DNA of 64,000 nucleotides. Origin: a virus. This document shows, piece after piece, positions 1 to 64,000 of this stretch. A model generated the notes under the pieces. That model worked only from the letters and a program-made list of their open reading frames with translations. It was not told the origin of the DNA and searched no databases. Position numbers and translations under genes: made by a program. The stretch's first letter is position 1. Every line of letters starts with the position of its first letter. The DNA lies in IMG/VR virus record IMGVR_UViG_3300047678_000239, positions 33,159 to 97,158 of that record; one strand, 5' to 3'.

Positions 1-293
1 CCCGTCTTTGAGAACATTTTTTCATCCTGTTTGGTTCCCCAACGAATTTCTTTTTTACAAGAAGTGCATCGAACGTTTGTCTCTTCACGAACAATGTCCA
101 TAATTGGAGTGTGAGAGGTCTTTCCATAAGACTTTTGAATCCAAGTTTTACCCTTAGAATCGGTCCAAATTTCTCCTTCTTTTCGTGTGGAATTATCCTC
201 CACACCTTCATAGCCCACTTGAGTAATCGGCCTTTCGCCGTTCAAGTATTGCTGAACCATCTCAATATTCGATTTATTTTTTGCGTGTTTCAT
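1..293 (-). CDS. Zinc-knuckle hypothetical protein, C-terminus cut by window edge
   Basis: An open frame runs from an ATG at 291-293 leftward off the window edge, giving about 97 codons. The start is lysine/asparagine rich and hydrophilic. Close to the edge it has RCTSCKKEIRW (Cys at residues 76 and 79), which looks like the first half of a Cys4 zinc ribbon whose second CxxC would lie outside the window. No AT-rich late box is directly upstream. No function is recognised; a small nucleic-acid or protein-binding zinc protein is a guess from the CxxC only. Confidence 0.6.
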   Translation of the reverse strand, partial: MKHAKNKSNIEMVQQYLNGERPITQVGYEGVEDNSTRKEGEIWTDSKGKTWIQKSYGKTSHTPIMDIVREETNVRCTSCKKEIRWGTKQDEKMFSKT

Positions 294-325
294 AGTTACA
301 ACCGTGTAGTTATATATATGAAAAC

Positions 326-3178
326 TTAGAGGTTATCGCCCGAATTGGTTATTTTTTTATCTAACAAAAACCTCAATAGATAAATGATGTAACTTACTCC
401 CTTATAATTGGTAGAACCAATGGCTTCTTTGAGTTTCTTAAATTTATCTACCACAAACTTTATTTGTTGGTCAGTTTTTTCAGCGGTGTCTGGGTCAACC
501 GTTGGCTTTACTTTTTCCCATTGTTTTAATGTATCCAACAGTTCTTTTGAAGATGTGGCTACGGCATCGCTTGCTCTTTTGCGAATATTTTCCGAATCAA
601 GTCTGTCTCCATTTTCTCTGAGCTCTGCAAATACAGCCAATGCTATTTTATTTAAAGTGACTTCATCTGTTCCAGGCCCAACGGTTTGTCTAGCTGATTG
701 GATAGCCTTGTTTATAGTAGCGGCATGCGTGGTTTTAAATCCAAACACATTCTTCAAAAATTCTCCATCCAATACTTTTTCCAAGTTTCCAAGAGCTTTT
801 CTAGTTCCCCAGGTTTTTTCAGCGATTTGGTGAAATATTTCCGAAGTTCCTTTTATAAAAATATCTTCGTCTGGAAGCCTTATTTTCATCACAACCCCTT
901 CAACTGGATATTTTCCGTCGCCATGAGATAGGAATGAATTGATTTTCTCAGCATATTGATTCAATGAGCCTTGCAATTGCTTTCTAATGGTCAATATCAT
1001 CTTCTTGAGGGCGAGCTTCTCCGGTGTATCCTTCCTCGACCTCAATAATGTCATAGCTCCAGCTAATTTTTTAGGGTCTTCAATGAAATCTTGAACTCCA
1101 CTGAAATCGAATACAAGACCCTCTCTTGAAAGATTTCCATGTTGTAAAATGTTATACACCTTCCACTCCGGGTCTTCGGTGTTGATTATCATATTTAGAA
1201 TTCCATCGGATGTTGTATCTCCATCCTTACTCACAGCTCCAAAGCAAACAAATGCTCCTTTATTTCCCAATTTTGCTCTATTATATTTAGTTGAAGCAAA
1301 CACCACATCACCGAATTCATTTCCCTTGTGAGTCAATACCGGAAACATTTCTGATGTTATTTTGAAAAATCCATATTGCTTAAAGGCGGCCTGTAATCTC
1401 CTTTGGAACGGAACATAACTATTCAAAAACAGTAGTGCTTGATAAAAATGTGAAGTAAATGGATTGTTGAATCGTTCCGCTAAATCTACAGTTATTTCTC
1501 CGCTATTCGCTGATTCGAGATAGAATTTTCCGGATTGATTTAATCCAAACATACATGGTGAACCGTCAAGTTTTTCAGTGACGCTTACATTATCGTTGAC
1601 TGACAAATCCAATTTTCCCGACTTTACAAGAGGCTGAATTTTCTGAAGAAATCTAAGGAAAGCTCCGTCAGACATTTCACTTGTTCCATGAAATCTTTGA
1701 ATAGAAATCTTATCTTCTGTTAAACTCGGATTCTTTGAGTCTGTGTGGGCAGATATGCTTTCTTTGTATCCCTGAATTACTTTATCTCTTATTTCGGGAA
1801 ACTTAAATGAATTCGACTTGAACAGTGCGTAGACTTTTTCGAAGGTATCAATGTCGGAGAACGATTTATCGTCACCAAATAGAAATTTAGAGACAAAATT
1901 CATATCGTCGGATTTGAATTCTCTTGAAATTTCCTTTCTTTTACCCTTTGGAGTGAGTGTAAATTTTTGAAGATAAAAACCTTCTCCTGGGGTCAGCATG
2001 TATTTCTGTTTAACTCCTTCAATTGAGCCCTCATCTTCAATCAATTGAGCGAATATTTCCATTATGAAAAGATTTCTATACTTTGCTTTATATTCACTAC
2101 CTGGAGCTCCACTATACAGTTTATCTCTCCAATTTCTTTTTCCCAACATTATATCAAGTTGAACAAATGGTGTGGCGTCTTCTTTGTCCGCTCCAACAAA
2201 TTCTTGAGGAAATCCATTTGGTTGTTGAGCAATGCCCAATAAATGAATTTGATTTAGGCCTGGTGCAAAAACAAACGACTTTGGTGCTCCAATTTTTTCG
2301 AAATAAGCCTTAATCGCTGGAAACAATTCTTCTTTGGTTGGATTTACTTTTAAAAACTTTGCTAATTCATCTGAATCAATAGCGATGTCAATATCGCCCA
2401 TAATATCTTTTTGATGATTGCCGATTTTCGAATATTGAATTTTGTCCAAACCATATAGTTCGAGGGTATGAGAAATCGTGGAATCTAAATTACTTTGTTT
2501 GACCTGCGACACTCCTTGGTCAAACATGTTTCCACCTTCTTTCAGAGGAATCTTTTTTTCTGATTGGCTAAATTTCTTAAACATCAAATCTGACAATTTT
2601 AAATCATACCATCCAAATATCTGTTTAAATAAAGTCGGAGAATTTTGTGTGGCTATTAAATTTCGTATTTCCGTTCCGCTTAGTTCTCTACCAGAAACCT
2701 TAATAGAAGTGTGTGGTAACGTGAGAACATATCCATGTTTTTTGAAACCTTGTAAATTGTTTTTGTTTTTCTCATAATCTTGAAGATAGGTGGCCTCGCC
2801 GCTTTTCTTCGTTCCAATTACCAGTCTACCAGCATCCTTTTCACCAAATCCAAAAACAATAGCTGTGTCATCGCTTAGTTTTTCCGTTATTTCGACAGCT
2901 GAATATGGGCTCTTTGTTTGAATAATTTTATTTGCAGGAACTCCATACTTCATCCAAATTTTCTTTTTATCATCAAAATTAAGCGGACTCTTCGCTGGGT
3001 CGGTTAAATTTGATGTAGCGACGAATACGTTGTTGGCTCCAAATTTCGATACTAACCATTTATACGTTTCAAAATGGTGTAAGCCCGCAGGCTGAAATCG
3101 TCCAGGATAAATAGCGACAACTTTATCAGCGCCCATTTCCTCAATTAGAGATTCAATCAAACTGTCGGATAACGTCAT
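326..3178 (-). CDS. Large multidomain protein with three nucleotidyltransferase-type modules
   Basis: A 950-residue protein. Residues 20-180 look like a HIGH-superfamily cytidylyl/NMN adenylyltransferase: GRFQPAGLHHFE at 26-37 and the second signature SGTEIRNLI near 170. The middle has a DNA polymerase beta-type signature, GDIDIAID near residue 260, followed by a third acidic strand VQLDIMLG. From about residue 530 there is a covalent nucleotidyltransferase (ligase/capping type) signature: EKLDGSP near 535 (KxDG, the AMP-accepting lysine in that family), EGVVMKI and a later IKGTS. All three are seen in one uninterrupted frame. The substrates are unknown; RNA or nucleotide repair or NAD metabolism are possible. 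An ATATTTATAG box ends 2 bases before the ATG, so initiation may be at Met15 or on a near-leaderless message. Confidence 0.75.
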   Translation of the reverse strand: MTLSDSLIESLIEEMGADKVVAIYPGRFQPAGLHHFETYKWLVSKFGANNVFVATSNLTDPAKSPLNFDDKKKIWMKYGVPANKIIQTKSPYSAVEITEKLSDDTAIVFGFGEKDAGRLVIGTKKSGEATYLQDYEKNKNNLQGFKKHGYVLTLPHTSIKVSGRELSGTEIRNLIATQNSPTLFKQIFGWYDLKLSDLMFKKFSQSEKKIPLKEGGNMFDQGVSQVKQSNLDSTISHTLELYGLDKIQYSKIGNHQKDIMGDIDIAIDSDELAKFLKVNPTKEELFPAIKAYFEKIGAPKSFVFAPGLNQIHLLGIAQQPNGFPQEFVGADKEDATPFVQLDIMLGKRNWRDKLYSGAPGSEYKAKYRNLFIMEIFAQLIEDEGSIEGVKQKYMLTPGEGFYLQKFTLTPKGKRKEISREFKSDDMNFVSKFLFGDDKSFSDIDTFEKVYALFKSNSFKFPEIRDKVIQGYKESISAHTDSKNPSLTEDKISIQRFHGTSEMSDGAFLRFLQKIQPLVKSGKLDLSVNDNVSVTEKLDGSPCMFGLNQSGKFYLESANSGEITVDLAERFNNPFTSHFYQALLFLNSYVPFQRRLQAAFKQYGFFKITSEMFPVLTHKGNEFGDVVFASTKYNRAKLGNKGAFVCFGAVSKDGDTTSDGILNMIINTEDPEWKVYNILQHGNLSREGLVFDFSGVQDFIEDPKKLAGAMTLLRSRKDTPEKLALKKMILTIRKQLQGSLNQYAEKINSFLSHGDGKYPVEGVVMKIRLPDEDIFIKGTSEIFHQIAEKTWGTRKALGNLEKVLDGEFLKNVFGFKTTHAATINKAIQSARQTVGPGTDEVTLNKIALAVFAELRENGDRLDSENIRKRASDAVATSSKELLDTLKQWEKVKPTVDPDTAEKTDQQIKFVVDKFKKLKEAIGSTNYKGVSYIIYLLRFLLDKKITNSGDNL

Positions 3179-3180
3179 GA

Positions 3181-3190
3181 CTATAAATAT
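3181..3190 (-). promoter_or_regulatory. Late-type box ATATTTATAG
   Basis: Reads ATATTTATAG on the coding strand, ending 2 bases upstream of the ATG at 3178. It is one of about 15 such boxes in the window and is the reverse complement of the T4 late core. Confidence 0.5.
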
Positions 3191-3369
3191 TAAATAGGGT
3201 CTGACTTCGGTGGAGTTTGTTCTGGCTGAGACATAGCTAACTTAATTAGACTATCCACACATTGAATCGCTCCCTCTATGGCAATTGCAGTATTAGCAGC
3301 GTTTCTCTGTTGAGTCTGATAATTCTTTTTGATTTCAATTAATTCTTGAAGTGAGATTGTTTTTTCCAT
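3190..3369 (-). CDS. Small hypothetical protein (59 aa)
   Basis: A short frame starting at ATG 3367-3369 and ending at TAA 3190-3192, just before the 950-residue gene. The protein begins MEKTISLQELIEIKKNYQ and ends in a Pro-rich tail. It is mostly helical and Gln/Asn rich, with no recognisable domain. An AT-rich box of the late type (ATATTTATT) lies 3 bases upstream of the ATG, which supports it as a gene. The function is unknown. Confidence 0.55.
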   Translation of the reverse strand: MEKTISLQELIEIKKNYQTQQRNAANTAIAIEGAIQCVDSLIKLAMSQPEQTPPKSDPI

Positions 3370-3409
3370 ACAAATAAATATATACAGAATTCAGAATAGA
3401 CCATTATAA

Positions 3410-3598
3410 TTAGGTATTGTCCGCTTCAAGAATGATTGTTGCGCCCGTTACATACGAAGCATCTGATGCTCTTCTCAATTCAACAAACAAAGTAGTTGAA
3501 CGGAATTGACCCAACGGAGCGGTTCTTCCCCAAGAACGGTCAAATGAAAGACTCATCCACGTATTGATAAGAGCCTGATGCTTTGAAGGATAACTCAT
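3410..3598 (-). CDS. Small hypothetical tail-associated protein
   Basis: A 62-residue protein starting 3 bases after the stop of the 2199-residue fibre gene and so probably co-translated with it. It has no signal peptide or membrane segment. Its composition (Ser, Thr, Arg, aromatic residues) fits a small beta-rich virion protein or a fibre chaperone, but no family is recognised. The position directly after a giant fibre is where phages often place fibre assembly factors; that is inference from position only. Confidence 0.55.
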   Translation of the reverse strand: MSYPSKHQALINTWMSLSFDRSWGRTAPLGQFRSTTLFVELRRASDASYVTGATIILEADNT

Positions 3599-3601
3599 AC
3601 A

Positions 3602-6600
3602 TTATAGGCAAAGTCCATTGTAACTGTCTTGAACTATAATATCGATTCCAACAGTTGCTATATTGTTGTTAGCATCAGTGACGGTGACTTCAACAGGAAT
3701 TGTGTAATCGTCTCGACATGAGATACCAACACGGAACTTGGTCGTAGCAGATGTTGGAGAAACGGCCGGACCTGTCCATAGATATGTGTATGGAGCAACC
3801 CCATTGTGAGGAGTTGCTGTAACAGAAGCGGTATCATTTTCACAATATCCTCCAGCTGTATAACATCCAGCAAACAATGAAGATTGGTTAAGTGTGACTG
3901 ACAACGGAACTGGAGTAGGCGTTGGTGTCGGTGTTGGAGTAGGTGTTGGAGTAGGTGTTGGAGTTGGTCCAGGCGTAGAAGTAGGCGTAGGTGTCGGAGT
4001 AGGAGTTGGAGCTCCAGGCGTAGGCGTTGGAGTAGGAGTTGCCGTAGGTGTAGGTGTAGGTGTCGCCGGGACCACACTGTATTGATACCAAATATCTCCA
4101 TCACTTCCTCCTGATGGAGCTGAAGTTGAGATAAATCTGTTTCCTGTTGAATTGCTTCCAATCAGAGTTGTTCCGCCATCAATTGATACACCCGTAGTTG
4201 TTATTCTAAATCTTTCAACGCTTCCTGAGAAAACTCCCGAAGAAGAAAATGCACTATTTGAGTAGAATCTAAACGACCCCGTTCCGGATTGTATAAAGTC
4301 AAAGTGTCCGTCTTTACCAGCTCTTCTCAAAATGCGAGATTCACCATCAAGAAGTCTATTCGTTGAGTGGAAATCAATCCAAGTTGGAAATTGAGTATAA
4401 GATGTTTGTAATCCTCCAATTTCAAATCCAATACCACCCTGGTCAACACTTCCGGTTGGATTCTGTTCAAAGTTTGAATATGCTAGATTTACATTACCAC
4501 CATTTGTAACTACGAGCTGTCCACCGTTGATAGCAGAACCGAATACATTTCCAGCATTTATTGTAGCAGCATTTAATACAAGAGAAACGTTTACAGTTCC
4601 AGCATTGATTTTAGAAGCATCGATGTTTCTAATGTATGCCTGGTCCATATAAACTCCAGCTCCATCTACTGTAAATGGTGCTGTGTTTTGGGTTCCGGAA
4701 GCATTTACTATTTGAAATTTATCAACTTGAATAACAAAAGCTGACGCACTTCCTGCTCCACCAGCATTTGTCAAACGGAAACCAGCCACTCTGTTTCCAG
4801 CAGTTACGTTCAATACATACTCAGATGCTACAGAGCCACTCAACGTGGCTACAGCTGTTGAGGTTACGCTTACACTGGCCGAAGCATTGTTTGCCACAGC
4901 AGATACCGTTGATATTGATTGAGCTGCTGATGAACTATTTGATACAACTGTTCCTTGAAGAGTTGTTATTGTGGATGCTAGAGAAGATGAATTTGATGTA
5001 GCCGTTGCCGTCATCGTATCCATTCTCGACGCTTCCGACGAACTGTTTGTTGTGACGGTTCCCTTTAAAGTTGTGAACGTGCTTGAGAACGAAGAAGAGT
5101 TGTTTACAACACTGCTGTTGATTGTATCCATTCTTGTAGCGGCCGAAGAAGAATTGGATACAACCGTGTTAGCAATTGTTGCCATTGAGGCAGAATTGTT
5201 ATTTACAGTAGATGAAAGAGACGTTATTGTTGTAGCAAAAGACGAGGAATTCGATGATATTGTCGAATTCGTTGAAGTTATTGCGCTTGAAAATGAAGAT
5301 GAATTGGTCGTTACTGAGCTTCTAATTGCTGTCTCCGATATAGCAAAAGACGAAGAATTTGAAGTAACTGTGGCACCAAGTGTTACTATAGAAGCGGCCA
5401 GTGAAGACGAATTACTTGTGGCTGTTGACCTGATGGCAGTCTCAGAAACGGCAAATGATGCTGAATTCGAAATTATTGTAGAGTTGGCTGTTACTATACC
5501 GGCCGCTAGAGAAGCCGAAGCGGTAGTTGCGGATGCACTAACCGTTGTAATTGTTCCGGCTAAGGAGGAAGAATTACTTGCAACTGTAACGTTGGTTGAT
5601 GTGAGATTCGAAGAAAATGACGAGCTATTCGTGGTTACAGAGCTTCGTAGAGCAGTTTCTGAAGTTGAGAATGATTGAGAAACTGTTGTTATTGTTCCCT
5701 GAGTAGTTACTATTGAACTTGCCAGAGAAGCCGAGCCGCTGGTGTATGTAGAACTAATTACATCCATTCTCAAAGCGGCCGAGGACGAATTGGAAACTAC
5801 AGTTGAATTTGTCGTAGTCAGAGCACTTGAGAATGACGCTGAATTTGTCGTCGCTGCGCTTCTGATAGCTGTTTCGGACACAGCGAACGAAGACGAAACA
5901 TTAGTAACTGTTGCATTTGTTATAGCCAACGATGATGAAAATGATGCTGAATTGGTTACTACCGTTGAACTCAACGTATCAATTCTTCCAGCCAAAGACT
6001 GCGATGTGCTTGTGGCTGTTGTGTTCGTAGTGGTTATGGCACTTGAGAACGATGACGAATTGCTTGTCGCTGTGCTTCTTATAGCCGTTTCCGATGTGGC
6101 AAATGATTGAGAAACGGTCGTTATGGTGCCTTGAGTGGTTACAATACTTGCAGCCAAGGAGGCTGAACCGCTTGTGTAAGTTGCACTGATACTATCCAAT
6201 CTTCCCGCGGCAGAAGATGACGCTGTTGTAGCAGCCAAAGAAACGGTTGTTATTGATGCGGCTAATGAGGATGAATTGGTTGTTACATTTGAACTAATTG
6301 TATCCATTCTCGCCGCTGCTGAGGACGAGTTTGTGGTAACAGTCGAATTTAAAGTAGAAACGGTAGCAGCGTTGTTGTTGACCGTAGAGGTTAGAGCATT
6401 GACTGTTGTTGTAAACGAAGCTGAATTAGTCACCACAGCAGAGTTAACCGTTGTTATACTTGCAGCTAATGATGAAGAATTTGTGACTACCGAAGCACTT
6501 AGAGTAGTCGCTACCGTTGCTGCTGATGATGAATTTGACGCAATTGTTCCAGCTTGAGTGGTTATCAGTGATGAGAACGAAGAAGAATCTGATATAGCGT

Positions 6601-9600
6601 TTGCACTTAAAGTTGTTATTCTCGTAGAAACGGACGAACTTAGAGTCGTAGCCGCTGCTTGAGTTGTAACAATACTTGCTGCCAATGAGGCTGAAGCTGA
6701 GGTTGTTGAGGCTGACAGTGAATCGACTCTTCCAGCTAACGAGGACGAGGTTGTTGTTAACGAACCTTGAACAGAAATTATACTTGATACGAAAGAAGCT
6801 GACGCAATTGCTGTCGAACTACTGAGTGTAGATATGGATTGAGCCAAAGACGATGAATTTGATACAACGGTTCCTTGAGTGGTTGTGATACTTGCCGCCA
6901 AAGAAGATGAAGCGGTTGTTATACTCGACGCCAAAGTATCCAATCTAGTCGCAGCAGATGAAGAATTTGTGGTTACTGTAGCTTGTAAGGTGGTTATAAC
7001 CGCTGCAGCGGATGAGGAATTGGCCGTAACGGAACTTCTTAACGCCGTTTCAGAAACAGCAAATGACTGAGAAACGGTTGTTATAGTTCCTTGTGTTACT
7101 CCGATACTTGAAGATAACGAAGATGATGCCAATGCTATACTTGATGCCAAACTATCTTCACGAACCGCCACTGATGAAGAGTTGGTTATAACAGTTGATG
7201 ATAGACTTACAATTGAGGCTGCTAAAGAAGAAGAAGCATTTACCAAAGAGCCGCTAGTGGAAGTGATTCTTGTGGCTAATGAAGATGACGTTATTGTTAA
7301 CGTTGTGTTCGTAGTTACTATAGAAGCTGCCAACGAAGATGAATTGCTGGTCGCGGTTGAAGCGACTCCATCCAATCTAGAAGCAGCTGAAGATGACGCT
7401 GTTGTAGCAGCCAAAGAAACGGTTGTTATTGATGCAGCTAATGAGGATGAATTGGTTGTTTGTGTGGATGATAACGTGTCAATTCTTCCGGCCAGAGATG
7501 ACGATGCCGTTGTCTGTGCCAGCTGAACGTTTGTGATGTTTGCAGATATTGATGCAGAATCTAGTCCGATATATGATGCGGAAAGTGTCGATACTCTCAA
7601 GGCGATTGAGCTTGAGTTGGTAGAAATTGTTGTTGACAAGTTACCAATCGAAGAACTAAACGAAGAAGAAGAGGCCAAATACGAGCTATTCAATGTCGTA
7701 ACGGATAGAGCAATTGAACTAGAGTTCGTTGAAATTGCTGTAGATAATCCACCAATCGAAGAACTGAAAGAAGAAGAGGCCGTTGTATATGAACTGTTGA
7801 GGTTGGAAACAACAGCCGCAATTGAGCTCGAATTATTCGTAATTGTGGTTGTGAGAGAACCAACTGATGAACTAAACGAAGCAGAAGCGGCCACATACGA
7901 ACTGTTCAGGTTTGTTACAGTTAGAGCCACAGATGCCGAATTTGTTGTAATCGTTGTTGTAAGAGAACCAACCGATGAGCTGAATGACGCTGATGCGGCC
8001 ACATACGAACTGTTTAATGTGGTGACTCTGGCCGCCATAGAGCTCGAATTGTTAGTATCCGTTGTCGCCAAGGTTCCAATCGAAGAACTAAACGACGATG
8101 ATGCTGCCTGATAAGAGCTATTGAGGCTCGTAAATACAGACGCAATTGAAGATGAATTCGTTGTTACAGTTGTTGAAAGATTACCAATCGAAGAACTAAA
8201 CGACGATGATGCGGCAGTAAAGGAACTGTTCAAACTCGTTACAACAATTGCCGCGGAACTTGAGTTTGTGGCTATAGTCGAACTCAATGTATTAATTGAT
8301 GAACTTAGTGACGATGACGCGGCTAAATAAGAGCTATTGAGATTGGATACAACAAGAGCAATTGAACTAGAATTTGTCGTTACACTTGTCGTTAATGAAC
8401 CAATTGAGGAACTGAATGAAGAAGATGCCGCTGTGTAAGATGTATTTAGATTTGATACAACCAACGCGACGGATGCTGAATTCGTTGTTATCGTGGTGGA
8501 TAGACTTCCAATCGAAGAGCTAAATGAAGATGATGCTGTTGTATAAGAACTATTCAAAGTTGTTACACGGAGAGCCATCGAACTTGAATTATTGGTATCG
8601 GTTGTAATCAACGAACCAACGGAAGAACTAAGTGAAGATGAGGCGGCTAAATATGAGCTATTTAGGCTTGTGAACACAGCAGCAATTGACGATGAATTAT
8701 TCGTAATTGTGGTTGTGAGAGAACCAACTGATGAACTCAATGATGCTGAGGCGGCTAGGTAAGAAGAATTTATGTTATCCGTCTTCAATGCCATCGATTG
8801 AGAAAAGGTCGTCTGGGTCGAATTTGTTGAGGTTATCGACGCTGCAAGAGATGAAGAATCTGTGGTTACTCTTGATGAAAGATTGTTGAATTGTGAAGCA
8901 AGAGATGATGATGTATCAGTCAACTGCTGTTGAATATTCAAAACTTGTGTTTCAATTGAACCTGAGTTGGTTGAGAAAGAACCAGACAACAACGTAATCT
9001 GCAAAGCTAGAGAAGCTGATTGGGTTGTGAAAACTCCTTGCATCGTTGTCATGGATGCAGCCAATGACGCTGATGTGGTGGTGGTTGTGGCCGAAATTGA
9101 ATCTGCTCTACCAGCAAAAGAAGAACTGTTTGTTATTATCGTTCCTTGAACCGTGCTAATGGATGCGGATTGATTTAACAGAGAACTTGATTGAATAATT
9201 ACACTTCCCGACAATCTCGATAACGACGAACTGACTATTGAGAGAGACGATGAAGTGGTCGTAGTAATTGCCGTCAATGAGCTAGAAACGGTTGTTAATA
9301 GCGAAGCGGACGCTCCAGCAGCTGCTCCAAGAACAGACAGCCCGGTTGCCAATGAAGATGAAATAGTAACTAATGATGCTGATGTCTCTGTTGAGTTTAT
9401 GCTCACCGACGAAAGAGAAGAAGATATGGCCGTGGATGCTATAGAAGTCGAAGACGACACCGCTAAGCTTGTTGCTGTCAAGGACGAAGACAGAGACGTT
9501 CTAGCCGTTGAATCTGATGCGGACAATGACGTTACCGCTGCAGATGTTGAGGAGGATATAGCAGAATTCGTGACGGTCAACGAAGACGATAGAGAAGCCA

Positions 9601-10201
9601 ACGAAATGTTTACCGACGATGAAATTGAACTTACGTTAAACGTTATTGAAGCTAAAGACTGAGAAATCGATGAGGATAAAATCGTATTAGCTGTAGAAAA
9701 CGAAGATGATAGAAGTTCATTAGCCGAAGAAAACGAAGAAGAATTTCCGGTGAACGTCGATGAAAACGACGATGAGACAGCCTCCACAGTCGTTACCAAG
9801 GACGAAGACACATTTTGAATCGAAGAATTAAACGACTGAGTGGCAAAATTCAACGACGCTGACGTAGCGTTTATAGAAGAGTAAACATTGGCAAGGTTTG
9901 TTGTAAACGATGCTGAAGTTGATACAAAGCTAGCAGATATTAATGCCGTGGCAAATTGAATATTTTGATTTGACGAAGACAACGCTTCTACCGAACCAGT
10001 CAATGCTGCAATTGAGCTGGTCATTGCGTTTATCAAAGGAACATTTACTGTGTATGGGAGACTTGTCCAGGTTCTAACTCCATCACCGAATTTTATGTTC
10101 TGTGTGTCGGTTTCAATACCTTGTTCTCCAAGACGCAATATCGGATTGACAAAAATCCATTCTGCTGCTGTTCCTCTACGAACTTGAATTGTCATTCCCA
10201 T
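3602..10201 (-). CDS. Giant Ser/Thr-rich tail fibre with 18-residue repeats, Thr-Pro linker and Ig-like tip
   Basis: A 2199-residue structural protein. Residues 3-50 resemble the Mtd N-terminal fold of phage receptor-binding proteins (IQVRRGTAAEW, then GEQGIETDTQNIKFGDG). From about residue 80 to 1780 the chain is an almost uninterrupted array of 18-residue units of the type SSSLAASIxTLxxTVxxN, with hydrophobic residues at positions 4, 8, 11 and 15. A segment near 1785-1875 (ending IDASKINAGTVNVS) resembles the C-terminal part of phage J-type tail tip proteins. A Thr-Pro linker follows (about 2044-2098), then a Cys-containing Ig/PKD-like domain with APYTYLW. The ATG overlaps the stop of the upstream gene (TAATG). 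The protein is likely trimeric and long enough to be a major host-contact fibre. The Ser/Thr content makes O-glycosylation plausible. Confidence 0.85.
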   Translation of the reverse strand: MGMTIQVRRGTAAEWIFVNPILRLGEQGIETDTQNIKFGDGVRTWTSLPYTVNVPLINAMTSSIAALTGSVEALSSSNQNIQFATALISASFVSTSASFTTNLANVYSSINATSASLNFATQSFNSSIQNVSSSLVTTVEAVSSSFSSTFTGNSSSFSSANELLSSSFSTANTILSSSISQSLASITFNVSSISSSVNISLASLSSSLTVTNSAISSSTSAAVTSLSASDSTARTSLSSSLTATSLAVSSSTSIASTAISSSLSSVSINSTETSASLVTISSSLATGLSVLGAAAGASASLLTTVSSSLTAITTTTSSSLSIVSSSLSRLSGSVIIQSSSLLNQSASISTVQGTIITNSSSFAGRADSISATTTTTSASLAASMTTMQGVFTTQSASLALQITLLSGSFSTNSGSIETQVLNIQQQLTDTSSSLASQFNNLSSRVTTDSSSLAASITSTNSTQTTFSQSMALKTDNINSSYLAASASLSSSVGSLTTTITNNSSSIAAVFTSLNSSYLAASSSLSSSVGSLITTDTNNSSSMALRVTTLNSSYTTASSSFSSSIGSLSTTITTNSASVALVVSNLNTSYTAASSSFSSSIGSLTTSVTTNSSSIALVVSNLNSSYLAASSSLSSSINTLSSTIATNSSSAAIVVTSLNSSFTAASSSFSSSIGNLSTTVTTNSSSIASVFTSLNSSYQAASSSFSSSIGTLATTDTNNSSSMAARVTTLNSSYVAASASFSSSVGSLTTTITTNSASVALTVTNLNSSYVAASASFSSSVGSLTTTITNNSSSIAAVVSNLNSSYTTASSSFSSSIGGLSTAISTNSSSIALSVTTLNSSYLASSSSFSSSIGNLSTTISTNSSSIALRVSTLSASYIGLDSASISANITNVQLAQTTASSSLAGRIDTLSSTQTTNSSSLAASITTVSLAATTASSSAASRLDGVASTATSNSSSLAASIVTTNTTLTITSSSLATRITSTSGSLVNASSSLAASIVSLSSTVITNSSSVAVREDSLASSIALASSSLSSSIGVTQGTITTVSQSFAVSETALRSSVTANSSSAAAVITTLQATVTTNSSSAATRLDTLASSITTASSSLAASITTTQGTVVSNSSSLAQSISTLSSSTAIASASFVSSIISVQGSLTTTSSSLAGRVDSLSASTTSASASLAASIVTTQAAATTLSSSVSTRITTLSANAISDSSSFSSLITTQAGTIASNSSSAATVATTLSASVVTNSSSLAASITTVNSAVVTNSASFTTTVNALTSTVNNNAATVSTLNSTVTTNSSSAAARMDTISSNVTTNSSSLAASITTVSLAATTASSSAAGRLDSISATYTSGSASLAASIVTTQGTITTVSQSFATSETAIRSTATSNSSSFSSAITTTNTTATSTSQSLAGRIDTLSSTVVTNSASFSSSLAITNATVTNVSSSFAVSETAIRSAATTNSASFSSALTTTNSTVVSNSSSAALRMDVISSTYTSGSASLASSIVTTQGTITTVSQSFSTSETALRSSVTTNSSSFSSNLTSTNVTVASNSSSLAGTITTVSASATTASASLAAGIVTANSTIISNSASFAVSETAIRSTATSNSSSLAASIVTLGATVTSNSSSFAISETAIRSSVTTNSSSFSSAITSTNSTISSNSSSFATTITSLSSTVNNNSASMATIANTVVSNSSSAATRMDTINSSVVNNSSSFSSTFTTLKGTVTTNSSSEASRMDTMTATATSNSSSLASTITTLQGTVVSNSSSAAQSISTVSAVANNASASVSVTSTAVATLSGSVASEYVLNVTAGNRVAGFRLTNAGGAGSASAFVIQVDKFQIVNASGTQNTAPFTVDGAGVYMDQAYIRNIDASKINAGTVNVSLVLNAATINAGNVFGSAINGGQLVVTNGGNVNLAYSNFEQNPTGSVDQGGIGFEIGGLQTSYTQFPTWIDFHSTNRLLDGESRILRRAGKDGHFDFIQSGTGSFRFYSNSAFSSSGVFSGSVERFRITTTGVSIDGGTTLIGSNSTGNRFISTSAPSGGSDGDIWYQYSVVPATPTPTPTATPTPTPTPGAPTPTPTPTPTSTPGPTPTPTPTPTPTPTPTPTPVPLSVTLNQSSLFAGCYTAGGYCENDTASVTATPHNGVAPYTYLWTGPAVSPTSATTKFRVGISCRDDYTIPVEVTVTDANNNIATVGIDIIVQDSYNGLCL
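3903..4071 (-). repeat. Thr-Pro-encoding minisatellite in giant fibre gene
   Basis: A short-period repeat (units such as GGTGTTGGAGTAGGC on the plus strand) encoding alternating Thr-Pro on the minus strand. Similar tracts occur in three other fibre genes in the window and could support recombination between them. Confidence 0.8.
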
Positions 10202-11805
10202 TATGGGGTTCCTCCGTCAATTAAAATATCTCCGATAACAGTTCCTACCAACTGCTCTGTCCATCCTTGAGGGTCGGCATATAAATGAGTTTTGATGGGT
10301 TCTGCACAATAACTTCCAACCGAATCAAATAATTCTCCTATTATTTCAATTTTTTCATTTTGAAGAAGTGGAGTAAATGGAATATCAACGATAAAAGAAT
10401 CCAATGCGTAATTAATGTCCTTGTAGGCCTTCATAGAAACGTTTGCTATAGCAATTGTATTGATTCTCTTTGGAACAATAATCACTGTTCCAAACATTGT
10501 TTTATTTGCGTAAAATTTGTTGATATAAGTTCCGTTATATGTAGTTGCTGTATCCTTGTCTAGTTCGCCAAGAAGTAATTTTTGAGTAGACCCCTGTATA
10601 GTCGTGGTCACAAAATATATCGAAACTTTGTAATCAGAGTCTATTGGTTTGATGTTTGCCCAATCGATAGAAAATTGATACAAGGTGTTCTTCAAAAGTT
10701 TCAGAGGATTGCTGTTTAATATGGCTCCGTTGTTCACAACTTCGATTGAGCTCGTATATGGCAACAATCTTGGGCTAGCAACTGAACAACTATAATACGT
10801 ATTTGGTTCTTTTTCAAAGTTTGGAAATAGCTGTGGAGAAGTATACCAGGCGGAGCTTGTTATGTAGGTGTTTGGAACGTATGTGGAATTTCGTCCAACT
10901 TCTCCAGAATTTTCTTTATAGATGACGTAGGCAGTCTCCGAATCATTTGCAGCACCGGCCGTGTTCAATGTTATTGAATCAATCAATATGGTTGGTGTGT
11001 GGGTATAAGTTAATCCACTTGACGCTAGCCAATAGGTTTGAGCGTGTAAGGATGTATAAAACTTTCCACCATTGATGAAATCTACATTTGCGTTGTTTGT
11101 CAAAAACAACTCTTTTGGTTCAACCCTTCCTGTAGCCATTGTAACAAAACTTTCAGGAGTATTTGAACTCCTCTTCAATATCCTGAATGTGTCGGGAGAA
11201 GAAGACACCTTTAGATTTTTGAAAGTTAGGGATACCAGCGAACTAACTCTCAACGAATTGGTCATTAACGATGTATCAATTCTTGGAGAATGAACTATCT
11301 CATAAGAACCGTTCTTAATATTCGTAACATAATACTCTTCAAAATTTTCAAAATATGGAGAGTCTTCCCTCTTAGCTCCAGTTTCCAGAGAAACATTTGA
11401 AATTACAATTGGTTTGTCAATTCTTAATGAAGTAGATGTGTTTACTTCTTTGATTTTTGCAATAAAATCTGTGTTTGTTGTTCCAACAAACGTGCTTGAT
11501 TTTCCATTTTTACTTGCATAAGAAAGAGAATCAATATCAAGATTGGAAAAACGAATCAACGCTCCAACCATTGAGGACGAAAAAGAAGCACCTGATTTAG
11601 AGAAAATCGAATATTCAGTGTTGGCCGGCGCTGAACTTATTTTAGTTCCGTGTGTTGGATTCACCGCAACACCATAAAAACTTCCAGACTCAAGTTTATT
11701 GCCGCACAACGGTCTGTGCATCAATGAATAGATTCTCGACTCAACCGATAGTTCGGGAGGGTCAAAAATGCTTATGCTGGATTGAATTTCACCTATATTT
11801 GCCAT
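10201..11805 (-). CDS. Hypothetical tail/fibre-associated structural protein
   Basis: A 534-residue protein whose stop codon overlaps the start of the giant fibre gene (TAATG), so the two are translationally coupled. It has no signal peptide or membrane helices. The chain is rich in Ser, Thr, Asn and aromatic residues with alternating beta-type patterns, as in virion proteins. A late-type box lies about 17 bases upstream. Likely roles are a fibre adaptor, a baseplate-proximal fibre segment or a fibre partner; no named family is recognised. Confidence 0.65.
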   Translation of the reverse strand: MANIGEIQSSISIFDPPELSVESRIYSLMHRPLCGNKLESGSFYGVAVNPTHGTKISSAPANTEYSIFSKSGASFSSSMVGALIRFSNLDIDSLSYASKNGKSSTFVGTTNTDFIAKIKEVNTSTSLRIDKPIVISNVSLETGAKREDSPYFENFEEYYVTNIKNGSYEIVHSPRIDTSLMTNSLRVSSLVSLTFKNLKVSSSPDTFRILKRSSNTPESFVTMATGRVEPKELFLTNNANVDFINGGKFYTSLHAQTYWLASSGLTYTHTPTILIDSITLNTAGAANDSETAYVIYKENSGEVGRNSTYVPNTYITSSAWYTSPQLFPNFEKEPNTYYSCSVASPRLLPYTSSIEVVNNGAILNSNPLKLLKNTLYQFSIDWANIKPIDSDYKVSIYFVTTTIQGSTQKLLLGELDKDTATTYNGTYINKFYANKTMFGTVIIVPKRINTIAIANVSMKAYKDINYALDSFIVDIPFTPLLQNEKIEIIGELFDSVGSYCAEPIKTHLYADPQGWTEQLVGTVIGDILIDGGTP

Positions 11806-11821
11806 AGTATATACTACTATG

Positions 11822-11831
11822 GTATAAATAT
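11822..11831 (-). promoter_or_regulatory. Late-type box GATATTTATA
   Basis: Reads GATATTTATACC on the coding strand, about 17 bases upstream of the ATG at 11805. It belongs to the recurring late-type box family. Confidence 0.5.
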
Positions 11832-11884
11832 CGGTTACTTTGAGTTATCAATCTTGGAGAATCCGTTTTCCTTGGTAATCTATA

Positions 11885-12651
11885 TCAATACTCTTTTAGT
11901 TCTCCAGACTTTTCATTATACCGCAAAAATTTGCATTTTAGCAAAGATTTTATATTGTCCATTCGTTTCACATCTTTTTGTCTCAACTCATTTCTAACAT
12001 AATGTCTGGGTTCATCATATTCTACAACAATATTTTTGATTGGCTCGTAGTAATCAAGCGAATATCCAAACTCTGTCAAGACATATTGAATTCCATTTTT
12101 TCCATAAAAAATTCCATTCCAATCAAACTCCATTTCCATTTTAGTAAAATATTCGGATTCATTTTTTACCAACGTTAGCTCCACCTTTCAACAAGGCTCG
12201 AGTTAATGCAGCCTTTCTCATCTTTATTTTACTTTTTTCTGAATGATTTTTGCCATAGAAAGGATTGTCTTCTCCGCATCTATAAATTCCAAACATTCCA
12301 TTTCCTTTTCCCGACATCTTCTTTTTTGTTCCGTCTGAATGTTTTCTTCCCAATTGGGAACGTGACATTCTTCGCTTAGTTTCAATTGATGGTATTCTTC
12401 CAGAATTAACACCTATAGACGCACATTTTTTGCATTTAGTATTCTTTCTTATTGCTCGAAGATAATCAATATAATATTTGTAATCAACAACCGACTGGCA
12501 CCTAGCACATTTTCTTTTTTCTAAATTTCCAATATCGCTGCATTCTATCTTCGCAAATTTTTTTCCTGTTTCTATCATAATATGCTTTAGATTTTCTTCT
12601 GTTACATTCATTTCTTTCTTCCTTTGTATGATATAATTTTTTTCTTCCCAT
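11885..12651 (-). pseudogene. Homing endonuclease (zinc ribbon, NUMOD3, Vsr-like nuclease) broken by two +1 shifts
   Basis: Three overlapping frames join into one homing-endonuclease-like protein. The first starts at ATG 12649-12651 behind an excellent Shine-Dalgarno (AAAGGAGGAAAC) with MGRKKLYHTKEER and stops at 12503. The second carries the zinc ribbon (CARC, CKKC) and NUMOD3 DNA-contact repeats (SIETKRRMSRSQLGRKHS) and stops at 12159. The third holds a Vsr/DUF559-like nuclease core (NIVVEYDEPRHY, KCKFLRYNE). Each junction falls on a run of six A residues, and removing one A at each restores a single reading frame of about 250 codons. It lies between the fibre module and the recombination nuclease gene. 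Either it is decaying, or the A-run lengths are miscalled, or both sites are recoded. Confidence 0.7.
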
Positions 12652-12661
12652 GTTTCCTCCT

Positions 12662-12675
12662 TTATAAGTATAAAT
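12662..12675 (-). promoter_or_regulatory. Late-type box upstream of broken homing endonuclease
   Basis: Reads ACATTTATACTTATAAAG on the coding strand, running directly into the AAAGGAGG ribosome binding site before the ATG at 12651. It is a variant of the recurring box. Confidence 0.4.
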
Positions 12676-12699
12676 GTAATAACATAAAAGTAACGACAA

Positions 12700-15600
12700 T
12701 CAAATATTTATGTAAGAAAATCCGTCTTTTTTTGTTATTTCTAGTTGCTTTCCAACCATGTCTCTCATCACATCCAAGTGACTTATTATAATAACAAACT
12801 CAAAGGTTGTTTTCATGTAACTGAAAAAGGCGGCCATCATTGGCATATTAGTGGAATCCAATGCCGACATCCCTTCATCTATCACCATGAAGTTCGCTCT
12901 CGGTAGATTGCTTACGTTAATAAGAGCAACTCTTAAAGCTAACGAAGCAATAAATTTTTCCATACCTGAACACAATTCAAGAGGCCATTTCTTATCTTCG
13001 TAATTGATATATACGTTAACGTTCTTTCCGTCCGTTTCAATTGACATTCCAAAGTCTACAATTTGAGTCAATATGTTATTGACTTCGACTTCAATCTGAG
13101 GAATTACATCTGAAATAATTTGATAAGGAATGCCGTTTGGTCCAATTGCCTGAGAATAATATTCAAACGCGGAGAACTCATTTTCAAATAATTCAATTTC
13201 TTCAATTCGTGTTTTGATTGTTTGAATTTGGTCTGAAATTGAAGTCATTCTCGCATAATCCTTAATATATTCGTCTTCCATTTTCTTCAATACAATTGTC
13301 TTGTTCTTTAGCTCCTGATTCAAGGATTCCAATGTCAAGCGAACCGACTTGTTTACTTCGATGATTTCTTTAGATTTCTCATACAGTTCTATATCAGATT
13401 CAATTTCAGAAATTCTTGCTTTGGATTTTTCAATGGATGAAACCAAGCTGTTGAGTTTCAATTCTCTGGTGGACAGCTTATTTTCCAACACAGGCAGTTC
13501 AGCAACCAACTGGTCACGAGAAATTTTCTTCTGTCTAAACGGTTCTAATTCGGCTAATCTTACCTTGTATTCGGAAATAGATTCAATAAGCTTCTTAGCG
13601 GATTCTTTATCAGCGTTCAAACTCTCTCTCGTGGAGATAGCATCTTTAACGAAAATGTTGTCCATACAATATGAGCAATTTGGGTCATATTGATGTTTAT
13701 CGAGGTGCTCCAATTTTTTTATCTTTTCTTGGACGAGAGTCTTCAATTTCTCCATACCACGGTCAGCCTTATCCTTCATGGATAATATACTGTTTGCCTC
13801 AGCTTCTTTTTCATCAAGATTTTCCGAATTATAACCTGTTACGGAATCTTTTCTATCTTGAATCATGGATTTTAAATCGGGAATCTCAGAGCGTATTGAT
13901 TCGGACAATGCCTCATTTTGCTTAATTGTTTTTGTGAGAGTTTCTTTCTCACTGTTCAACGATTCTACATTGGCAGGAACACTCACCAAATTGACAATCT
14001 TCTTTGATTCTTCGTTGATAAGATTGGTGGTGGTTGACAACGAATCTTTTGTAGTAGTAATACTCTTCGTCAAATCAGCAAGTTTCCCTTGAAGCATGTC
14101 AATTTCATTAGCCATATCGGCTGATTTCTTTGTATTGTCTTCTTTATTGAAAGCTTTAATTGCTCCTGAAATTTCTTTGATTCTATCAGAAGAAATGAGG
14201 GCCAATTTTTCAAATAAATTCAATCCGATGAACTGTGATAGAAGTTCTTTTCTTTCCGATTGGCCCATGTCGATAAACGACCCACCGTTACCTTGAAGTG
14301 AGAGAGTGGTCAAAATAAAATCATCATAGGTTCCAACATAATCACGAATGATTTCGTTTGTGCTCCTACGAGCTTCAGCGTTAAGAGGAACCTTTTCGTC
14401 TTTTTCCATCTTGTAAAAATTAACCTCAACTTTTACATTTCCCTTCTTATCTCTGGCGCCACTTCTTTCGATAAAATAATCAACGCCATTAATTTCAAAA
14501 TTGAACTTACAACTGAAAGACATTTTTTCGGAGTTGATTATCTGAGATGCCTTAAAGGCTCTGGCAGACTTGTCAAAGATACAAAAACTCAAAGCATCCA
14601 TCAAAGATGATTTTCCACTTGCGTTTGAAGCAAATACTCCGTAAACATCGTTGAGTTTGGTAAAGTCAATTACGTTATTTTCACCATATGAGAACATGTT
14701 TGAGAATTCAAACTTCTTAGGCTTCCAACGAATATTTTTGCTCTGGTCATCCTTACTCAAATTGTCATTAAGCGTTTTGTTAATGTCAACGATGGCGTCC
14801 AAGGTAGATTCATCAATTTCTGGATATTTTTCTTTCAAGAAATCCAGTATCAAAGTGTTCTGATAATCTACATTACTTATTTGTGTCAGATTGGCAATCG
14901 ACTGAGAACTTGCTTTCTTTTGTTGAGAATCTGAGTCAACACGAACATATACCAAATCGGTTATGTCGCAGATTTTTCTTATCTCCGTCACAATCTGCTT
15001 AACCTCTGTGGCAACAGTTCCTTTGCATCTTACTCGAAGCTTTGGCTTAGCTGGAATATTGGATATGTCTGTAATCAACTTTCCATCTTCAACATCGATT
15101 GTATAATAACAATAATCGTTAGGAACTTCAACGTGAATATGTTTTCTAGTATCAACATTCCACACCGTATAACCATGTCCTTCCAAATTCTCTCCGTGAT
15201 TCTGCATAATCATAGAACCAGCGTATCGAATAATTGGCTTGTTATCTGCCGGACTGTATTTTTGTAAATCTTGTATTAAATGAATGTCGCCCAACATCGC
15301 AATGTCGTGGCCATCGAACAATGAGGTAGTGATTGTGCGATTGTTGATTTTATACCCAATCTCAGTTTCTGCATCGTGAACTGGACCGTGAAATAAGGCG
15401 ACCGTGCAATTGTATTTGTTTTTGACGCTCTTAACAACGTCCTTCATCGCCAAATATTTTGTCGAATCATCAAACACGCTCATGTTGTTTATGAGTATGT
15501 TGCCAGCTCCATATAACTTGGATTCTTTCAAATAGAACAAATTTTTGTGAGCCAAATTGTTTACAATTGGAGACAAACTATCGAGTCTCTGTGAATTGGT

Positions 15601-15903
15601 AAGAAGACAGTCATGGTTTCCGGCAATCAAAATTGTCGGTCTGAGGTCTGCCAGTGACTTCAAAAATTCGCTAGCGATTTGAATTGCTTCTGGGCTCAAG
15701 TCAACCTTGGAGTGGAAAGTATCTCCCGTATTGATGATGACGGTATTTGGCGGAGTCTTTTTGATTCCCTCATAAACTTTTTGAAACGCCTCACGATATT
15801 CCTCATGTCTTTTCGTAAGGCGGATGTGAACATCTGATAGATGCACCACACACTTAACCGTGTCAAATCCAATATCTAATTTTTCGACTGTATCAATTTC
15901 CAT
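12700..15903 (-). CDS. Fused Mre11-type nuclease and Rad50-type ATPase (gp47-gp46 fusion)
   Basis: One 1067-residue frame holds both subunits of the phage recombination nuclease. Residues 17-350 are an Mre11/SbcD metallophosphoesterase: LSDVHIR (D24, H26), NTGDTFHS (D61), AGNHDC (96-98) and LGDIHL. From about 400 the Rad50/SbcC/gp46 part begins: Walker A ASNASGKSS around 425-433, a long coiled coil, a zinc-hook CSYC near 742, the second coil, and Walker B VIDEGMSALD near 1004. In T4 these are separate proteins gp47 and gp46, which process DNA ends for recombination-dependent replication. The Walker A is unusual in having Ala where Gly is normal at two positions. The ORF is continuous; its start is 3 bases beyond the stop of the primase gene. 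Confidence 0.9.
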   Translation of the reverse strand: MEIDTVEKLDIGFDTVKCVVHLSDVHIRLTKRHEEYREAFQKVYEGIKKTPPNTVIINTGDTFHSKVDLSPEAIQIASEFLKSLADLRPTILIAGNHDCLLTNSQRLDSLSPIVNNLAHKNLFYLKESKLYGAGNILINNMSVFDDSTKYLAMKDVVKSVKNKYNCTVALFHGPVHDAETEIGYKINNRTITTSLFDGHDIAMLGDIHLIQDLQKYSPADNKPIIRYAGSMIMQNHGENLEGHGYTVWNVDTRKHIHVEVPNDYCYYTIDVEDGKLITDISNIPAKPKLRVRCKGTVATEVKQIVTEIRKICDITDLVYVRVDSDSQQKKASSQSIANLTQISNVDYQNTLILDFLKEKYPEIDESTLDAIVDINKTLNDNLSKDDQSKNIRWKPKKFEFSNMFSYGENNVIDFTKLNDVYGVFASNASGKSSLMDALSFCIFDKSARAFKASQIINSEKMSFSCKFNFEINGVDYFIERSGARDKKGNVKVEVNFYKMEKDEKVPLNAEARRSTNEIIRDYVGTYDDFILTTLSLQGNGGSFIDMGQSERKELLSQFIGLNLFEKLALISSDRIKEISGAIKAFNKEDNTKKSADMANEIDMLQGKLADLTKSITTTKDSLSTTTNLINEESKKIVNLVSVPANVESLNSEKETLTKTIKQNEALSESIRSEIPDLKSMIQDRKDSVTGYNSENLDEKEAEANSILSMKDKADRGMEKLKTLVQEKIKKLEHLDKHQYDPNCSYCMDNIFVKDAISTRESLNADKESAKKLIESISEYKVRLAELEPFRQKKISRDQLVAELPVLENKLSTRELKLNSLVSSIEKSKARISEIESDIELYEKSKEIIEVNKSVRLTLESLNQELKNKTIVLKKMEDEYIKDYARMTSISDQIQTIKTRIEEIELFENEFSAFEYYSQAIGPNGIPYQIISDVIPQIEVEVNNILTQIVDFGMSIETDGKNVNVYINYEDKKWPLELCSGMEKFIASLALRVALINVSNLPRANFMVIDEGMSALDSTNMPMMAAFFSYMKTTFEFVIIISHLDVMRDMVGKQLEITKKDGFSYINI

Positions 15904-15906
15904 GAT

Positions 15907-16848
15907 TTAGAATCCCAATCTTAATCTCATAATGCGGCTAAAGTCAAGATATTCCGTTTCTTTAATTGACTGAGTTATTTTTTGGAAACCCAACGAACCG
16001 GCGTCTTCGTCTCCCTTTATTTCAACCAATTTTGTCTTCAGCCCAATTGAAATAAGAAAATCTGCGATTTGAAGAGAATGTTTTATTGCATCCGGGTCGA
16101 GAATGATATTAACATCGGGCTTATGTTGAATTAACTCCGTCTTCAATTTTGTGCTTGGGTATGTTCCAAATAAAGGAATAACGTTTCTTTTCACCGATAT
16201 AGCATCCAAAGGCCCCTCGACCAAATTGATTGGGTAATGAAAATCCACCATATTCTCAAAACCGATTATGTCTCTTGGGGCATCGCAGTTATCATACTTC
16301 AAATACACATCATCATAATAGCTTCTTCCGGTAAAGAAATTAAGTTGATTGTTTTTATCATAAGAAGGAAAAATCAAACGATTTCTGTATCGACCTTCCG
16401 TGCAATAACCGATGTTGTGCTTCACTACATCAAATGGGGTTATGCCACGCTTTACGGCATAACGAATTGCTTCACGATATTCTCTTGAACCGTCATTGAT
16501 AGTCAAACTCTTGAATTCTTGAGGCAACGTTAAGACCTTCTCACTTTCTGTTGTTTCCTTTGGTCTATAAGATTCTTCCTTAATTCCAGTTTTTTCGAGC
16601 TCTTTAAAACTTGATTCCGGGGCATTGATTCTCTTTAAAAGATAACGAACACCATTTCCCTTTTCGTGACACACCCAACATTGCCACGGATACGGAGATT
16701 CCAAACAAATTTCCAACTTCCTTTTTCTGTGATTACAAAAAGGACAATGATACTGTAGATTATTACCCTTTCTCAGTCGCCCATTTTCTTTTAAAACCTT
16801 ATCTAGCAGGCCAGTGAGTTCGGATTGAACAAGAAGACTCATTTCCAC
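15907..16848 (-). CDS. DNA primase (T4 gp61-like / DnaG type)
   Basis: A 313-residue primase that would make RNA primers for lagging-strand synthesis. The N-terminal zinc-binding domain shows CPFC near residue 36 and CWVC about 20 residues later. The Toprim core follows: NLVEGPLDAISV with the catalytic Glu, and DPDAIKHS with the DxD-like pair, as in DnaG and gp61. It is short, like phage primases without a helicase-binding domain; no helicase lies in this window. The ATG lies downstream of a 125-base spacer containing a possible promoter (TTGACG and TATAAA). It is followed at once by the fused recombination nuclease, consistent with a replication/recombination operon. Confidence 0.8.
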   Translation of the reverse strand: MEMSLLVQSELTGLLDKVLKENGRLRKGNNLQYHCPFCNHRKRKLEICLESPYPWQCWVCHEKGNGVRYLLKRINAPESSFKELEKTGIKEESYRPKETTESEKVLTLPQEFKSLTINDGSREYREAIRYAVKRGITPFDVVKHNIGYCTEGRYRNRLIFPSYDKNNQLNFFTGRSYYDDVYLKYDNCDAPRDIIGFENMVDFHYPINLVEGPLDAISVKRNVIPLFGTYPSTKLKTELIQHKPDVNIILDPDAIKHSLQIADFLISIGLKTKLVEIKGDEDAGSLGFQKITQSIKETEYLDFSRIMRLRLGF

Positions 16849-16973
16849 GACGATACTTTATAACCACTTGACCGTCAACATAAAATAACTGTTATTATAA
16901 TGATAGTGCTTGATGGTTTGACCAATCACCAGTCAACCATACACTTCCACCATTTCAATCGTTCTAGAGACGA

Positions 16974-17477
16974 TTAAACCTTGCTCCACAAGGCAATTAC
17001 AACGGCGTCACGAACATCTTCCATTCGTTTATCTGGCTCGCCCTTCTTATTTTTAATTTCCCAAGGAGACAAATCATATAATTTGTCCATTTTCATTTTA
17101 ACAAATTCCTTTGGTTTGATTCCATCAAGTCGAGCCGCTCCCAGAACTTTTTTTCTAGCGGTTTGAGCTCCGACCAAATTTATCTTTCTTTTGAAATGGT
17201 CTTCCAAAGCGTATTCAAATACTGCGTTCCAACGAGCCAGCATAACAACAACGGTTCTACTCGATGGGCCAGCAAAACCGCTCAGAGAGCCTTCGAGATT
17301 TATATCCGCGACCTTTTCAATCAGAGGATTTTCTTGAAGTTTTCCAATGACATAAGCCGCTTTTTCACGGTTCCCTTCAATATCTTTTATATTGAAAAAA
17401 CCAGCATCCAATATCTCTTCATCTTCGGTGAAGGCGTATCCTACAGTGGTTGTGCTGGCATCTAATCCAAGATTCAT
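16974..17477 (-). CDS. RuvC-like Holliday junction resolvase
   Basis: A protein of about 167 residues with an RNase H-like fold. LGLDASTTTVGYA gives the first catalytic Asp, NLEGSL the second acidic residue, and DVRDAVVIALW near the C-terminus the last acidic pair, matching RuvC/poxvirus A22-type resolvases. T4 itself uses the unrelated endonuclease VII (gp49), so this is a replacement of that function. The frame can also be read from a TTG at 17483; I prefer the ATG at 17477. It would cut branched recombination intermediates before packaging. Confidence 0.8.
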   Translation of the reverse strand: MNLGLDASTTTVGYAFTEDEEILDAGFFNIKDIEGNREKAAYVIGKLQENPLIEKVADINLEGSLSGFAGPSSRTVVVMLARWNAVFEYALEDHFKRKINLVGAQTARKKVLGAARLDGIKPKEFVKMKMDKLYDLSPWEIKNKKGEPDKRMEDVRDAVVIALWSKV

Positions 17478-17502
17478 ATCCAATATATATGGACTAAAAA
17501 TC

Positions 17503-17853
17503 TCAACCCTTGTATTTTAGAACACTAATCTTGTATTGCTTTGCAGCGTAATCCAAAGCGCTTGGCTTAAAAGAAGACACGCCACGTTGTGCAAATGCAC
17601 GAAATTCGTTTTGAACCGTATTTCCTACGTCTATCAAATCGGATACTTTTGGTTTAGCTCCACCAGCATCTTTCGAACCCAACCCAAATCCCTTGGTGTT
17701 ATTATAACGAGCTGCCAAGTCGTTTGTTGGAGTATATGTTCCTCGCCCAGCGCGAGTGGCGGCACCCATTCCAAATTGTCCGCCCGCGGCGTAACGTTGC
17801 TCATCAGTCAAAGTGAGTGATGTTCTGTCGATTGGTTTTAGTGGGTCTGCCAT
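17503..17853 (-). CDS. Small hypothetical virion-type protein
   Basis: A 116-residue Gly/Ala/Thr-rich soluble protein beginning MADPLKPIDRTSLTLT. It has a strong Shine-Dalgarno (AAAGGAGATAAC) and a late-type box TATATTTATAG just before it, so it is probably a late, abundant product. It lies immediately after the FG-GAP tail protein. No family is recognised; the position and promoter suggest a structural or assembly role. Confidence 0.65.
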   Translation of the reverse strand: MADPLKPIDRTSLTLTDEQRYAAGGQFGMGAATRAGRGTYTPTNDLAARYNNTKGFGLGSKDAGGAKPKVSDLIDVGNTVQNEFRAFAQRGVSSFKPSALDYAAKQYKISVLKYKG

Positions 17854-17870
17854 GATGTGTTATCTCCTTT

Positions 17871-17881
17871 CTATAAATATA
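17871..17881 (-). promoter_or_regulatory. Late-type box TATATTTATAG
   Basis: One of the best examples: TATATTTATAG followed on the coding strand by AAAGGAG and the ATG at 17853. Confidence 0.6.
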
Positions 17882-17884
17882 ATG

Positions 17885-20800
17885 TTAGGTGTCAAAACGG
17901 ACGATAATGTTCACCGGCCAGTCGATAAGATTTTTGATTGGTTTTCCCAATTTTCCGACCAAGAGAAGTTCTCCTGAATCATTGTATAATCCAATTGTTG
18001 TAATATATGGAGCCAAGTAAGAACCCGTTGGGTCAAATGAAGAAGATTCGATGAAATTCAAGAAATTCTTGTTCACTTCAAATTTCTTCTTTCCACTGAA
18101 CATGTCGATGTAATTCTTTACATCGTTATAATATTTTCTTGTTGAATTTGAATTTATGAACGTCGCTAATTTTGAATCCGTAAGAGTTCCCATGAAGTAA
18201 TTAAGCAATAATCCTCCATCACGAATATCAATGATTCCATCTCCATCAATATCCAACACCATGTTATCAATCAAATTGGACTTTATGAATCCGTATATGT
18301 CTGGAGTCAAAAATTCATCGAACTGAGTAACAGCCGTTCCAGCAACTCCAGCCAATGTTTCAAGATACAACACATCTTCCGATTCTGTTTGTAAAACATC
18401 ATTGTTCCACCAACTTTCGTCTTTGAGAGTGTCTTGTTCGAGAACAATTCCATTATCGTCTGTATCTTGGACAGTGTAAAATCTTTGCTTATTTAAAAAT
18501 CTCAAAATAAGGTCAACGTCTTTTATATCAAATACGCCGTCTTGATTAACATCAAAAAGCATCGGATAATTGGCCAACGAAGAAGGTGAAGTAGAATAAT
18601 TGAATTGGCTAGGAGCTATGCTGACCAAATATTCATGTTCGTAAATAGTGTGAGTGCCTTGATACTTTAGAGAAAATCCTCTTGAACCAGTGGATGACAT
18701 TATTGTTTTGTAATTTTGCTCTGTTGAAGTTACAACCAACTGACCGTTCTTGTAAAATACATTTCCGATTTTTGGATTCTTCTCAAAATTACTTACATTG
18801 TAAACATAAGTTGCTCCGTGATTACTTGCTGATATAAAAGTATTGTTGTTGAGACTGGATGTGATGATATAATTGAAAGTAGAAAGATTTTGTGGGTAGT
18901 TGAAAACCGGACTTCCTACTGCCAAATACATTGAACCAGAATATGAGTCTGACAGAGCTGTAGAATAACCGTAATGATAGTGTGGTAGATTATTCTCTTT
19001 GTTTCTCTTCATCGTTCTAATCAAATCCCACGATGTATTTTGAGCATTGTAAGAGAATAAGGACACTCTTCCCAATACGAACTCTTGGTCTGTGGAACTT
19101 GTTGAATATGTTTGCCATTCCTCGATTCCGAACGATGCTCCATTGTATGAACCTGTGTAATAAGCCTTGTCGGAACCATATCCAACAGAAGCATACCCAC
19201 TACTTACAGAAACACTTCTAGCGAAATTACTATTCTTAGTTACAGTTCTGTCTCCAAATGTCTTGTGTCTCAAAGCACAATCGTAAACAGAACAATCTTC
19301 ATCTGTTCCAAAGCTGTAGAAATAAACTGCGCCCAATGATTGTGTTACTTGAGACGATGAATATGGGGTAAATCCCTTATCATAAAACGAGCATATTGCC
19401 AAGTGGTCGCCATCAATAGAAACTTTGTATCCAAATCCATCAACCGGCAAATCAACCTGAACAAAGTTAAATGGAGCGTTTCGATTTAAATCCGCCCACT
19501 CTTCGTTGCCAACAAATGTCTTGTATCTTGACCAAGAAGCGGTGGGACATGGTGAGCCAGAATAAGAAGCAGTAAACAACGAAGCGTATCCGGCTCCTGT
19601 GGTTATTCTTGTTCCAACCAAAATTTTATCGGACGAAACAGATACAGAAGAACCAAAATAATCACCAGCTGTGCTGGATGTGATGACCGTCTCCAACTCC
19701 CAACTGTAGTTTCCTGATATGAAATATGGGGCACTTTGTTCATTGTAAATTTCCATACTTCCAGATTCAGCTATAATTGTGGTGCATTCGCCATCTTCCG
19801 ACGAAATTTTTTGCCAAAATGATTGTGTAGGAATTCCTGAACATCCCAACGAACCATATTGCTTCTGTCTATAAACATACACGGCTCCAGCATTGTTGTT
19901 TAATCCTGGAGCACCAATAGCCATAATACCTCTGTCGTGACTTATCGCTGCACCAAATTGTGCATTGGAACCAGAACCTTCCAAAATATTAACCATTCCC
20001 CAATGGTCTGGTCCACCGGCATATTTGTGGTAAACATAAACCATTCCAGACCCAGTTTGTGTGGCACAAGCATCTTCGGTCAATGAACCAATAGCAGCAA
20101 AATCATCTCTAACGGATACACTTGCCCCAAATCCATCTTGATAGCTTGTGGTAAATGGAGAACGGAAAGTCTTAACCAATCTGTGCTGATTATATTCAGG
20201 GTCAAACTTGTAAATGTCGGCGCGTCCGTTCTTCTTAACAGCAACCGTTCTAATATCAGTTGGAGAGCCTACCAAAACGTATTTATACCAAGCTGATACA
20301 GAATATCCGAATCTTTCGTTTTCTGGTTTAAAAATTGAACCGGTTGTTACATATTTCCAAGAATCTGATGATGGAATGTAATCAATCAATCCTCCAGAGT
20401 TCTTAATGTCTTGTGCTTGAGCGTATGTGATTTCTTCTCCGTTGTAGTAGAATTGACCTGAGCCAGAGTCCCAAAATGAACGACTCTCTTCGCTGTTGTA
20501 TGGGAACAATTCGTTCGTAGAAGGAAAGTGACTACCGCTAACGAATAAATTGGTGAATCCATCGTCACATATCAACATCTCTTCATGAGGGCTTGAATAG
20601 TCGTATAATCTTACACTTTTTGGGTTTATTTTCTCTCCCCAAAAATCTTTATCAATTCTACCGACAAAAACTCTATCAGAAATTTTTCTAACTTCTTTTT
20701 CTTTTGTTATTGGGTTTTCTCCAACAAACTCAACTCCAAATTGATTGAGTGGATTGTCTTGATTTCTATAAAAAAGAGCATCTGTGGATGAATATGTCAA

Positions 20801-21037
20801 TCTCTTATATTCTCCAGATGAATTCACTGGCTCTTTTGATGCATCGTAATAATCGCTGCTCGATGGATAGAAGCTTCCTGAAATATTCAATCCCTCATTG
20901 ACCACCATTTTATCCGCATAATAGGTGGAGTCTCCAAATGTATCTACGCTAGCGCTATCAATGCTTTGTAATGTCCAATTTTTGTATGTCTTAAATGGAC
21001 GAACCGTTATGTCGCTCTGCGTAAATTTCTTTTGCAT
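17885..21037 (-). CDS. Tail adhesin with FG-GAP beta-propeller and dockerin-like calcium repeats
   Basis: A 1050-residue structural protein. Residues of about 245-765 hold some seven FG-GAP-type blades (FGYSVSAWYKYVLVGSP, FGASVSVRDDFAAIGS, FGAAISHDRGIMAIGAP, FGSSVSVSSDKILVG, FGYKVSIDGDHLAIC and others), the propeller fold of integrin alpha chains. Two dockerin/EF-hand-like loops follow: DVNQDGVFDIKD near 826 and DIDGDGIIDIRDG near 927. The last 40 residues (YITTIGLYNDSGELLLVGKL) match the end of the neighbouring 375-residue protein. It is likely a calcium-dependent, surface-exposed baseplate or fibre component that binds host glycans or proteins. A late-type box lies 7 bases upstream of the ATG. 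Confidence 0.75.
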   Translation of the reverse strand: MQKKFTQSDITVRPFKTYKNWTLQSIDSASVDTFGDSTYYADKMVVNEGLNISGSFYPSSSDYYDASKEPVNSSGEYKRLTYSSTDALFYRNQDNPLNQFGVEFVGENPITKEKEVRKISDRVFVGRIDKDFWGEKINPKSVRLYDYSSPHEEMLICDDGFTNLFVSGSHFPSTNELFPYNSEESRSFWDSGSGQFYYNGEEITYAQAQDIKNSGGLIDYIPSSDSWKYVTTGSIFKPENERFGYSVSAWYKYVLVGSPTDIRTVAVKKNGRADIYKFDPEYNQHRLVKTFRSPFTTSYQDGFGASVSVRDDFAAIGSLTEDACATQTGSGMVYVYHKYAGGPDHWGMVNILEGSGSNAQFGAAISHDRGIMAIGAPGLNNNAGAVYVYRQKQYGSLGCSGIPTQSFWQKISSEDGECTTIIAESGSMEIYNEQSAPYFISGNYSWELETVITSSTAGDYFGSSVSVSSDKILVGTRITTGAGYASLFTASYSGSPCPTASWSRYKTFVGNEEWADLNRNAPFNFVQVDLPVDGFGYKVSIDGDHLAICSFYDKGFTPYSSSQVTQSLGAVYFYSFGTDEDCSVYDCALRHKTFGDRTVTKNSNFARSVSVSSGYASVGYGSDKAYYTGSYNGASFGIEEWQTYSTSSTDQEFVLGRVSLFSYNAQNTSWDLIRTMKRNKENNLPHYHYGYSTALSDSYSGSMYLAVGSPVFNYPQNLSTFNYIITSSLNNNTFISASNHGATYVYNVSNFEKNPKIGNVFYKNGQLVVTSTEQNYKTIMSSTGSRGFSLKYQGTHTIYEHEYLVSIAPSQFNYSTSPSSLANYPMLFDVNQDGVFDIKDVDLILRFLNKQRFYTVQDTDDNGIVLEQDTLKDESWWNNDVLQTESEDVLYLETLAGVAGTAVTQFDEFLTPDIYGFIKSNLIDNMVLDIDGDGIIDIRDGGLLLNYFMGTLTDSKLATFINSNSTRKYYNDVKNYIDMFSGKKKFEVNKNFLNFIESSSFDPTGSYLAPYITTIGLYNDSGELLLVGKLGKPIKNLIDWPVNIIVRFDT

Positions 21038-21043
21038 ATACTA

Positions 21044-21054
21044 CTATAAATATT
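21044..21054 (-). promoter_or_regulatory. Late-type box AATATTTATAG
   Basis: Reads GAATATTTATAGTAGTATATG on the coding strand. It lies within the gap between the homing endonuclease stop and the start of the FG-GAP protein. Confidence 0.5.
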
Positions 21055-21890
21055 CAGACCGATGCTTTATTGGTTGTCTTCAACACCTTCATTTCTTTCA
21101 ATTTATCCTCTATGATTGATATGTTCTTTTTTATATCAGATTCCCAAAATCGAATAACTTCATAACCTCTAACTTTGGCCATATCTTCTTTAAGTCTGTC
21201 CTTGATTCTTGCTTTTTCGGCTCCCCAAAAATGATGCTTTGTGTTAGGATTTCCGTGCCAATAATCTCCATCAATCTCTATAATGATAGGTTTGTTTTTC
21301 AACTTGAAGTCGTAAGAACCACATGTTTTTCCGTCGTGGATGAAAAATCCATAGTGATACTTAATACCCAGCCTATCTAACTCATTTGACACTTTTGTTT
21401 CCAGTTTATTCTTACTACGAAGAGACATCATTTTTTCGACGGCTTCTGGAGTGTGAGTTTTACCGAACATTGGATTTTTCTCACCAGCGGAAAGGCCGTT
21501 CTTTATTCTCGTTGCTGAGATTTTGGCTCGGACCTCTGGTCGAGTTGATGAATTATTTTGGCCCATGTTATCCGGTCTCGGGTGGCTATTTGCTGAGCCT
21601 ATTTTTTTCTTCGTTTCATCGCTCAGCTCGGCGCCGGTTCTATGAGACTTTACTCCCGTCCATGTTTTTCTCATTTCACGGAGGCACTCTTTCGAACAAG
21701 AATTTCCCTTTTTTGCCTTAGACTTTGTTATTTTTCCACAAATCTCACACTCAACCCATCCCAAAAATCTAAAGTCATCAATATTTTCTTCAACATATTC
21801 CTGGAATACTTTTCCGTGACTTTTCAAGTGCATCGGAAACGCTTTTGGATGAATTTCCCTCTTACAAATCTTACAGGTTATGTTGCTCAT
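21054..21890 (-). CDS. NUMOD3-containing homing endonuclease with Vsr/DUF559-like nuclease
   Basis: Read from ATG 21888-21890 (MSNITCKICKREIHP) this is a protein of about 278 residues. It has N-terminal Cys pairs (CKIC, CEIC) for zinc, NUMOD3-like DNA-binding helices (LSDETKKKIGSANSHPRP, MFGKTHTPEAVEKMM), and a C-terminal Vsr/PD-(D/E)xK-like nuclease with IIIEIDGDYWHGNP and YEVIRFWESDI. A start 15 bases further upstream is possible, but a late-type box sits between that codon and the ATG chosen here. It is a free-standing mobile gene lodged between two tail genes that share a related C-terminus. Confidence 0.8.
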   Translation of the reverse strand: MSNITCKICKREIHPKAFPMHLKSHGKVFQEYVEENIDDFRFLGWVECEICGKITKSKAKKGNSCSKECLREMRKTWTGVKSHRTGAELSDETKKKIGSANSHPRPDNMGQNNSSTRPEVRAKISATRIKNGLSAGEKNPMFGKTHTPEAVEKMMSLRSKNKLETKVSNELDRLGIKYHYGFFIHDGKTCGSYDFKLKNKPIIIEIDGDYWHGNPNTKHHFWGAEKARIKDRLKEDMAKVRGYEVIRFWESDIKKNISIIEDKLKEMKVLKTTNKASV

Positions 21891-21893
21891 AAC

Positions 21894-21903
21894 CATAAAT
21901 ATC
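21894..21903 (-). promoter_or_regulatory. Late-type box GATATTTATG
   Basis: Reads GATATTTATGGTT directly before the MSNIT start codon of the homing endonuclease. Confidence 0.4.
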
Positions 21904-21953
21904 AAACCAAATCACCAAAATGCTCACTATCCAGTCATATATTAATCAACACC

Positions 21954-23081
21954 TCAAACATCAAGGCGAATTTTTATAAGAGTTTCATTAGAAAAATTCT
22001 TGAGCGCAGCTTGGCTTAACTTAGCTACGGCTACAAGGTCGTTGTTTTCATTGTAAAGACCAACTGTGGTGATGTAAACTTGAGGGTCGGTCGAGAAGCT
22101 AGAGAATCTCAATTTACCAACATCACCCGAATCAATTACTCCAGCATCTGCTTCAGCTTGAGTGTAGACAAAGGTTGGGTTGTTTGAATAATTAAACTCT
22201 TGATTCTTAACTCTAATAAAATAATGACGAGCTGGAACGTATTCAGTAACTCTAGCTCGGATGGAACCGGTGTGGTTATTGATGATGCAATTTGCAAATC
22301 TGTTATGCATCAAAGCGTATGAATTATTTGTTCCAAGACTGCTTGTTGGAGTGGATAAAGCTCTACCTGTAGGAGACGTTCCCACAATGGAACTGATTAC
22401 CGATGGGTTCAAGATTACCAACCCGAGGTCAGGATACATTGAACCTGCTCCAGAATACACAACTTGACCGAGACTGTTTAGATTTGCTCCACCAGCCAAT
22501 GTTCCTTGAACAATGTTGTAACGTTTTCCACCAGCGGTTCCGGATGGTGTCTTATTATAACGTGAATCATCAATGAAAGTGAATGTTCCCTTAGAACCAA
22601 CCAAAGTTAGTTCAAATTGACCTGGGTCAAGTCTATCCTTAACTTTAGCTCCGGAGAAATTGATGGAATAAATGTCAACTGAGTTTACTTCTGATGTAGC
22701 AGAACCGGTGTAGAAAGTGAACAAAGCGTCATCTGGAATCAACAAGAAGTTTCTATATTGATTGTAAACCGCTTGAGTTGGTTTCAACAAGCTTCCGTTT
22801 GATGTATTCAAGTCAAAACCAGAAGAACCAGAACCAGCATAATGACCATAAGCTACAGACAAATATACTTCGGATGAAGCGGAGCCGGTTGGTTGGTCAT
22901 AAAGATTGATATAATACAATCCATTTAGAGGAACCAAAGCAGACGAACCGGTGATTTTTGCTTGAGCACTTGAAGTGTAGAACGCTGTCCATTGTGACTG
23001 CCCACCGGAAAACATTCCGGTAGATACTTGTTGGACTCTACCCGAAACAACGTCAGTTTGGTCAAAATTCTTAAAAATCAT
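21954..23081 (-). CDS. Tail/baseplate structural protein
   Basis: A 375-residue beta-rich protein without a signal peptide. Its final segment (YITTVGLYNENNDLVAVAKL) is clearly related to the end of the 1050-residue FG-GAP protein, so this may be the domain by which several proteins dock to the same baseplate site. It lies 9 bases after the next upstream tail gene and is probably in the same transcript. Its N-terminal region (residues 1-280) is Ser/Gly/Tyr rich with no recognised family. Confidence 0.7.
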   Translation of the reverse strand: MIFKNFDQTDVVSGRVQQVSTGMFSGGQSQWTAFYTSSAQAKITGSSALVPLNGLYYINLYDQPTGSASSEVYLSVAYGHYAGSGSSGFDLNTSNGSLLKPTQAVYNQYRNFLLIPDDALFTFYTGSATSEVNSVDIYSINFSGAKVKDRLDPGQFELTLVGSKGTFTFIDDSRYNKTPSGTAGGKRYNIVQGTLAGGANLNSLGQVVYSGAGSMYPDLGLVILNPSVISSIVGTSPTGRALSTPTSSLGTNNSYALMHNRFANCIINNHTGSIRARVTEYVPARHYFIRVKNQEFNYSNNPTFVYTQAEADAGVIDSGDVGKLRFSSFSTDPQVYITTVGLYNENNDLVAVAKLSQAALKNFSNETLIKIRLDV

Positions 23082-23089
23082 GGTCTAAA

Positions 23090-23713
23090 TTATTTAACAG
23101 TAACGGTGACAGGAATAGAAACAGAACCACCACTTTCATTTCCAACGATTGTCAAACGTGTCGTTGTTGTGGTAGTCAAAGAGGCGTTTGGAACAAAGCG
23201 GAATCTCAAACCAAGAGCAACTTGTGCCGTTGTTGAAGAAACGTCACCAATGAACGTAGGAATGGTAGCGTTCGTTGATTGCAATTGCTCTCCAATAATT
23301 GTTCCTGCATTCTTGTTGGATAGAATTGCTGTGTATCCAAGTGTTGTGTTGTAAAGAGGATTGGTCGATGGAACAATGATAACTTCACCCTTATAATCGC
23401 TGGTGACATTGATTGAACTTTGTCCAAGACTAATAACTGGAATAGCAGAAACTCCTGATGGGAGTGTGACGAGCTTATACTTCAAAACTTGTGTTTCATC
23501 AGTGAACGCTTCCAAAATTGGTGTGTTTCTGATTGCTAAATCGTAGTAAGCTGAACCTTGTGGGTGGGCTGGTTGATAAAGCTTGTAGTCGATTTCGTCG
23601 TCCGACAGTGCAAACGATGTGATGTTCAATCCGCCTTGAGTGGCCAAAAGCTCACGACCCTTTTTGGTTAGGACGGCATCTACGGTCACGGTTACATTGT
23701 TGAGATAACTCAT
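23090..23713 (-). CDS. Tail structural protein of the T4-like baseplate module
   Basis: About 207 residues from the ATG at 23711-23713 (MSYLNNVTVTVDAVLTKKG); an in-frame start 18 bases further upstream is less likely because AAAGGAATAG sits just ahead of this ATG. The N-terminus LTKKGRELLATQGGLNITSF followed by ALSDDEIDYKLY resembles virion proteins encoded near baseplate genes in marine T4-like phages. The rest is a Val/Thr-rich beta domain. A late-type box TATATTTATG lies about 17 bases upstream. Confidence 0.7.
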   Translation of the reverse strand: MSYLNNVTVTVDAVLTKKGRELLATQGGLNITSFALSDDEIDYKLYQPAHPQGSAYYDLAIRNTPILEAFTDETQVLKYKLVTLPSGVSAIPVISLGQSSINVTSDYKGEVIIVPSTNPLYNTTLGYTAILSNKNAGTIIGEQLQSTNATIPTFIGDVSSTTAQVALGLRFRFVPNASLTTTTTTRLTIVGNESGGSVSIPVTVTVK

Positions 23714-23730
23714 ATTTCTATTCCTTTCCA

Positions 23731-23740
23731 CATAAATATA
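23731..23740 (-). promoter_or_regulatory. Late-type box TATATTTATG
   Basis: Followed on the coding strand by GGAAAGGAAT and the ATG at 23713. Confidence 0.55.
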
Positions 23741-23767
23741 AGGGTGTTTGACATTTTTCAGTAATTT

Positions 23768-26700
23768 TTAGGTTGTGACAGAACTAATAATAACTGGCAA
23801 GGAATTATCCAAAATACCACTTCCAGACTGTATTGTGGTTCTTTCTGTCTGTAGTCCCTTTTTGAAGATTCCCGATGGCCTGCTATAGTTGTCCAAAGTA
23901 ACCATTGGATTACGGTTATTTAGGGATTTTTTATATTTGTAATGGGTTCCATAGTATCCGTTAAGTGGATAGGAATTTAATGGGGAGTTCTGTGAGGACA
24001 AATTGTGTCTATATGAATACGCTGAGTCTCTGATTCTGCTAAAGAAGAATCCACTTGCATTTCCAACAAGAATATCAAACAAAGAAGTATCAGAGTCGAG
24101 CGATGATAGGCTTGCTGTCATCATTCCGTTCAACAGATACACCTGATAGTTGCTATTATATACGTCGATAGCATTAACTTGAAAATTTGAGCCAGAGCGA
24201 ATTGTTGCCGTAATTCCCAATCTTACGTTCGCTGAACCACTGACCAAGCTGCTGGACACCATATTTGCATCCAGTCCATAATTTTGGAAGCTTCCCACCA
24301 ACGTAACATCGTTGGATACCGGACCAGACAGATAATTTCCTCCGGACAATGTAATACCGCTAATAGAACCAATGAAATTCATATTGGCTGCAATAATTTT
24401 GAAATCTGGAATGGTTGTTACTGTTGGAAACTTAGAAATATTAACCTGCTCGTAAGGGTGGATAATCGTTTTAAATTCTCCTCTGTTCGTAGCGTATGCC
24501 TCTGCGTCTGACATAGAAGAGGTAGGTTTGTTCTTATTTCTTACGGAATAAGATTTATCAATTGGAATAACCTCAACACGCCAATAGTCGTCTTTATAAT
24601 ATGTGACACCATCTTTTGCAAGGATTTCAAATCCAAATGGCTCCAATCTGTCTGGGAAAAAGAATCCTTCCGAATCTTCATATAGAGACGTTCCTGTTAC
24701 AATAGTTTTGATGGATTGCGTCAATTGAGGAACCAATTCACTTGGAACATCCTTTGAAACAAACATTAAATCAGCAACATTGATGTTAACCGTTTCCTGA
24801 ACGATTGGTTTCAACTGAATTTTTGGTCTTTCAAGGATGGACGGTTCTATCAACAATCCGTCTACAAGCTTGGCTCTAACAGGAACCAATTTTTTAATAT
24901 ACTTGAATAGAGACTTATCAAAGTAAGCTCTAACCAAATTCATGAAGCTTTGATAATCAACTTGTCCAAATCCTTGACTGTAAAATACCTCTTTAAACTT
25001 TTCAAATCTTCCATAGGTTCTCTCATATACATCAGACGGCTTTCCAATCAAGTCTCCAAATTCAAAATTACCAAAGAACTTGATTATTTCGAGATTTATC
25101 TGCTCTGTAGGTGAGAAAAATATTCCAAGTTTATTTGTATCAACGGTGGAGTCTTCTGTGGCTCTTAGCGTAGAACGACTGTCAGGCGACAGGTTGGACG
25201 ATAGAATCTGTTGTTTGTAATTTACTTTATTACTTCTGAACTTATTCGAACCAAAATTTGGCAGATTCATTGTCTGCCTTGTCTCAAACTTCTTGAATTG
25301 ATATGGGAAGGTTGGAGTAGCAGTGTAAGTATCACACTCAACAGAATTCAATATTTGGGAACCGGCGAATGGAAAATTAGACGCGGAGATTTCTGAGGAC
25401 ATTGTTCTAAACGCAGAGTTTTGAATTGTCAGATTTCCGGAGCCTGTATTTAGATTTATAGGGGTAGAGAACGAAATTCTTACCAAGTTTTTTTCAACCA
25501 TCGACTGTGGGTTATCTGTGTCATACGCTCCTTTGAATGATGCGTGGTGATTGAATCTGGTCGTTGATAAGAAATTTTCCCATATCTTGATTTCATCAAT
25601 TGTTCCAAAGAAAGCCTCTGGGTCCAAACTCAACGAGGATGTGTTTTGCTGGTAATTTCCAAGATACAAACGAGTCGGCTGTCTAAAAGATGTATTATAG
25701 CTTCCGCTCAAAAACATGCTGGCGGATGCTTGGAAAGTTGTTCTCGAATCTTCATTTCTGCGAACCAAAACACTGTATCTTTGTGGGTAGTTATCGATGG
25801 TCGCTATTGAAGCTGTTGGACTTATGTTGAAATCAGCACTTACTTTCGATTTTCTCAATACCAGAGAATATACGTCTCCATTAAAGAATGGTGCTCTTTC
25901 AGTCATCGCTGTTAGGGTGTTGCTTCCGGTGTTTTGAATTGTGAAAAATGCCTTACCCCAATCGTTACCCTTCTCCTTAACAATACCAATAGCCCAATTG
26001 GTTCCACCAACTGCCAATCTAAAAATCTTTCCCTCATCACTTGTTTTATTTGGTTCAAAAGAGAAATTGAATTCGAGGGATTGAGCACTTCCCGTCCAAG
26101 GAACGTTGAAGTATTCCCCACTTCCGCTGAAGTATGGCGAATATTTTGTCTCATCAATAATGTATAGTGAATTTTGGTCTAGTTCCGTTGTATATTCAAC
26201 TCCACCATATTCTTTGATTTGAATGATGTTTCTTGGAATTCCATAGCAACTAATCAAAGCGTTTATAGCAGCCTCAGTTCCCTTGGACTTCAATATGAAT
26301 GGAAGGCTGTTTAGGATTCTCTTCCATATGAACTTGTTTCTATCGTCTTCTGACATATCTCCAACCTTGTCATATAGCGGAGAATCTACATCAAAATCGC
26401 TCTTGGAAAACGACGCTAGTATCAGCGGAAGGTTTTCTCTACCAATTTCTGGCTCCCAACCGAGAGAAGACAACATGTTATAAACAACGTCTTTCGAAAT
26501 TCCTTCTATTTCCGAGCTAGAAGCGTCATTCTTTTCAGTAAATTGAGTGATGTATAGAGTTAAGTTGTCAAAGTAATGACCAATCAAGTTCACAAATCTG
26601 ACATACTCGTAGTTTTCCGCAACTTCAATTACACTTGACGGAAGATTGTTTTGCAAACTGTCTCCATTATCTCTGTCATATCTTGAGCCAGAAGACATTC

Positions 26701-28423
26701 CACTATAAACTCTCGTGTGTTCTGAGAACCAATTTGGATTGTTATATAGGAAATTTTCATATCCATCCATAGACGATTCTAGAGAATTCCATTCGGCATT
26801 TAAGTCCGACTTCTCTTTGATAAGAAATTCGTCAGTTGGTAACAGAACCAACTTCACATCAATGTCAGCTATCAAAGAACGAATTTCTTCAATTCGGTTT
26901 TGTTTGTATTCGAACACCCCCAATCTCTCTTCAACAGAAGAGAATTTTACAAAGTTTTCAAAATATCTGTAGTCTACGTTTGTTGGAGCTTTTTCTTCAA
27001 TCTTATAACGAAGTTTTGAATACAATTCGTCATACAAAGAACCAGACTCTCCTACAATGCTTTCTAGAGAATGTTCAACGGTTGAATTTCCTTCATTTTC
27101 CAACTTGATGTTGAAATTTGGTCCCTTAATTGGTATTGTGACAACCGCCTGATTTGAAAAGAAGTATAAATCTTGAAGAATCGGAGAACTTACCGAAATG
27201 TTGCTAATCCAAAGATTGTCGCCCACGGAGTAACCATCTGGCAAGGTGTCTCTCAATTTCAAAATCAATCGGCTATGGGTTGATTCATCAGTAGATGGAA
27301 CCACGCCCGTTCTTACAATTGGAAGAATTGTTCCATCTCCAAAGTTGATGACGTTCTTTAAGTATCCTGAGAAATTGTCTTTGTATCGATTTTCTATAAA
27401 ATTGATTGATGGAACGAATATTGAATCGAAATATATCTGTCTAAAGAAAGAAACTATATCGTCATAATTTTGAGGACGATTGTTTGTTATTTGATTGAGC
27501 TCTTGATTTAAAATGTAAGAGAATAGCGTATAAAAATAATCTTGAATTTCATCAAACGTTGTGATTGATTCATAGTTCTCAAACAAGAAGTTTTTAAATT
27601 GGTCAAGGATACCAAATACATTTCTTGTGCTGACCATTCCGCCACTCTTTAATGAACCTTTCTGGACTCCGTAATATGTGTCTGTGATGAAATTTACCAC
27701 ATCTATATCAGTCTTCAATGAATAGAAAAATTTGATAGATTGGTCTGTGTCTGGATTTTTCTTTGCTATGTCAATGTATGTTGTGTAAAGTTGGACCTTC
27801 TCTAAAGATTCTATCAAATCGTCTATGATGTATTTGGGCTGAATTTTTGAATTGGAAAATAGGTCAAATTCCTGATTCAACTTAATATCGACTGGATTGG
27901 TAGATTGAACCAAAACATGAGGTATCACAGCAATTTCTGTTCTACTTGGAGAAATCTCATCAATGACCAACTTTTGAGAAGAATCAAATGGATTTCCTAC
28001 GACATTTCTAACCGGAAGAATTCCAATCTTGTAATTACCTTCTTGAATAGAAAGTGATTTCAATACATCTTGAACATTCATTACAATGCTTTGAGTATTT
28101 TCATTTCCAACTACTGCAAAATTGCTCTGATATTTTGAATATGAATAAACTCTCGTGCTGTTGGTTACGTCAACATACGAACGAGTAAATGGGGTGTATT
28201 TACCTTTACTACCGTTCACTGATGCATCAAAATAAGAAGACGTAACCAAGTCACCTTCTGTAGAAAATACAGTTACCTCAACCAAATCTTTATCACTCTC
28301 TCCAAATGGGAAGCTTTTAACCTCACCAACTGTTAAAAATGACAATTCATCCGCTGTATAGAAGTATGCGGTGCTTAGAGAAGCAGTTTCCTTTGCAAAG
28401 GCTTTGAAACTTGAATAATTCAT
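23768..28423 (-). CDS. Very large baseplate/tail structural protein with LamG-like domain
   Basis: A 1551-residue protein in the baseplate operon. The N-terminal half is mixed alpha/beta with Phe/Tyr-rich segments. The centre (about 690-990) resembles marine T4-like structural proteins (RILNSLPFILKSKGTEA, NALISCYGIPRNII), then a concanavalin/LamG-like sandwich (SLEFNFSFEPN through FFGTIDEIKIWENFL). The C-terminal third is variable beta structure. The order gp25, gp6, the 641- and 76-residue proteins, then this one places it where T4 keeps wedge proteins gp7/gp8, but sequence homology to those is not evident to me. Its ATG overlaps the stop of the 76-residue gene (ATGA). Confidence 0.7.
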   Translation of the reverse strand: MNYSSFKAFAKETASLSTAYFYTADELSFLTVGEVKSFPFGESDKDLVEVTVFSTEGDLVTSSYFDASVNGSKGKYTPFTRSYVDVTNSTRVYSYSKYQSNFAVVGNENTQSIVMNVQDVLKSLSIQEGNYKIGILPVRNVVGNPFDSSQKLVIDEISPSRTEIAVIPHVLVQSTNPVDIKLNQEFDLFSNSKIQPKYIIDDLIESLEKVQLYTTYIDIAKKNPDTDQSIKFFYSLKTDIDVVNFITDTYYGVQKGSLKSGGMVSTRNVFGILDQFKNFLFENYESITTFDEIQDYFYTLFSYILNQELNQITNNRPQNYDDIVSFFRQIYFDSIFVPSINFIENRYKDNFSGYLKNVINFGDGTILPIVRTGVVPSTDESTHSRLILKLRDTLPDGYSVGDNLWISNISVSSPILQDLYFFSNQAVVTIPIKGPNFNIKLENEGNSTVEHSLESIVGESGSLYDELYSKLRYKIEEKAPTNVDYRYFENFVKFSSVEERLGVFEYKQNRIEEIRSLIADIDVKLVLLPTDEFLIKEKSDLNAEWNSLESSMDGYENFLYNNPNWFSEHTRVYSGMSSGSRYDRDNGDSLQNNLPSSVIEVAENYEYVRFVNLIGHYFDNLTLYITQFTEKNDASSSEIEGISKDVVYNMLSSLGWEPEIGRENLPLILASFSKSDFDVDSPLYDKVGDMSEDDRNKFIWKRILNSLPFILKSKGTEAAINALISCYGIPRNIIQIKEYGGVEYTTELDQNSLYIIDETKYSPYFSGSGEYFNVPWTGSAQSLEFNFSFEPNKTSDEGKIFRLAVGGTNWAIGIVKEKGNDWGKAFFTIQNTGSNTLTAMTERAPFFNGDVYSLVLRKSKVSADFNISPTASIATIDNYPQRYSVLVRRNEDSRTTFQASASMFLSGSYNTSFRQPTRLYLGNYQQNTSSLSLDPEAFFGTIDEIKIWENFLSTTRFNHHASFKGAYDTDNPQSMVEKNLVRISFSTPINLNTGSGNLTIQNSAFRTMSSEISASNFPFAGSQILNSVECDTYTATPTFPYQFKKFETRQTMNLPNFGSNKFRSNKVNYKQQILSSNLSPDSRSTLRATEDSTVDTNKLGIFFSPTEQINLEIIKFFGNFEFGDLIGKPSDVYERTYGRFEKFKEVFYSQGFGQVDYQSFMNLVRAYFDKSLFKYIKKLVPVRAKLVDGLLIEPSILERPKIQLKPIVQETVNINVADLMFVSKDVPSELVPQLTQSIKTIVTGTSLYEDSEGFFFPDRLEPFGFEILAKDGVTYYKDDYWRVEVIPIDKSYSVRNKNKPTSSMSDAEAYATNRGEFKTIIHPYEQVNISKFPTVTTIPDFKIIAANMNFIGSISGITLSGGNYLSGPVSNDVTLVGSFQNYGLDANMVSSSLVSGSANVRLGITATIRSGSNFQVNAIDVYNSNYQVYLLNGMMTASLSSLDSDTSLFDILVGNASGFFFSRIRDSAYSYRHNLSSQNSPLNSYPLNGYYGTHYKYKKSLNNRNPMVTLDNYSRPSGIFKKGLQTERTTIQSGSGILDNSLPVIISSVTT

Positions 28424-28650
28424 TTTACTGTGAACTCACGAATGACTGTATCATATTTTTCTTCAACTTTCGTAGGGCTGAAAAACAACACATTGATTGG
28501 GATTGAAATCGAGCTGCTGCTGGCTGGTTTGGCAAAATAATCGATTAAAAGATTGCCGGACGAATCATAACTAGAAGACACAGACCCCGATGTAACAATA
28601 TTCTGAGCGTCTTCGTTTGAATATTGACTTAAATATACATTTGGTTTCAT
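28420..28650 (-). CDS. Small baseplate-operon protein
   Basis: A 76-residue protein (MKPNVYLSQYSNEDAQNIV) flanked by 4-base ATGA-type overlaps with both neighbours, so it is part of a tightly coupled baseplate operon. The C-terminal half is predicted to be beta strands (SISIPINVLFFSPTKVEEKY). No family is recognised. It may be a small wedge or adaptor subunit. Confidence 0.7.
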   Translation of the reverse strand: MKPNVYLSQYSNEDAQNIVTSGSVSSSYDSSGNLLIDYFAKPASSSSISIPINVLFFSPTKVEEKYDTVIREFTVK

Positions 28651-30572
28651 CGAGAAATCTTAAATGTTACTGGGCTGCTGAATGTAGAAATTGAACCACT
28701 GATTTCTGACCTAATATCAACCGAGTAATATCTCTCTTGTGGAAGACCTGTAGTGTCTAGCATAAAATAGTTTCCGTCTGCATCAGAACTCAATTTTGTA
28801 TATCCATCAAACGCCATCACTGTTTCTTCGGTTTCAGCATCTTTGATAGAATAATAACTCTCTTCTGGTAGATACATTGGTTCAATGTAATCGGAAACTC
28901 TGTTTGTAAATGTCTTGGTTGGATATTTTGGTCTTCCTAAAACATTGATTCTAACAATCGACCCACGCTTATAATCTTTATTTAGGTTTACCGATATTAC
29001 GGATGATTTTGATGTATCCACCAATCTCAACGATGTTCCATCAGATGCCGTTGGAGACAACGAAACATCTGCCCACATAACATCTAAATGTGGTTGATAG
29101 ATGGTGTTACTTTCTTTGGAAAAGAATCTTAGCTTACCAAAATCATAACTGCTAGTTTCATTGCTATGCATCAAAATAAATCCGTAATTTGGTATGGAGT
29201 TGTATATCCAAGCTAAAACAGTATTCGTAACATCCATATAAATGTCGGACGACTGATTATCGAAATATTGAACCGATGCGTAGCTTCCAGACGAAACAGT
29301 ATAAGGAATTGTATTTAGTGGAGCGTCAGTGGACAATCCGATTTCATAAGAACCAGATGTTCCCAATGAAGCGGTAGATGACATCATTATTTGACTGGTT
29401 GTGCCGGTGAATCTCCAAAGGCCCACAGGGTTTATTGAGAGATTTGCGTTGTCCGTTCCTATGATTGTAGTATTCAATACCGAACTTGTGACGTAAGAGC
29501 CCCCCAAATACTTTGCATAAATACTTGTTCCACCAGCCGAAGCTGAAGAATACATGTCAACTGCGATTGATAATGGGTGGCTTCCCGAAACAGAAGAAGT
29601 GTAAGGCGAAAAGCCCTTTAGCACAGCATCACCAAGCAAAGATTTCAGTGGAGTTGTGTTCGTTCCATGTCCATTAACTAACACAGCGCTTCCACTTAAA
29701 TGACCGTCAATGGTCAATGTGCTGTCTAGAAAATTTCCTGTTGTAGAAGAACCAATCAATTTCAATGTTCTTGGAAATGAGCCAGAAGGAACGTTGTAAG
29801 AGCCACTTGGAAAATAACCAATACCGTCTCCGGACGCTGTAGCGACCAAGGTTCCTTGGTCATACAATTCTATTTTGTATGTGGTTGGAGCTGGAGTGGC
29901 TCCTGAATTTCCTTTAACAAACGAGCTAAAATTAATCGTGGAACCCGAATAAATCTTAACCTCAAGAGAAGAAGAGTTTGTTGAATTAACAATCATTCCA
30001 CCCGCCTGAACAACGGTGAATCTTCCAGCGTTTGGAATGTAATTACAATCTGGAAAAGGGTTGAAAGGATTTGGACTTACAAATGGAGCCTCAGCATATC
30101 CAGAACCAGAACCCAATAGACTCGAAGAAACAAACCAAATTCCTCCTCCATCACAATTTGAAGAAGTGGCTGGAGTATACCATTTTATGCTTCCAGAATC
30201 AGAATATCTCCAACTTGCTCCATCTGAGGTCGTGGCTCCATCGTATTTGTAGCCGGTTCCGTTGTCCCAACACATAGCCAGAGGATATGCGGCGACATTA
30301 TAAGCTTTTGGAACCTCAATGGATTCAGCTACTTTCAAAGACAAATAAAACCTTGGATTAGAAATTCTTCCAAGTGCAATTGACCTAGAAATTTCTGCTA
30401 GATTGAATTGGATTAACGCTCTTGAAAGAACAGCGCCTCGTCCACCTGAACAAGCTTCGTTTTGAATTGTTTTTTCAACTTCCAGTATTTCATCGTGGCC
30501 CATGTTCTTAAACAAAAGGCTCGGCTGATTAGATATGGTGGTGTCTTTTGTTGGGTATAAGAAATAATGCAT
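28647..30572 (-). CDS. Baseplate/tail protein with DNRLRE-like N-terminal domain
   Basis: A 641-residue structural protein. The N-terminus (LYPTKDTTISNQPS, then EILEVEKT and RALIQFNL) resembles the DNRLRE beta-sandwich found in secreted and phage structural proteins. Residues 150-480 are Ser/Gly-rich beta structure; the end (EERYYSVDIRSEISG type) is a compact beta domain. It starts a co-translated chain with the 76- and 1551-residue proteins. A late-type box lies about 21 bases upstream of the ATG. Confidence 0.7.
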   Translation of the reverse strand: MHYFLYPTKDTTISNQPSLLFKNMGHDEILEVEKTIQNEACSGGRGAVLSRALIQFNLAEISRSIALGRISNPRFYLSLKVAESIEVPKAYNVAAYPLAMCWDNGTGYKYDGATTSDGASWRYSDSGSIKWYTPATSSNCDGGGIWFVSSSLLGSGSGYAEAPFVSPNPFNPFPDCNYIPNAGRFTVVQAGGMIVNSTNSSSLEVKIYSGSTINFSSFVKGNSGATPAPTTYKIELYDQGTLVATASGDGIGYFPSGSYNVPSGSFPRTLKLIGSSTTGNFLDSTLTIDGHLSGSAVLVNGHGTNTTPLKSLLGDAVLKGFSPYTSSVSGSHPLSIAVDMYSSASAGGTSIYAKYLGGSYVTSSVLNTTIIGTDNANLSINPVGLWRFTGTTSQIMMSSTASLGTSGSYEIGLSTDAPLNTIPYTVSSGSYASVQYFDNQSSDIYMDVTNTVLAWIYNSIPNYGFILMHSNETSSYDFGKLRFFSKESNTIYQPHLDVMWADVSLSPTASDGTSLRLVDTSKSSVISVNLNKDYKRGSIVRINVLGRPKYPTKTFTNRVSDYIEPMYLPEESYYSIKDAETEETVMAFDGYTKLSSDADGNYFMLDTTGLPQERYYSVDIRSEISGSISTFSSPVTFKISR

Positions 30573-30592
30573 GATATGAGTCGCTTTCTACT

Positions 30593-30602
30593 CATAAATA
30601 TA
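30593..30602 (-). promoter_or_regulatory. Late-type box TATATTTATG
   Basis: Reads ATTATATTTATGAGTAGAAAG on the coding strand upstream of the gene starting at 30572. Confidence 0.5.
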
Positions 30603-30640
30603 ATATTCCCCTGCTATTTCTCCGAAATATATACAGAAGA

Positions 30641-32539
30641 TTACAAGCACTTACCCACAACGTCTTTGGTTGGAAATCTTACTTCAAATACACATGGGTC
30701 TATTGAAGGATAAACAATCTTATTTTGAGTGGCTCTCTCAATGTCATATTCGTATTGAGAATAATCACCGTCTTTGGAAGTTAGATTTTTTAGTTTCAAG
30801 TAAGAAACACTTTGAACTCCGTCAATTTTAGCAATTTCCAATTCCAGTCTACTCAAATTGATTGGTTGACTGAATTGCATGTTGTCAATTGACAAGTAAT
30901 TCTTAACTGTATCAAGGCAGTTAGCTAAAACATCTCGTTTGTTATAGTTTTTATACGCAACAATTCCAAATTCGACTCCAATGTTAATGATAAATCCATC
31001 CAACAAATTAACACTGTCAGTCAACAGTCTATATTGATTTAAATAGTTTCTTAGATTGTAGCGAAGTGCTGGATTTGTATTTATCAAACGATTGTTGCTA
31101 TCGTTAGAAAGAATGTATAAGTTGATGGCAAATGGATTATTGTTAGCACCATCTGTCGAAGACGAGGAATTTAAACTATTTTCTGAAGCTACATAAGCTT
31201 TAGAAATTGAACCATACTTGGAAGACATGGAATAAGCTCTCACAACATAATCTTGTGCTGTAACTGCTCTGTTTTGTGCAGAGAAATTGGCTAGTCCATT
31301 GTTCTTAATTTCTTGGTTTGTTTCTGCATCCTTCCCACCCACGGCAGGAATTGGATTGTTGACTTTTAGAGTGCTACGAATCAAATCGGTTACTCTCTTA
31401 TCATTTACACCCAATTCTGTCAAATCACCAAAATAGTCAGCCGAAACTACATTCTTAATTGAATTAGCATTTACGTTGCTCTTAGTTCCACCACCAACGA
31501 TGTATCTGACGGTCAATGTTGTATTGGCTGGGGCTTGACCAAATGCTTTAGATTTTAGAAAATTGGCTGGGTCATACGAAACCGAAGAATTCTTGAATGT
31601 TCCTGATTGAGACAAAACTTTATTGCTCGGAACCACCAATTCGTCGTCTTGCGAATTTACGCCAGCTCCAAATTCAATGATGGTTTTATTCGAAGCATCG
31701 ACGGTTGTAACAAAACGTCGAGAAGTTTTAAGGAACTTCATGATAAATGGAACCGTGTCTCTATTTTGATAGAAATCATTGTCGTTTTTGAAAATGTTTT
31801 CACTATCAATTGGAACCAAGTCCTGGGCCAAATAGTCTGTTTCATACCAACGATTGCCATCCGAATCCATCATATCAATGATTTCGACTACGTTGGTATC
31901 ATCCAAAGAAATTTGATAAAATGCTGAGGGATTTCCTACATCAAAAGTTTTTGAAACAATTTGGCCGGCCGAAGCATCAACTTGCTTCTTCAAAACATAA
32001 AAGTCAGGCTGACCACTTGAGTTTCTTTGAAATACGGAAATTTCTAGCGGATTGTTTTTTGTATCAACAGTAAAATCAACCGGGTCATTTGTCACGAAGT
32101 TTATTCCGGTGTCACTGACAGTGACCATGCCAGGCTTTATGACTTGGCAATATTGTAAATCTGGAGAAAATGTTCCATCCGAATTCAACTTAGAAGGGAC
32201 AAGTTGATACACATCAAGCTTAGTTACCGAAGGAGTCGTTGCCTTGACTTTGTATCCGAGGTATCTAGCCAACGAAATAATGTTCTTTCTCTCTTCAGCA
32301 TTTATCAACAAGGATTCTTTAAATTGATAATCCGTGTAATAAGATAGAACATCTCCGACATAAGCGGCCATTTCAATGAACATCATACCAGCGCTCGCGT
32401 CATTAAAATCCTTATATGTGTTTGGATAATAAACCTTGGCAAAATCAACCAGAGATTTTTTTAATTGACCAAAATCCCTGCTTAGATACTTAATATCTTT
32501 TTTACCGGGTTGAAAGGACTTTTGTATGTCTAAAATCAT
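30641..32539 (-). CDS. Baseplate wedge protein, gp6-like / baseplate J family
   Basis: A 632-residue protein. In T4, gp6 joins wedges into the baseplate inner ring. The N-terminal stretch LSRDFGQLKKSLVDFAK, YPNTYKDFNDASAGMMFIEM and AAYVGDVLSYYTDYQFKE is characteristic of gp6/baseplate J proteins, followed by LARYLGYKVK. The C-terminal region (residues 400-632) contains the usual NRAVTAQDYVVRA segment. It starts one base beyond the stop of the gp25-like gene, the order expected for T4-like baseplates (25 then 6). Confidence 0.85.
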   Translation of the reverse strand: MILDIQKSFQPGKKDIKYLSRDFGQLKKSLVDFAKVYYPNTYKDFNDASAGMMFIEMAAYVGDVLSYYTDYQFKESLLINAEERKNIISLARYLGYKVKATTPSVTKLDVYQLVPSKLNSDGTFSPDLQYCQVIKPGMVTVSDTGINFVTNDPVDFTVDTKNNPLEISVFQRNSSGQPDFYVLKKQVDASAGQIVSKTFDVGNPSAFYQISLDDTNVVEIIDMMDSDGNRWYETDYLAQDLVPIDSENIFKNDNDFYQNRDTVPFIMKFLKTSRRFVTTVDASNKTIIEFGAGVNSQDDELVVPSNKVLSQSGTFKNSSVSYDPANFLKSKAFGQAPANTTLTVRYIVGGGTKSNVNANSIKNVVSADYFGDLTELGVNDKRVTDLIRSTLKVNNPIPAVGGKDAETNQEIKNNGLANFSAQNRAVTAQDYVVRAYSMSSKYGSISKAYVASENSLNSSSSTDGANNNPFAINLYILSNDSNNRLINTNPALRYNLRNYLNQYRLLTDSVNLLDGFIINIGVEFGIVAYKNYNKRDVLANCLDTVKNYLSIDNMQFSQPINLSRLELEIAKIDGVQSVSYLKLKNLTSKDGDYSQYEYDIERATQNKIVYPSIDPCVFEVRFPTKDVVGKCL

Positions 32540-32540
32540 A

Positions 32541-32942
32541 TTATTGGTTGAATGAGAGAATTACTTCTTGAGGTTGGGTTATTCCCAACGTATCAATTGT
32601 GAAAATTACAGAAACGTTCACTCTATAAGTATCCTTATCTTCATTTGTTGCCTCAATTTTTATATCGTTTATGTTCAAAAATGGCATCCATCTTTGAACG
32701 TCTCTGGTTATTATATTGGTAACAACAGGCTGTAGGTCTTCATCATTGAATTGAAAAAGAACGCTGTATAAGTCTGACCCAAAGGCTGGATTCATTCTCC
32801 TTTCTCCTTTCTTGGTCTTTAACAATGTAATCAAATTGAACTTTGTTTGTTCAATTATGTCATAGGACTGGGCAAAATAACCAGAATCCCCTCTTTGAAG
32901 AGGAAGGCTTATTCCATATGGATTTCTGGTTGGGAGAGGCAT
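32541..32942 (-). CDS. Baseplate wedge subunit gp25-like (GPW/gp25 family)
   Basis: A 133-residue protein. gp25 nucleates the sheath at the baseplate. GYFAQSYDIIEQTKFNLITL, KKGERRMNPAFGSDLYSVLF and the following DEDL are the family signature, including the conserved G-E-R-xx-P-x-F-G motif. The length matches the family. It is in an operon with gp6 downstream; its ATG overlaps the stop of the upstream 144-residue gene. Confidence 0.9.
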   Translation of the reverse strand: MPLPTRNPYGISLPLQRGDSGYFAQSYDIIEQTKFNLITLLKTKKGERRMNPAFGSDLYSVLFQFNDEDLQPVVTNIITRDVQRWMPFLNINDIKIEATNEDKDTYRVNVSVIFTIDTLGITQPQEVILSFNQ

Positions 32943-33376
32943 TATGGTCTATTTTTCTTAGCCTTCTCATCAGCTGCTCTGATTAGAGCTCTATAATCTC
33001 TTCCCAACGCCTTGACCACACCTTGAACCTCTGTATTTTCTGTTAACATTTTTTCTGGAATGTGGGCGGTTAGGTCTGGTGCGCTTGCCAAAACCTGCTG
33101 TTCCGTTGGAATTCCGCCACTTGTTTCATTTAAAATATCATTCAAAATTGGATTGGTTGAATACTTTTTCTTTTCTTTTGGTTGAGATGGAGCTTGTGGA
33201 GCCTTTCTCACTTCTTGAATACCAACCACCCTCGAAGGCTTGGTTGATTCGGTGAGAGGTTGTTTTTCTCCACTAAGAGATTCAAGCAAAGCTTCACGAA
33301 CAAGAGTTGGTCCAATGACTCGCAACTCTGCTTTTACAACTTCTCTGATAATTTCGATTAGTTCTGATTTTTGCAT
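32942..33376 (-). CDS. Hypothetical baseplate-operon protein
   Basis: A 144-residue, highly charged, probably helical protein (MQKSELIEIIREVVKAELR) with a Pro/Gln/Lys-rich middle. It overlaps the gp25-like start, with a good ribosome site (GAAGGAAG) and a late-type box upstream. It could be a tail assembly chaperone or a minor virion protein; no family is recognised. Confidence 0.65.
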   Translation of the reverse strand: MQKSELIEIIREVVKAELRVIGPTLVREALLESLSGEKQPLTESTKPSRVVGIQEVRKAPQAPSQPKEKKKYSTNPILNDILNETSGGIPTEQQVLASAPDLTAHIPEKMLTENTEVQGVVKALGRDYRALIRAADEKAKKNRP

Positions 33377-33388
33377 ATATACTTCCTT

Positions 33389-33400
33389 CTATAAATATAA
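33389..33400 (-). promoter_or_regulatory. Late-type box TTATATTTATAG
   Basis: Followed by AAGGAAG and the ATG at 33376; one of the best examples of box-SD-ATG spacing. Confidence 0.6.
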
Positions 33401-33410
33401 CGATTGTGAG

Positions 33411-33923
33411 TTAAATGAAACCACTCGGTAAATTGGTAGTTGATGATTGTATGGTATTTGATGCCACCGATTTAGCCGCATCAACCACACCAGCCGTCAA
33501 ATCGGACACACTTGGTATTTTTGGAATAGCAGGCAACTCAGGAAGGTCAGGAATAGACGGTAAAGTTGGTGGCTCTGGTGGCTTAGGAATCTTGAAAGGT
33601 ATTGGTTTTACCGAAACAAGCTCCATCTCAGGTAAAGAAACCTTTGGAAGAGACATTTTAGGAACCGAAAAACCTTCAATACCTTTGGTTGCTGAACTGA
33701 TGGCAGAGCTTATTGGTTTGGTTGCTCCCGACATAATTCCTCCAATTCCTTTACCAACACTTTGAATTTTTGAAGCAGCCGGCGATGCTACTTCTTTTAA
33801 CTTATTGGTAGCTGTTGGAATTGCTGTTTTCAGAGCTTCTTTCGAAGATTCTTTAACAGAACTGACGACTGCTCCTTTGATGGAGGTCGAGCTTATAGAT
33901 GGTATGCTTCCGAGTAATCCCAT
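33411..33923 (-). CDS. Hypothetical tail protein with Pro-rich segment
   Basis: About 170 residues from ATG 33921-33923 (MGLLGSIPSISSTSIKGAVV), with GACGGAAAATA just upstream; a start 27 bases further upstream lies inside the preceding gene. The first half is Ala/Ser/Lys-rich and likely helical; the middle is a Pro-rich run (KIPKPPEPPTLPSIPDLPEL). It follows the gp5-like spike gene with the stop and start almost touching, so a spike-associated or hub role is possible. Confidence 0.6.
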   Translation of the reverse strand: MGLLGSIPSISSTSIKGAVVSSVKESSKEALKTAIPTATNKLKEVASPAASKIQSVGKGIGGIMSGATKPISSAISSATKGIEGFSVPKMSLPKVSLPEMELVSVKPIPFKIPKPPEPPTLPSIPDLPELPAIPKIPSVSDLTAGVVDAAKSVASNTIQSSTTNLPSGFI

Positions 33924-33924
33924 A

Positions 33925-35466
33925 TTATTTTCCGTCGTGTCCAGGCGCACCTCCGCCTCCGGTTGTGAATACTCTATTACTCATTAAATGAGGTAAAGAA
34001 TCTCTTAATTCTTCAAGTTGCTTTCTGGTCTGAGTTAAAGAATCTATATACTTGCTAATTTGGCTCGTCCAATCCGGCGTTGGTGTTCCGGTTTTTCCAA
34101 GAGAATCAAAATGAATGTGACTCTGTTGACATTTTGCCAATCCAATTTGAATATCCGTTTGATTAATCATCCAATTACATAACGTGTATAACCAAAGAAC
34201 AGACGTTCTTCCCAATAAAACAGGTTCATTCTTTTCATCATATTCACCAAGAAAAATCTGAGGAGAGTTGATTGTTGTAGAAACGTTCGATGTTAAGATG
34301 GCTCGGCCTGCCACATCTGTTCTATAATCTCCTCCAACTGTAGCAACCATTTGCTTTTTTACATCCATCGTATATTCGTCATCAGTGACAATGGAAAATC
34401 TCCTCTTCGAATAGTGAATTGTTTCGCCAGCTTTTGATGAAAAAATTAAGCGGTCGCTGTTAATAACAATCTGGTCTCCGGACAATTCCGGAATCTTAAA
34501 TTCAGTTTCTTTTGGTGGTAAGAAATTTGATTGTTCGTCTAGATTATCACTTTGTAAAATGGTCTTCTCAATTGTAGGAACAAATTGAGTTATTGTTTTT
34601 CCAGATGTTATCTGAATCGATGAACCATCCTTATTTATATCTTCGAGAATATATCCCTTATTGAACTTAACAGAATTTTCTGTTTCTGTTTCTACCGATT
34701 TCTGTCTGTTTCTGATAAGAACCATCGGGTTCCCACCACCATCAGAATAATCATTCAAGCCACTATCATTATCTCTATTTGAATCATATGCTCCAAAACG
34801 AATACTCGAACCAAATCGAGATTCTATTACTGTATCTCCTTCAAATCTTTTGATAGCACGTATTTTTGAATTGAATTTGAAATATCTTCCCAACGCTCCT
34901 GTGTTTATTTCTTCAATCTTTTTGGCCGACATTTCGGATATTGGTCCCTTAAATAAGTCGGTGGTTCCTTCTTCTGTGTTTCCTTTAACCAAACCATAAA
35001 CTCTTTCGAGATTGAAATCTGCGTTTGCATTAATCAAACTCTTAATATTCAATTTTCTTGTATAGAAATAGCTATTAAAATACTTAACAACAATTACAAC
35101 TTCATTGACCAAAGGTAGCTCAGATACTCCGGTATTTTCCAACGGAGCAGCCCATGCCAAAAGTTCCTTATCTACTCCATTTTGACTATAAACCATTCTG
35201 ACCTTTGCTCTACCAATCCAAGAATAATTTGGGTCGTCAAAAGTTGGCTTGGAACCATCTGCGTTTACTGGATAATCATCCGCATCCAATGTTTTGTTTT
35301 TAAATGCTGGATGAGTGTCATCTAAAATTACATCCAAAACAACGGCGGGCTCAAACTCATAAAAAAGTGTGCTCTCTGGCTTACGCTCCATCGCAGAACG
35401 ATTCGAACTAAGCATATTGTCCTGCTTAGCCACAGATTCGTTTCTACGTTCAAATACCTTATACAT
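33925..35466 (-). CDS. Baseplate central spike protein, gp5-like without obvious lysozyme domain
   Basis: A 513-residue protein. The N-terminal part has an OB-fold-like pattern (GRAKVRMVYSQNGVDKELLAWAAPL). The segment VIESRFGSSIRFGAYDSNRD and the later repeat-like strands (ELSGDQIVINSDRLIFSSKAG, VGGDYRTDVAGRA) resemble the spike of T4-like baseplate hubs, which leads membrane puncture. I see no glycoside-hydrolase lysozyme motif in it. It ends GGGGAPGHDGK. It overlaps the upstream 136-residue gene by 8 bases. Confidence 0.7.
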   Translation of the reverse strand: MYKVFERRNESVAKQDNMLSSNRSAMERKPESTLFYEFEPAVVLDVILDDTHPAFKNKTLDADDYPVNADGSKPTFDDPNYSWIGRAKVRMVYSQNGVDKELLAWAAPLENTGVSELPLVNEVVIVVKYFNSYFYTRKLNIKSLINANADFNLERVYGLVKGNTEEGTTDLFKGPISEMSAKKIEEINTGALGRYFKFNSKIRAIKRFEGDTVIESRFGSSIRFGAYDSNRDNDSGLNDYSDGGGNPMVLIRNRQKSVETETENSVKFNKGYILEDINKDGSSIQITSGKTITQFVPTIEKTILQSDNLDEQSNFLPPKETEFKIPELSGDQIVINSDRLIFSSKAGETIHYSKRRFSIVTDDEYTMDVKKQMVATVGGDYRTDVAGRAILTSNVSTTINSPQIFLGEYDEKNEPVLLGRTSVLWLYTLCNWMINQTDIQIGLAKCQQSHIHFDSLGKTGTPTPDWTSQISKYIDSLTQTRKQLEELRDSLPHLMSNRVFTTGGGGAPGHDGK

Positions 35467-35869
35467 TGTCGGTCTTCTTGTCTTTAATTTCAGCTATCTG
35501 CTTTGATTTGTCGGGAATATCCGTATTCATATTTTTTACCGTATCTTCAACCGCTGTTAGCAATTGCTTCTTCTCTTCTTCGGTTAGTGTCAAAGCTCCG
35601 CCTCCGTCTTCTCCGCCGACTTTACCGCTTATTATTCTTTGAATGATAGCGGCTAATTTGATAATCTGTTCATCATTTCTTATACCAATGTCGTAGTATT
35701 CTTTCAACAAAGGAACCACAGTCATGGCGTCTTGCACAGTCTTAATCATACTGCGCAAGTCAGAAATCAGAATATCTACCTGATTCTTCTTATCCTCGGA
35801 GTTCTTCACAATGTCCTTACACAGTGAAGAAAACGATTTTCCCTTATATATCTCAAAGTCGATGTCCAT
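35459..35869 (-). CDS. Hypothetical baseplate-operon protein
   Basis: A 136-residue acidic, helical protein (MDIDFEIYKGKSFSSLCKD) with predicted coiled-coil stretches and a Gly-rich turn (VGGEDGGGALTL). Its last 8 bases overlap the start of the gp5-like gene, which ties it to the hub. No family is recognised. A degenerate AT-rich box (ATTATAATTATAG) is upstream. Confidence 0.65.
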   Translation of the reverse strand: MDIDFEIYKGKSFSSLCKDIVKNSEDKKNQVDILISDLRSMIKTVQDAMTVVPLLKEYYDIGIRNDEQIIKLAAIIQRIISGKVGGEDGGGALTLTEEEKKQLLTAVEDTVKNMNTDIPDKSKQIAEIKDKKTDNV

Positions 35870-35918
35870 ATCTATAATTATAATCTACCCTATAGAATTT
35901 GGGTCAGCCGAGGTTAAA

Positions 35919-36845
35919 TTAACCGTTGGAGTTGATGTAACCTTTAGATAAATACTCTTCTAAAATACTCTTCTGAGCATCTTTCATTCGATTGATAACT
36001 TTGGTGATGTGTTGGGTTTGACAATCCGCAATTTCACGAATGTATAGATACAATGCCTTCTTGTTGAATACATCGATTCTGTCTGCATTTCTGAAAATTT
36101 CAATGACTGCATTGGCTATTTCCAAGTCTCTATCTTTGTTAAAATAAGTTCCAACATTTTTATCCCAATACTCAACCATCAGTTTGATGAACTCTCGTGT
36201 TTCATTTTCCTTTCTTTCATGTTCTGGCTCTACAACAAACTCTCCAATCTCTCCAGGTTGCTCGCTGATAGTGGTGTGCTTCTTAAATCTTCTATAGTTG
36301 TTATTATTCTCAAGAATAAACCAGTGCTTAGCTACAATTGAAAAATAGCTGAAAGCCTTTCCCTTATCTTTTTCATACTTCTCAATATTTGCTACCATGT
36401 GGGACACAGCTTCTTGTTGAACTTTATCCGGACTTACTTCATTATAACTGAATTTGAAGGTGTTGAAAATGTTTTCAGCAATCTTCTCAAAAGCAAATCG
36501 TATTTTTTCATTGTAAATCTTATTCTTTTCCAAGCTGTCATGGGTCAAATTATATTTGACGATAGCATCCTCAGTATCTTTTGTAAAATACATGATGGCA
36601 CCAGTTCCTCTCTTTGCTCGCGGCGCCTTAACTGCCGGGCGTGTTTCTACCAACTCATTGACGACAATGGCTTCGTCTGGAATTGAGTCAACTATTTCCA
36701 AAGATATTTCTTTTATTATTTCCTTTGGAGCTATTTTTTTCGGAGCTTTCTTTTCTATCTTCTTTACTACCTTTTTGTTTTTCGGCTTCTTAGCGGTTAT
36801 TGTCTTCTTCTTCGTTTTCTTTGAAATCTTTTTGGTCCTTGGCAT
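35919..36845 (-). CDS. Late-transcription sigma factor, gp55-like
   Basis: A 308-residue protein. In T4, gp55 replaces the host sigma factor and recognises TATAAATA late promoters. The core ENIFNTFKFSYNEVSPDKVQ, QEAVSHMVANIEKYEKDKGK and AFSYFSIVAKHWFILENN is a sigma-2-like helix set, as in gp55. An unusual Lys-rich tail of about 45 residues (TKKISKKTKKKTITAKK) precedes it and could contact DNA. Two small genes upstream overlap stop to start in one operon. It is the natural reader of the inverted late-type boxes in this window. Confidence 0.75.
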   Translation of the reverse strand: MPRTKKISKKTKKKTITAKKPKNKKVVKKIEKKAPKKIAPKEIIKEISLEIVDSIPDEAIVVNELVETRPAVKAPRAKRGTGAIMYFTKDTEDAIVKYNLTHDSLEKNKIYNEKIRFAFEKIAENIFNTFKFSYNEVSPDKVQQEAVSHMVANIEKYEKDKGKAFSYFSIVAKHWFILENNNNYRRFKKHTTISEQPGEIGEFVVEPEHERKENETREFIKLMVEYWDKNVGTYFNKDRDLEIANAVIEIFRNADRIDVFNKKALYLYIREIADCQTQHITKVINRMKDAQKSILEEYLSKGYINSNG

Positions 36846-36846
36846 T

Positions 36847-37098
36847 TTATTTTATTCTCTTGTTGAACTCATCAACTATTTTAAGCAAATCTTCAAACAC
36901 AAACCCAACATCATCATCTTTTTCAAAGAGATTTTTTTCATCAACCTCTTTCAAACGAACATAGACCTTTTCCACTTCACTTCGGAAAAAATCAACCCAC
37001 TCTTCATAAACCTCAAGTTTGTTTAAGAGGTTAAATATGATGTAAGTCGCTACACCAAGTAAGACGGACAATACGCCTATGATAATATACTCAATCAT
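36847..37098 (-). CDS. Small membrane-anchored protein
   Basis: An 83-residue protein with an N-terminal transmembrane helix (IIIGVLSVLLGVATYIIF) and a charged coiled tail (VEKVYVRLKEVDEKN). Its ATG overlaps the TAA of the preceding gene (TAATG) and it ends one base before the sigma-factor start. No function is recognised; the inner membrane is the likely location. Confidence 0.65.
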   Translation of the reverse strand: MIEYIIIGVLSVLLGVATYIIFNLLNKLEVYEEWVDFFRSEVEKVYVRLKEVDEKNLFEKDDDVGFVFEDLLKIVDEFNKRIK

Positions 37099-37289
37099 TA
37101 ATAGCCCTCTTCGTTTTCAGTTTCTTCGTCTTCCCTATCTCTTGGAGAAACATAATCAATTTTCTCCTCAATATCTAACTGCTCATTAATCATCTCGACT
37201 ACCTCACAAACATCCGTCCAATCTTTATGCTTAATGGCGTATCTTAAAATTTCTTTTATCTCAAGTATGAATTCTTCGTTTGGGGTCAT
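37098..37289 (-). CDS. Small acidic protein between deformylase and membrane protein
   Basis: A 63-residue helical, very acidic protein starting at the ATG inside the deformylase stop (ATGA overlap). It ends in an acidic tail (DREDEETENEEGY). A GTG 12 bases upstream is an alternative start. The function is unknown. Confidence 0.65.
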   Translation of the reverse strand: MTPNEEFILEIKEILRYAIKHKDWTDVCEVVEMINEQLDIEEKIDYVSPRDREDEETENEEGY

Positions 37290-37906
37290 AGGATTGTCCA
37301 CCCTTCTTTCTCAACAAATTCCAAAGCGTGTTTATACTTCAAATATTTTGTATCGGTTCCTTTGCTAATCATGACTTTATCATTTCGTCCATGTTTAACT
37401 TCAGCCTTCTTTGGTGGAAGAATAACTCTGATTCCATTGTCAATCATAAGTCTGCCGTATAGATGGTCTATCTCATGTTGAACACAAACTGCCTTGAGAA
37501 GTCCTTCATCTGTAGAAACGGAGTCTCTCGTAACAGGAATCACATCAGCACCAAATGGAATTGGATTTGCGTGATTAAGAGTCGAAACTACAATTTTAGA
37601 TGAGCGAATTGTTGAAGTAGTTTTTCCTGGAATACTCAAACAGCCTTCCAAGTAAATTACTTTTTCAGGACTTCTTTCTGTAATTTGTGGATTGATTAGA
37701 ATGAGAGGTTCTTCATCTTTCTTGATTTTAATAATTGATACACTTTTTGAAATTCCGATTTGATTGGCCGATAGACCAATTCCGAACTTTATTTCATTAA
37801 GGGCTTCAATGAGCTGAGCTGCAATTGCCATACCTTCTTCAACGGTTGTGACCGGAGTTGTTGGGCGGTGCAAATAGTCTTTATTGGTAACGATTTTGTA
37901 TTTCAT
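37286..37906 (-). CDS. def: Peptide deformylase
   Basis: A 206-residue Fe/Zn metalloprotease that removes the formyl group from nascent proteins. All three family motifs are visible: GIGLSANQIG (motif 1, Ser where Ala is usual), EGCLSIPG (motif 2, with the metal Cys), and QHEIDHLYG (motif 3, HExDH). Phage deformylases are common in marine T4-like phages and act on phage and photosystem proteins during infection. A promoter with TTGACA and TATATA boxes lies upstream, so it can be expressed separately from the gene to its right. Confidence 0.9.
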   Translation of the reverse strand: MKYKIVTNKDYLHRPTTPVTTVEEGMAIAAQLIEALNEIKFGIGLSANQIGISKSVSIIKIKKDEEPLILINPQITERSPEKVIYLEGCLSIPGKTTSTIRSSKIVVSTLNHANPIPFGADVIPVTRDSVSTDEGLLKAVCVQHEIDHLYGRLMIDNGIRVILPPKKAEVKHGRNDKVMISKGTDTKYLKYKHALEFVEKEGWTIL

Positions 37907-37934
37907 CCTTTGAACAGTTATTTAACTGTAGACA

Positions 37935-37962
37935 TATATACAAGTTAGAAAAGTTTTGTCAA
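37935..37962 (-). promoter_or_regulatory. Sigma70-like promoter of the deformylase operon
   Basis: On the minus strand TTGACA (37962-37957), a 16-base spacer and TATATA (37940-37935), 28 bases upstream of the ATG. Host-sigma-type, hence probably early or middle. Confidence 0.55.
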
Positions 37963-37975
37963 TGTAAAAAAACGA

Positions 37976-38113
37976 TTATCTCGTTGGTGAGTGGTATATT
38001 TCGTGGTCACGGAGGCCATGATTATCTTGTGTAAGTTGGACCTGCGATGCGTCACTTTGTCCAATTGGACTTTCTACAACAACCTTTTCCTCAACCAAAC
38101 CAACCTCAGTTAC
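37976..38113 (-). other. Minus-1 frame extension of the 304-residue membrane protein (45 codons)
   Basis: After the normal stop at 38110-38112, the -1 frame stays open for 45 codons (VTEVGLVEEKVVVESPIGQ...) and ends at TAA 37976, just before the deformylase promoter. The last codons before the stop are AAA AAA AAG, containing the heptamer A AAA AAG within ten consecutive A residues, the strongest known bacterial -1 slippery site. Transcript slippage on the A10 run would give the same product. This is seen in sequence; use in vivo is inferred. Confidence 0.5.
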
Positions 38114-39024
38114 TTTTTTTTTTCTTCACTCGATTCCGTTGAAGGATTCATAGCTTTTTCCTCTAAAGCGGAGAGTTCTTCCCAAGTGGTATTGGATAAT
38201 TTGGACTTTGATTTTTCGTCTTCTTTGAGTTTAGCTATAGCAACATTGTAAGCCAGAATCAAACTGATTGCCAGTGGGTCGAACACCAATATGATTGCTA
38301 ATATGAACCATTTGACCGTAGATGTTAAATCCAGTCCGAGAGCGTCTGCTACAAACTTAAATGTTATAACATCTTTTGATTTTATAGTTTCTAACTTGGC
38401 GTCTGAAATCTTCTTATCAAACTCAATTGAATCCGATAAAATTTTAGAATATCTCGTTTTTTCGTTGTTTATTTCAACATCCGTTTGACGAATCAATTGA
38501 TTGTTCTGCTCTTGTATTTGTCTCAATTGTGTTGGATTTCTCAACAAAGCCTCGTTATTCAAAGCATCGGAGTTTCTCTTTTCCTGCTCTCTACGATTGG
38601 CCATCAAATCGTCAATACGTTGTTTGGATACAAACACCTGGGACTGTATTTGAGATTTTTGTTCCCCCATTACAGAAATTTGTTGTTGAGAAATTTCATA
38701 TTTCAATGAAGAGCTTTGATAAGCTGAACTCAGCCATCCAAAAATGCCGAGAGATGTTATTCCCATCAAAACAAGAATTGCAATAGCTAAATAAACCTTC
38801 AAAAAGCTCTTAGCGGTATTCCAATAACGATATAAAAATGTGGTGGCTGTTAACTTTCCCAATTCAAGAGACGATGCCATCAAAATAGCAGAAAACGTTG
38901 CGCCGGAGAACAACATGCCTATACCCATCACAGAAAAGAAGGCTGCGATACCAGCCACGAATAGAGCGGAGAAGCCCAATATCAGTGAGAACAAATTTTC
39001 ATTTTTTATACCAAATATTTCCAT
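38110..39024 (-). CDS. Phage membrane protein with central coiled coil
   Basis: About 304 residues from ATG 39022-39024 (MEIFGIKNENLFSLILG); a longer start 36 bases upstream would overlap a late-type box. It has three or four N-terminal transmembrane helices (residues 8-95), a long helical coil (ISQQQISVMGEQKSQIQ, DLMANRREQEKR), and another membrane helix near residue 245 (WFILAIILVFDPLAISLIL). The product is an integral membrane protein of unknown role, perhaps a DUF4407-like phage protein. Its C-terminus sits on a slippery A-run (see the extension entry). Confidence 0.7.
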   Translation of the reverse strand: MEIFGIKNENLFSLILGFSALFVAGIAAFFSVMGIGMLFSGATFSAILMASSLELGKLTATTFLYRYWNTAKSFLKVYLAIAILVLMGITSLGIFGWLSSAYQSSSLKYEISQQQISVMGEQKSQIQSQVFVSKQRIDDLMANRREQEKRNSDALNNEALLRNPTQLRQIQEQNNQLIRQTDVEINNEKTRYSKILSDSIEFDKKISDAKLETIKSKDVITFKFVADALGLDLTSTVKWFILAIILVFDPLAISLILAYNVAIAKLKEDEKSKSKLSNTTWEELSALEEKAMNPSTESSEEKKK

Positions 39025-39039
39025 AGAGTAAGTGTAACT

Positions 39040-39050
39040 GATAAATATAT
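39040..39050 (-). promoter_or_regulatory. Late-type box TATATTTATC
   Basis: Reads GATATATTTATCAG on the coding strand, about 15 bases upstream of the ATG at 39024. Confidence 0.45.
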
Positions 39051-39065
39051 CATCAATCACTAATT

Positions 39066-39931
39066 TTATATATATTTGTGAGTTATTGGGTCTCGTTTAC
39101 GTCCTATTTGCCAAGAAGACATCTTGCAGCGTGTTTCTTCTGTTATGTTTTTCTTTGCTATAGACATTTTCGTCCGTGTTTCTTTAGACATTTTCTTTCC
39201 TCTCAAAGAATTTCCTATCTTCCTACGACATTCTTCAGTCAAAGACTTTCCAGTTTGAGCAATTGACATTCTTTTTTTGGTTTGTTCTGAAAATTTTCTG
39301 CCTGTATTGGCCAGGGATATTTTCCAATTGTATTTTGCTGTGAATCTAACGGCTCTGAGGATTCTCAAAGGGTCTTCACCAAAAATAACGTCGGGGTCTA
39401 AAGGAGTTCTGATAATTCCAGCCTTAATGTCTTCTTTACCCATTCCGGTTAAATCTAAAGTTTCTCCGGTTGTCAGGTCGTGGAGAAGACTGTTGGCGGT
39501 AAAATCTCTGCGCTTAACATCATCTTCGAGCTCGCCACCAGAAACCTCAGGCTTTCTACTTCCTGGTGTGTATTTTTCTTTTCTAGGAGCGACGGCTTCA
39601 ATGTCAATTTCACTCAAATCGTGACCTTTGTAATTGACTCCCTTTAAAGTAAATTTAGCAGTTCCGTATGTTGGATAAATTACAGGATTCGAACCTTCTT
39701 TGTAATTTCCAATTTCCTTCGCAGCCTATGTTGCAAAATTGATACCGGCATTTACGTCACCTTTGACAACCACATCCAAATCCTTTGGGTCAGCCCCAAG
39801 TTGCATGTCGCGGGTGCGCCGCCGGCCAGATAAACCTTTCCCTTGAAAGGACCTTTCTTGACTAAATCGGACAGAAATTCAAGAGCCACCTTATCACGTA
39901 AGGCTTCTTGAAGTATGCTTTTAAGTTTCAT
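39066..39931 (-). pseudogene. Broken CCA-adding enzyme/poly(A) polymerase head fused to NUMOD3 remnant
   Basis: From ATG 39929-39931 (MKLKSILQEALRDKV) the sequence encodes a class II tRNA nucleotidyltransferase/poly(A) polymerase head: YLAGG, then after a one-base shift near 39811 RDMQLGADPKDLDVVVKG, an in-frame TAG at 39726-39728, DDVKRRDFTANSLLHDL and FGEDPLRILRAVRF. The final 70 residues are different: KFSEQTKKRMSIAQTGKSL, KMSKETRTKMSIAK and ITEETRCKMSSWQIGRKRD are NUMOD3 helices of a homing endonuclease. So an enzyme gene was interrupted by a homing element and then decayed. The TTG to TAG change and the frameshift make it non-functional as sequenced. Confidence 0.65.
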
Positions 39932-39934
39932 TGG

Positions 39935-39945
39935 TAATAAATATT
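39935..39945 (-). promoter_or_regulatory. Late-type box AATATTTATTA
   Basis: Reads CAATATTTATTACCAATG, ending 3 bases before the start codon of the broken CCA enzyme. Confidence 0.4.
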
Positions 39946-39956
39946 GAATCCTGTCT

Positions 39957-39985
39957 AAAAAACAACCCCCAACTTTCGTTGAGGG
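39957..39985 (-). terminator. Rho-independent terminator
   Basis: Stem CCCTCAAC/GTTGGGGG with a GAAA tetraloop on the minus strand, followed by TTGTTTTTT. It closes the operon that includes the HD hydrolase and a possible structured RNA. Confidence 0.75.
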
Positions 39986-40096
39986 TCATTTAGGGGTGAT
40001 GGACCGTTAGTTCAGTCACCCTCCACCAGTATCATTTTATAAGGTCGATACAACCTCGGGACGAGCCGACCAACTTCCTTTTCTAAGGGAAGTAAT
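39986..40096 (-). ncRNA. Candidate structured RNA ending at the terminator
   Basis: A gap of about 110 bases downstream of the 52-residue gene holds a chain of inverted repeats on the minus strand: ACTTCC/GGAAGT, GGTCG...CGACC enclosing CTCG/CGAG, GTATC/GATAC and GGGTGA/TCACCC, then the rho-independent terminator at 39957-39985. No open reading frame fills it and it does not fold as a tRNA. It could be a 3'-derived small RNA or a long structured 3' UTR. Confidence 0.35.
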
Positions 40097-40255
40097 TTAT
40101 CGAAGCCATAAAGCCAATGCAGCAAATATTACTGTGGCTATGGTTCCATACAGTCGAACTGCAAATTTTCCTGGATTGGTCATTGTCGTCGGCGACCACA
40201 CTGCTAGTGCGGTTAATCCGGCCAATCCCCAAAAAAATGTAGAAGCTAATGTCAT
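40097..40255 (-). CDS. Small membrane protein
   Basis: 52 residues from ATG 40253-40255 (MTLASTFFWGLAGLTALAVW), beginning right after the TAA of the HD-domain gene. Two hydrophobic helices are visible (TFFWGLAGLTALAVW and LYGTIATVIFAALALWL). Small inner-membrane phage proteins of this kind are common; the role is unknown. Confidence 0.55.
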   Translation of the reverse strand: MTLASTFFWGLAGLTALAVWSPTTMTNPGKFAVRLYGTIATVIFAALALWLR

Positions 40256-40256
40256 G

Positions 40257-40931
40257 TTATTGTTGTTTTTTCCACTGGTCGTATTCAGAGTGACATGCGA
40301 GGAAATCACCCGAATGAATGATGTATGGAAGATTTGTTCTCAGCTGTTGGTCAGGGTTGTATCCTTTGAGATAAAATGCATTCCCCTCATTGTAAAGACC
40401 ATCGGACAATTTGATTGCCAATGTTTCTTTCCAAGTCAACACGATTTGATGACGCTGAAGAACATACAAAGCGTTATCGGTGACTTCCCAAAATTGACAC
40501 TTTGGATTATGCTTGAACATTTCACCACGCTTGTCACGGGCCCAAGCTTCTGTTTGAGGAACGTAATATTCTCCATTTTCATTACCAAGTTTTCCGAGGT
40601 CATGGTGCAATGCTGCAAAAATACGCTCTTCTTCGGTGAAATCAACCGTTCCACCCATTGCTTCGTAAACCTTTTGACAACCCTTGGATGCTTTTTCAAC
40701 ATTTGCAATATGTTGCAGGTATCCGCCAATGTGAGCCAAATGGAAATGAACCTTACCAGCCGCTGGAGCGGTTGCGAGTCTGATTCCATATTTGTCTTCC
40801 GAATATAGGTCAAGCAACTTCGCTAGCCTATCTCCTTCAAATGTTTCTTTTAGAAACCCAATGAAGGTTTCGTAGTTCTCGCCAATTTCTTGTTCTGTAA
40901 GTTCAGAACCTTGGTGTAGTTTCATCGACAT
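40257..40931 (-). CDS. HD-domain metal-dependent phosphohydrolase
   Basis: A 224-residue protein with a clear HD superfamily signature: FHLAHIGGYLQHI supplies the first His and AALHHDLGKLGNE the HD pair, followed by RHQIVLTWKETLAIKLSDGL with the distal His and Asp. HD enzymes hydrolyse nucleotides or cyclic nucleotides; homologues occur in T4-like marine phages. The substrate is unknown. The gene upstream is separated by 36 bases with a TTGACT/TATGTA-like element. Confidence 0.75.
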   Translation of the reverse strand: MSMKLHQGSELTEQEIGENYETFIGFLKETFEGDRLAKLLDLYSEDKYGIRLATAPAAGKVHFHLAHIGGYLQHIANVEKASKGCQKVYEAMGGTVDFTEEERIFAALHHDLGKLGNENGEYYVPQTEAWARDKRGEMFKHNPKCQFWEVTDNALYVLQRHQIVLTWKETLAIKLSDGLYNEGNAFYLKGYNPDQQLRTNLPYIIHSGDFLACHSEYDQWKKQQ

Positions 40932-40967
40932 AAGATAAGACTACATAAGCGATTTTGAAAGTCAACT

Positions 40968-42053
40968 TTATAATAAGACAGATACGCAATCAAGAGCACT
41001 TTTTATAACGTTGTGCATATCGTAGTATTTATATTCGGCAAGACGACCACCAAATATAACATTTTTATGAAGCTCTGCCTCTTTCTTATATTTCGATAAT
41101 ATCTCCATATTCTGTGCATCATTAACAGGATAATATGGTTCCGTTTTTCCGGCTACATATTCAATTGGAGTTTCCCAACTCACCCAAGTTGTATCTGTTT
41201 GAGCCTTTTCAAAATGTTTATGTTCTATGACTCTTGTATGTGAAACGTGTTTGTCAGTGTAATTTATTACTGCTACTCCCTGATAATTTGGAACTTCAAT
41301 ATGCTTGTGCTCCAACTTGACAGTTTTGTATTCGAGGTTTCCATATTTGTAATTGAAAAACTTATCGATTGGTCCAGTGTAGATAATCTTGTCATGTTCT
41401 GGCAGTTCCACATTGAAAAAATCGGTATTAGTTCTCACTTCAATTCCGTCGAGAAGTTTTTCAAATATTTTGGTATATCCCCCAATTGGAATTCCTTGAT
41501 ATTTGTCGTTGAAATAATTGTTATCGAACGTGTATCTTACAACCAACCTCTTTACGATTTCCTTCGGTAATTCAGTCGCTGGTTTTCTCCATTGTTTTTC
41601 CGTATAACCTTTGATAAGTCGGTAATATATGTCAGAGCCGACCATTTTGATTGCTTGTTCTTCAAGATTTTTTGGGTCTTCTATATGGAAAGATTGATTG
41701 GCGATGATAGCTTTCGCCTGCTCCTCTGTCTGGCATCCCCAAAGTTGATTGAATGTCCACATGTTAAATGGTAAAGAATAAATCTTATCACCAAACGATG
41801 CTAAGGGAGTATAGATGAAGTTATTAAACGAAGTATATTGGTTAATCCACGACCACACTTCCTCATTGGACGTATGGAATATGTGAGGTCCATACATGTG
41901 CAAGTTTATACCATTCCTCTCTTCCGTATAGCAGTTTCCAGCTATGTGTGGACGAGATTCTAAGACCAAGACCTTTTTGCCAGCCTTGTGAAGTTCGTGA
42001 GCACAGATGGAACCAAAAAAGCCGGCTCCTACAATAATATAATCATATTTCAT
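40968..42053 (-). CDS. glf: UDP-galactopyranose mutase
   Basis: A 361-residue flavoenzyme that interconverts UDP-galactopyranose and UDP-galactofuranose. The N-terminal FAD motif YIIVGAGFFGSICAHELH, LESRPHIAGNCYTEE and MYGPHIFHTSNEEVW are diagnostic, as is the NDAQNMEI type C-terminal region near Tyr-Tyr-Pro. The length is typical of bacterial Glf. It overlaps the next glycosyltransferase by 4 bases (ATGA), making one glycan operon. It would supply Galf for a glycan made by the neighbouring transferases. Confidence 0.9.
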   Translation of the reverse strand: MKYDYIIVGAGFFGSICAHELHKAGKKVLVLESRPHIAGNCYTEERNGINLHMYGPHIFHTSNEEVWSWINQYTSFNNFIYTPLASFGDKIYSLPFNMWTFNQLWGCQTEEQAKAIIANQSFHIEDPKNLEEQAIKMVGSDIYYRLIKGYTEKQWRKPATELPKEIVKRLVVRYTFDNNYFNDKYQGIPIGGYTKIFEKLLDGIEVRTNTDFFNVELPEHDKIIYTGPIDKFFNYKYGNLEYKTVKLEHKHIEVPNYQGVAVINYTDKHVSHTRVIEHKHFEKAQTDTTWVSWETPIEYVAGKTEPYYPVNDAQNMEILSKYKKEAELHKNVIFGGRLAEYKYYDMHNVIKSALDCVSVLL

Positions 42054-43222
42054 TCAAACTGCTGTAGAAGATTTTCCCACATTCCCCCAATCTTGGGAAC
42101 ATTAAAACTGTCTATAACATACCTTGAAGCTTCATTTGATTTGGAATCTCTGAGAACCGTATCCTTTTCCAGCTCAACAATTTTCTTAACCAGTGGCTCC
42201 GATGTATTGAATCTTCCATCTTTTGTTAGTGGGGTGTTCTGTATGTCATTAATATCGGTTCCTTCCGGAAATTCACACCAATGACAATATTTCTCATAAT
42301 ACTCAGGAAGAGCGGCTATTGGATAAGTAACAACGTTTGTTTTCAATGCCAACGCTTCAGCTACAACACATGAAAATGTATCTTTATGAACATCGTTGTA
42401 TGGGGTGTAAAGCGGGTAGATGAAATATTCCGCTTCAGCTATATGTTTAAAAAGAGTTTGTTTATCAACTCCCATGTGCATGACAAAATATGGGTCTTTG
42501 TGGTCATGAATTGTCATGAGATAATCAAATGCATGAAACTCTGGATTGTCCCATTTCAAATCTCTTACCGTTTGGATTGCTACATTCCCACCTCTTGCCC
42601 AAGAAGCATGAAATACAACTTTATGTTTCTTTTTTGGAATTTGTTGAGAAAGAATATTTTCAATTTCATCAGTTAGTATTGGATTTGGAATCATCGTTTT
42701 GAATCCTTTTCCACCAACACCTTCAAAAATAGAATTCATGACTCCGAGGTTATTCTTCCTCTCCCATTCTGAAATGTTTACAAACGCAAGTTTCAGATTT
42801 TTTTCATTAACAAACTTTACTATTTCTCCAGAACCATATATCCATTGCATATGGCACCAATAAATCAAACCCTTAGTTACCGTTATTGGTAATTGAGAAT
42901 ACGCACTGAACCAAAGACTATTAACAAGAATGTCGAAGTTTCTATTTTCAATTCCATCAAAGTTAAAATTGGTGTAAGCCACTCCTCTTACTTTCTGTCC
43001 AGGAACAAACACTCGGCCCATACTTTCGTATTTGGCAAGTAGAGGCGGTTCCAGTGGGTCAACGGTTATAACAACATCGTGGCCCTTAGAAGCTAAATGC
43101 TCAGCAATCAATATTGTGCTTGTATCTGTTCCTGACGCTCCGGCTCCGCCGGTTCTAATGGTGTCTCCGTTTAGAAAATTACTGCGTCTGCTGTTTCCTA
43201 ATACGGTAAATGCAATTCTCAT
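42050..43222 (-). CDS. Glycosyltransferase, GT4-like (GT-B fold)
   Basis: A 390-residue enzyme. The N-terminal acceptor domain (RIAFTVLGNSRRSNFLNGD, SGTDTSTILIAEHLASKGHD) and the C-terminal donor domain with VFHASWARGGN and the E-x7-E-like motif DTFSCVVAEALALKTNVVTY match GT4-type transferases. The sugar and acceptor are not predictable from sequence. It overlaps glf and the downstream transferase by 4 bases each. Confidence 0.8.
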   Translation of the reverse strand: MRIAFTVLGNSRRSNFLNGDTIRTGGAGASGTDTSTILIAEHLASKGHDVVITVDPLEPPLLAKYESMGRVFVPGQKVRGVAYTNFNFDGIENRNFDILVNSLWFSAYSQLPITVTKGLIYWCHMQWIYGSGEIVKFVNEKNLKLAFVNISEWERKNNLGVMNSIFEGVGGKGFKTMIPNPILTDEIENILSQQIPKKKHKVVFHASWARGGNVAIQTVRDLKWDNPEFHAFDYLMTIHDHKDPYFVMHMGVDKQTLFKHIAEAEYFIYPLYTPYNDVHKDTFSCVVAEALALKTNVVTYPIAALPEYYEKYCHWCEFPEGTDINDIQNTPLTKDGRFNTSEPLVKKIVELEKDTVLRDSKSNEASRYVIDSFNVPKIGGMWENLLQQFE

Positions 43223-44472
43223 AGTTTCTTTTCGTAGCGTTTAGACCAACCATTTTTAGTGCTGTATCCATACATGACAATTTTTGAAGGAGGCGTATCC
43301 GCTATAACATCTACCTCAACGGAATTTCTCGCATAGTTAAATATTTCTGGATGAGTCGATGGCTTGAAGTCTTCTCTAAATAAATTGGTTTCAAATTTAT
43401 CAACCACTCCAAAGGTTATGAATTCATAATCTCCAGTATCTTGTGATTTAAAAAATTCAACGTCCCAGTCAATTTTCATCTTTAATTTTTCTTTCTTGAA
43501 CTGTTCCTCCCAATCAATAGGATTTGGTGGTTCTCTAACCAACATAGTATAATCTTGAATTAAACATTTCTTGAAATCAAATCCACCAAAAACCTCATAA
43601 TCATGAACAGTTCTTTCTGTTCCCAATCCATAAGCTCCTAAATCAATTCCATAATCATCTTGTCCGAATAATTGGCGAGTTTTTTGTCTAGCAAAAATAT
43701 CTCTTTCGCCACTTGTCTTTTTGGTTTCACTCTTAATTCCGTGGTCTTCCCAATGTTTAGGACGATATTTTCTGGTGTATTCGTGCCACATTAACATTCG
43801 GTATGGACTGAAGAAATCATAACCCTTTGTATAAGCACGAATGCTCATTGTTGTTTCTTCTGTGTATCCTCCAAAATAAATGTCTGGGTCATATGGAACT
43901 TCATTGATAAAATTTCCTTCTACAAAATAGAAATGACCGCTGATTGTTCTAGCACGAATAACGTGTTTTCTTGTCTTAAAATCGGTAATATAAGCTGGTT
44001 TACTCATTAACAATTTGTCCGAGCTAAATTCGTATTGGGACATTAGTGTTGGCGTTTGCCCAGCTTTTTCCACCGGTTCTTTTGTATCAAACGGCGTGCA
44101 GTAAGTGGTTATCACTGGCTTCTTGGCCACCAACAATGCTTGTTGATAATCTTCCATCAACATAACATCCCAATTTTTAACAAATCGATGGTGGCTATCC
44201 AATTGCAATGTGTATTTTTCACCACGATATAATTTGTTGGTAACATTTCTCGCCCAACCCAAGCCTTGGCTTTGAGTATAGCTGTATTCTTCTACTCTAA
44301 CTCTTGGGTCGTTCGCAAATTCTTCAAGAGATTCAGTTTCATCTCTCTGCCAGCAAATTCCAAAAGTAAATCTTTCAGGATATTTCGCTTTGTCTAATAA
44401 ATCTCTAATCGTTGGAACGAGTTCTGGGTCTCGATACGATGCAATTTGAACAAATATTTTATCGTCAGTCAT
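43219..44472 (-). CDS. Skp1/mucin-type polypeptide GlcNAc-transferase homologue (GT60-like, GlcNAc family)
   Basis: A 417-residue GT-A enzyme. IFVQIASYRDPELVPTIRDL, FGICWQRDE, GLGWARNVTNKLYRGEKY and LQLDSHHRFVKNWDVML match the GlcNAc glycosyltransferase family that includes Dictyostelium Skp1 alpha-GlcNAc transferase and the trypanosome polypeptide alpha-GlcNAc transferase, including the DSH metal-binding motif. Those enzymes modify hydroxyproline or Thr in protein. It heads the glycan operon and lies beside fibre genes with Thr-Pro linkers, which are candidate acceptors. The acceptor is inferred. Confidence 0.8.
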   Translation of the reverse strand: MTDDKIFVQIASYRDPELVPTIRDLLDKAKYPERFTFGICWQRDETESLEEFANDPRVRVEEYSYTQSQGLGWARNVTNKLYRGEKYTLQLDSHHRFVKNWDVMLMEDYQQALLVAKKPVITTYCTPFDTKEPVEKAGQTPTLMSQYEFSSDKLLMSKPAYITDFKTRKHVIRARTISGHFYFVEGNFINEVPYDPDIYFGGYTEETTMSIRAYTKGYDFFSPYRMLMWHEYTRKYRPKHWEDHGIKSETKKTSGERDIFARQKTRQLFGQDDYGIDLGAYGLGTERTVHDYEVFGGFDFKKCLIQDYTMLVREPPNPIDWEEQFKKEKLKMKIDWDVEFFKSQDTGDYEFITFGVVDKFETNLFREDFKPSTHPEIFNYARNSVEVDVIADTPPSKIVMYGYSTKNGWSKRYEKKL

Positions 44473-44512
44473 AGTCTTTCCGTATATATAACGAAAAAAC
44501 GAATAATCCTAC

Positions 44513-44523
44513 AATATAAATAT
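44513..44523 (-). promoter_or_regulatory. Late-type box CATATTTATAT
   Basis: Reads AACATATTTATATTG on the coding strand, about 42 bases upstream of the GlcNAc-transferase start and just beyond the stop of the 558-residue fibre gene. Confidence 0.4.
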
Positions 44524-44534
44524 GTTAAAATAAC

Positions 44535-46211
44535 TTAACAAGGTGTGCCAACTGTAGAAAGTGTGAGCGGTGCTCCGATACCGCCAGTGTATGTGATTGA
44601 AACATCTGATGGTAAACATCTGTCTTCTAAATAAGTTGTTGCATTGGTTGCTGGTGGAGAAACGTTTCTCGAAACCAATTCACTGCCGCTTGTTCCAGCT
44701 CCAACCGAAGACCAATTAAATGCCAATTCAATTGCTCCGTTTGAAACTGCTGCTCCCGTTTTCTTTCCATAGAAGCTATAAACTTGATATGGATATGATG
44801 TAGCACTGTAGGATGGATGTGTAAATCCTACTGAAATTGGGAGTATTTCAAGATACCCAATGTTGTTGATAGAAGGCGCGGAACCGACTCCATCATCAAC
44901 CGTTGTCATATTCTTTATTCCAGAAGAATCTGTGATTGTATTTGAATCAAAGTTATTTGAAGTATTCGTAGCATTGCGAATGTTGTAGTGATATTGAGAA
45001 CCATTTTGGATTCCTACTACACTCATGGACAATGCATTCGATGGGCTTATCAAACATTGACCAGCTCCAAATATGAATTTTCCTCCAGATACTCTTGTTA
45101 TAGATGCTGTGATTGTATTTGGAGTTAGAGAATCTGGGCAACTTACTATCAATGCAAAACGATTGTTTGCTATAGGCAACGTTAGGCTGTGATTTACAAT
45201 TGTTGCGCTTGTCACAGAAGTTGTCCACAAGTTAGAGTTTGCAACTATGTCTCTCAAGGTTATTGTTGCTGGGCGAGCGCCGTCAACCGTTGTAGCAGCT
45301 GTTAAGTCGATGAATAGAGATACATTTGATACAGCATTTGGTTGAACTATAACTTGTAAATCGTTGTTTCCGCCAGTTCTTGTATTTCCAGTCACCGAAG
45401 CATATGTGAATTCAAATGATGGTGATGGGTTTAAAACTGCAGTCGGCGTTATTACTATATTTGTGGCTGGCATCAAAATAGTATTAGGATTTGTGTTTGT
45501 TCCATTTTGTAGATAAAACACATCACCAGACCAAGCGTTGAAAGTGTATCCACCTGCTACACCAGCTCCAACAGAAACGTATGTTCCAGCAGGATATGCT
45601 CCAGTTCCATACGTAGATGTAATTCCCGCCTGACCACCATTTACAGCCAATGTGTATGTTGTAGGTGCAGGAGTTGGAGTAGGTGTTGGTGTAGGAGTAG
45701 GAGTAGCTCCACCTGGTGTTGGTGTAGGTGTTGGAGTGGCTGTTGGAGGAATTGGCGTAGGAGTAGGAGTAGGCGTAGGTGTTGGAACACTGCCAGCAAC
45801 TACATTCTGAGTATAATTCAAAGTTCCAATTCCGCCGGAGCCTGATACTATCAGTGTTGAGTATCCTGTTCCCTCTGTTCCATCATATGATGCCGTTATA
45901 TAGAATATAGAATCTGGTGGAATGGTTATTCTTGAATTATTGGCAATTGTCGATGGGTTTTTGAAAGAACTTCCTGCTGGGCCCGTGACGATATTCAAAT
46001 TTAGAGAAACGGAAAAATCCAAATTCGGATTATAAATTCCTCTTGCTTCTGAACCAGGAGTAAACTGAGCAAAATTAACTACGTTTGTTATCAGTCCACC
46101 GGATGACCAATAAATTGGCGAAGGTGTTGATGGAGATACCGCAGCTGGTATCGCTTGGAAATCACTTCCTATATCCCCAACCTCAACTAATCCAATGTAT
46201 TCGTTATTCAT
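44535..46211 (-). CDS. Fibre/adhesin protein with Thr-Pro linker and InlB-like repeat
   Basis: A 558-residue structural protein. Residues 1-140 (YIGLVEVGDIGSDFQAIP ... SIFYITASYDGTEGTGY) are related to residues of about 240-385 of the 761-residue protein. A Thr-Pro linker spans about 142-183. Then comes an InlB B-repeat-like module (YTLAVNGGQAGITSTYGTGA, FNAWSGDV) and a beta-rich C-terminal region (residues 260-558). No signal peptide. It is likely a tail fibre or whisker component whose distal part binds the host surface. It starts 2 bases after the stop of the 438-residue gene. Confidence 0.7.
   Translation of the reverse strand: MNNEYIGLVEVGDIGSDFQAIPAAVSPSTPSPIYWSSGGLITNVVNFAQFTPGSEARGIYNPNLDFSVSLNLNIVTGPAGSSFKNPSTIANNSRITIPPDSIFYITASYDGTEGTGYSTLIVSGSGGIGTLNYTQNVVAGSVPTPTPTPTPTPIPPTATPTPTPTPGGATPTPTPTPTPTPAPTTYTLAVNGGQAGITSTYGTGAYPAGTYVSVGAGVAGGYTFNAWSGDVFYLQNGTNTNPNTILMPATNIVITPTAVLNPSPSFEFTYASVTGNTRTGGNNDLQVIVQPNAVSNVSLFIDLTAATTVDGARPATITLRDIVANSNLWTTSVTSATIVNHSLTLPIANNRFALIVSCPDSLTPNTITASITRVSGGKFIFGAGQCLISPSNALSMSVVGIQNGSQYHYNIRNATNTSNNFDSNTITDSSGIKNMTTVDDGVGSAPSINNIGYLEILPISVGFTHPSYSATSYPYQVYSFYGKKTGAAVSNGAIELAFNWSSVGAGTSGSELVSRNVSPPATNATTYLEDRCLPSDVSITYTGGIGAPLTLSTVGTPC
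45663..45790 (-). repeat. Thr-Pro-encoding minisatellite
   Basis: A GTTGGAGTAGGTG-type short repeat encoding Thr-Pro in the 558-residue fibre protein; it is related to the tracts near 3.9, 46.5 and 48.5 kb. Confidence 0.75.
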
Positions 46212-46213
46212 AA

Positions 46214-47530
46214 TTAGTTACATAGTGATGGCCATGTATCGTGAATATTGATATAAGCAAACGCTTCAAAGTTATATCCAAGATTATCTGTAATTGTGCA
46301 AGAAATTGGGAATGTTCCGAAATCACCACATATAATGTCAACTGAGAACGTCGTTGTTGGGTTCGTTGGGTCGTCAGATGGAAATTCCCATAGATAAGTG
46401 TATGGAGCCGTTCCACCAAATGCTGTGACTGTGATTGGGTTTGTTGTAGCTCTACATACAGAACCGTGAGAATTGCAACCAACATTCGTTAATCCAGGAG
46501 CTATCGAACCAGACAAAGGTGGAGCGGTTGGTGTTGGAGTAGGAGTTGGAGTATCTGTTGGGGCAGGCGTAGGTGTAGGAGTTGGCGTAGACGGTATAGG
46601 AGTTGGCGTTGGTGTCGCCGTCGGAGGAACCGGAGTTGGTGTAGGCGTAGCGGTCGGCCCACCAGGCGTTGGTGTAGGCGTCGGCGTCGGCGTAACTGTT
46701 GGAGTCGAGGTCGGAGTTGGTGTTGGAGTAGCCGTTGGCCCAACTGGGGTCGGTGTAGGTGTAGGCGTAGGCGTTGGAGTGGTAGTTGGTGTAGGTGTTG
46801 GCGTAGGCGGCGGAGCGACCAACGAATATCCAGAAAACACCTTTTCTCCACCAGCCTTAAATACCGAATAATTATTTGTAGAATCCGACTGTAGATTAAA
46901 ATAATAATTTGGATTGTTTCCAGTTGGAGTTATCTGATTTGTTACATCAACAAATCTTCCTTTTCCTCTTCCATATGGGTTTGTATTATAAACCTTTAAA
47001 TACAATTTATCAGACGGACTAATTTTTCCAAATCCCTGAGCAGAGTCAAATGGAAGACCAAAACCACCAACTTTGGTAACGGTGATGGTCATTGTTATTT
47101 TCTCACTACTTCTAGCAGAACATCTGATAGTATGTATTCCAGCCGACAGAGATGGGGTGATAAATGAGCCAGAGCTTCCTGAATTTTGAGTCATTACGGT
47201 CACACCATTTAACTGGACAAGAAGTTCTTTTCCAGAACTGAATGTATTATTCTCACAAGATACTTCAACCCTAGCCACAGCAGTTCCTGATGGAATTCTG
47301 AATTTTAGTATTGGAGCATCTATCGCAGTGTCTCCAAACTGGCTATTTGCCGTAAATGAGACTTTTTCAAATATGAGTGTTTCCGCTGTTGGAATTCTAG
47401 TCCAACCAACATTTGTTCCTGAATCGCTGTTCTTTAAGAACGCGTGGCCACCATCTGTGGTGATTAAGTCTCCTTGAACACCGAAGATTTTGTTTTCTGG
47501 CTCATCATGTGTTGGTAATCCACGATTCAT
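46214..47530 (-). CDS. Fibre/adhesin protein with Thr-Pro linker and Ig-like tip
   Basis: A 438-residue protein. The N-terminal module ([38 protein letters not shown]) is paralogous to the start of the 761-residue protein. A long Thr-Pro linker (about 239-334) leads to a C-terminal Cys-containing Ig/PKD-like domain with APYTYLWEF, clearly related to the end of the 2199-residue fibre. It is likely a short fibre or decoration protein with an exchangeable binding tip. Starts 5 bases after the stop of the 761-residue gene. Confidence 0.7.
46528..46812 (-). repeat. Longest Thr-Pro-encoding minisatellite
   Basis: About 285 bases of GTAGGCGTTGGTGTCGG-type repeats encoding Thr-Pro with interspersed Gly-Pro, Ala-Thr-Pro and Val-Pro units in the 438-residue protein. 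Confidence 0.8.
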
Positions 47531-47535
47531 TTAAA

Positions 47536-49821
47536 TTATGGGGAGAATTGAGCGCCAGCTGTTTTATTACCATCTATGAAGATGGTTGTGGTCGAAGAAC
47601 CAGCATCTGTAATAGCGGATGAATTATTAACACCTGCTCCGGAAGAGCTCCAACTGTCGAAGAAGTCGAATCCATTGACCGCTGTAATTGTTGGGAACGT
47701 TCCAGCTGCTTTAGAGCCTCCACCGAATACACTACCATCTCCAGAAGCAGATGTTGAGAGTGTATAATTAGGTGTAGCTGGATTTGCTGGAGAATATGAT
47801 GAAACATCAATTTCTAAATCAGATTCACCTTCCGTTGACCTTCCGGCATAGAAAGTAGCTGATGTTCCTGATGGAACCACATTTGTCAACGCTGTTCCAT
47901 CTGGAGCTGCTCCGTCGAGGTCTATCCCATAAGAAAGGACATTTACAGACAATGGATTTGTCCAGCTCTTAGCATATCCTCCCATTGTATTATCAATAAC
48001 TGCGACATATGGAATTGTGCATCCACTTGGCATACCACTCAAGACGATGTTTGCATCGAATCCAGCTCCTCCACCAATCCAATTTCTTGCACCGTATCTC
48101 AATGAAGCATCATTGAATACACCAGGTCCAGACTTCGTAACAGTTGTTTTTGTGTTTGGATTTCCACTTCCAACACTAACATGCATTTGAATGTTGAATG
48201 AAGAACCATCCGTTACTTCGGATGTTGTTAAGTTAAATGTGAATGGACCATAACCGGACACATTTCTAATGATTGAACCATTCTTAGTCAAAGTGATGGT
48301 CATACTATTAATGAACACTCCACCAATTTGTCCAGCATCTTCAACAACAACTTGAACCGTTGTTGAGCCAGCTGTTCCGGTCAATATGAATCCAGGAGAA
48401 CAGGAGTTTGGATAACGTGGTAGATTTCCTCCAATATAGTTTGCACTTCCAAACAACCAACCATTGAATACGCCAGTTGTGTAAGAGAATGGTGGAATTG
48501 GCGTAGGAGTAGGTGTAGCCGTCGGCGGCGGCGGAGTTGGAGTAGGAGTTGGAGTAGGCGTAGGCGTAGGTGTAGCCGTTGGACCCGAAGGGGTTGGAGT
48601 AGGCGTAGGCGTAGGCGTAGAACCAATTGGAGTAGGTGTAGGCGTAGGCGTAGGCGGAATTGGTGTAGGCGTAGGAACAGCCGCGGCGTAAATGAACTGT
48701 TGATAATAACATGCTCCGATGCTCGATACCGCTGACAACACTCTTGGTAATCCTCCAGCAGTTCCAGAAGTTCCATTGTAACTCGATGTAACGTAAACAA
48801 AACTTCCTGCAGGAACCACTACTGAACCGGATGTTGGATTGAAAGTAATACTTGTTGGTCCACCAGCAACTGATAAATTAGCAATAGCAGCAAAATCAGT
48901 ATTACTATTAACCAATCGTGTTATAGAAGATGTAGCATAATTTTCGGTGAACGTATCCGAATACAAGCTCAAACCATTTGCCCATTTCAATGGTGTATAA
49001 GTGGCTGACTTCGATGTATAGACAGTTGGTGGTGTGGAGAAAGCGGTTGTATCTGTGAAATCAACAATTTCCAAGAAACCAATCGTATCACTTGTAAAGA
49101 CTCCAGCGGTTCTTCCTAAACAATTGATTTGTCCGCCGCCTATGAACGTAGCGTAATTGTTAACTCTATCTCCATTCAAATCATAAAAATATAGAGGATT
49201 TGTTGAATTCGGCATGGTGGAATTGGTCGCATCGTAGAATCTAGCCTTGCCGGTCGAAAATTGATTTGTATTATAAACCTGCAACAACATATCGTTGACA
49301 GAATTAATTTTAGCGTAACCTTGTGCGCTTGTGAATTGAGGACCAAAACCACCAACCTTGGTTATCGTAACTGTCAATGAAACTTTTTCGTCGCTTTGGC
49401 AACTTGTTCTAACTTGATGCCAACCTCCACCAAATTCAGAAGTTACAAATGATAGAGAAGAACCAGAAGTCGTTGTGATTGCTGACGCTGAATCAAATTG
49501 AACCCACAGCGGTCTAGCTGCGGTAAACTCGTAACCGGGTGTATTAACCACAACATCAACTTTGACGATTGCCGTTCCACTCAACAATCTGAAGCGTAGG
49601 TCAGATGAGTCAGCGGACGATGTTCCGTATTGAACGGTTGAAGTTAGGGACAAGCTCTCAAATTGGACAACCTCTGGAGAAGGAATTTCAGACCAACCGA
49701 TATTCAACGTGTCATTGAATTGCTTGATGTATGCTTTTCCTTCATCGGTGGAAATAACTGTTCCAATTGTTCCGAAAACATTACCTTCTGGTGAGCCGTG
49801 GCTTGGTAGTCCGTTTGTCAT
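47536..49821 (-). CDS. Fibre/adhesin protein with Thr-Pro linker and InlB-like end
   Basis: A 761-residue protein. The N-terminal 235 residues (GLPSHGSPEGNVFGTIGTVI ... GGFGPQFTSAQGYAKIN) are paralogous to the 438-residue protein, and residues of about 240-385 match the N-terminus of the 558-residue protein, so this single protein combines the front parts of the other two. A Thr-Pro linker lies at about 383-441. The C-terminal 80 residues (YTLSTSASGDGSVFGGGSKA) are InlB-repeat-like. It is a probable fibre subunit with a host-binding tip. Confidence 0.7.
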   Translation of the reverse strand: MTNGLPSHGSPEGNVFGTIGTVISTDEGKAYIKQFNDTLNIGWSEIPSPEVVQFESLSLTSTVQYGTSSADSSDLRFRLLSGTAIVKVDVVVNTPGYEFTAARPLWVQFDSASAITTTSGSSLSFVTSEFGGGWHQVRTSCQSDEKVSLTVTITKVGGFGPQFTSAQGYAKINSVNDMLLQVYNTNQFSTGKARFYDATNSTMPNSTNPLYFYDLNGDRVNNYATFIGGGQINCLGRTAGVFTSDTIGFLEIVDFTDTTAFSTPPTVYTSKSATYTPLKWANGLSLYSDTFTENYATSSITRLVNSNTDFAAIANLSVAGGPTSITFNPTSGSVVVPAGSFVYVTSSYNGTSGTAGGLPRVLSAVSSIGACYYQQFIYAAAVPTPTPIPPTPTPTPTPIGSTPTPTPTPTPSGPTATPTPTPTPTPTPTPPPPTATPTPTPIPPFSYTTGVFNGWLFGSANYIGGNLPRYPNSCSPGFILTGTAGSTTVQVVVEDAGQIGGVFINSMTITLTKNGSIIRNVSGYGPFTFNLTTSEVTDGSSFNIQMHVSVGSGNPNTKTTVTKSGPGVFNDASLRYGARNWIGGGAGFDANIVLSGMPSGCTIPYVAVIDNTMGGYAKSWTNPLSVNVLSYGIDLDGAAPDGTALTNVVPSGTSATFYAGRSTEGESDLEIDVSSYSPANPATPNYTLSTSASGDGSVFGGGSKAAGTFPTITAVNGFDFFDSWSSSGAGVNNSSAITDAGSSTTTIFIDGNKTAGAQFSP
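48497..48671 (-). repeat. Thr-Pro-encoding minisatellite
   Basis: A GGAGTAGGCGTAGG-type repeat encoding the Thr-Pro linker of the 761-residue fibre protein. Confidence 0.75.
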
Positions 49822-49822
49822 A

Positions 49823-51031
49823 TTAGTCTCTTATGTAACCTTGAAAATCAAACGAGCATACATTGTCTCCAGACATAGTTACGAATAGTGTTTTGTCAGC
49901 GTGAGCGTTTCCAAGGGTCAATAACTCCAATGTGTTGATTCCATAAGAAGCACTTACAGATGCAACGCGATTATTGAAGAATGACCCCGTTCCACTTGAG
50001 CCAGTTGATGGAGCTGTTGGAGAAGAACCTAACGATAGTAAAGGCTTTGCACTTGAAGAAACGACAGCCGAAGTCAAAACATAATTTCTTGGAAGAACAT
50101 CTCTTGCGGTTCCGTTACCGAGATAGCCAGAAGACGAAACAAAGAATCTTAAATTGAACTCTTTGCGAGGATTTGTTGCCAACGCTCCAGAAACAGGTAA
50201 TAACAAGTGATACCTTCCGCGAGAATCCAACCACTGAGAAGGTTCTGGATTTAAATTGGTTGGAATATAAGAAGCGAGCAATGTCGAATCGGCTTTTGGA
50301 CCTGAGAAGAATAATTCCAATGAACCCGATGGAGTCAATGCTCTCGACCAAATTTGGGCTTCGAAGATTGTGCAAGCAACATTGTTTGTTCCGCGAGATT
50401 GTCCCATTACAACGTAACTTGAACTGATTGCTCCAAGAGACGCTGATGGATTGGTTACTGAGGAGGCAACTGCTGAACCATTGATGAAAAAATAAGGATA
50501 ACCACCTGAGTTAACAAAAGTGATGTGCGTTGTCTTGTCCCAATATCCGTTGAAGAAATTTGGAATGGTTGCTGTCTTTGCAATGGTTCCGTCATTCATA
50601 TAACCAACAAGGTCGGAATTTACGATACCAATGTATGCTGAATTTCCTTGTTGAGCCGAAGTAACCGGACTTGGGCCAACACCAAAAATAACTCGGTGGC
50701 TAGAATCTGAAACGGAGTGTGAACTAGCAAACATTCCTCTTACAGAAAGAGAAAAATCTCCCGTTCCCAATGACCTAAACGGAGAATAACAAGTTAAATT
50801 GTTGGTGTTACCGACCACCGATTCATCGAACCAAAGACCGTTTGAGGTTTGATATGGAGAATAGCTCGGAGAGATTACGGATGCTAAATAAAGGCCGAGA
50901 TTTCCAGCGGTGATATGTTTCGTTTCTCCGGTTGGAGAAGTTGTTGCACTAACGTCAACAAACGGAATCATGTCGCCGGCTGCGACTTCGCTTGGTAGGA
51001 TATTATTTAGTCCGGTAGTTTTGGTATTCAT
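49823..51031 (-). CDS. LamG/concanavalin-like tail protein
   Basis: A 402-residue protein. Residues of about 70-260 look like a LamG/concanavalin A sandwich (TGDFSLSVRGMFASS, THITFVNSGGYPYFFINGSAV, CTIFEAQIWSRALTPSG), a fold that binds carbohydrates. The short N-terminal part (NNILPSEVAAGDMIPFVDV) resembles fibre attachment segments, and the last 60 residues form a separate beta domain. It is the first gene of the second fibre cluster, one base ahead of the 761-residue gene. It may bind host sugars or the phage's own glycans. Confidence 0.7.
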   Translation of the reverse strand: MNTKTTGLNNILPSEVAAGDMIPFVDVSATTSPTGETKHITAGNLGLYLASVISPSYSPYQTSNGLWFDESVVGNTNNLTCYSPFRSLGTGDFSLSVRGMFASSHSVSDSSHRVIFGVGPSPVTSAQQGNSAYIGIVNSDLVGYMNDGTIAKTATIPNFFNGYWDKTTHITFVNSGGYPYFFINGSAVASSVTNPSASLGAISSSYVVMGQSRGTNNVACTIFEAQIWSRALTPSGSLELFFSGPKADSTLLASYIPTNLNPEPSQWLDSRGRYHLLLPVSGALATNPRKEFNLRFFVSSSGYLGNGTARDVLPRNYVLTSAVVSSSAKPLLSLGSSPTAPSTGSSGTGSFFNNRVASVSASYGINTLELLTLGNAHADKTLFVTMSGDNVCSFDFQGYIRD

Positions 51032-51061
51032 CTTGTCGAGCCTATGATTGGTATTTTACAC

Positions 51062-51071
51062 CAATAAATAT
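51062..51071 (-). promoter_or_regulatory. Late-type box ATATTTATTG
   Basis: Reads CCATATTTATTGG on the coding strand, about 30 bases upstream of the LamG gene start. Confidence 0.45.
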
Positions 51072-51074
51072 GGT

Positions 51075-51839
51075 TCAACTGAGCTTTTTCACCTTTTTTG
51101 TAATGAACCTAACCAGCTTACTTCTTACAATATCTTCCTCTGTAAATTCAAACGTATATATTCCATTCTCTCTACTTTCTTCGTCATTGAACAAATTATA
51201 AACGTCTTTGAAGCCGGAACGGTTAATGTCCGCTTGAGAGGGGTCACCCAACAAAAACAGCTTACTAAATTCTCCAACGCGTGTCATCAGTGTTATGAGC
51301 TCCTTCCTTGTGCAATTCTGCATTTCATCTCCAATGATTGCCATAGCATTCCAATTTAATCCTCTCAAATACCCCACCGGATGTGCTTCAATTCTCTCTT
51401 CATCGTTTAGTTTCTTTACATCTCCAGAAGAAAGAAATTCATCCAATTTATCAACAAGAGGCTGCCTGTATGGAGACATTTTATCATTTTTTTCTCCAGG
51501 TAAAAATCCAAGTTTAACATCACTGCTTTCAACAACGCTTCTGACATAAACAAGGTCACTAACTCTTTGTTTATTCATCAATAGCAGAGAAGCATAAACG
51601 GATAAGAATGTCTTCGACGTTCCTGCTGGGCCGGAGACTACCAACATCTTTACTTTGTTATCTAAAGCTAATTCAACAAACTCTTTTTGTCTTGGTGTAA
51701 GTTCTCGATTGAATATGTTGAGAGGAACTTGTAATTTTGAGTTTTGATGAATAACCGGTGTTTTGTCTACTTTCGCTACACCGGACTTATCTGACTGCGT
51801 TTTTTTCTGTTTTTTATTCTTACCTCGGTTTCTTGCCAT
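51075..51839 (-). CDS. PhoH-like P-loop ATPase
   Basis: A 254-residue protein. Walker A VVSGPAGTSKTFLS, RSVVESSDVKLGFLPG, Walker B MAIIGDEMQNCTRKEL and LLGDPSQADI match PhoH/KaiC-like phage ATPases common in marine phages. A basic tail of about 30 residues (RGKNKKQKKTQSDK) precedes the core and could bind RNA. The role in phages is unsettled (RNA metabolism is proposed). It ends 43 bases ahead of the LamG gene start. Confidence 0.85.
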   Translation of the reverse strand: MARNRGKNKKQKKTQSDKSGVAKVDKTPVIHQNSKLQVPLNIFNRELTPRQKEFVELALDNKVKMLVVSGPAGTSKTFLSVYASLLLMNKQRVSDLVYVRSVVESSDVKLGFLPGEKNDKMSPYRQPLVDKLDEFLSSGDVKKLNDEERIEAHPVGYLRGLNWNAMAIIGDEMQNCTRKELITLMTRVGEFSKLFLLGDPSQADINRSGFKDVYNLFNDEESRENGIYTFEFTEEDIVRSKLVRFITKKVKKLS

Positions 51840-51840
51840 A

Positions 51841-52215
51841 TTAGATTAGATTTATTGATTTAAGTTTCTTATCAAATTTTGGTATTTTTATGAGCTGACG
51901 AACTTCGTGGATTTTTCCACACAATTCGTAATTTTCGGTAGACATGGCAACGTCAAATAAATGATTCAAATTTTCCTCATAATCGGTTTTTCGAATCATT
52001 ACGATGTATCCACTACCATCAAATTCAACAACTTCAACGGCGTCGTAATTTTTCTCAATTCCGTATCCTATAAGTTCTACAACTCTATGCATCAATTCAT
52101 TTCTATTTTTGTCGATGAACGTCTCCATCTCGATATTTGCCGATGGTAGAACGAATACGGATGGAATTTTCTTTGCGTCCGTCTTCCTCTTCTTGGAGCT
52201 ACTAGACTTCTTCAT
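51841..52215 (-). CDS. Hypothetical protein
   Basis: A 124-residue protein with a basic start (MKKSSSSKKRKTDAKKI) and a mixed alpha/beta core (HRVVELIGYGIEKNYDAVEV). It ends one base ahead of the PhoH start, so the two are co-expressed. No family is recognised. A late-type box GATATTTATAG is 5 bases upstream of its ATG. Confidence 0.65.
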   Translation of the reverse strand: MKKSSSSKKRKTDAKKIPSVFVLPSANIEMETFIDKNRNELMHRVVELIGYGIEKNYDAVEVVEFDGSGYIVMIRKTDYEENLNHLFDVAMSTENYELCGKIHEVRQLIKIPKFDKKLKSINLI

Positions 52216-52220
52216 TCTGT

Positions 52221-52230
52221 CTATAAATAT
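52221..52230 (-). promoter_or_regulatory. Late-type box ATATTTATAG
   Basis: Reads CGATATTTATAGACAGAATG on the coding strand; it lies only 5 bases from the ATG at 52215. Confidence 0.5.
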
Positions 52231-52286
52231 CGAAAATTATCTCTTTAATCTGTTGATAATTAATTTTTGTGATTATACGTATAATA

Positions 52287-52583
52287 ATGGAACAAAACAA
52301 ATCCCCATCTATACTTAATCAAGCTTCAAGTTTAGCAACTGCCGTAATAAATTGGGCCAAAGAAGACTTTGCAAAAGTTCCTGCTGAAGTATTGGAAAGT
52401 AGATTATCGATTTGTCTCCAGTGTCCTCACTGGGACAAATCAGCCTTTGCTGGAATTGGAAAATGTCAAGTATGTGGATGTTCTGCTGGAAAATTATACA
52501 TGCCACATTCCAAATGTCCGTTGCCGGAACCAAAGTGGTTCCCATATCAGGAAAAGAACCAAAGTGGTTCCTTTAGTGTTTGA
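52287..52583 (+). CDS. Small zinc-binding protein, isolated plus-strand gene
   Basis: 98 residues from ATG 52287 (MEQNKSPSILNQASSLATAV). The C-terminal half has a Cys-rich signature LSICLQCPHW, GIGKCQVCGCSAG and HSKCPLPEPKW, consistent with a zinc-binding domain seen in marine T4-like phages. It is transcribed divergently from the gene at 52215 (a TATAAT sits directly before its ATG) and converges on the minus-strand zinc protein at 52573, overlapping it by 11 bases. The function is unknown. Confidence 0.7.
   Translation: MEQNKSPSILNQASSLATAVINWAKEDFAKVPAEVLESRLSICLQCPHWDKSAFAGIGKCQVCGCSAGKLYMPHSKCPLPEPKWFPYQEKNQSGSFSV
52527..52570. repeat. Two copies of the palindrome GAACCAAAGTGGTTC
   Basis: The same inverted repeat (arms GAACCA/TGGTTC) occurs at 52527-52541 and 52556-52570, at the end of the plus-strand gene and just downstream of the minus-strand zinc protein. 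A TTTTCC follows the second copy on the minus strand, so it may act as a weak terminator there. Confidence 0.45.
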
Positions 52584-52749
52584 CCTTCTTCGGACAGGTT
52601 GAACAACTGTTCAACGCTTCAAAACACGGCGTGCAGTATTCTTTGAGAGTTCCTACAACCCCAAACTGCTCATAACTGGTCATGTTTATGACTTTCTTAA
52701 TGTCATAGCACATTGGACAAATGGTTATCAAACCACTCTTAGACCTCAT
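52573..52749 (-). CDS. Small Cys-rich (zinc ribbon) protein
   Basis: 58 residues from ATG 52747-52749 (MRSKSGLITICPMCYDIKKV). It has CPMC, CTPC and CSTCPK pairs, suggesting one or two zinc sites. Its end overlaps the plus-strand zinc protein by 11 bases (convergent). No family is recognised. Confidence 0.6.
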   Translation of the reverse strand: MRSKSGLITICPMCYDIKKVINMTSYEQFGVVGTLKEYCTPCFEALNSCSTCPKKVKH

Positions 52750-52791
52750 TATAAATTCGGATTCACAGATAATCACGAATATAAATAGGCA

Positions 52792-52823
52792 CAAAAAATG
52801 GGAGACCAGTTACAGTCTCCCAT
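52792..52823 (-). terminator. Rho-independent terminator
   Basis: A perfect 9-base stem ATGGGAGAC/GTCTCCCAT with an 8-base loop, followed on the minus strand by TTTTTTG, just downstream of the gene ending at 52839. Confidence 0.8.
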
Positions 52824-52838
52824 TTAGTTCGAACTTTA

Positions 52839-53090
52839 TCAGTTCAATTTTTTCTTGTTTCCACGCTTTTTCTTCGCGGTCACAACTTCTTCCTCTTCTT
52901 GAGGAGCTACCGGAGCAGCAACTTTAGTGCCCTTAAGCGTATTCAAACGCCTACGAGCGGTATTCTTCCATCCATTGCGGGTGGACTGACTGGCAAACTC
53001 GAAAGTTAGACCAGTGTTAAGAAGGTCAGTGACCTCCGTTTCAGAAGTAGCAATAGCAAGCTTCTGTCTTAGACCGAGTGTATTACTCAT
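52839..53090 (-). CDS. Small basic protein, possibly DNA/RNA binding
   Basis: An 83-residue protein with a helical N-terminal part (LRQKLAIATSETEVTDLL) and a tail with acidic and basic runs (EEEEVVTAKKKRGNKKKLN). It ends at the terminator at 52792-52823. It overlaps the upstream gene by 8 bases. The function is unknown. Confidence 0.6.
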   Translation of the reverse strand: MSNTLGLRQKLAIATSETEVTDLLNTGLTFEFASQSTRNGWKNTARRRLNTLKGTKVAAPVAPQEEEEVVTAKKKRGNKKKLN

Positions 53091-53304
53091 TGTTTACTTC
53101 CTCCGTTTGGACTTCCCTGCGGCGCCATTTCATTTCCCGAATGTGAAGTCGAGAACCATCTGGCCAACTGGTGAGAAGCTTCTTCCAGTAGTCATACTCT
53201 GGACGAGCCTCTGCCTCTGTAGAATACTCCGAATTTGAAACTCGGAAGTCATTCCTAAATACTGCGAAGGTTTTCTCCACAGCATTTTCATTTGGATTAC
53301 TCAT
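53083..53304 (-). CDS. Small hypothetical protein
   Basis: A 73-residue soluble protein (MSNPNENAVEKTFAVFRNDF) with a charged C-terminus and a WP-x-GSRLHIREMKW stretch. It overlaps the next gene by 8 bases. No family is recognised; it is likely an early accessory protein. Confidence 0.6.
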   Translation of the reverse strand: MSNPNENAVEKTFAVFRNDFRVSNSEYSTEAEARPEYDYWKKLLTSWPDGSRLHIREMKWRRREVQTEEVNNE

Positions 53305-53337
53305 TATGTGTATATTGAGTGCTTGGTTTATTTGTTA

Positions 53338-53838
53338 TTAATTGAATTCGTCAAACCACGAAACGAATTCATTAAAATTCTTAACATCAGTCTTGTGTGT
53401 CAGCCCAGCTTTTTCATCAAACCACTGAGCTCCCACAAACTCTCCGCTAACAATAATTGTAACCGTGTGGTATCTGTCTCCATATTGGATATGATATTCA
53501 TTTCCACAAGCACTTTCGCTAGAAACAGTCTGCTGCTTTTCAGCCAAAAATTTTCTAACGTTGGAAAGTGTGGTCAAATGCTCTCCCATTTTTCCTTTGA
53601 TTTTTTCAATTTCCGGCGCTAAGCGAACGGATGGAGGAATGGGTTTGGCCTTTTCATATTCGGCGATGAGCTTACGCTTCAATTCATCATCGGAGATACC
53701 GCCAGCAGCATCAAACTCATTTGTATCAACTGTATTCTTTACAATTTGTAGAACAGCAAAAAGCTGTTTTTCATTCAAACCTAACAAATAATCTTTGATT
53801 AGGTCGGCATACTTACCCTGAATAGATGGATTATTCAT
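53338..53838 (-). CDS. Hypothetical protein
   Basis: 166 residues from ATG 53836-53838 (MNNPSIQGKYADLIKDYLLG). The start overlaps the TAA of the upstream 70-residue gene, which argues for this ATG over one further upstream. The N-terminal half is helical (LNEKQLFAVLQIVKNTVD), the C-terminal part a small alpha/beta fold (YHTVTIIVSGEFVGAQWFDE). No family is recognised. Confidence 0.6.
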   Translation of the reverse strand: MNNPSIQGKYADLIKDYLLGLNEKQLFAVLQIVKNTVDTNEFDAAGGISDDELKRKLIAEYEKAKPIPPSVRLAPEIEKIKGKMGEHLTTLSNVRKFLAEKQQTVSSESACGNEYHIQYGDRYHTVTIIVSGEFVGAQWFDEKAGLTHKTDVKNFNEFVSWFDEFN

Positions 53839-54043
53839 TGTAGTTTCGGTAAGCGAAACTGTCCATACGAACAAGTTCATCTTGAAGGTCGTGTTCCGTT
53901 GGTTGAACTAAGCCGGGAATTCCAACCAACTGTTCAGTTTCAACCTTTTCTTTAACAACTGGCTTTTTCTTTCGAGAAGCCATCGTTTTCTTGACCAATT
54001 CTTTGATAAGTATGGTCTTGTTTTTTGGTTTAATTTTCGCCAT
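53831..54043 (-). CDS. Small basic hypothetical protein
   Basis: A 70-residue protein with a strongly basic first half (MAKIKPKNKTILIKELVKKT) and an acidic second half. It is preceded by the TTGACATTTTATAAA element at 54067-54082, which suggests an early promoter. The function is unknown. Confidence 0.6.
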   Translation of the reverse strand: MAKIKPKNKTILIKELVKKTMASRKKKPVVKEKVETEQLVGIPGLVQPTEHDLQDELVRMDSFAYRNYNE

Positions 54044-54066
54044 TGTAAGTTTTAATATACCAACAG

Positions 54067-54082
54067 TTTATAAAATGTCAAG
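54067..54082 (-). promoter_or_regulatory. Early-type element TTGACATTTTATAAA
   Basis: One of five TTGAC-ATTTATAA elements on the minus strand in the right arm, 24 bases before the ATG at 54043. Confidence 0.45.
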
Positions 54083-54088
54083 AATTTT

Positions 54089-54367
54089 TTACTCTTTGTC
54101 TAAGAAGTTGTGTATGACCAACATAGATACTGCCAATCCAATCCATGTTTTGAAGTCATAACCCCAAGGAAGACCAAGATGTTGCCCAATCCAAATAAAA
54201 ACGAAGGGCCAAGTGACTGCATTGAACAAACCAACAAAGAGCATCAAAAATATTAACGCTCCCATACTCATACCCTTACCATCAAGCGTCACCGTTAAGA
54301 GAAGCAATTTGAGCTTAACCTTGTCAGGAACCTTGGATTCGCCTTTGTATGTCAATTTCATTCTCAT
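54089..54367 (-). CDS. Small membrane protein
   Basis: A 92-residue protein with two or three transmembrane helices (ALIFLMLFVGLFNAVTWPFV, IGLAVSMLVIHNFL). It ends just before the early-type element of the next gene. Its own upstream region carries TTTGACTGTTGTATAAAA. Probably inner-membrane; the function is unknown. Confidence 0.6.
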   Translation of the reverse strand: MRMKLTYKGESKVPDKVKLKLLLLTVTLDGKGMSMGALIFLMLFVGLFNAVTWPFVFIWIGQHLGLPWGYDFKTWIGLAVSMLVIHNFLDKE

Positions 54368-54420
54368 GAATTTGAACCGTTTTTATACAACAGTCAAACA
54401 AAAAGTGAAGATTCGACTTT

Positions 54421-55263
54421 TTATAAAGAATCTGGGATGTAATTTTTTACCAATTCCTGTAGAGCCGGCATTGACGCGTCCTTCTGTGCTTGAAAATCAA
54501 AACCAGGACTTTTCTTCTGCTGGACGCCTTGGAGAGCCGCCAGCTGCTTTTTGGCGAGAGGATTGATGTGTTGTTGTGCCATCAACTCCTTTTGTTCAGC
54601 ATCGCTTCTTGTTTCTCCGTGTTCTCCACTCAATTCGTCATAAGTGTATAAGTGAACTTTATCAAGAAACTCATAAACAATTTCATTTGGTTTCAATCCA
54701 TAAACATCTACGAGTTTAAAAATGGTAGTCAAGTAAGGATATGTTCTTTTCCTATTTGCCCAAAAACTAACCACTCTCTCTTCTACCCAAAATCTTCCCA
54801 TTATAAATCTTGGGTCGGTTTTTGAAATGGCACCATCCAAAGGAATCATTTCATCCATTGTTTGAAGGTAATTAGCCAAATCGTTTGCTCGTTTGATGTT
54901 CAACGTATAAATCTTTCCTTCGGTTGAACCTGGCCCAACATCCACATCAGCAGATGGTTCAAAGCTGGCACCCTTTCCGTCCATCGCATTATACAAATCA
55001 AACTTCTTAGGTCTTCTCCAATAATGGACAATTTGCTCACCCATGTCAGGATGAGTCATAGCGAAATCATCTGAATCAGCATAGAGAATTTCTTTGGCAT
55101 CTGTATCAAGGATAAATGTAATCGCTCCTGGCATATCAAAATAGGCCACTTGCATGTCCCTTGTGTTGAATCCCTTTGCCTTTAAGGTAGTTACTTGCCC
55201 TGGCCCGAGATGAATCCTATTTGGGTCTTCGGTTAGGAGATTCTTGAGAAGCATATCTTTCAT
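54421..55263 (-). CDS. Hypothetical protein, late-expressed
   Basis: A 280-residue protein (MKDMLLKNLLTEDPNRIHLG) with an N-terminal helix and a compact alpha/beta core (AYFDMPGAITFILDTDAKEI, WANRKRTYPYLTTIFKLVD) and a C-terminal Gln/Lys-rich linker plus helix. It is preceded by a late-type box 7 bases from the ATG, unlike its early-type neighbours, so it may be a virion or morphogenesis protein. No family is recognised. Confidence 0.6.
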   Translation of the reverse strand: MKDMLLKNLLTEDPNRIHLGPGQVTTLKAKGFNTRDMQVAYFDMPGAITFILDTDAKEILYADSDDFAMTHPDMGEQIVHYWRRPKKFDLYNAMDGKGASFEPSADVDVGPGSTEGKIYTLNIKRANDLANYLQTMDEMIPLDGAISKTDPRFIMGRFWVEERVVSFWANRKRTYPYLTTIFKLVDVYGLKPNEIVYEFLDKVHLYTYDELSGEHGETRSDAEQKELMAQQHINPLAKKQLAALQGVQQKKSPGFDFQAQKDASMPALQELVKNYIPDSL

Positions 55264-55270
55264 GTTATCT

Positions 55271-55280
55271 CTATAAATAT
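55271..55280 (-). promoter_or_regulatory. Late-type box ATATTTATAG
   Basis: Reads CAATATTTATAGAGATAACATG on the coding strand, with the ATG at 55263. Confidence 0.5.
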
Positions 55281-55370
55281 TGTAAATCCTTACATTAGAG
55301 ACAATAAAACACTATCATTTTTATACCTCAAAATCTTGACAAATCGGACATATTATGTCAGTCTTTGACA

Positions 55371-55591
55371 ATGACTAAAAAAGAAAGATTGAAAAAAGCT
55401 GGACTTTATGCTCTTCTTGGGCTTCCCTTTATGTCCTCTGGCTCATTTGTTTCCTCTCCCATATTTTAAATTTGGGTGAATGGGCTATCATTCCAATGCT
55501 GTTCACCGGCATTGTTTCAGTTATCGCTTCGGTTTTCATTACAGCAAAAATCGGCAGTCAAGATTATCTCGACCTCTGGAGAATTTACTAA
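55371..55591 (+). pseudogene. Small membrane protein broken by a one-base shift
   Basis: The frame from ATG 55371 (MTKKERLKKAGLYALLGLPF) stops at 55467; the -1 frame then runs on to 55589-55591 (LNLGEWAIIPMLFTGIVSVI, GSQDYLDLWRIY), which continues as a second membrane helix. One extra T in the TTTT run near 55464 would join them into a product of about 74 residues. A TTGACA lies upstream. Either the gene is damaged or the homopolymer is miscounted. Confidence 0.5.
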
Positions 55592-55834
55592 GTGAAATAT
55601 CACATCGTTCAGAAAGGCCCTCTGTTTTTTCCACAATACAAATACAAGTATTGGCCTTTCTGGCTGTATTTTAAGCCAGAAAACAAGTTTCAAAAGGTTG
55701 GCCGCTTTTCAACGGAGTGGGAAGCGAGCTGTCGTATCAAGTCTGACGCCAACACGAGAAAGCGTCAGGCTGATGCGAAGGTGGTCAAGAAGATTATTCC
55801 GCTTGACCCTTTCAAAGAAGAGAAGAAGGGTTAA
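55592..55834 (+). CDS. Small hypothetical protein with GTG start
   Basis: 80 residues starting with GTG right after the stop of the broken membrane gene (TAAGTG). It is Lys/Tyr-rich (PQYKYKYWPFWLYF) with a basic C-terminus (ANTRKRQADAKVVKK). It converges on and overlaps the next minus-strand gene by 4 bases at the stops. Unknown function. Confidence 0.5.
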   Translation: MKYHIVQKGPLFFPQYKYKYWPFWLYFKPENKFQKVGRFSTEWEASCRIKSDANTRKRQADAKVVKKIIPLDPFKEEKKG

Positions 55835-56082
55835 ACCTTCTTTTCGTCTTTCAGAACGCTGCGGCAATATTTGACCGCAGCCCATCCAGACAAGAACGGA
55901 ATCCACAACGGAGACGTTACGGCCAGCGCTACAAACACGCCAAGGAGAAATACTCCGGCGATAATCAATGCCGCAAAAATGGTGGCCATTGAAATAACCA
56001 CACCTTTGATAAGGATAGGTAGAGCGATGATGGAAGCAAGAACTGCTCCGATAATAATGAGGGTTTTGGTGAGTTTAGTCAT
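55831..56082 (-). CDS. Small membrane protein
   Basis: 83 residues from ATG 56080-56082 (MTKLTKTLIIIGAVLASIIA). Two or three hydrophobic helices (IIGAVLASIIALPILIKGVV, LIIAGVFLLGVFVALAV) and a short charged tail. Probably an inner-membrane protein of unknown role. It converges with the plus-strand gene at 55592. Confidence 0.55.
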   Translation of the reverse strand: MTKLTKTLIIIGAVLASIIALPILIKGVVISMATIFAALIIAGVFLLGVFVALAVTSPLWIPFLSGWAAVKYCRSVLKDEKKV

Positions 56083-56176
56083 ACCATAAGAACACACCAA
56101 ACCCGCGGAAGTTTCAATTAAATAGAGAAACGCCGAGAAGGTTTTTCTCTTATATATAAAGTCCCACGATAACCAA

Positions 56177-56234
56177 TCAAATGTTATCGCTTAAGTCCCA
56201 AAAAGAGGGTTAAGCGTTCAAATGTTATCGCTTA
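56177..56234. repeat. 17-base direct repeats flanking a hairpin
   Basis: TCAAATGTTATCGCTTA occurs at 56177-56193 and 56218-56234. Between and overlapping them, CGCTTAA (56188) pairs with TTAAGCG (56210) and CCC with GGG. The second copy contains the stop codon of the 66-residue gene. Confidence 0.6.
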
Positions 56235-56432
56235 TAATACGCCCGGCGACTTGACTGGAGTGATAGGACGGCTCAGAACGGTCTGGTAACCGTTGCGGGC
56301 GTCAATCTTATCCTTGACACCATCAGCGACCAAAGACGCAGCAGCTTGGTTGTAAGTGGGTTTGGTGCGGTAATCCGTTATCATACCATCAACCACTTTT
56401 TTTAACTCAGCCATGTTCACTTTGTTGTTCAT
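56232..56432 (-). CDS. Small hypothetical protein
   Basis: 66 residues from ATG 56430-56432 (MNNKVNMAELKKVVDGMITD); a TTG 18 bases further upstream overlaps the HNH gene. The frame ends inside one of the 17-base repeats. Mostly helical with an RPITPVKSPGVL tail. Unknown function. Confidence 0.5.
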   Translation of the reverse strand: MNNKVNMAELKKVVDGMITDYRTKPTYNQAAASLVADGVKDKIDARNGYQTVLSRPITPVKSPGVL

Positions 56433-56446
56433 GGCTATAAGTATGG

Positions 56447-57304
56447 TCAAACCTTCAATTTATACATGCCAGTTCCTTCAGCACGTTGAATAAACGAATC
56501 AACACCAAAGCGAGAAATGATGGAATAAATCTTGGTTTGAACCGTATCTGGTTGAACACCCAAATCAGAAGCAGTCTTTTTACAAGCATCTTTCATGCTA
56601 AATGGAATTCCCGGTTTGAAATACTTTGAAAACACCTTCTTACATAAATTATGCATTTCGGCAGAAATGTTATCATAACTACGAGCTTTTGTTTCTTGAA
56701 CACCATTTGTTGTCAGTTCATCAAATTGCTTCTGAGCCTTGTCTAAGATTTCAGCAACAGAGCGAAGATATTTAGATGTAGGATTGCTCAAGGTGAGTTG
56801 AGAAATCACGATATTGGATTTGGTTGTATTTTTCATTTGATTATTGGTTAAATTGTTTAAAATAGAAAGAGGTAAAATCTCAGTGACGTTAAAATTGTTA
56901 GAAAGGATAAAAAGATTGTTTTTACGAATATCAATTTCTTCTTGTTTGGTTAAATTGTATTCTAATAATTCTTTTCTAAAAAACTTATCATTGTTTTTGC
57001 GACCAACATTACAAACATAATGAGTCTGCCTAACATTATTTCCAACATAACCTCCGCCACATTTGATTTGGTCTGCAGAAGTACCGTATGGATGGCGGGG
57101 AACATGATGTTCGTCTTCACTCTTTAACACACCAATAAAAAACGCAATGGTTTTTCCACAAACAGCACAGCGAGAATCCTCTTCCAAAATACATTTTCGG
57201 ATAGATTTCTCAAACGCCTTTTCCTCTGTTTTATAATTTTTATTCGCTTGGCGCCCACTCAATTTTGCTCGAGCGACCATTCGACAAATAAGATTACGAT
57301 TCAT
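56447..57304 (-). CDS. HNH endonuclease-like protein with C-terminal helix-turn-helix-like region
   Basis: A 285-residue protein. An HNH-like zinc core is visible (CAVCGKTIAFF, DEHHVPRHPYG, GNNVRQTHYVCNVGRKN). The C-terminal third (FSMKDACKKTASDLGVQPDT, VDSFIQRAEGTGMYKLKV) looks like a winged-helix or HTH DNA-binding region. Its promoter region carries operator-like palindromes, so it may be a regulator of the divergent pair as well as, or instead of, a nuclease. An intact homing function is not shown. Confidence 0.6.
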   Translation of the reverse strand: MNRNLICRMVARAKLSGRQANKNYKTEEKAFEKSIRKCILEEDSRCAVCGKTIAFFIGVLKSEDEHHVPRHPYGTSADQIKCGGGYVGNNVRQTHYVCNVGRKNNDKFFRKELLEYNLTKQEEIDIRKNNLFILSNNFNVTEILPLSILNNLTNNQMKNTTKSNIVISQLTLSNPTSKYLRSVAEILDKAQKQFDELTTNGVQETKARSYDNISAEMHNLCKKVFSKYFKPGIPFSMKDACKKTASDLGVQPDTVQTKIYSIISRFGVDSFIQRAEGTGMYKLKV

Positions 57305-57315
57305 ATAATATGAAT

Positions 57316-57343
57316 ACTATGATATATTTTATCAAAACGTCAA
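57316..57343 (-). promoter_or_regulatory. Sigma70-like promoter of the HNH gene
   Basis: On the minus strand TTGACG (57343-57338), 16-base spacer, CATAGT (57321-57316), ahead of the ATG at 57304. Confidence 0.4.
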
Positions 57344-57358
57344 CATATAATAAGTCCA

Positions 57359-57405
57359 TTAACCAAAACGGTTAACAAATCAACTTTTAAACCAAAGCGG
57401 TTAAA
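57359..57405. promoter_or_regulatory. Pair of operator-like palindromes
   Basis: TTAACCaaaacGGTTAA at 57359-57375 and AACCAAAGCGGTTAA at 57391-57405 share 14 of 15 bases and are spaced exactly 30 bases apart, about three helical turns, between the divergent HNH gene and the plus-strand operon. Confidence 0.55.
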
Positions 57406-57444
57406 TTAGTTAAACTACTCTTGTTCAAAACATTGTCTAATCCA

Positions 57445-57472
57445 TTGACAAATGAGTTATATTGTTTAAATT
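57445..57472 (+). promoter_or_regulatory. Sigma70-like promoter of the plus-strand operon
   Basis: TTGACA (57445-57450), 16 bases, TAAATT (57467-57472). The -10 ends only 6 bases before the ATG at 57479, so the start point must be at or near the start codon. Confidence 0.4.
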
Positions 57473-57478
57473 GAAGAT

Positions 57479-57787
57479 ATGAAAACAAAGACATTGGAAG
57501 AACGCTCGGGCAAAGAGGTTTATGACCAAGTTATGAAATATCTCAAAGACCAAGAGGCCAAAGCTCTGGCGGATAAAAAGGCCATTCCTCATCCTTTGAA
57601 TTTCATGTTATCAACCCACGAAGAACAACAAGCGGAAATGCACGCCGTTGAATTGCACAATAGTCGTTGTGAGGCAACTGCCGGCGTTTACAATGATGTG
57701 GCGTATGTGATGCACAACAGTTACATTGAAGCGCCACAGAAGGCTCAAGATGTGATTGATTTAAATCGCTTTGGTTCCGGTATATAA
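57479..57787 (+). CDS. Hypothetical protein
   Basis: A 102-residue charged, mostly helical protein (MKTKTLEERSGKEVYDQVMK) with a GAAG just ahead of the ATG. First gene of the plus-strand operon that contains the bL12-like protein. No family is recognised. Confidence 0.6.
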   Translation: MKTKTLEERSGKEVYDQVMKYLKDQEAKALADKKAIPHPLNFMLSTHEEQQAEMHAVELHNSRCEATAGVYNDVAYVMHNSYIEAPQKAQDVIDLNRFGSGI

Positions 57788-57801
57788 TAAGAAAACAGGT
57801 G

Positions 57802-57830
57802 TTGACAAGCGACCCGTTATACTATCTAAT
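57802..57830 (+). promoter_or_regulatory. Promoter-like element before bL12-like gene
   Basis: TTGACA (57802-57807), 17 bases, TCTAAT (57825-57830), only 9 bases before the ATG at 57840; expression from it would give an almost leaderless message. Confidence 0.4.
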
Positions 57831-57839
57831 TGTTTTACT

Positions 57840-58292
57840 ATGAACGTTGTAAATTGCACCACACGCCTGCCTTCCGTGGCTGGCCCTTATCAAGTTATTG
57901 TCAAGATTGCCGGAACCGCTTATTCTCATAAAGGAATTGCCTCTGGTGTATCATGGAATGGAACCAGTTGGGATGGAGCTGGCACAGATTCAGTGGTTGC
58001 TTGGGTTGACCCGGTCGCCGAAGTGGTCGTGGCACCAAAAGTGGTTGAACAAGCGCCGAGTGAAGACCCAATGAACGCCGCGGTCATCCTCACCGGTTCC
58101 GTCAAGGAACAACGCATCGGCGTCATCAAGCTCGTCCGTGAAATCACGGGTCTAAGCTTGGGTGATTCCAAGACTTTCGTGGACTCTCCGCCAAAAACCA
58201 TCAAGGATGGATTGTCCATTCCAGAAGCCGCCGAGTTGGCCGCTAAGGTTGTTGCGGCCGGGGGCCAAGTGAAGATTGAAGCTATCAAGTGA
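57840..58292 (+). CDS. Protein with a ribosomal bL12 (L7/L12) C-terminal domain
   Basis: 150 residues from ATG 57840 (MNVVNCTTRLPSVAGPYQVI). The last 70 residues closely match the factor-binding C-terminal domain of ribosomal protein bL12: RIGVIKLVREITGLSLGDSK, FVDSPPKTIKDGLS and EAAELAAKVVAAGGQVKIE. The normal N-terminal dimerisation and L10-binding domain is missing; instead there is an unrelated beta-type domain (SWNGTSWDGAG) and a Val/Pro linker. Phage-borne bL12 domains are known in uncultured phages and are thought to act at the ribosome or on GTPase factors. The stop overlaps the next gene start (TGATG). Confidence 0.8.
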   Translation: MNVVNCTTRLPSVAGPYQVIVKIAGTAYSHKGIASGVSWNGTSWDGAGTDSVVAWVDPVAEVVVAPKVVEQAPSEDPMNAAVILTGSVKEQRIGVIKLVREITGLSLGDSKTFVDSPPKTIKDGLSIPEAAELAAKVVAAGGQVKIEAIK

Positions 58293-58645
58293 TGAACGAA
58301 GATATCCAGAGAATCCTCATTGCAAAGATTTGTGGGCGTAAAACCTACGATGAACTTTCTTTTATGAGGAAACTCTGGCTACACTTTTGCACTCACAACG
58401 AAAGCCCAAATCCAGAAATGGATATGTTGCCGGACTATCTAAATGATTTAAACGCCATTGTTCCTCAGGTGAGAAAACTGAATGAAGAAAAGAGAATCAA
58501 GGTATTGACTTATTTGGATGCAATACACGCTCCTTATGGAGTTGTATCCAGTCTTGATACAATGGCAACCGCTACCAGCACTCCTGCTCAATGGTCAGAA
58601 GCATTTATCAGGGCACATGGATTGTGGGAAGAAACTATAGAATGA
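58292..58645 (+). CDS. Hypothetical protein in the bL12-like operon
   Basis: 117 residues from the ATG overlapping the bL12-like stop. Helical and charged (MNEDIQRILIAKICGRKTYD, IVPQVRKLNEEKRIKVLTYL). No family is recognised. Co-translation suggests a related role. Confidence 0.6.
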   Translation: MNEDIQRILIAKICGRKTYDELSFMRKLWLHFCTHNESPNPEMDMLPDYLNDLNAIVPQVRKLNEEKRIKVLTYLDAIHAPYGVVSSLDTMATATSTPAQWSEAFIRAHGLWEETIE

Positions 58646-58824
58646 CACCCTTACCTACATTTCCATGCTGGATTCATCATCGTGAAACCAAGACAGTTAT
58701 GCGTCATTGGAGGTTTTACCGTAGGTCTGAGGATGTGAATTGGGAATCTGCCACTCACTGGGAACTTCATACGGAAGGACTGAGTTGGGATGAAGGAATT
58801 CCCAAGGTCAATCCTGAACTATAA
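58642..58824 (+). CDS. Small hypothetical protein
   Basis: 60 residues starting in an ATGA overlap with the previous gene (MTPLPTFPCWIHHRETKTVM). Rich in Trp, His and Arg. Unknown function. Confidence 0.5.
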   Translation: MTPLPTFPCWIHHRETKTVMRHWRFYRRSEDVNWESATHWELHTEGLSWDEGIPKVNPEL

Positions 58825-58829
58825 GATAT

Positions 58830-59024
58830 ATGCGAATATTCAGACCTAAATTAAAGAGGCTCAGATTCAAAATGAATCGAAAGAAGGCAATTGAGAGATT
58901 GACCAATGCTGGATATTCAATTTCTCTGATTGCTGGAAAGACTGATTATGAACTAAGATGTATGATAAGACGATTTGGGCCAGCACCCATACCAGCCGCT
59001 AGGCCCCTTTCTTATCGAAGATAA
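58830..59024 (+). CDS. Small basic protein
   Basis: 64 residues, highly basic (MRIFRPKLKRLRFKMNRKKA); a start at Met15 is possible. It may bind nucleic acid; no family is recognised. Confidence 0.45.
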   Translation: MRIFRPKLKRLRFKMNRKKAIERLTNAGYSISLIAGKTDYELRCMIRRFGPAPIPAARPLSYRR

Positions 59025-59031
59025 TAGAGTT

Positions 59032-59244
59032 ATGCCCATTAAAAAGACATTTGTAAAAAACCGTTGGAATCGACATATGATTTCTATTGGGAAAGACAGT
59101 CTTCAAAAGAGAAATGAGCAGAGAGAACGAGAAAATCTACTTGATTCTATATGCACAACCGAAGAGAATATACATTTTGCTGTTTATGGGGAACATTCTA
59201 TAGAATTTTCTAAGTCAATTAGAGCGGTTTCATCTCTAATATAA
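59032..59244 (+). CDS. Small hypothetical protein
   Basis: 70 residues from ATG 59032 (MPIKKTFVKNRWNRHMISIG), last gene of the plus-strand operon. Its end overlaps the convergent minus-strand gene by 9 bases. Unknown function. Confidence 0.45.
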   Translation: MPIKKTFVKNRWNRHMISIGKDSLQKRNEQRERENLLDSICTTEENIHFAVYGEHSIEFSKSIRAVSSLI

Positions 59245-59889
59245 TTTAAGAGGTATTCGTTTTTCCCAGTCGTTCGGAATTCCATCCGGAACTTCTATTT
59301 TCATTTCGTATATTTTCTTTACGACTGACTCTCTTGCCACTCTTTCCTTCTCCGAAAATTCGTCCCTTGACCATTTTGCTGTGCTTTTTCTATCTCTTTC
59401 CATAGAGTAATATTTTAGAGAAGGAACTTTCATTTCTTCTAGAAAAAGTTTTAAGGTTAGATTTTCAAATTTTCTGACATTCTTAACTTCGGTGGAGAGC
59501 TCTTTGGAAATTTCTTCTGTGTTTTCTGCAAATGAAACAAAGTCTTTATATTTCTGCATCATGTTTTCATCTAAAACACCAACCATAGGGTTTAGTTTTT
59601 CCGGATATTTTACAAGAATCTTCGCACGACCCACCAAGTTTCCTATTTCTGTTTTTACATGATTTGCAGAATAATAACCTTTTCCCCCAAAAGCCTCTCG
59701 TATCATGTCCATAAAATTGATGTGCTTGGCCAATCCCCTAAACAACGTTTTATCTGAAAAATGTATATGGGTATATGGTCGTGTTTCTTGAGTTTCCACA
59801 TTCAAGAGAACTCTATTTTTTGAATCAAATATCCAACCATTTTGAGGAAAAATTGTATTATTCATGGTTCTGAGCATATCCAAATACAC
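59236..59889 (-). CDS. Hypothetical protein
   Basis: A protein of about 217 residues if started at GTG 59889; the ATG at 59877 (MLRTMNNTIFPQNGWIFDSK) is equally likely. Lys/Glu-rich and helical, with a Tyr-rich loop (SANHVKTEIGNLVGRAK). It converges on the plus-strand operon. No family is recognised. Confidence 0.5.
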   Translation of the reverse strand: MYLDMLRTMNNTIFPQNGWIFDSKNRVLLNVETQETRPYTHIHFSDKTLFRGLAKHINFMDMIREAFGGKGYYSANHVKTEIGNLVGRAKILVKYPEKLNPMVGVLDENMMQKYKDFVSFAENTEEISKELSTEVKNVRKFENLTLKLFLEEMKVPSLKYYSMERDRKSTAKWSRDEFSEKERVARESVVKKIYEMKIEVPDGIPNDWEKRIPLKLY

Positions 59890-59912
59890 TAAAAAGTCAA
59901 TGTTATATACAC

Positions 59913-59949
59913 AAAAGCTCGGATGAAAATCCGGGCTTTTTTATTTTTT
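59913..59949 (+). terminator. Bidirectional rho-independent terminator
   Basis: A 12-base stem AAAAGCTCGGAT/ATCCGGGCTTTT with a GAAA loop, followed by TTTTTTATTTTTT on the plus strand and a shorter T-run on the minus strand, just upstream of the gene starting at 59889. Confidence 0.7.
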
Positions 59950-60340
59950 AGATTTGAAGGTCGAAGAGTCGAAAATCTGGACAGGCAAAAGTGAATTTTT
60001 GGGATATAAGGGAAAGCCGATGTGCTTTCGTATATATAAAAAACTGGATAAAAATTCCAGGGCAAACACTAAAACAGGTGTCCACGACCCCCATAGGGCC
60101 TGGGGTCCCCCACTCAGAAGATGCCACCTAAACCCGGCCTAAACTGCCCCCTAACGAGGGGTCCAGATGCCCGTTTAAATGACGGTCCCACACCCCACGG
60201 CAGGGGGTGGCGTTCACCGCTTATACGGCCACAGTCCAGCAGCCCTTCGGCCATCATACCATGCCAACACACACAGACAAGCTGCGGCAATGGAATAGGA
60301 GATTGTGATTGACCAACCAATCCCTTTGTATAATAGTTCT
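59950..60340. other. Gene-poor segment with GC-rich hairpin cluster
   Basis: About 390 bases without a convincing gene. The left half is AT-rich with one small hairpin (CTGGA/TCCAG at 60044). From about 60083 to 60330 the sequence turns GC-rich and holds several strong inverted repeats: GACCCC/GGGGTC, CCCCT-AACG-AGGGG and CACCCC/GGGGTG. Short frames on both strands lack coding character. It could be a regulatory or structured RNA, or recently acquired DNA. Confidence 0.5.
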
Positions 60341-60344
60341 TCGC

Positions 60345-60617
60345 TCACCATACATAAGTCTCCCAGAACCACTCCTTGTAACCGAAGTGCTTGCGACCAT
60401 AAGCATCAGCCTTCTTGCAGAAGCGCTTGACCTCGTTGGAATACTTCTTCAGCATCTTCTTTTGTTCATCGTATGACCATGAAGGTGTAGCGCGGTCAAT
60501 GTCATACGAATGGTCGGAGCGCCAGTTCAGTTCAATACGAACGGTGGCCTTCAGCGTGACGAAGCGATGGGTGAGAGCCTTGTGCTCCTTGAGGAGATTC
60601 TTTAATGTCTTGTCCAT
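60345..60617 (-). CDS. Small basic hypothetical protein
   Basis: 90 residues from ATG 60615-60617 (MDKTLKNLLKEHKALTHRFV), which follows the upstream stop by one base. Basic and aromatic (KKADAYGRKHFGYKEWFWET). Unknown function; first of a tight minus-strand early cluster reading leftward. Confidence 0.55.
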   Translation of the reverse strand: MDKTLKNLLKEHKALTHRFVTLKATVRIELNWRSDHSYDIDRATPSWSYDEQKKMLKKYSNEVKRFCKKADAYGRKHFGYKEWFWETYVW

Positions 60618-60618
60618 G

Positions 60619-61062
60619 TTATGTAAAGTAGATTGCCGAAGGAGTGGGAGGAACGTCGCGGAAGCCGAGGTCAACTGTGGGGTATTGGTCGCGGAACTTC
60701 TCAATGAGACGATAGAAGTTCAGATGTAAGGGAGAGCGAAGGACGGGGCCGAAACAATACATGGTGTTCACATCGCCAGGCTTGGGCGTATAGGGCTGAT
60801 AATAAAGGTCATTGTCCCATTGACCATTTTGTAAATAGCCTTCGATACGCGGGATAAGAAGGTCAAGAGCCCATACCCCATTATAGAAAGTCTCCACATG
60901 CATCTTACCGTCAACGAAGACGACGAGTTGGAACTGCTTATTATGTTTCTCTGCGATGAACACCTTCGACTCATTGAAGCCGATGCAGTGATTCTTCAGA
61001 TACGCGATGACGTTCTTACGACTCGGTAAGCTCTTGGAATTCTGCTTGGGGAGGAGATTCAT
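60619..61062 (-). CDS. Hypothetical early protein
   Basis: A 147-residue alpha/beta protein (NVIAYLKNHCIGFNESKVFI, KQFQLVVFVDGKMHVETFYN). The ATG at 61062 is preceded by GAATGGATTG and an early-type TTGACATTTATAAT element. No family is recognised. Confidence 0.6.
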   Translation of the reverse strand: MNLLPKQNSKSLPSRKNVIAYLKNHCIGFNESKVFIAEKHNKQFQLVVFVDGKMHVETFYNGVWALDLLIPRIEGYLQNGQWDNDLYYQPYTPKPGDVNTMYCFGPVLRSPLHLNFYRLIEKFRDQYPTVDLGFRDVPPTPSAIYFT

Positions 61063-61082
61063 ATTGAAAGAATGGATTGACT

Positions 61083-61098
61083 AATTATAAATGTCAAC
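61083..61098 (-). promoter_or_regulatory. Early-type element GTTGACATTTATAATT
   Basis: About 20 bases upstream of the ATG at 61062; one of the best matches to the shared element. Confidence 0.5.
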
Positions 61099-61104
61099 TC
61101 ATTA

Positions 61105-61389
61105 TTAGCGTCCATAAACAGACTTTGTGAGGAAGGACATGGTTTGGTCAACATCGTTACGGAGGTCGGCGAGGACGTTGCACGTGTAGCGTTCGAGTGT
61201 ATCCTTGGACAGACCGAGCATAAAGTTCTTTATGTTGTTCTCGTTACGGTCAAGGTCATAAGACTCATTGAGGATACCGTGAATGCATTCGGCCTTGGAG
61301 GATTCATAAGAATCATACTCCAGCTCCATTTCCCAAAGGAGATGTTCTTTGAGGGCGCGGGGAAGTTGACTGAAGCAAATGTCGCTCAT
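61105..61389 (-). CDS. Hypothetical early protein
   Basis: A 94-residue acidic helical protein (MSDICFSQLPRALKEHLLWE). It lies between two other small genes in the same direction with short gaps. Unknown function. Confidence 0.55.
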   Translation of the reverse strand: MSDICFSQLPRALKEHLLWEMELEYDSYESSKAECIHGILNESYDLDRNENNIKNFMLGLSKDTLERYTCNVLADLRNDVDQTMSFLTKSVYGR

Positions 61390-61395
61390 GTTATT

Positions 61396-61629
61396 TTAAA
61401 GCTTCGCCCACTTCTTGATGTAAATGGAGTTTCCGCCGGTGGTGCCGTCATCGTGACAGATAACATGGCCGGTGCAAGTCAGCCAATAGACGGTAGCGAC
61501 ATTATCGCCGAAAGGCGTCTTGTGCATAACGGTGTAATAGACTTTGCCTTCGAAGTCTCGTAGAGCGATAACCGTGCCTCGGGTGATAAAGGCGGAGACG
61601 GTCAGTAAAGGATGGCTGAATAGTTTCAT
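61396..61629 (-). CDS. Hypothetical early protein
   Basis: A 77-residue beta-rich protein (RGTVIALRDFEGKVYYTVMH, ATVYWLTCTGHVICHDDG). It is separated from neighbours by 3-6 bases. Unknown function. Confidence 0.55.
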   Translation of the reverse strand: MKLFSHPLLTVSAFITRGTVIALRDFEGKVYYTVMHKTPFGDNVATVYWLTCTGHVICHDDGTTGGNSIYIKKWAKL

Positions 61630-61632
61630 GTT

Positions 61633-61938
61633 TTAATAGGTTGAGCCACGCTGAGAGTCGAAATCTTCGTCACGCGTCAGCAACCGTGAACGGTTGGGGA
61701 TATTATAAACCTTGGCCCATTGAGTGTCGGCCAAGCGAAGGGTGCGGTCGAACGATTCAAAATCATCCTCTACCTTGAGGAAATGAAGAGCCGCCTTGTC
61801 GAGGACAGTGGCGAGGCTCCAAGCCCGATAGGACTTGAGACAGATGAAGAAGCGTTTCCACGACGCGACAGCCGCAATGTCATCACAGTGGAGTTTGCGA
61901 GTGTCGGAACCAAACCAAGCGGGGGAAGTTGCGTTCAT
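61633..61938 (-). CDS. Hypothetical early protein
   Basis: A 101-residue soluble protein (MNATSPAWFGSDTRKLHCDD) with a charged C-terminal half. Its ATG lies about 70 bases downstream of an early-type TTGACATTTATAATT element. Unknown function. Confidence 0.55.
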   Translation of the reverse strand: MNATSPAWFGSDTRKLHCDDIAAVASWKRFFICLKSYRAWSLATVLDKAALHFLKVEDDFESFDRTLRLADTQWAKVYNIPNRSRLLTRDEDFDSQRGSTY

Positions 61939-62007
61939 AAAATTAGTCTCCGTGATGATATTACCACTGTCTTCCGGCAGTCCTTCCGACTTGGCGGTGA
62001 CAACTTA

Positions 62008-62022
62008 ATTATAAATGTCAAG
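62008..62022 (-). promoter_or_regulatory. Early-type element CTTGACATTTATAAT
   Basis: It lies partly within the 3' end of the broken small gene upstream and about 70 bases ahead of the ATG at 61938. Confidence 0.5.
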
Positions 62023-62169
62023 AGTATCGTGTGCCAATCATTACCCAAGTGAACCACAAAGGATGCTTGTCATCTGCGGGATTGTTCTTAGGATGGTCAT
62101 AGTAACCCAAGGGATTGTTGAGAAATCGTTGATAGAATCACGGAGAACGTAAATGGTTCGTTTAGCCAT
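62018..62169 (-). pseudogene. Small gene broken by a one-base deletion
   Basis: ATG 62167-62169 reads MAKRTIYVLRD and then loses sense; in the -1 frame after the same point it reads FYQRFLNNPLGYYDHPKNNP...TWVMIGTRYS before a TGA at 62018. One additional T near 62136 gives an intact product of about 50 residues. Unknown function. Confidence 0.4.
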
Positions 62170-62190
62170 GACCCTACAATGGAGGATATA

Positions 62191-62204
62191 TTATAAAAGT
62201 CAAG
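62191..62204 (-). promoter_or_regulatory. Early-type element CTTGACTTTTATAA
   Basis: About 22 bases upstream of the ATG at 62169. Confidence 0.45.
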
Positions 62205-62206
62205 CC

Positions 62207-62374
62207 TTACTCTTCGCTCTGTAAGTCCTTGATATAGAACTCCATATCTTGACACCAATGAGTCAAGTGCTTCTTGACCTTACGGCTCACTTTCTTCTTG
62301 GCTTTGAGGCCCTTTCTTATAATCTCAACGACCTCCGCCAAATGCTCCTCAGGAACGTGTAGTGCTTTGGTCAT
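62207..62374 (-). CDS. Small basic hypothetical protein
   Basis: 55 residues from ATG 62372-62374 (MTKALHVPEEHLAEVVEIIR) to TAA 62207-62209, immediately following the stop of the membrane gene. A Lys-rich centre (KGLKAKKKVSRKVKKH) suggests nucleic-acid or membrane binding. Unknown function. Confidence 0.5.
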   Translation of the reverse strand: MTKALHVPEEHLAEVVEIIRKGLKAKKKVSRKVKKHLTHWCQDMEFYIKDLQSEE

Positions 62375-62638
62375 TTATCGTTTGAAGTAAAGGACAACGG
62401 CAATGGTGACAACAAGAAGCACAATCCCACCAACGACCCAGCAAGTGACAATCCAAACAGAGGAGTCGTGAGCGTCAGCGGAATGGTCAACAACGCCATT
62501 GGCGTCTGTAGTATAAGTCTTGACGACATTGTTGGATGGTTCCACCGTTTGAGGAGCGGCGCCGGTTGCAGGAAGTTGATTATTTATAACCGTGGGGTCG
62601 GTTGGGAAGGACGAGTCACTTGCCAAAACATCCACCAA
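62375..62638 (-). CDS. Small C-terminally anchored membrane protein
   Basis: About 87 residues from a TTG or 86 from the adjacent GTG at 62635; the start is uncertain. A Ser/Thr/Pro-rich soluble front (SDSSFPTDPTVINNQLPATG) is followed by a strong C-terminal membrane helix (WIVTCWVVGGIVLLVVTIAV). It may be the downstream part of the broken secreted gene to its right. Role unknown. Confidence 0.45.
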   Translation of the reverse strand: MVDVLASDSSFPTDPTVINNQLPATGAAPQTVEPSNNVVKTYTTDANGVVDHSADAHDSSVWIVTCWVVGGIVLLVVTIAVVLYFKR

Positions 62639-62942
62639 TGCAACAGCGACGGAGACGAATCACGATAAATGACGGTTGGCTGACGAGGAGCGCTGTTGTA
62701 AATATTGGTGACGGAAGGCTTCGGCTTGGGCTTACTTGGAGTATTGTAAACCTTGGGAGGAGTGACCGGAGTATAAACCTTCGGGGTGAAAGGACGGCTT
62801 GGAGCCGGGCGAGGAGTGATACGAACCGGAACGTGAATGTGGGGAATTACACGAATCGGGGTGTGATGTGATGTGGTGTAACGTGGACTGCACCAAACGA
62901 AGTGGTCAACAGTGCCAAAAACAGCAGAATATACTTCTTCAT
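62584..62942 (-). pseudogene. Signal-peptide, Pro-rich protein broken by a one-base shift
   Basis: ATG 62940-62942 begins a clear signal peptide (MKKYILLFLALLTTSFGAVH) that stops soon after; the -1 frame continues as a Pro-rich secreted segment (RVIPHIHVPVRITPRPAPS, KVYNTPSKPKPKPSVTNIYN) to TAA 62584-62586. Total length 359 bases, one short of three-fold. It would be an exported or envelope-associated protein if intact. One missing base or a recoding site could explain it. Confidence 0.45.
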
Positions 62943-62943
62943 G

Positions 62944-63210
62944 TTAGAACTTGGTGTAATCCTCAAAATAGAGGAATGAGTTGCGGGTCAGGGCGCGGTC
63001 AGCGCTCTGGATTCCAGCCGCGTATATCGCGTCGTCGAGTTGGTTGAAAATGTGACGGGGTGAAGCGCCAGGGCTGCCGCCGACACATTGACAAAGACCA
63101 CGTAGAGCTTCGGCGTCTTTCTTGGTGAGGTCAAGCGTAATGCGAATGACCGGAGCGTTTTTGGGAGTGAGGCCAGTGGCCTTGACTTTGGAGGGTGAGG
63201 CGGATTTCAT
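62944..63210 (-). CDS. Hypothetical early protein
   Basis: An 88-residue protein (MKSASPSKVKATGLTPKNAP) with a ferredoxin-like alternation (VIRITLDLTKKDAEALRGL) and a basic N-terminal tail. It ends one base before the signal-peptide gene. Unknown function. Confidence 0.5.
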   Translation of the reverse strand: MKSASPSKVKATGLTPKNAPVIRITLDLTKKDAEALRGLCQCVGGSPGASPRHIFNQLDDAIYAAGIQSADRALTRNSFLYFEDYTKF

Positions 63211-63213
63211 ATT

Positions 63214-63336
63214 TTAAAGGTGAATTAGAGTGTAGATGGCGAGAGCGTGGACGAGATACTGATTCAGGTCTTTCTTGTCGAAGTTGGTGACGCCGGTGCC
63301 ACCACATGTCCAGTGATAATGATTGAGAGTTTTCAT
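63214..63336 (-). CDS. Very small hypothetical protein (40 aa)
   Basis: From ATG 63334-63336 (MKTLNHYHWTCGGTGVTNFD) to TAA 63214-63216. The start overlaps the stop of the upstream gene (ATGA), which supports it. Unknown function. Confidence 0.4.
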   Translation of the reverse strand: MKTLNHYHWTCGGTGVTNFDKKDLNQYLVHALAIYTLIHL

Positions 63337-63569
63337 AGAGTTTCAGGGTAAGTGTAAAGATTGCCGTCACGATGTTCGTAGAGATAGACGGTGTATTTTC
63401 CGCCCATCGTCATGTCGTAATACTGTTCTGCGGTCACAGGCATTTCCTTGACACGCGGAGAAAGACCTTCATCTTCAAATCGCATGACGACAGTGAACTT
63501 AGTGCTGAACCAACCCTCTCGACGATTTTTGTCGATAACGGTAGCGGAGAATCCAAAACGGCGTGACAT
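63333..63569 (-). CDS. Hypothetical early protein
   Basis: 78 residues from ATG 63567-63569 (MSRRFGFSATVIDKNRREGW), one base after the stop of the next gene upstream. Beta-rich and basic. Unknown function. Confidence 0.5.
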   Translation of the reverse strand: MSRRFGFSATVIDKNRREGWFSTKFTVVMRFEDEGLSPRVKEMPVTAEQYYDMTMGGKYTVYLYEHRDGNLYTYPETL

Positions 63570-63570
63570 G

Positions 63571-63792
63571 TTAAGCGGTGGCCGTCTCATGGACGGGCAT
63601 GGGAGAAGGACGCTGATTGAAGGTGGAGACGTTGGAGAACCACATTTCCCAATGGATGATACGAATGACCGTGAACGACTGCTTGTTCTTGCCCGTGCCC
63701 ATGTTCAGCTTGGAATAAGCGACGAGGAACAGCCACAGAAAGTAACAGCGGTAGGACTTCTCGAGGGTGAACGAAGCGTTGACAGATTTCAT
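63571..63792 (-). CDS. Hypothetical early protein
   Basis: A 73-residue protein (MKSVNASFTLEKSYRCYFLW) with one hydrophobic stretch (YFLWLFLVAYSKL) and a Pro-rich end. An early-type TTGACATTTATAAA element lies about 20 bases upstream. Unknown function. Confidence 0.5.
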   Translation of the reverse strand: MKSVNASFTLEKSYRCYFLWLFLVAYSKLNMGTGKNKQSFTVIRIIHWEMWFSNVSTFNQRPSPMPVHETATA

Positions 63793-63812
63793 GGTCTTAG
63801 AGTGACAGTATT

Positions 63813-63826
63813 TTTATAAATGTCAA
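63813..63826 (-). promoter_or_regulatory. Early-type element TTGACATTTATAAA
   Basis: About 20 bases upstream of the ATG at 63792; heads the rightmost minus-strand cluster. Confidence 0.5.
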
Positions 63827-63886
63827 GCCTTCACATCAAAGATACGACGAGTTCCCCAAGTGACAGGTCAATAGGTGGAATAGTGC

Positions 63887-64000
63887 TCATCGGCCATATC
63901 CCAGAGCGTAGTAAATGACGTAGAACCAACCAAACATGGCGTGAAGGATACACCACAGGATTGACTTGTTCACAGACCACGAAATGACAGCGGCAACAAT
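63887..64000 (-). CDS. C-terminal end of a small membrane protein, cut by window edge
   Basis: An open frame enters from the right edge and ends at TGA 63887-63889. The visible 37 residues form a membrane segment (WCILHAMFGWFYVIYYALG). No function can be assigned. Confidence 0.45.
   Translation of the reverse strand: MVAAVISWSVNKSILWCILHAMFGWFYVIYYALGYGR

Follow-up and report, generated by a model that had tools for sequence, protein, structure and literature searches.

A small phage protein with a bL12 C-terminal domain, no uL10-binding domain and a probable DUF551-like head

Phage proteins that carry a domain of the ribosomal stalk protein bL12 are already known. According to Mizuno 2019 (PMC6375957), such proteins are encoded by phage genes and attach a bL12 C-terminal domain (CTD) with its factor-contact residues to an unrelated polypeptide; the domain occupies a variable position in larger proteins and was acquired repeatedly in different contexts. 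In that study, a tagged phage bL12 did not permit ribosome purification, so that a role in translation is not proven for phage proteins of this type (PMC6375957). L7/L12 is also listed among the genes of huge phages (PMC7162821). Cellular bL12 uses its helices 4 and 5, which form a positively charged site, to bind IF2, EF-Tu, EF-G and RF3 (PMC6753160). DUF551 (PF04448) is a portable domain joined to many phage proteins (PMC10834534); examples are YfdS of E. coli CPS-53 (PMC4776307), variant V2 of Ea22 and the Eae/EaA proteins of lambdoid phages. The protein analysed here likewise derives from a phage gene and likewise joins a CTD with factor-contact residues to an unrelated polypeptide. It differs in its DUF551-like head: in the accessible text of the Mizuno report, we found neither this head nor its joining to a bL12 CTD described. 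Its own traits, compared with the proteins in that text, are a length of 150 amino acids, a terminal CTD that follows a short hinge, and occurrence in three contigs. It is a compact and recurrent phage example in which the factor-catching half of the stalk is kept and the anchor dropped.

The gene lies at 57840-58292 on the plus strand of the window, that is, of the whole stretch of 64,000 nucleotides analysed, which corresponds to positions 33159-97158 of an IMG/VR virus record that is 97,158 bases long and lacks end repeats. The source contig belongs to a contractile-tail phage (terminase, gp25, gp6-like and PhoH genes). The reading frame runs from an ATG at 57840 to a stop codon at 58290-58292. 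A longer form starting at a TTG (57771) was ruled out, since a promoter lies between this TTG and the ATG at 57840 and the relatives align from the latter. The gene is under purifying selection and is not a chance ORF. Firstly, the same two-domain protein is found at full length in two further viral contigs, L001 (67% identity, with an alignment spanning the whole length) and L012 (47%), and both domains and the linker are retained in each. Secondly, codon-position identity with the L001 gene is 0.73/0.82/0.46, third positions being the most diverged. Thirdly, dN/dS over the whole gene is 0.27/1.35 against L001, or ~0.20. A scan of the genome contigs for the fusion protein gave no match, and the phage record collection yielded CTD hairpins only and no full-length fusion relative. 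The gene has a GC content of 53% versus 39.5% for the window, which suggests import. Import would also be expected of a captured fragment without present function; we judge this highly improbable, because three contigs whose GC differs widely (39.5%, 45% and 61%) carry the fusion intact, its dN/dS is ~0.2, and it has its own promoter and stands in a conserved gene block. This block is common to the window and L001, homologues of 54421-55263, 55831-56100, 61396-61629 and 62944-63210 being located near the L001 gene. In the L012 phage contig (~61% GC; 60 kb examined), the fusion gene is the sole gene in common with the window's contig.

The C-terminal half of the protein (residues 79-150; 58074-58289, plus strand) had been read in the first-pass annotation as the factor-binding half of bL12 whose L10-binding half is replaced, and both parts of this claim held. 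Residues 82-147 are a genuine bL12 CTD: they match PF00542 with 64.8 bits for a cut-off of 25.9 (E 9.2e-18), and bL12 chains of the PDB are matched by sequence, down to E 5.8e-10. The CTD has a pLDDT of ~83 in a full-length AlphaFold model built from a two-sequence alignment. Foldseek against the PDB ranks bL12 proteins first, and the structural match whose absence the annotation had named as disproof was found: the model overlays bL12 CTDs with TM values of 0.78-0.89, including 1ctf, the E. coli bL12 CTD, at TM 0.89 and an rmsd of 1.3 Å. The ClpS adaptor fold is a weaker structural match (TM ~0.6-0.7), and membership of ClpS was ruled out by an identity of 11-14% versus 30-43% for bL12 and by the absence of any ClpS profile match. 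Ahead of the CTD, alignments and low pLDDT delimit a linker of Ala, Val, Pro and Glu that resembles the bL12 hinge (residues 63-78; 58026-58073, plus strand), and the indels between relatives fall within it. The fusion protein has the CTD sequence and fold of cellular bL12 (rplL) with a hinge-like linker before it, but it lacks the N-terminal dimerisation and uL10-binding domain. PF16320, the profile of that domain, has no match in the fusion protein, whereas in the same scan two viral full-length bL12s scored above the cut-off and a third just below. The full-length bL12 profile TIGR00855 gives 62.9 bits, under its cut-off of 84.4. These results bear on whether the protein takes the place of host bL12 in the stalk, a role proposed for certain ribosomal proteins of phages. 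Such proteins can enter the 70S ribosome and phage bL12 peptides occur in ribosomal fractions (PMC6375957), but the absence of PF16320, which other surveyed viral bL12s have, makes replacement quite improbable. A further difference from a cellular stalk protein lies in the CTD itself, at positions 65, 79 and 81.

The residue map of the CTD was drawn with E. coli and T. maritima bL12 sequences as rulers; the lysine positions of the E. coli ruler agree with the list in PMC10602876. On this map, helices 4 and 5 (residues 89-115; 58104-58184, plus strand) are the counterpart of the surface that binds translational GTPases in cellular bL12 (PMC6753160); the stretch VIKLVREITGLSL occupies residues 95-107. 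In E. coli numbers, the fusion protein has R65, I66, G67, V68, I69, K70, V72 and R73, then G77, L78, S79, L80, G81, D82, S83 and K84. Five residues of the factor-binding set (K65, I69, K70, R73, L80, K84) are thus identical and K65 is replaced by R, a conservative change, as is V66 to I. The other surface changes, G79S and K81G, alter the binding loop and the first turn of helix 5. I69, K70, L80 and K84 do not vary across 43 viral CTDs; 42 have R73 and 40 have K65. The arginine at position 65 calls for caution, since in Salmonella L7/L12 both K65R and K70R reduce the binding of EF-Tu (PMC10602876). The helix surface, described at first as conserved, is therefore kept at I69, K70, R73, L80 and K84 and departs from cellular bL12 through K65R, G79S and K81G; its loss, the other disproof named in the annotation, was thus not observed.

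With most of the docking surface present but no anchor, the most economical reading is that of an off-ribosome adaptor, and we lean towards it tentatively. The protein would combine a DUF551-like head, a flexible hinge and a bL12 CTD into a small phage adaptor whose ligands are translational GTPases away from the ribosome. The first-pass proposal that a free CTD could recruit or sequester EF-Tu, EF-G or IF2, or compete with host stalks, is in this respect partly supported. The CTD would dock via helices 4 and 5 on the G domain of EF-Tu, EF-G, IF2 or RF3; without a uL10-binding domain it would have no place in the stalk, so that factors would be engaged off the ribosome. The adaptor, which probably has a promoter of its own, might then compete for factors or carry them to a partner of the DUF551-like head. 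Factor binding, the partner of the head, the timing of expression and the effect on translation are what we infer. Given the modest affinity of the CTD and the large amounts of host bL12, competition would require high expression. Counted against the adaptor are the changes G79S and K81G, the weaker EF-Tu binding of K65R in Salmonella bL12 and the tagged phage bL12 that did not permit ribosome purification, and also the finding that, relative to L001, the CTD (dN/dS 0.38/1.31) evolves faster than the N-terminal domain (0.18/1.14), the reverse of what would be expected if factor contact were the main constraint.

In view of the altered docking loop and of a CTD that diverges more quickly than the head, it is also possible, and almost as likely as the adaptor, that the bL12 CTD now serves in protein interaction or oligomerisation generally and has a partner outside translation, as may hold for other phage proteins with variably placed bL12 domains. 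The loss of K81 and G79 in the fusion fits this explanation, as does the occurrence of phage bL12 domains inside proteins of up to 724 amino acids that have homologues without the domain (PMC6375957). The partners seen in our own survey of viral bL12 domains also fit. Scanning viral contigs with a CTD profile gave 42 loci, many of which are complete bL12 while others consist of the CTD or its helix hairpin alone with unrelated sequence; the partners of the CTD or hairpin are many and unrelated (L029, L030, L039-L046, L048 and L049), and they include an 81-aa hairpin-only protein in L001's phage. This picture agrees with the account of Mizuno 2019 (PMC6375957). Co-option accounts less well for the residues that persist among viral CTDs, which include the factor-binding I69, K70, R73, L80 and K84, the charged ones among them being not obviously required for the fold. 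The 81-aa protein is the product of a second bL12-derived gene of that phage and holds only the helix 4/5 hairpin (IKRYRDLTGLGLFDAKEALE); its gene lies on the minus strand at L008:1480-1725, which is 21737-21982 of the L001 phage contig. In phages whose relationship was recognised by a gp6-like baseplate protein (Microcystis phage Mel-JY01, LR756508 and Flavobacterium immuto), no clear PF00542 gene was found; a sub-threshold stretch in LR756508 (15.5 bits) contains two in-frame TGA codons.

A free bL12 CTD might instead act as a stalk decoy that titrates defence proteins landing on the stalk, for example the type III CRISPR effector Cami1. Cami1 is a CARF-RelE nuclease that is captured by the stalk and cleaves A-site mRNA (Mogila 2023, pmid 38033086, as cited in PMC11229360). 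In the Cami1-70S structure 8phj, the stalk CTD chain is matched by the model with a TM of 0.84 over 65 columns, and an unanchored CTD is the form expected of a decoy. However, the fusion protein matches no defence profile and no other anti-CRISPR evidence was found in the window, and we consider a decoy improbable. The same construct would serve to tell apart the possible actions of phage bL12 domains, on translation factors, on stalk-landing defence effectors or on neither.

The N-terminal half (residues 1-62; 57840-58025, plus strand) was at first called a new domain. It is indeed not bL12's own, but on partial support, from structure models and weak sequence profiles, it is probably DUF551-like and hence of an already-known phage domain type. 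DUF551 was proposed, before testing, from the motif pattern R-L-P ... W-N-G-x-x-W ... V-V-A-W. The domain has no match in Pfam, PHROG or NCBIfam; the Pfam profile of DUF551 does not match it even at E 10, and a genome-wide search likewise gave none. A profile of the N-terminal domain reaches 15.6 bits on the DUF551 protein L069, a score attained by none of 29,000 shuffled DUF551 sequences (best 14.7). On the other side, the DUF551 profile ranks the N-terminal domain proteins low, and hhalign of the domain with 29 DUF551 sequences gives a probability of 9%, with 2 of 100 column shuffles scoring higher. As this profile-profile comparison is no better than the best column shuffles, the assignment is carried mainly by structure. 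The full-length model from two sequences leaves the N-terminal domain unresolved, and its BFVD list has no DUF551 protein among the matches listed. An alignment of three sequences restricted to the domain gives a confident all-beta model (pLDDT 86), for which a DUF551 protein is the top Foldseek match in BFVD (prob 1.00, E 0.034); counted by eye, ~15 of the 50 matches listed bear the DUF551 name. Because no single BFVD match has an E below 0.001, we term the domain DUF551-like and do not call it a member. Like DUF551 it is ~60 amino acids long with a predicted all-beta fold, and it shares an R-[LM]-P close to its beginning, one beta strand, a terminal V-x-x-W strand and the W-x-G-x-x-W stretch seen in some members. 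It differs in having neither the usual leading W-I nor the terminal HWMPLPEPP, in scoring below the Pfam cut-off, and in its N-terminal position joined to a bL12 CTD. The fusion offers a lead on a widespread phage domain through a partner of known function.

The fusion gene belongs to a cluster of small genes, and upstream of it we recognised a sigma70-like, consensus-like promoter, TTGACA-17-TCTAAT (57802-57830, plus strand), whose TTGACA is also present at -38 in L001. Only 9 nt separate the end of the -10 box from the ATG, so that the transcript would have little or no leader. The next gene of the putative operon (58292-58645, plus strand) encodes a 117-aa protein to which the L001 contig has a weakly similar homologue (27% identity, E 4e-5); its ATG begins in the fusion stop codon (TGATG), and the two genes are thus likely co-transcribed. 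A third small ORF follows at 58642-58824 (plus strand) with an ATGA overlap. The small gene preceding the fusion (57479-57787, plus strand; 102 amino acids) has its own promoter, TTGACA-16-TAAATT, 6 nt before its ATG. Beside the fusion gene of L001 (L001:5288-7309) is encoded a 673-aa protein with weak GmrSD_N (DUF262-like) and weak PADLOC NsnA matches; at the corresponding place, the window encodes an unrelated 285-aa protein with cysteine/histidine motifs (56447-57304). Over the two contigs, 8 of 17 promoter-like sites with an exact TTGACA have a start codon 6-10 nt beyond the end of the -10 box, for a background of 10% (binomial p ~1e-4). They are located at 57445 and 57802 (plus strand) and 54081 (minus strand) in the window, and at 29360, 29081, 15143, 55135 and 67743 in the L001 contig (G001). 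This spacing suggests leaderless transcripts. In vitro, IF2 as a rule promotes the translation of leaderless mRNAs (PMC9031893), and this effect is the only, and a speculative, link between the leaderless promoters and the fusion protein. There is a slim chance that the protein, as a soluble bL12 CTD which the DUF551-like head tethers, either serves as a decoy intercepting Cami1-like effectors or redirects IF2 or EF-Tu to the benefit of the phage's own apparently leaderless mRNAs.

The first-pass annotation had also taken a phage deformylase as a pointer to intervention in host translation. The gene is genuine (37286-37906, minus strand; PF01327 E 1.4e-27; PHROG peptide deformylase), but it is 20 kb away on the other strand and is not independent evidence; being in a different transcription unit and of a kind reported from phages generally (PMC7162821), it adds little. 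A tRNA search of the sequence found none. Elsewhere in the window, all on the minus strand, a 2199-aa Ser/Thr-rich repetitive protein with many NSSS/ASSSL repeats (3602-10201) is probably a tail fibre, several tail-region proteins at 44535-49821 carry long Thr-Pro repeats (TPTPTP), and ORFs that by eye resemble NUMOD/homing endonucleases are interspersed among the structural genes (12159-12611, 21054-21905 and 39066-39617).
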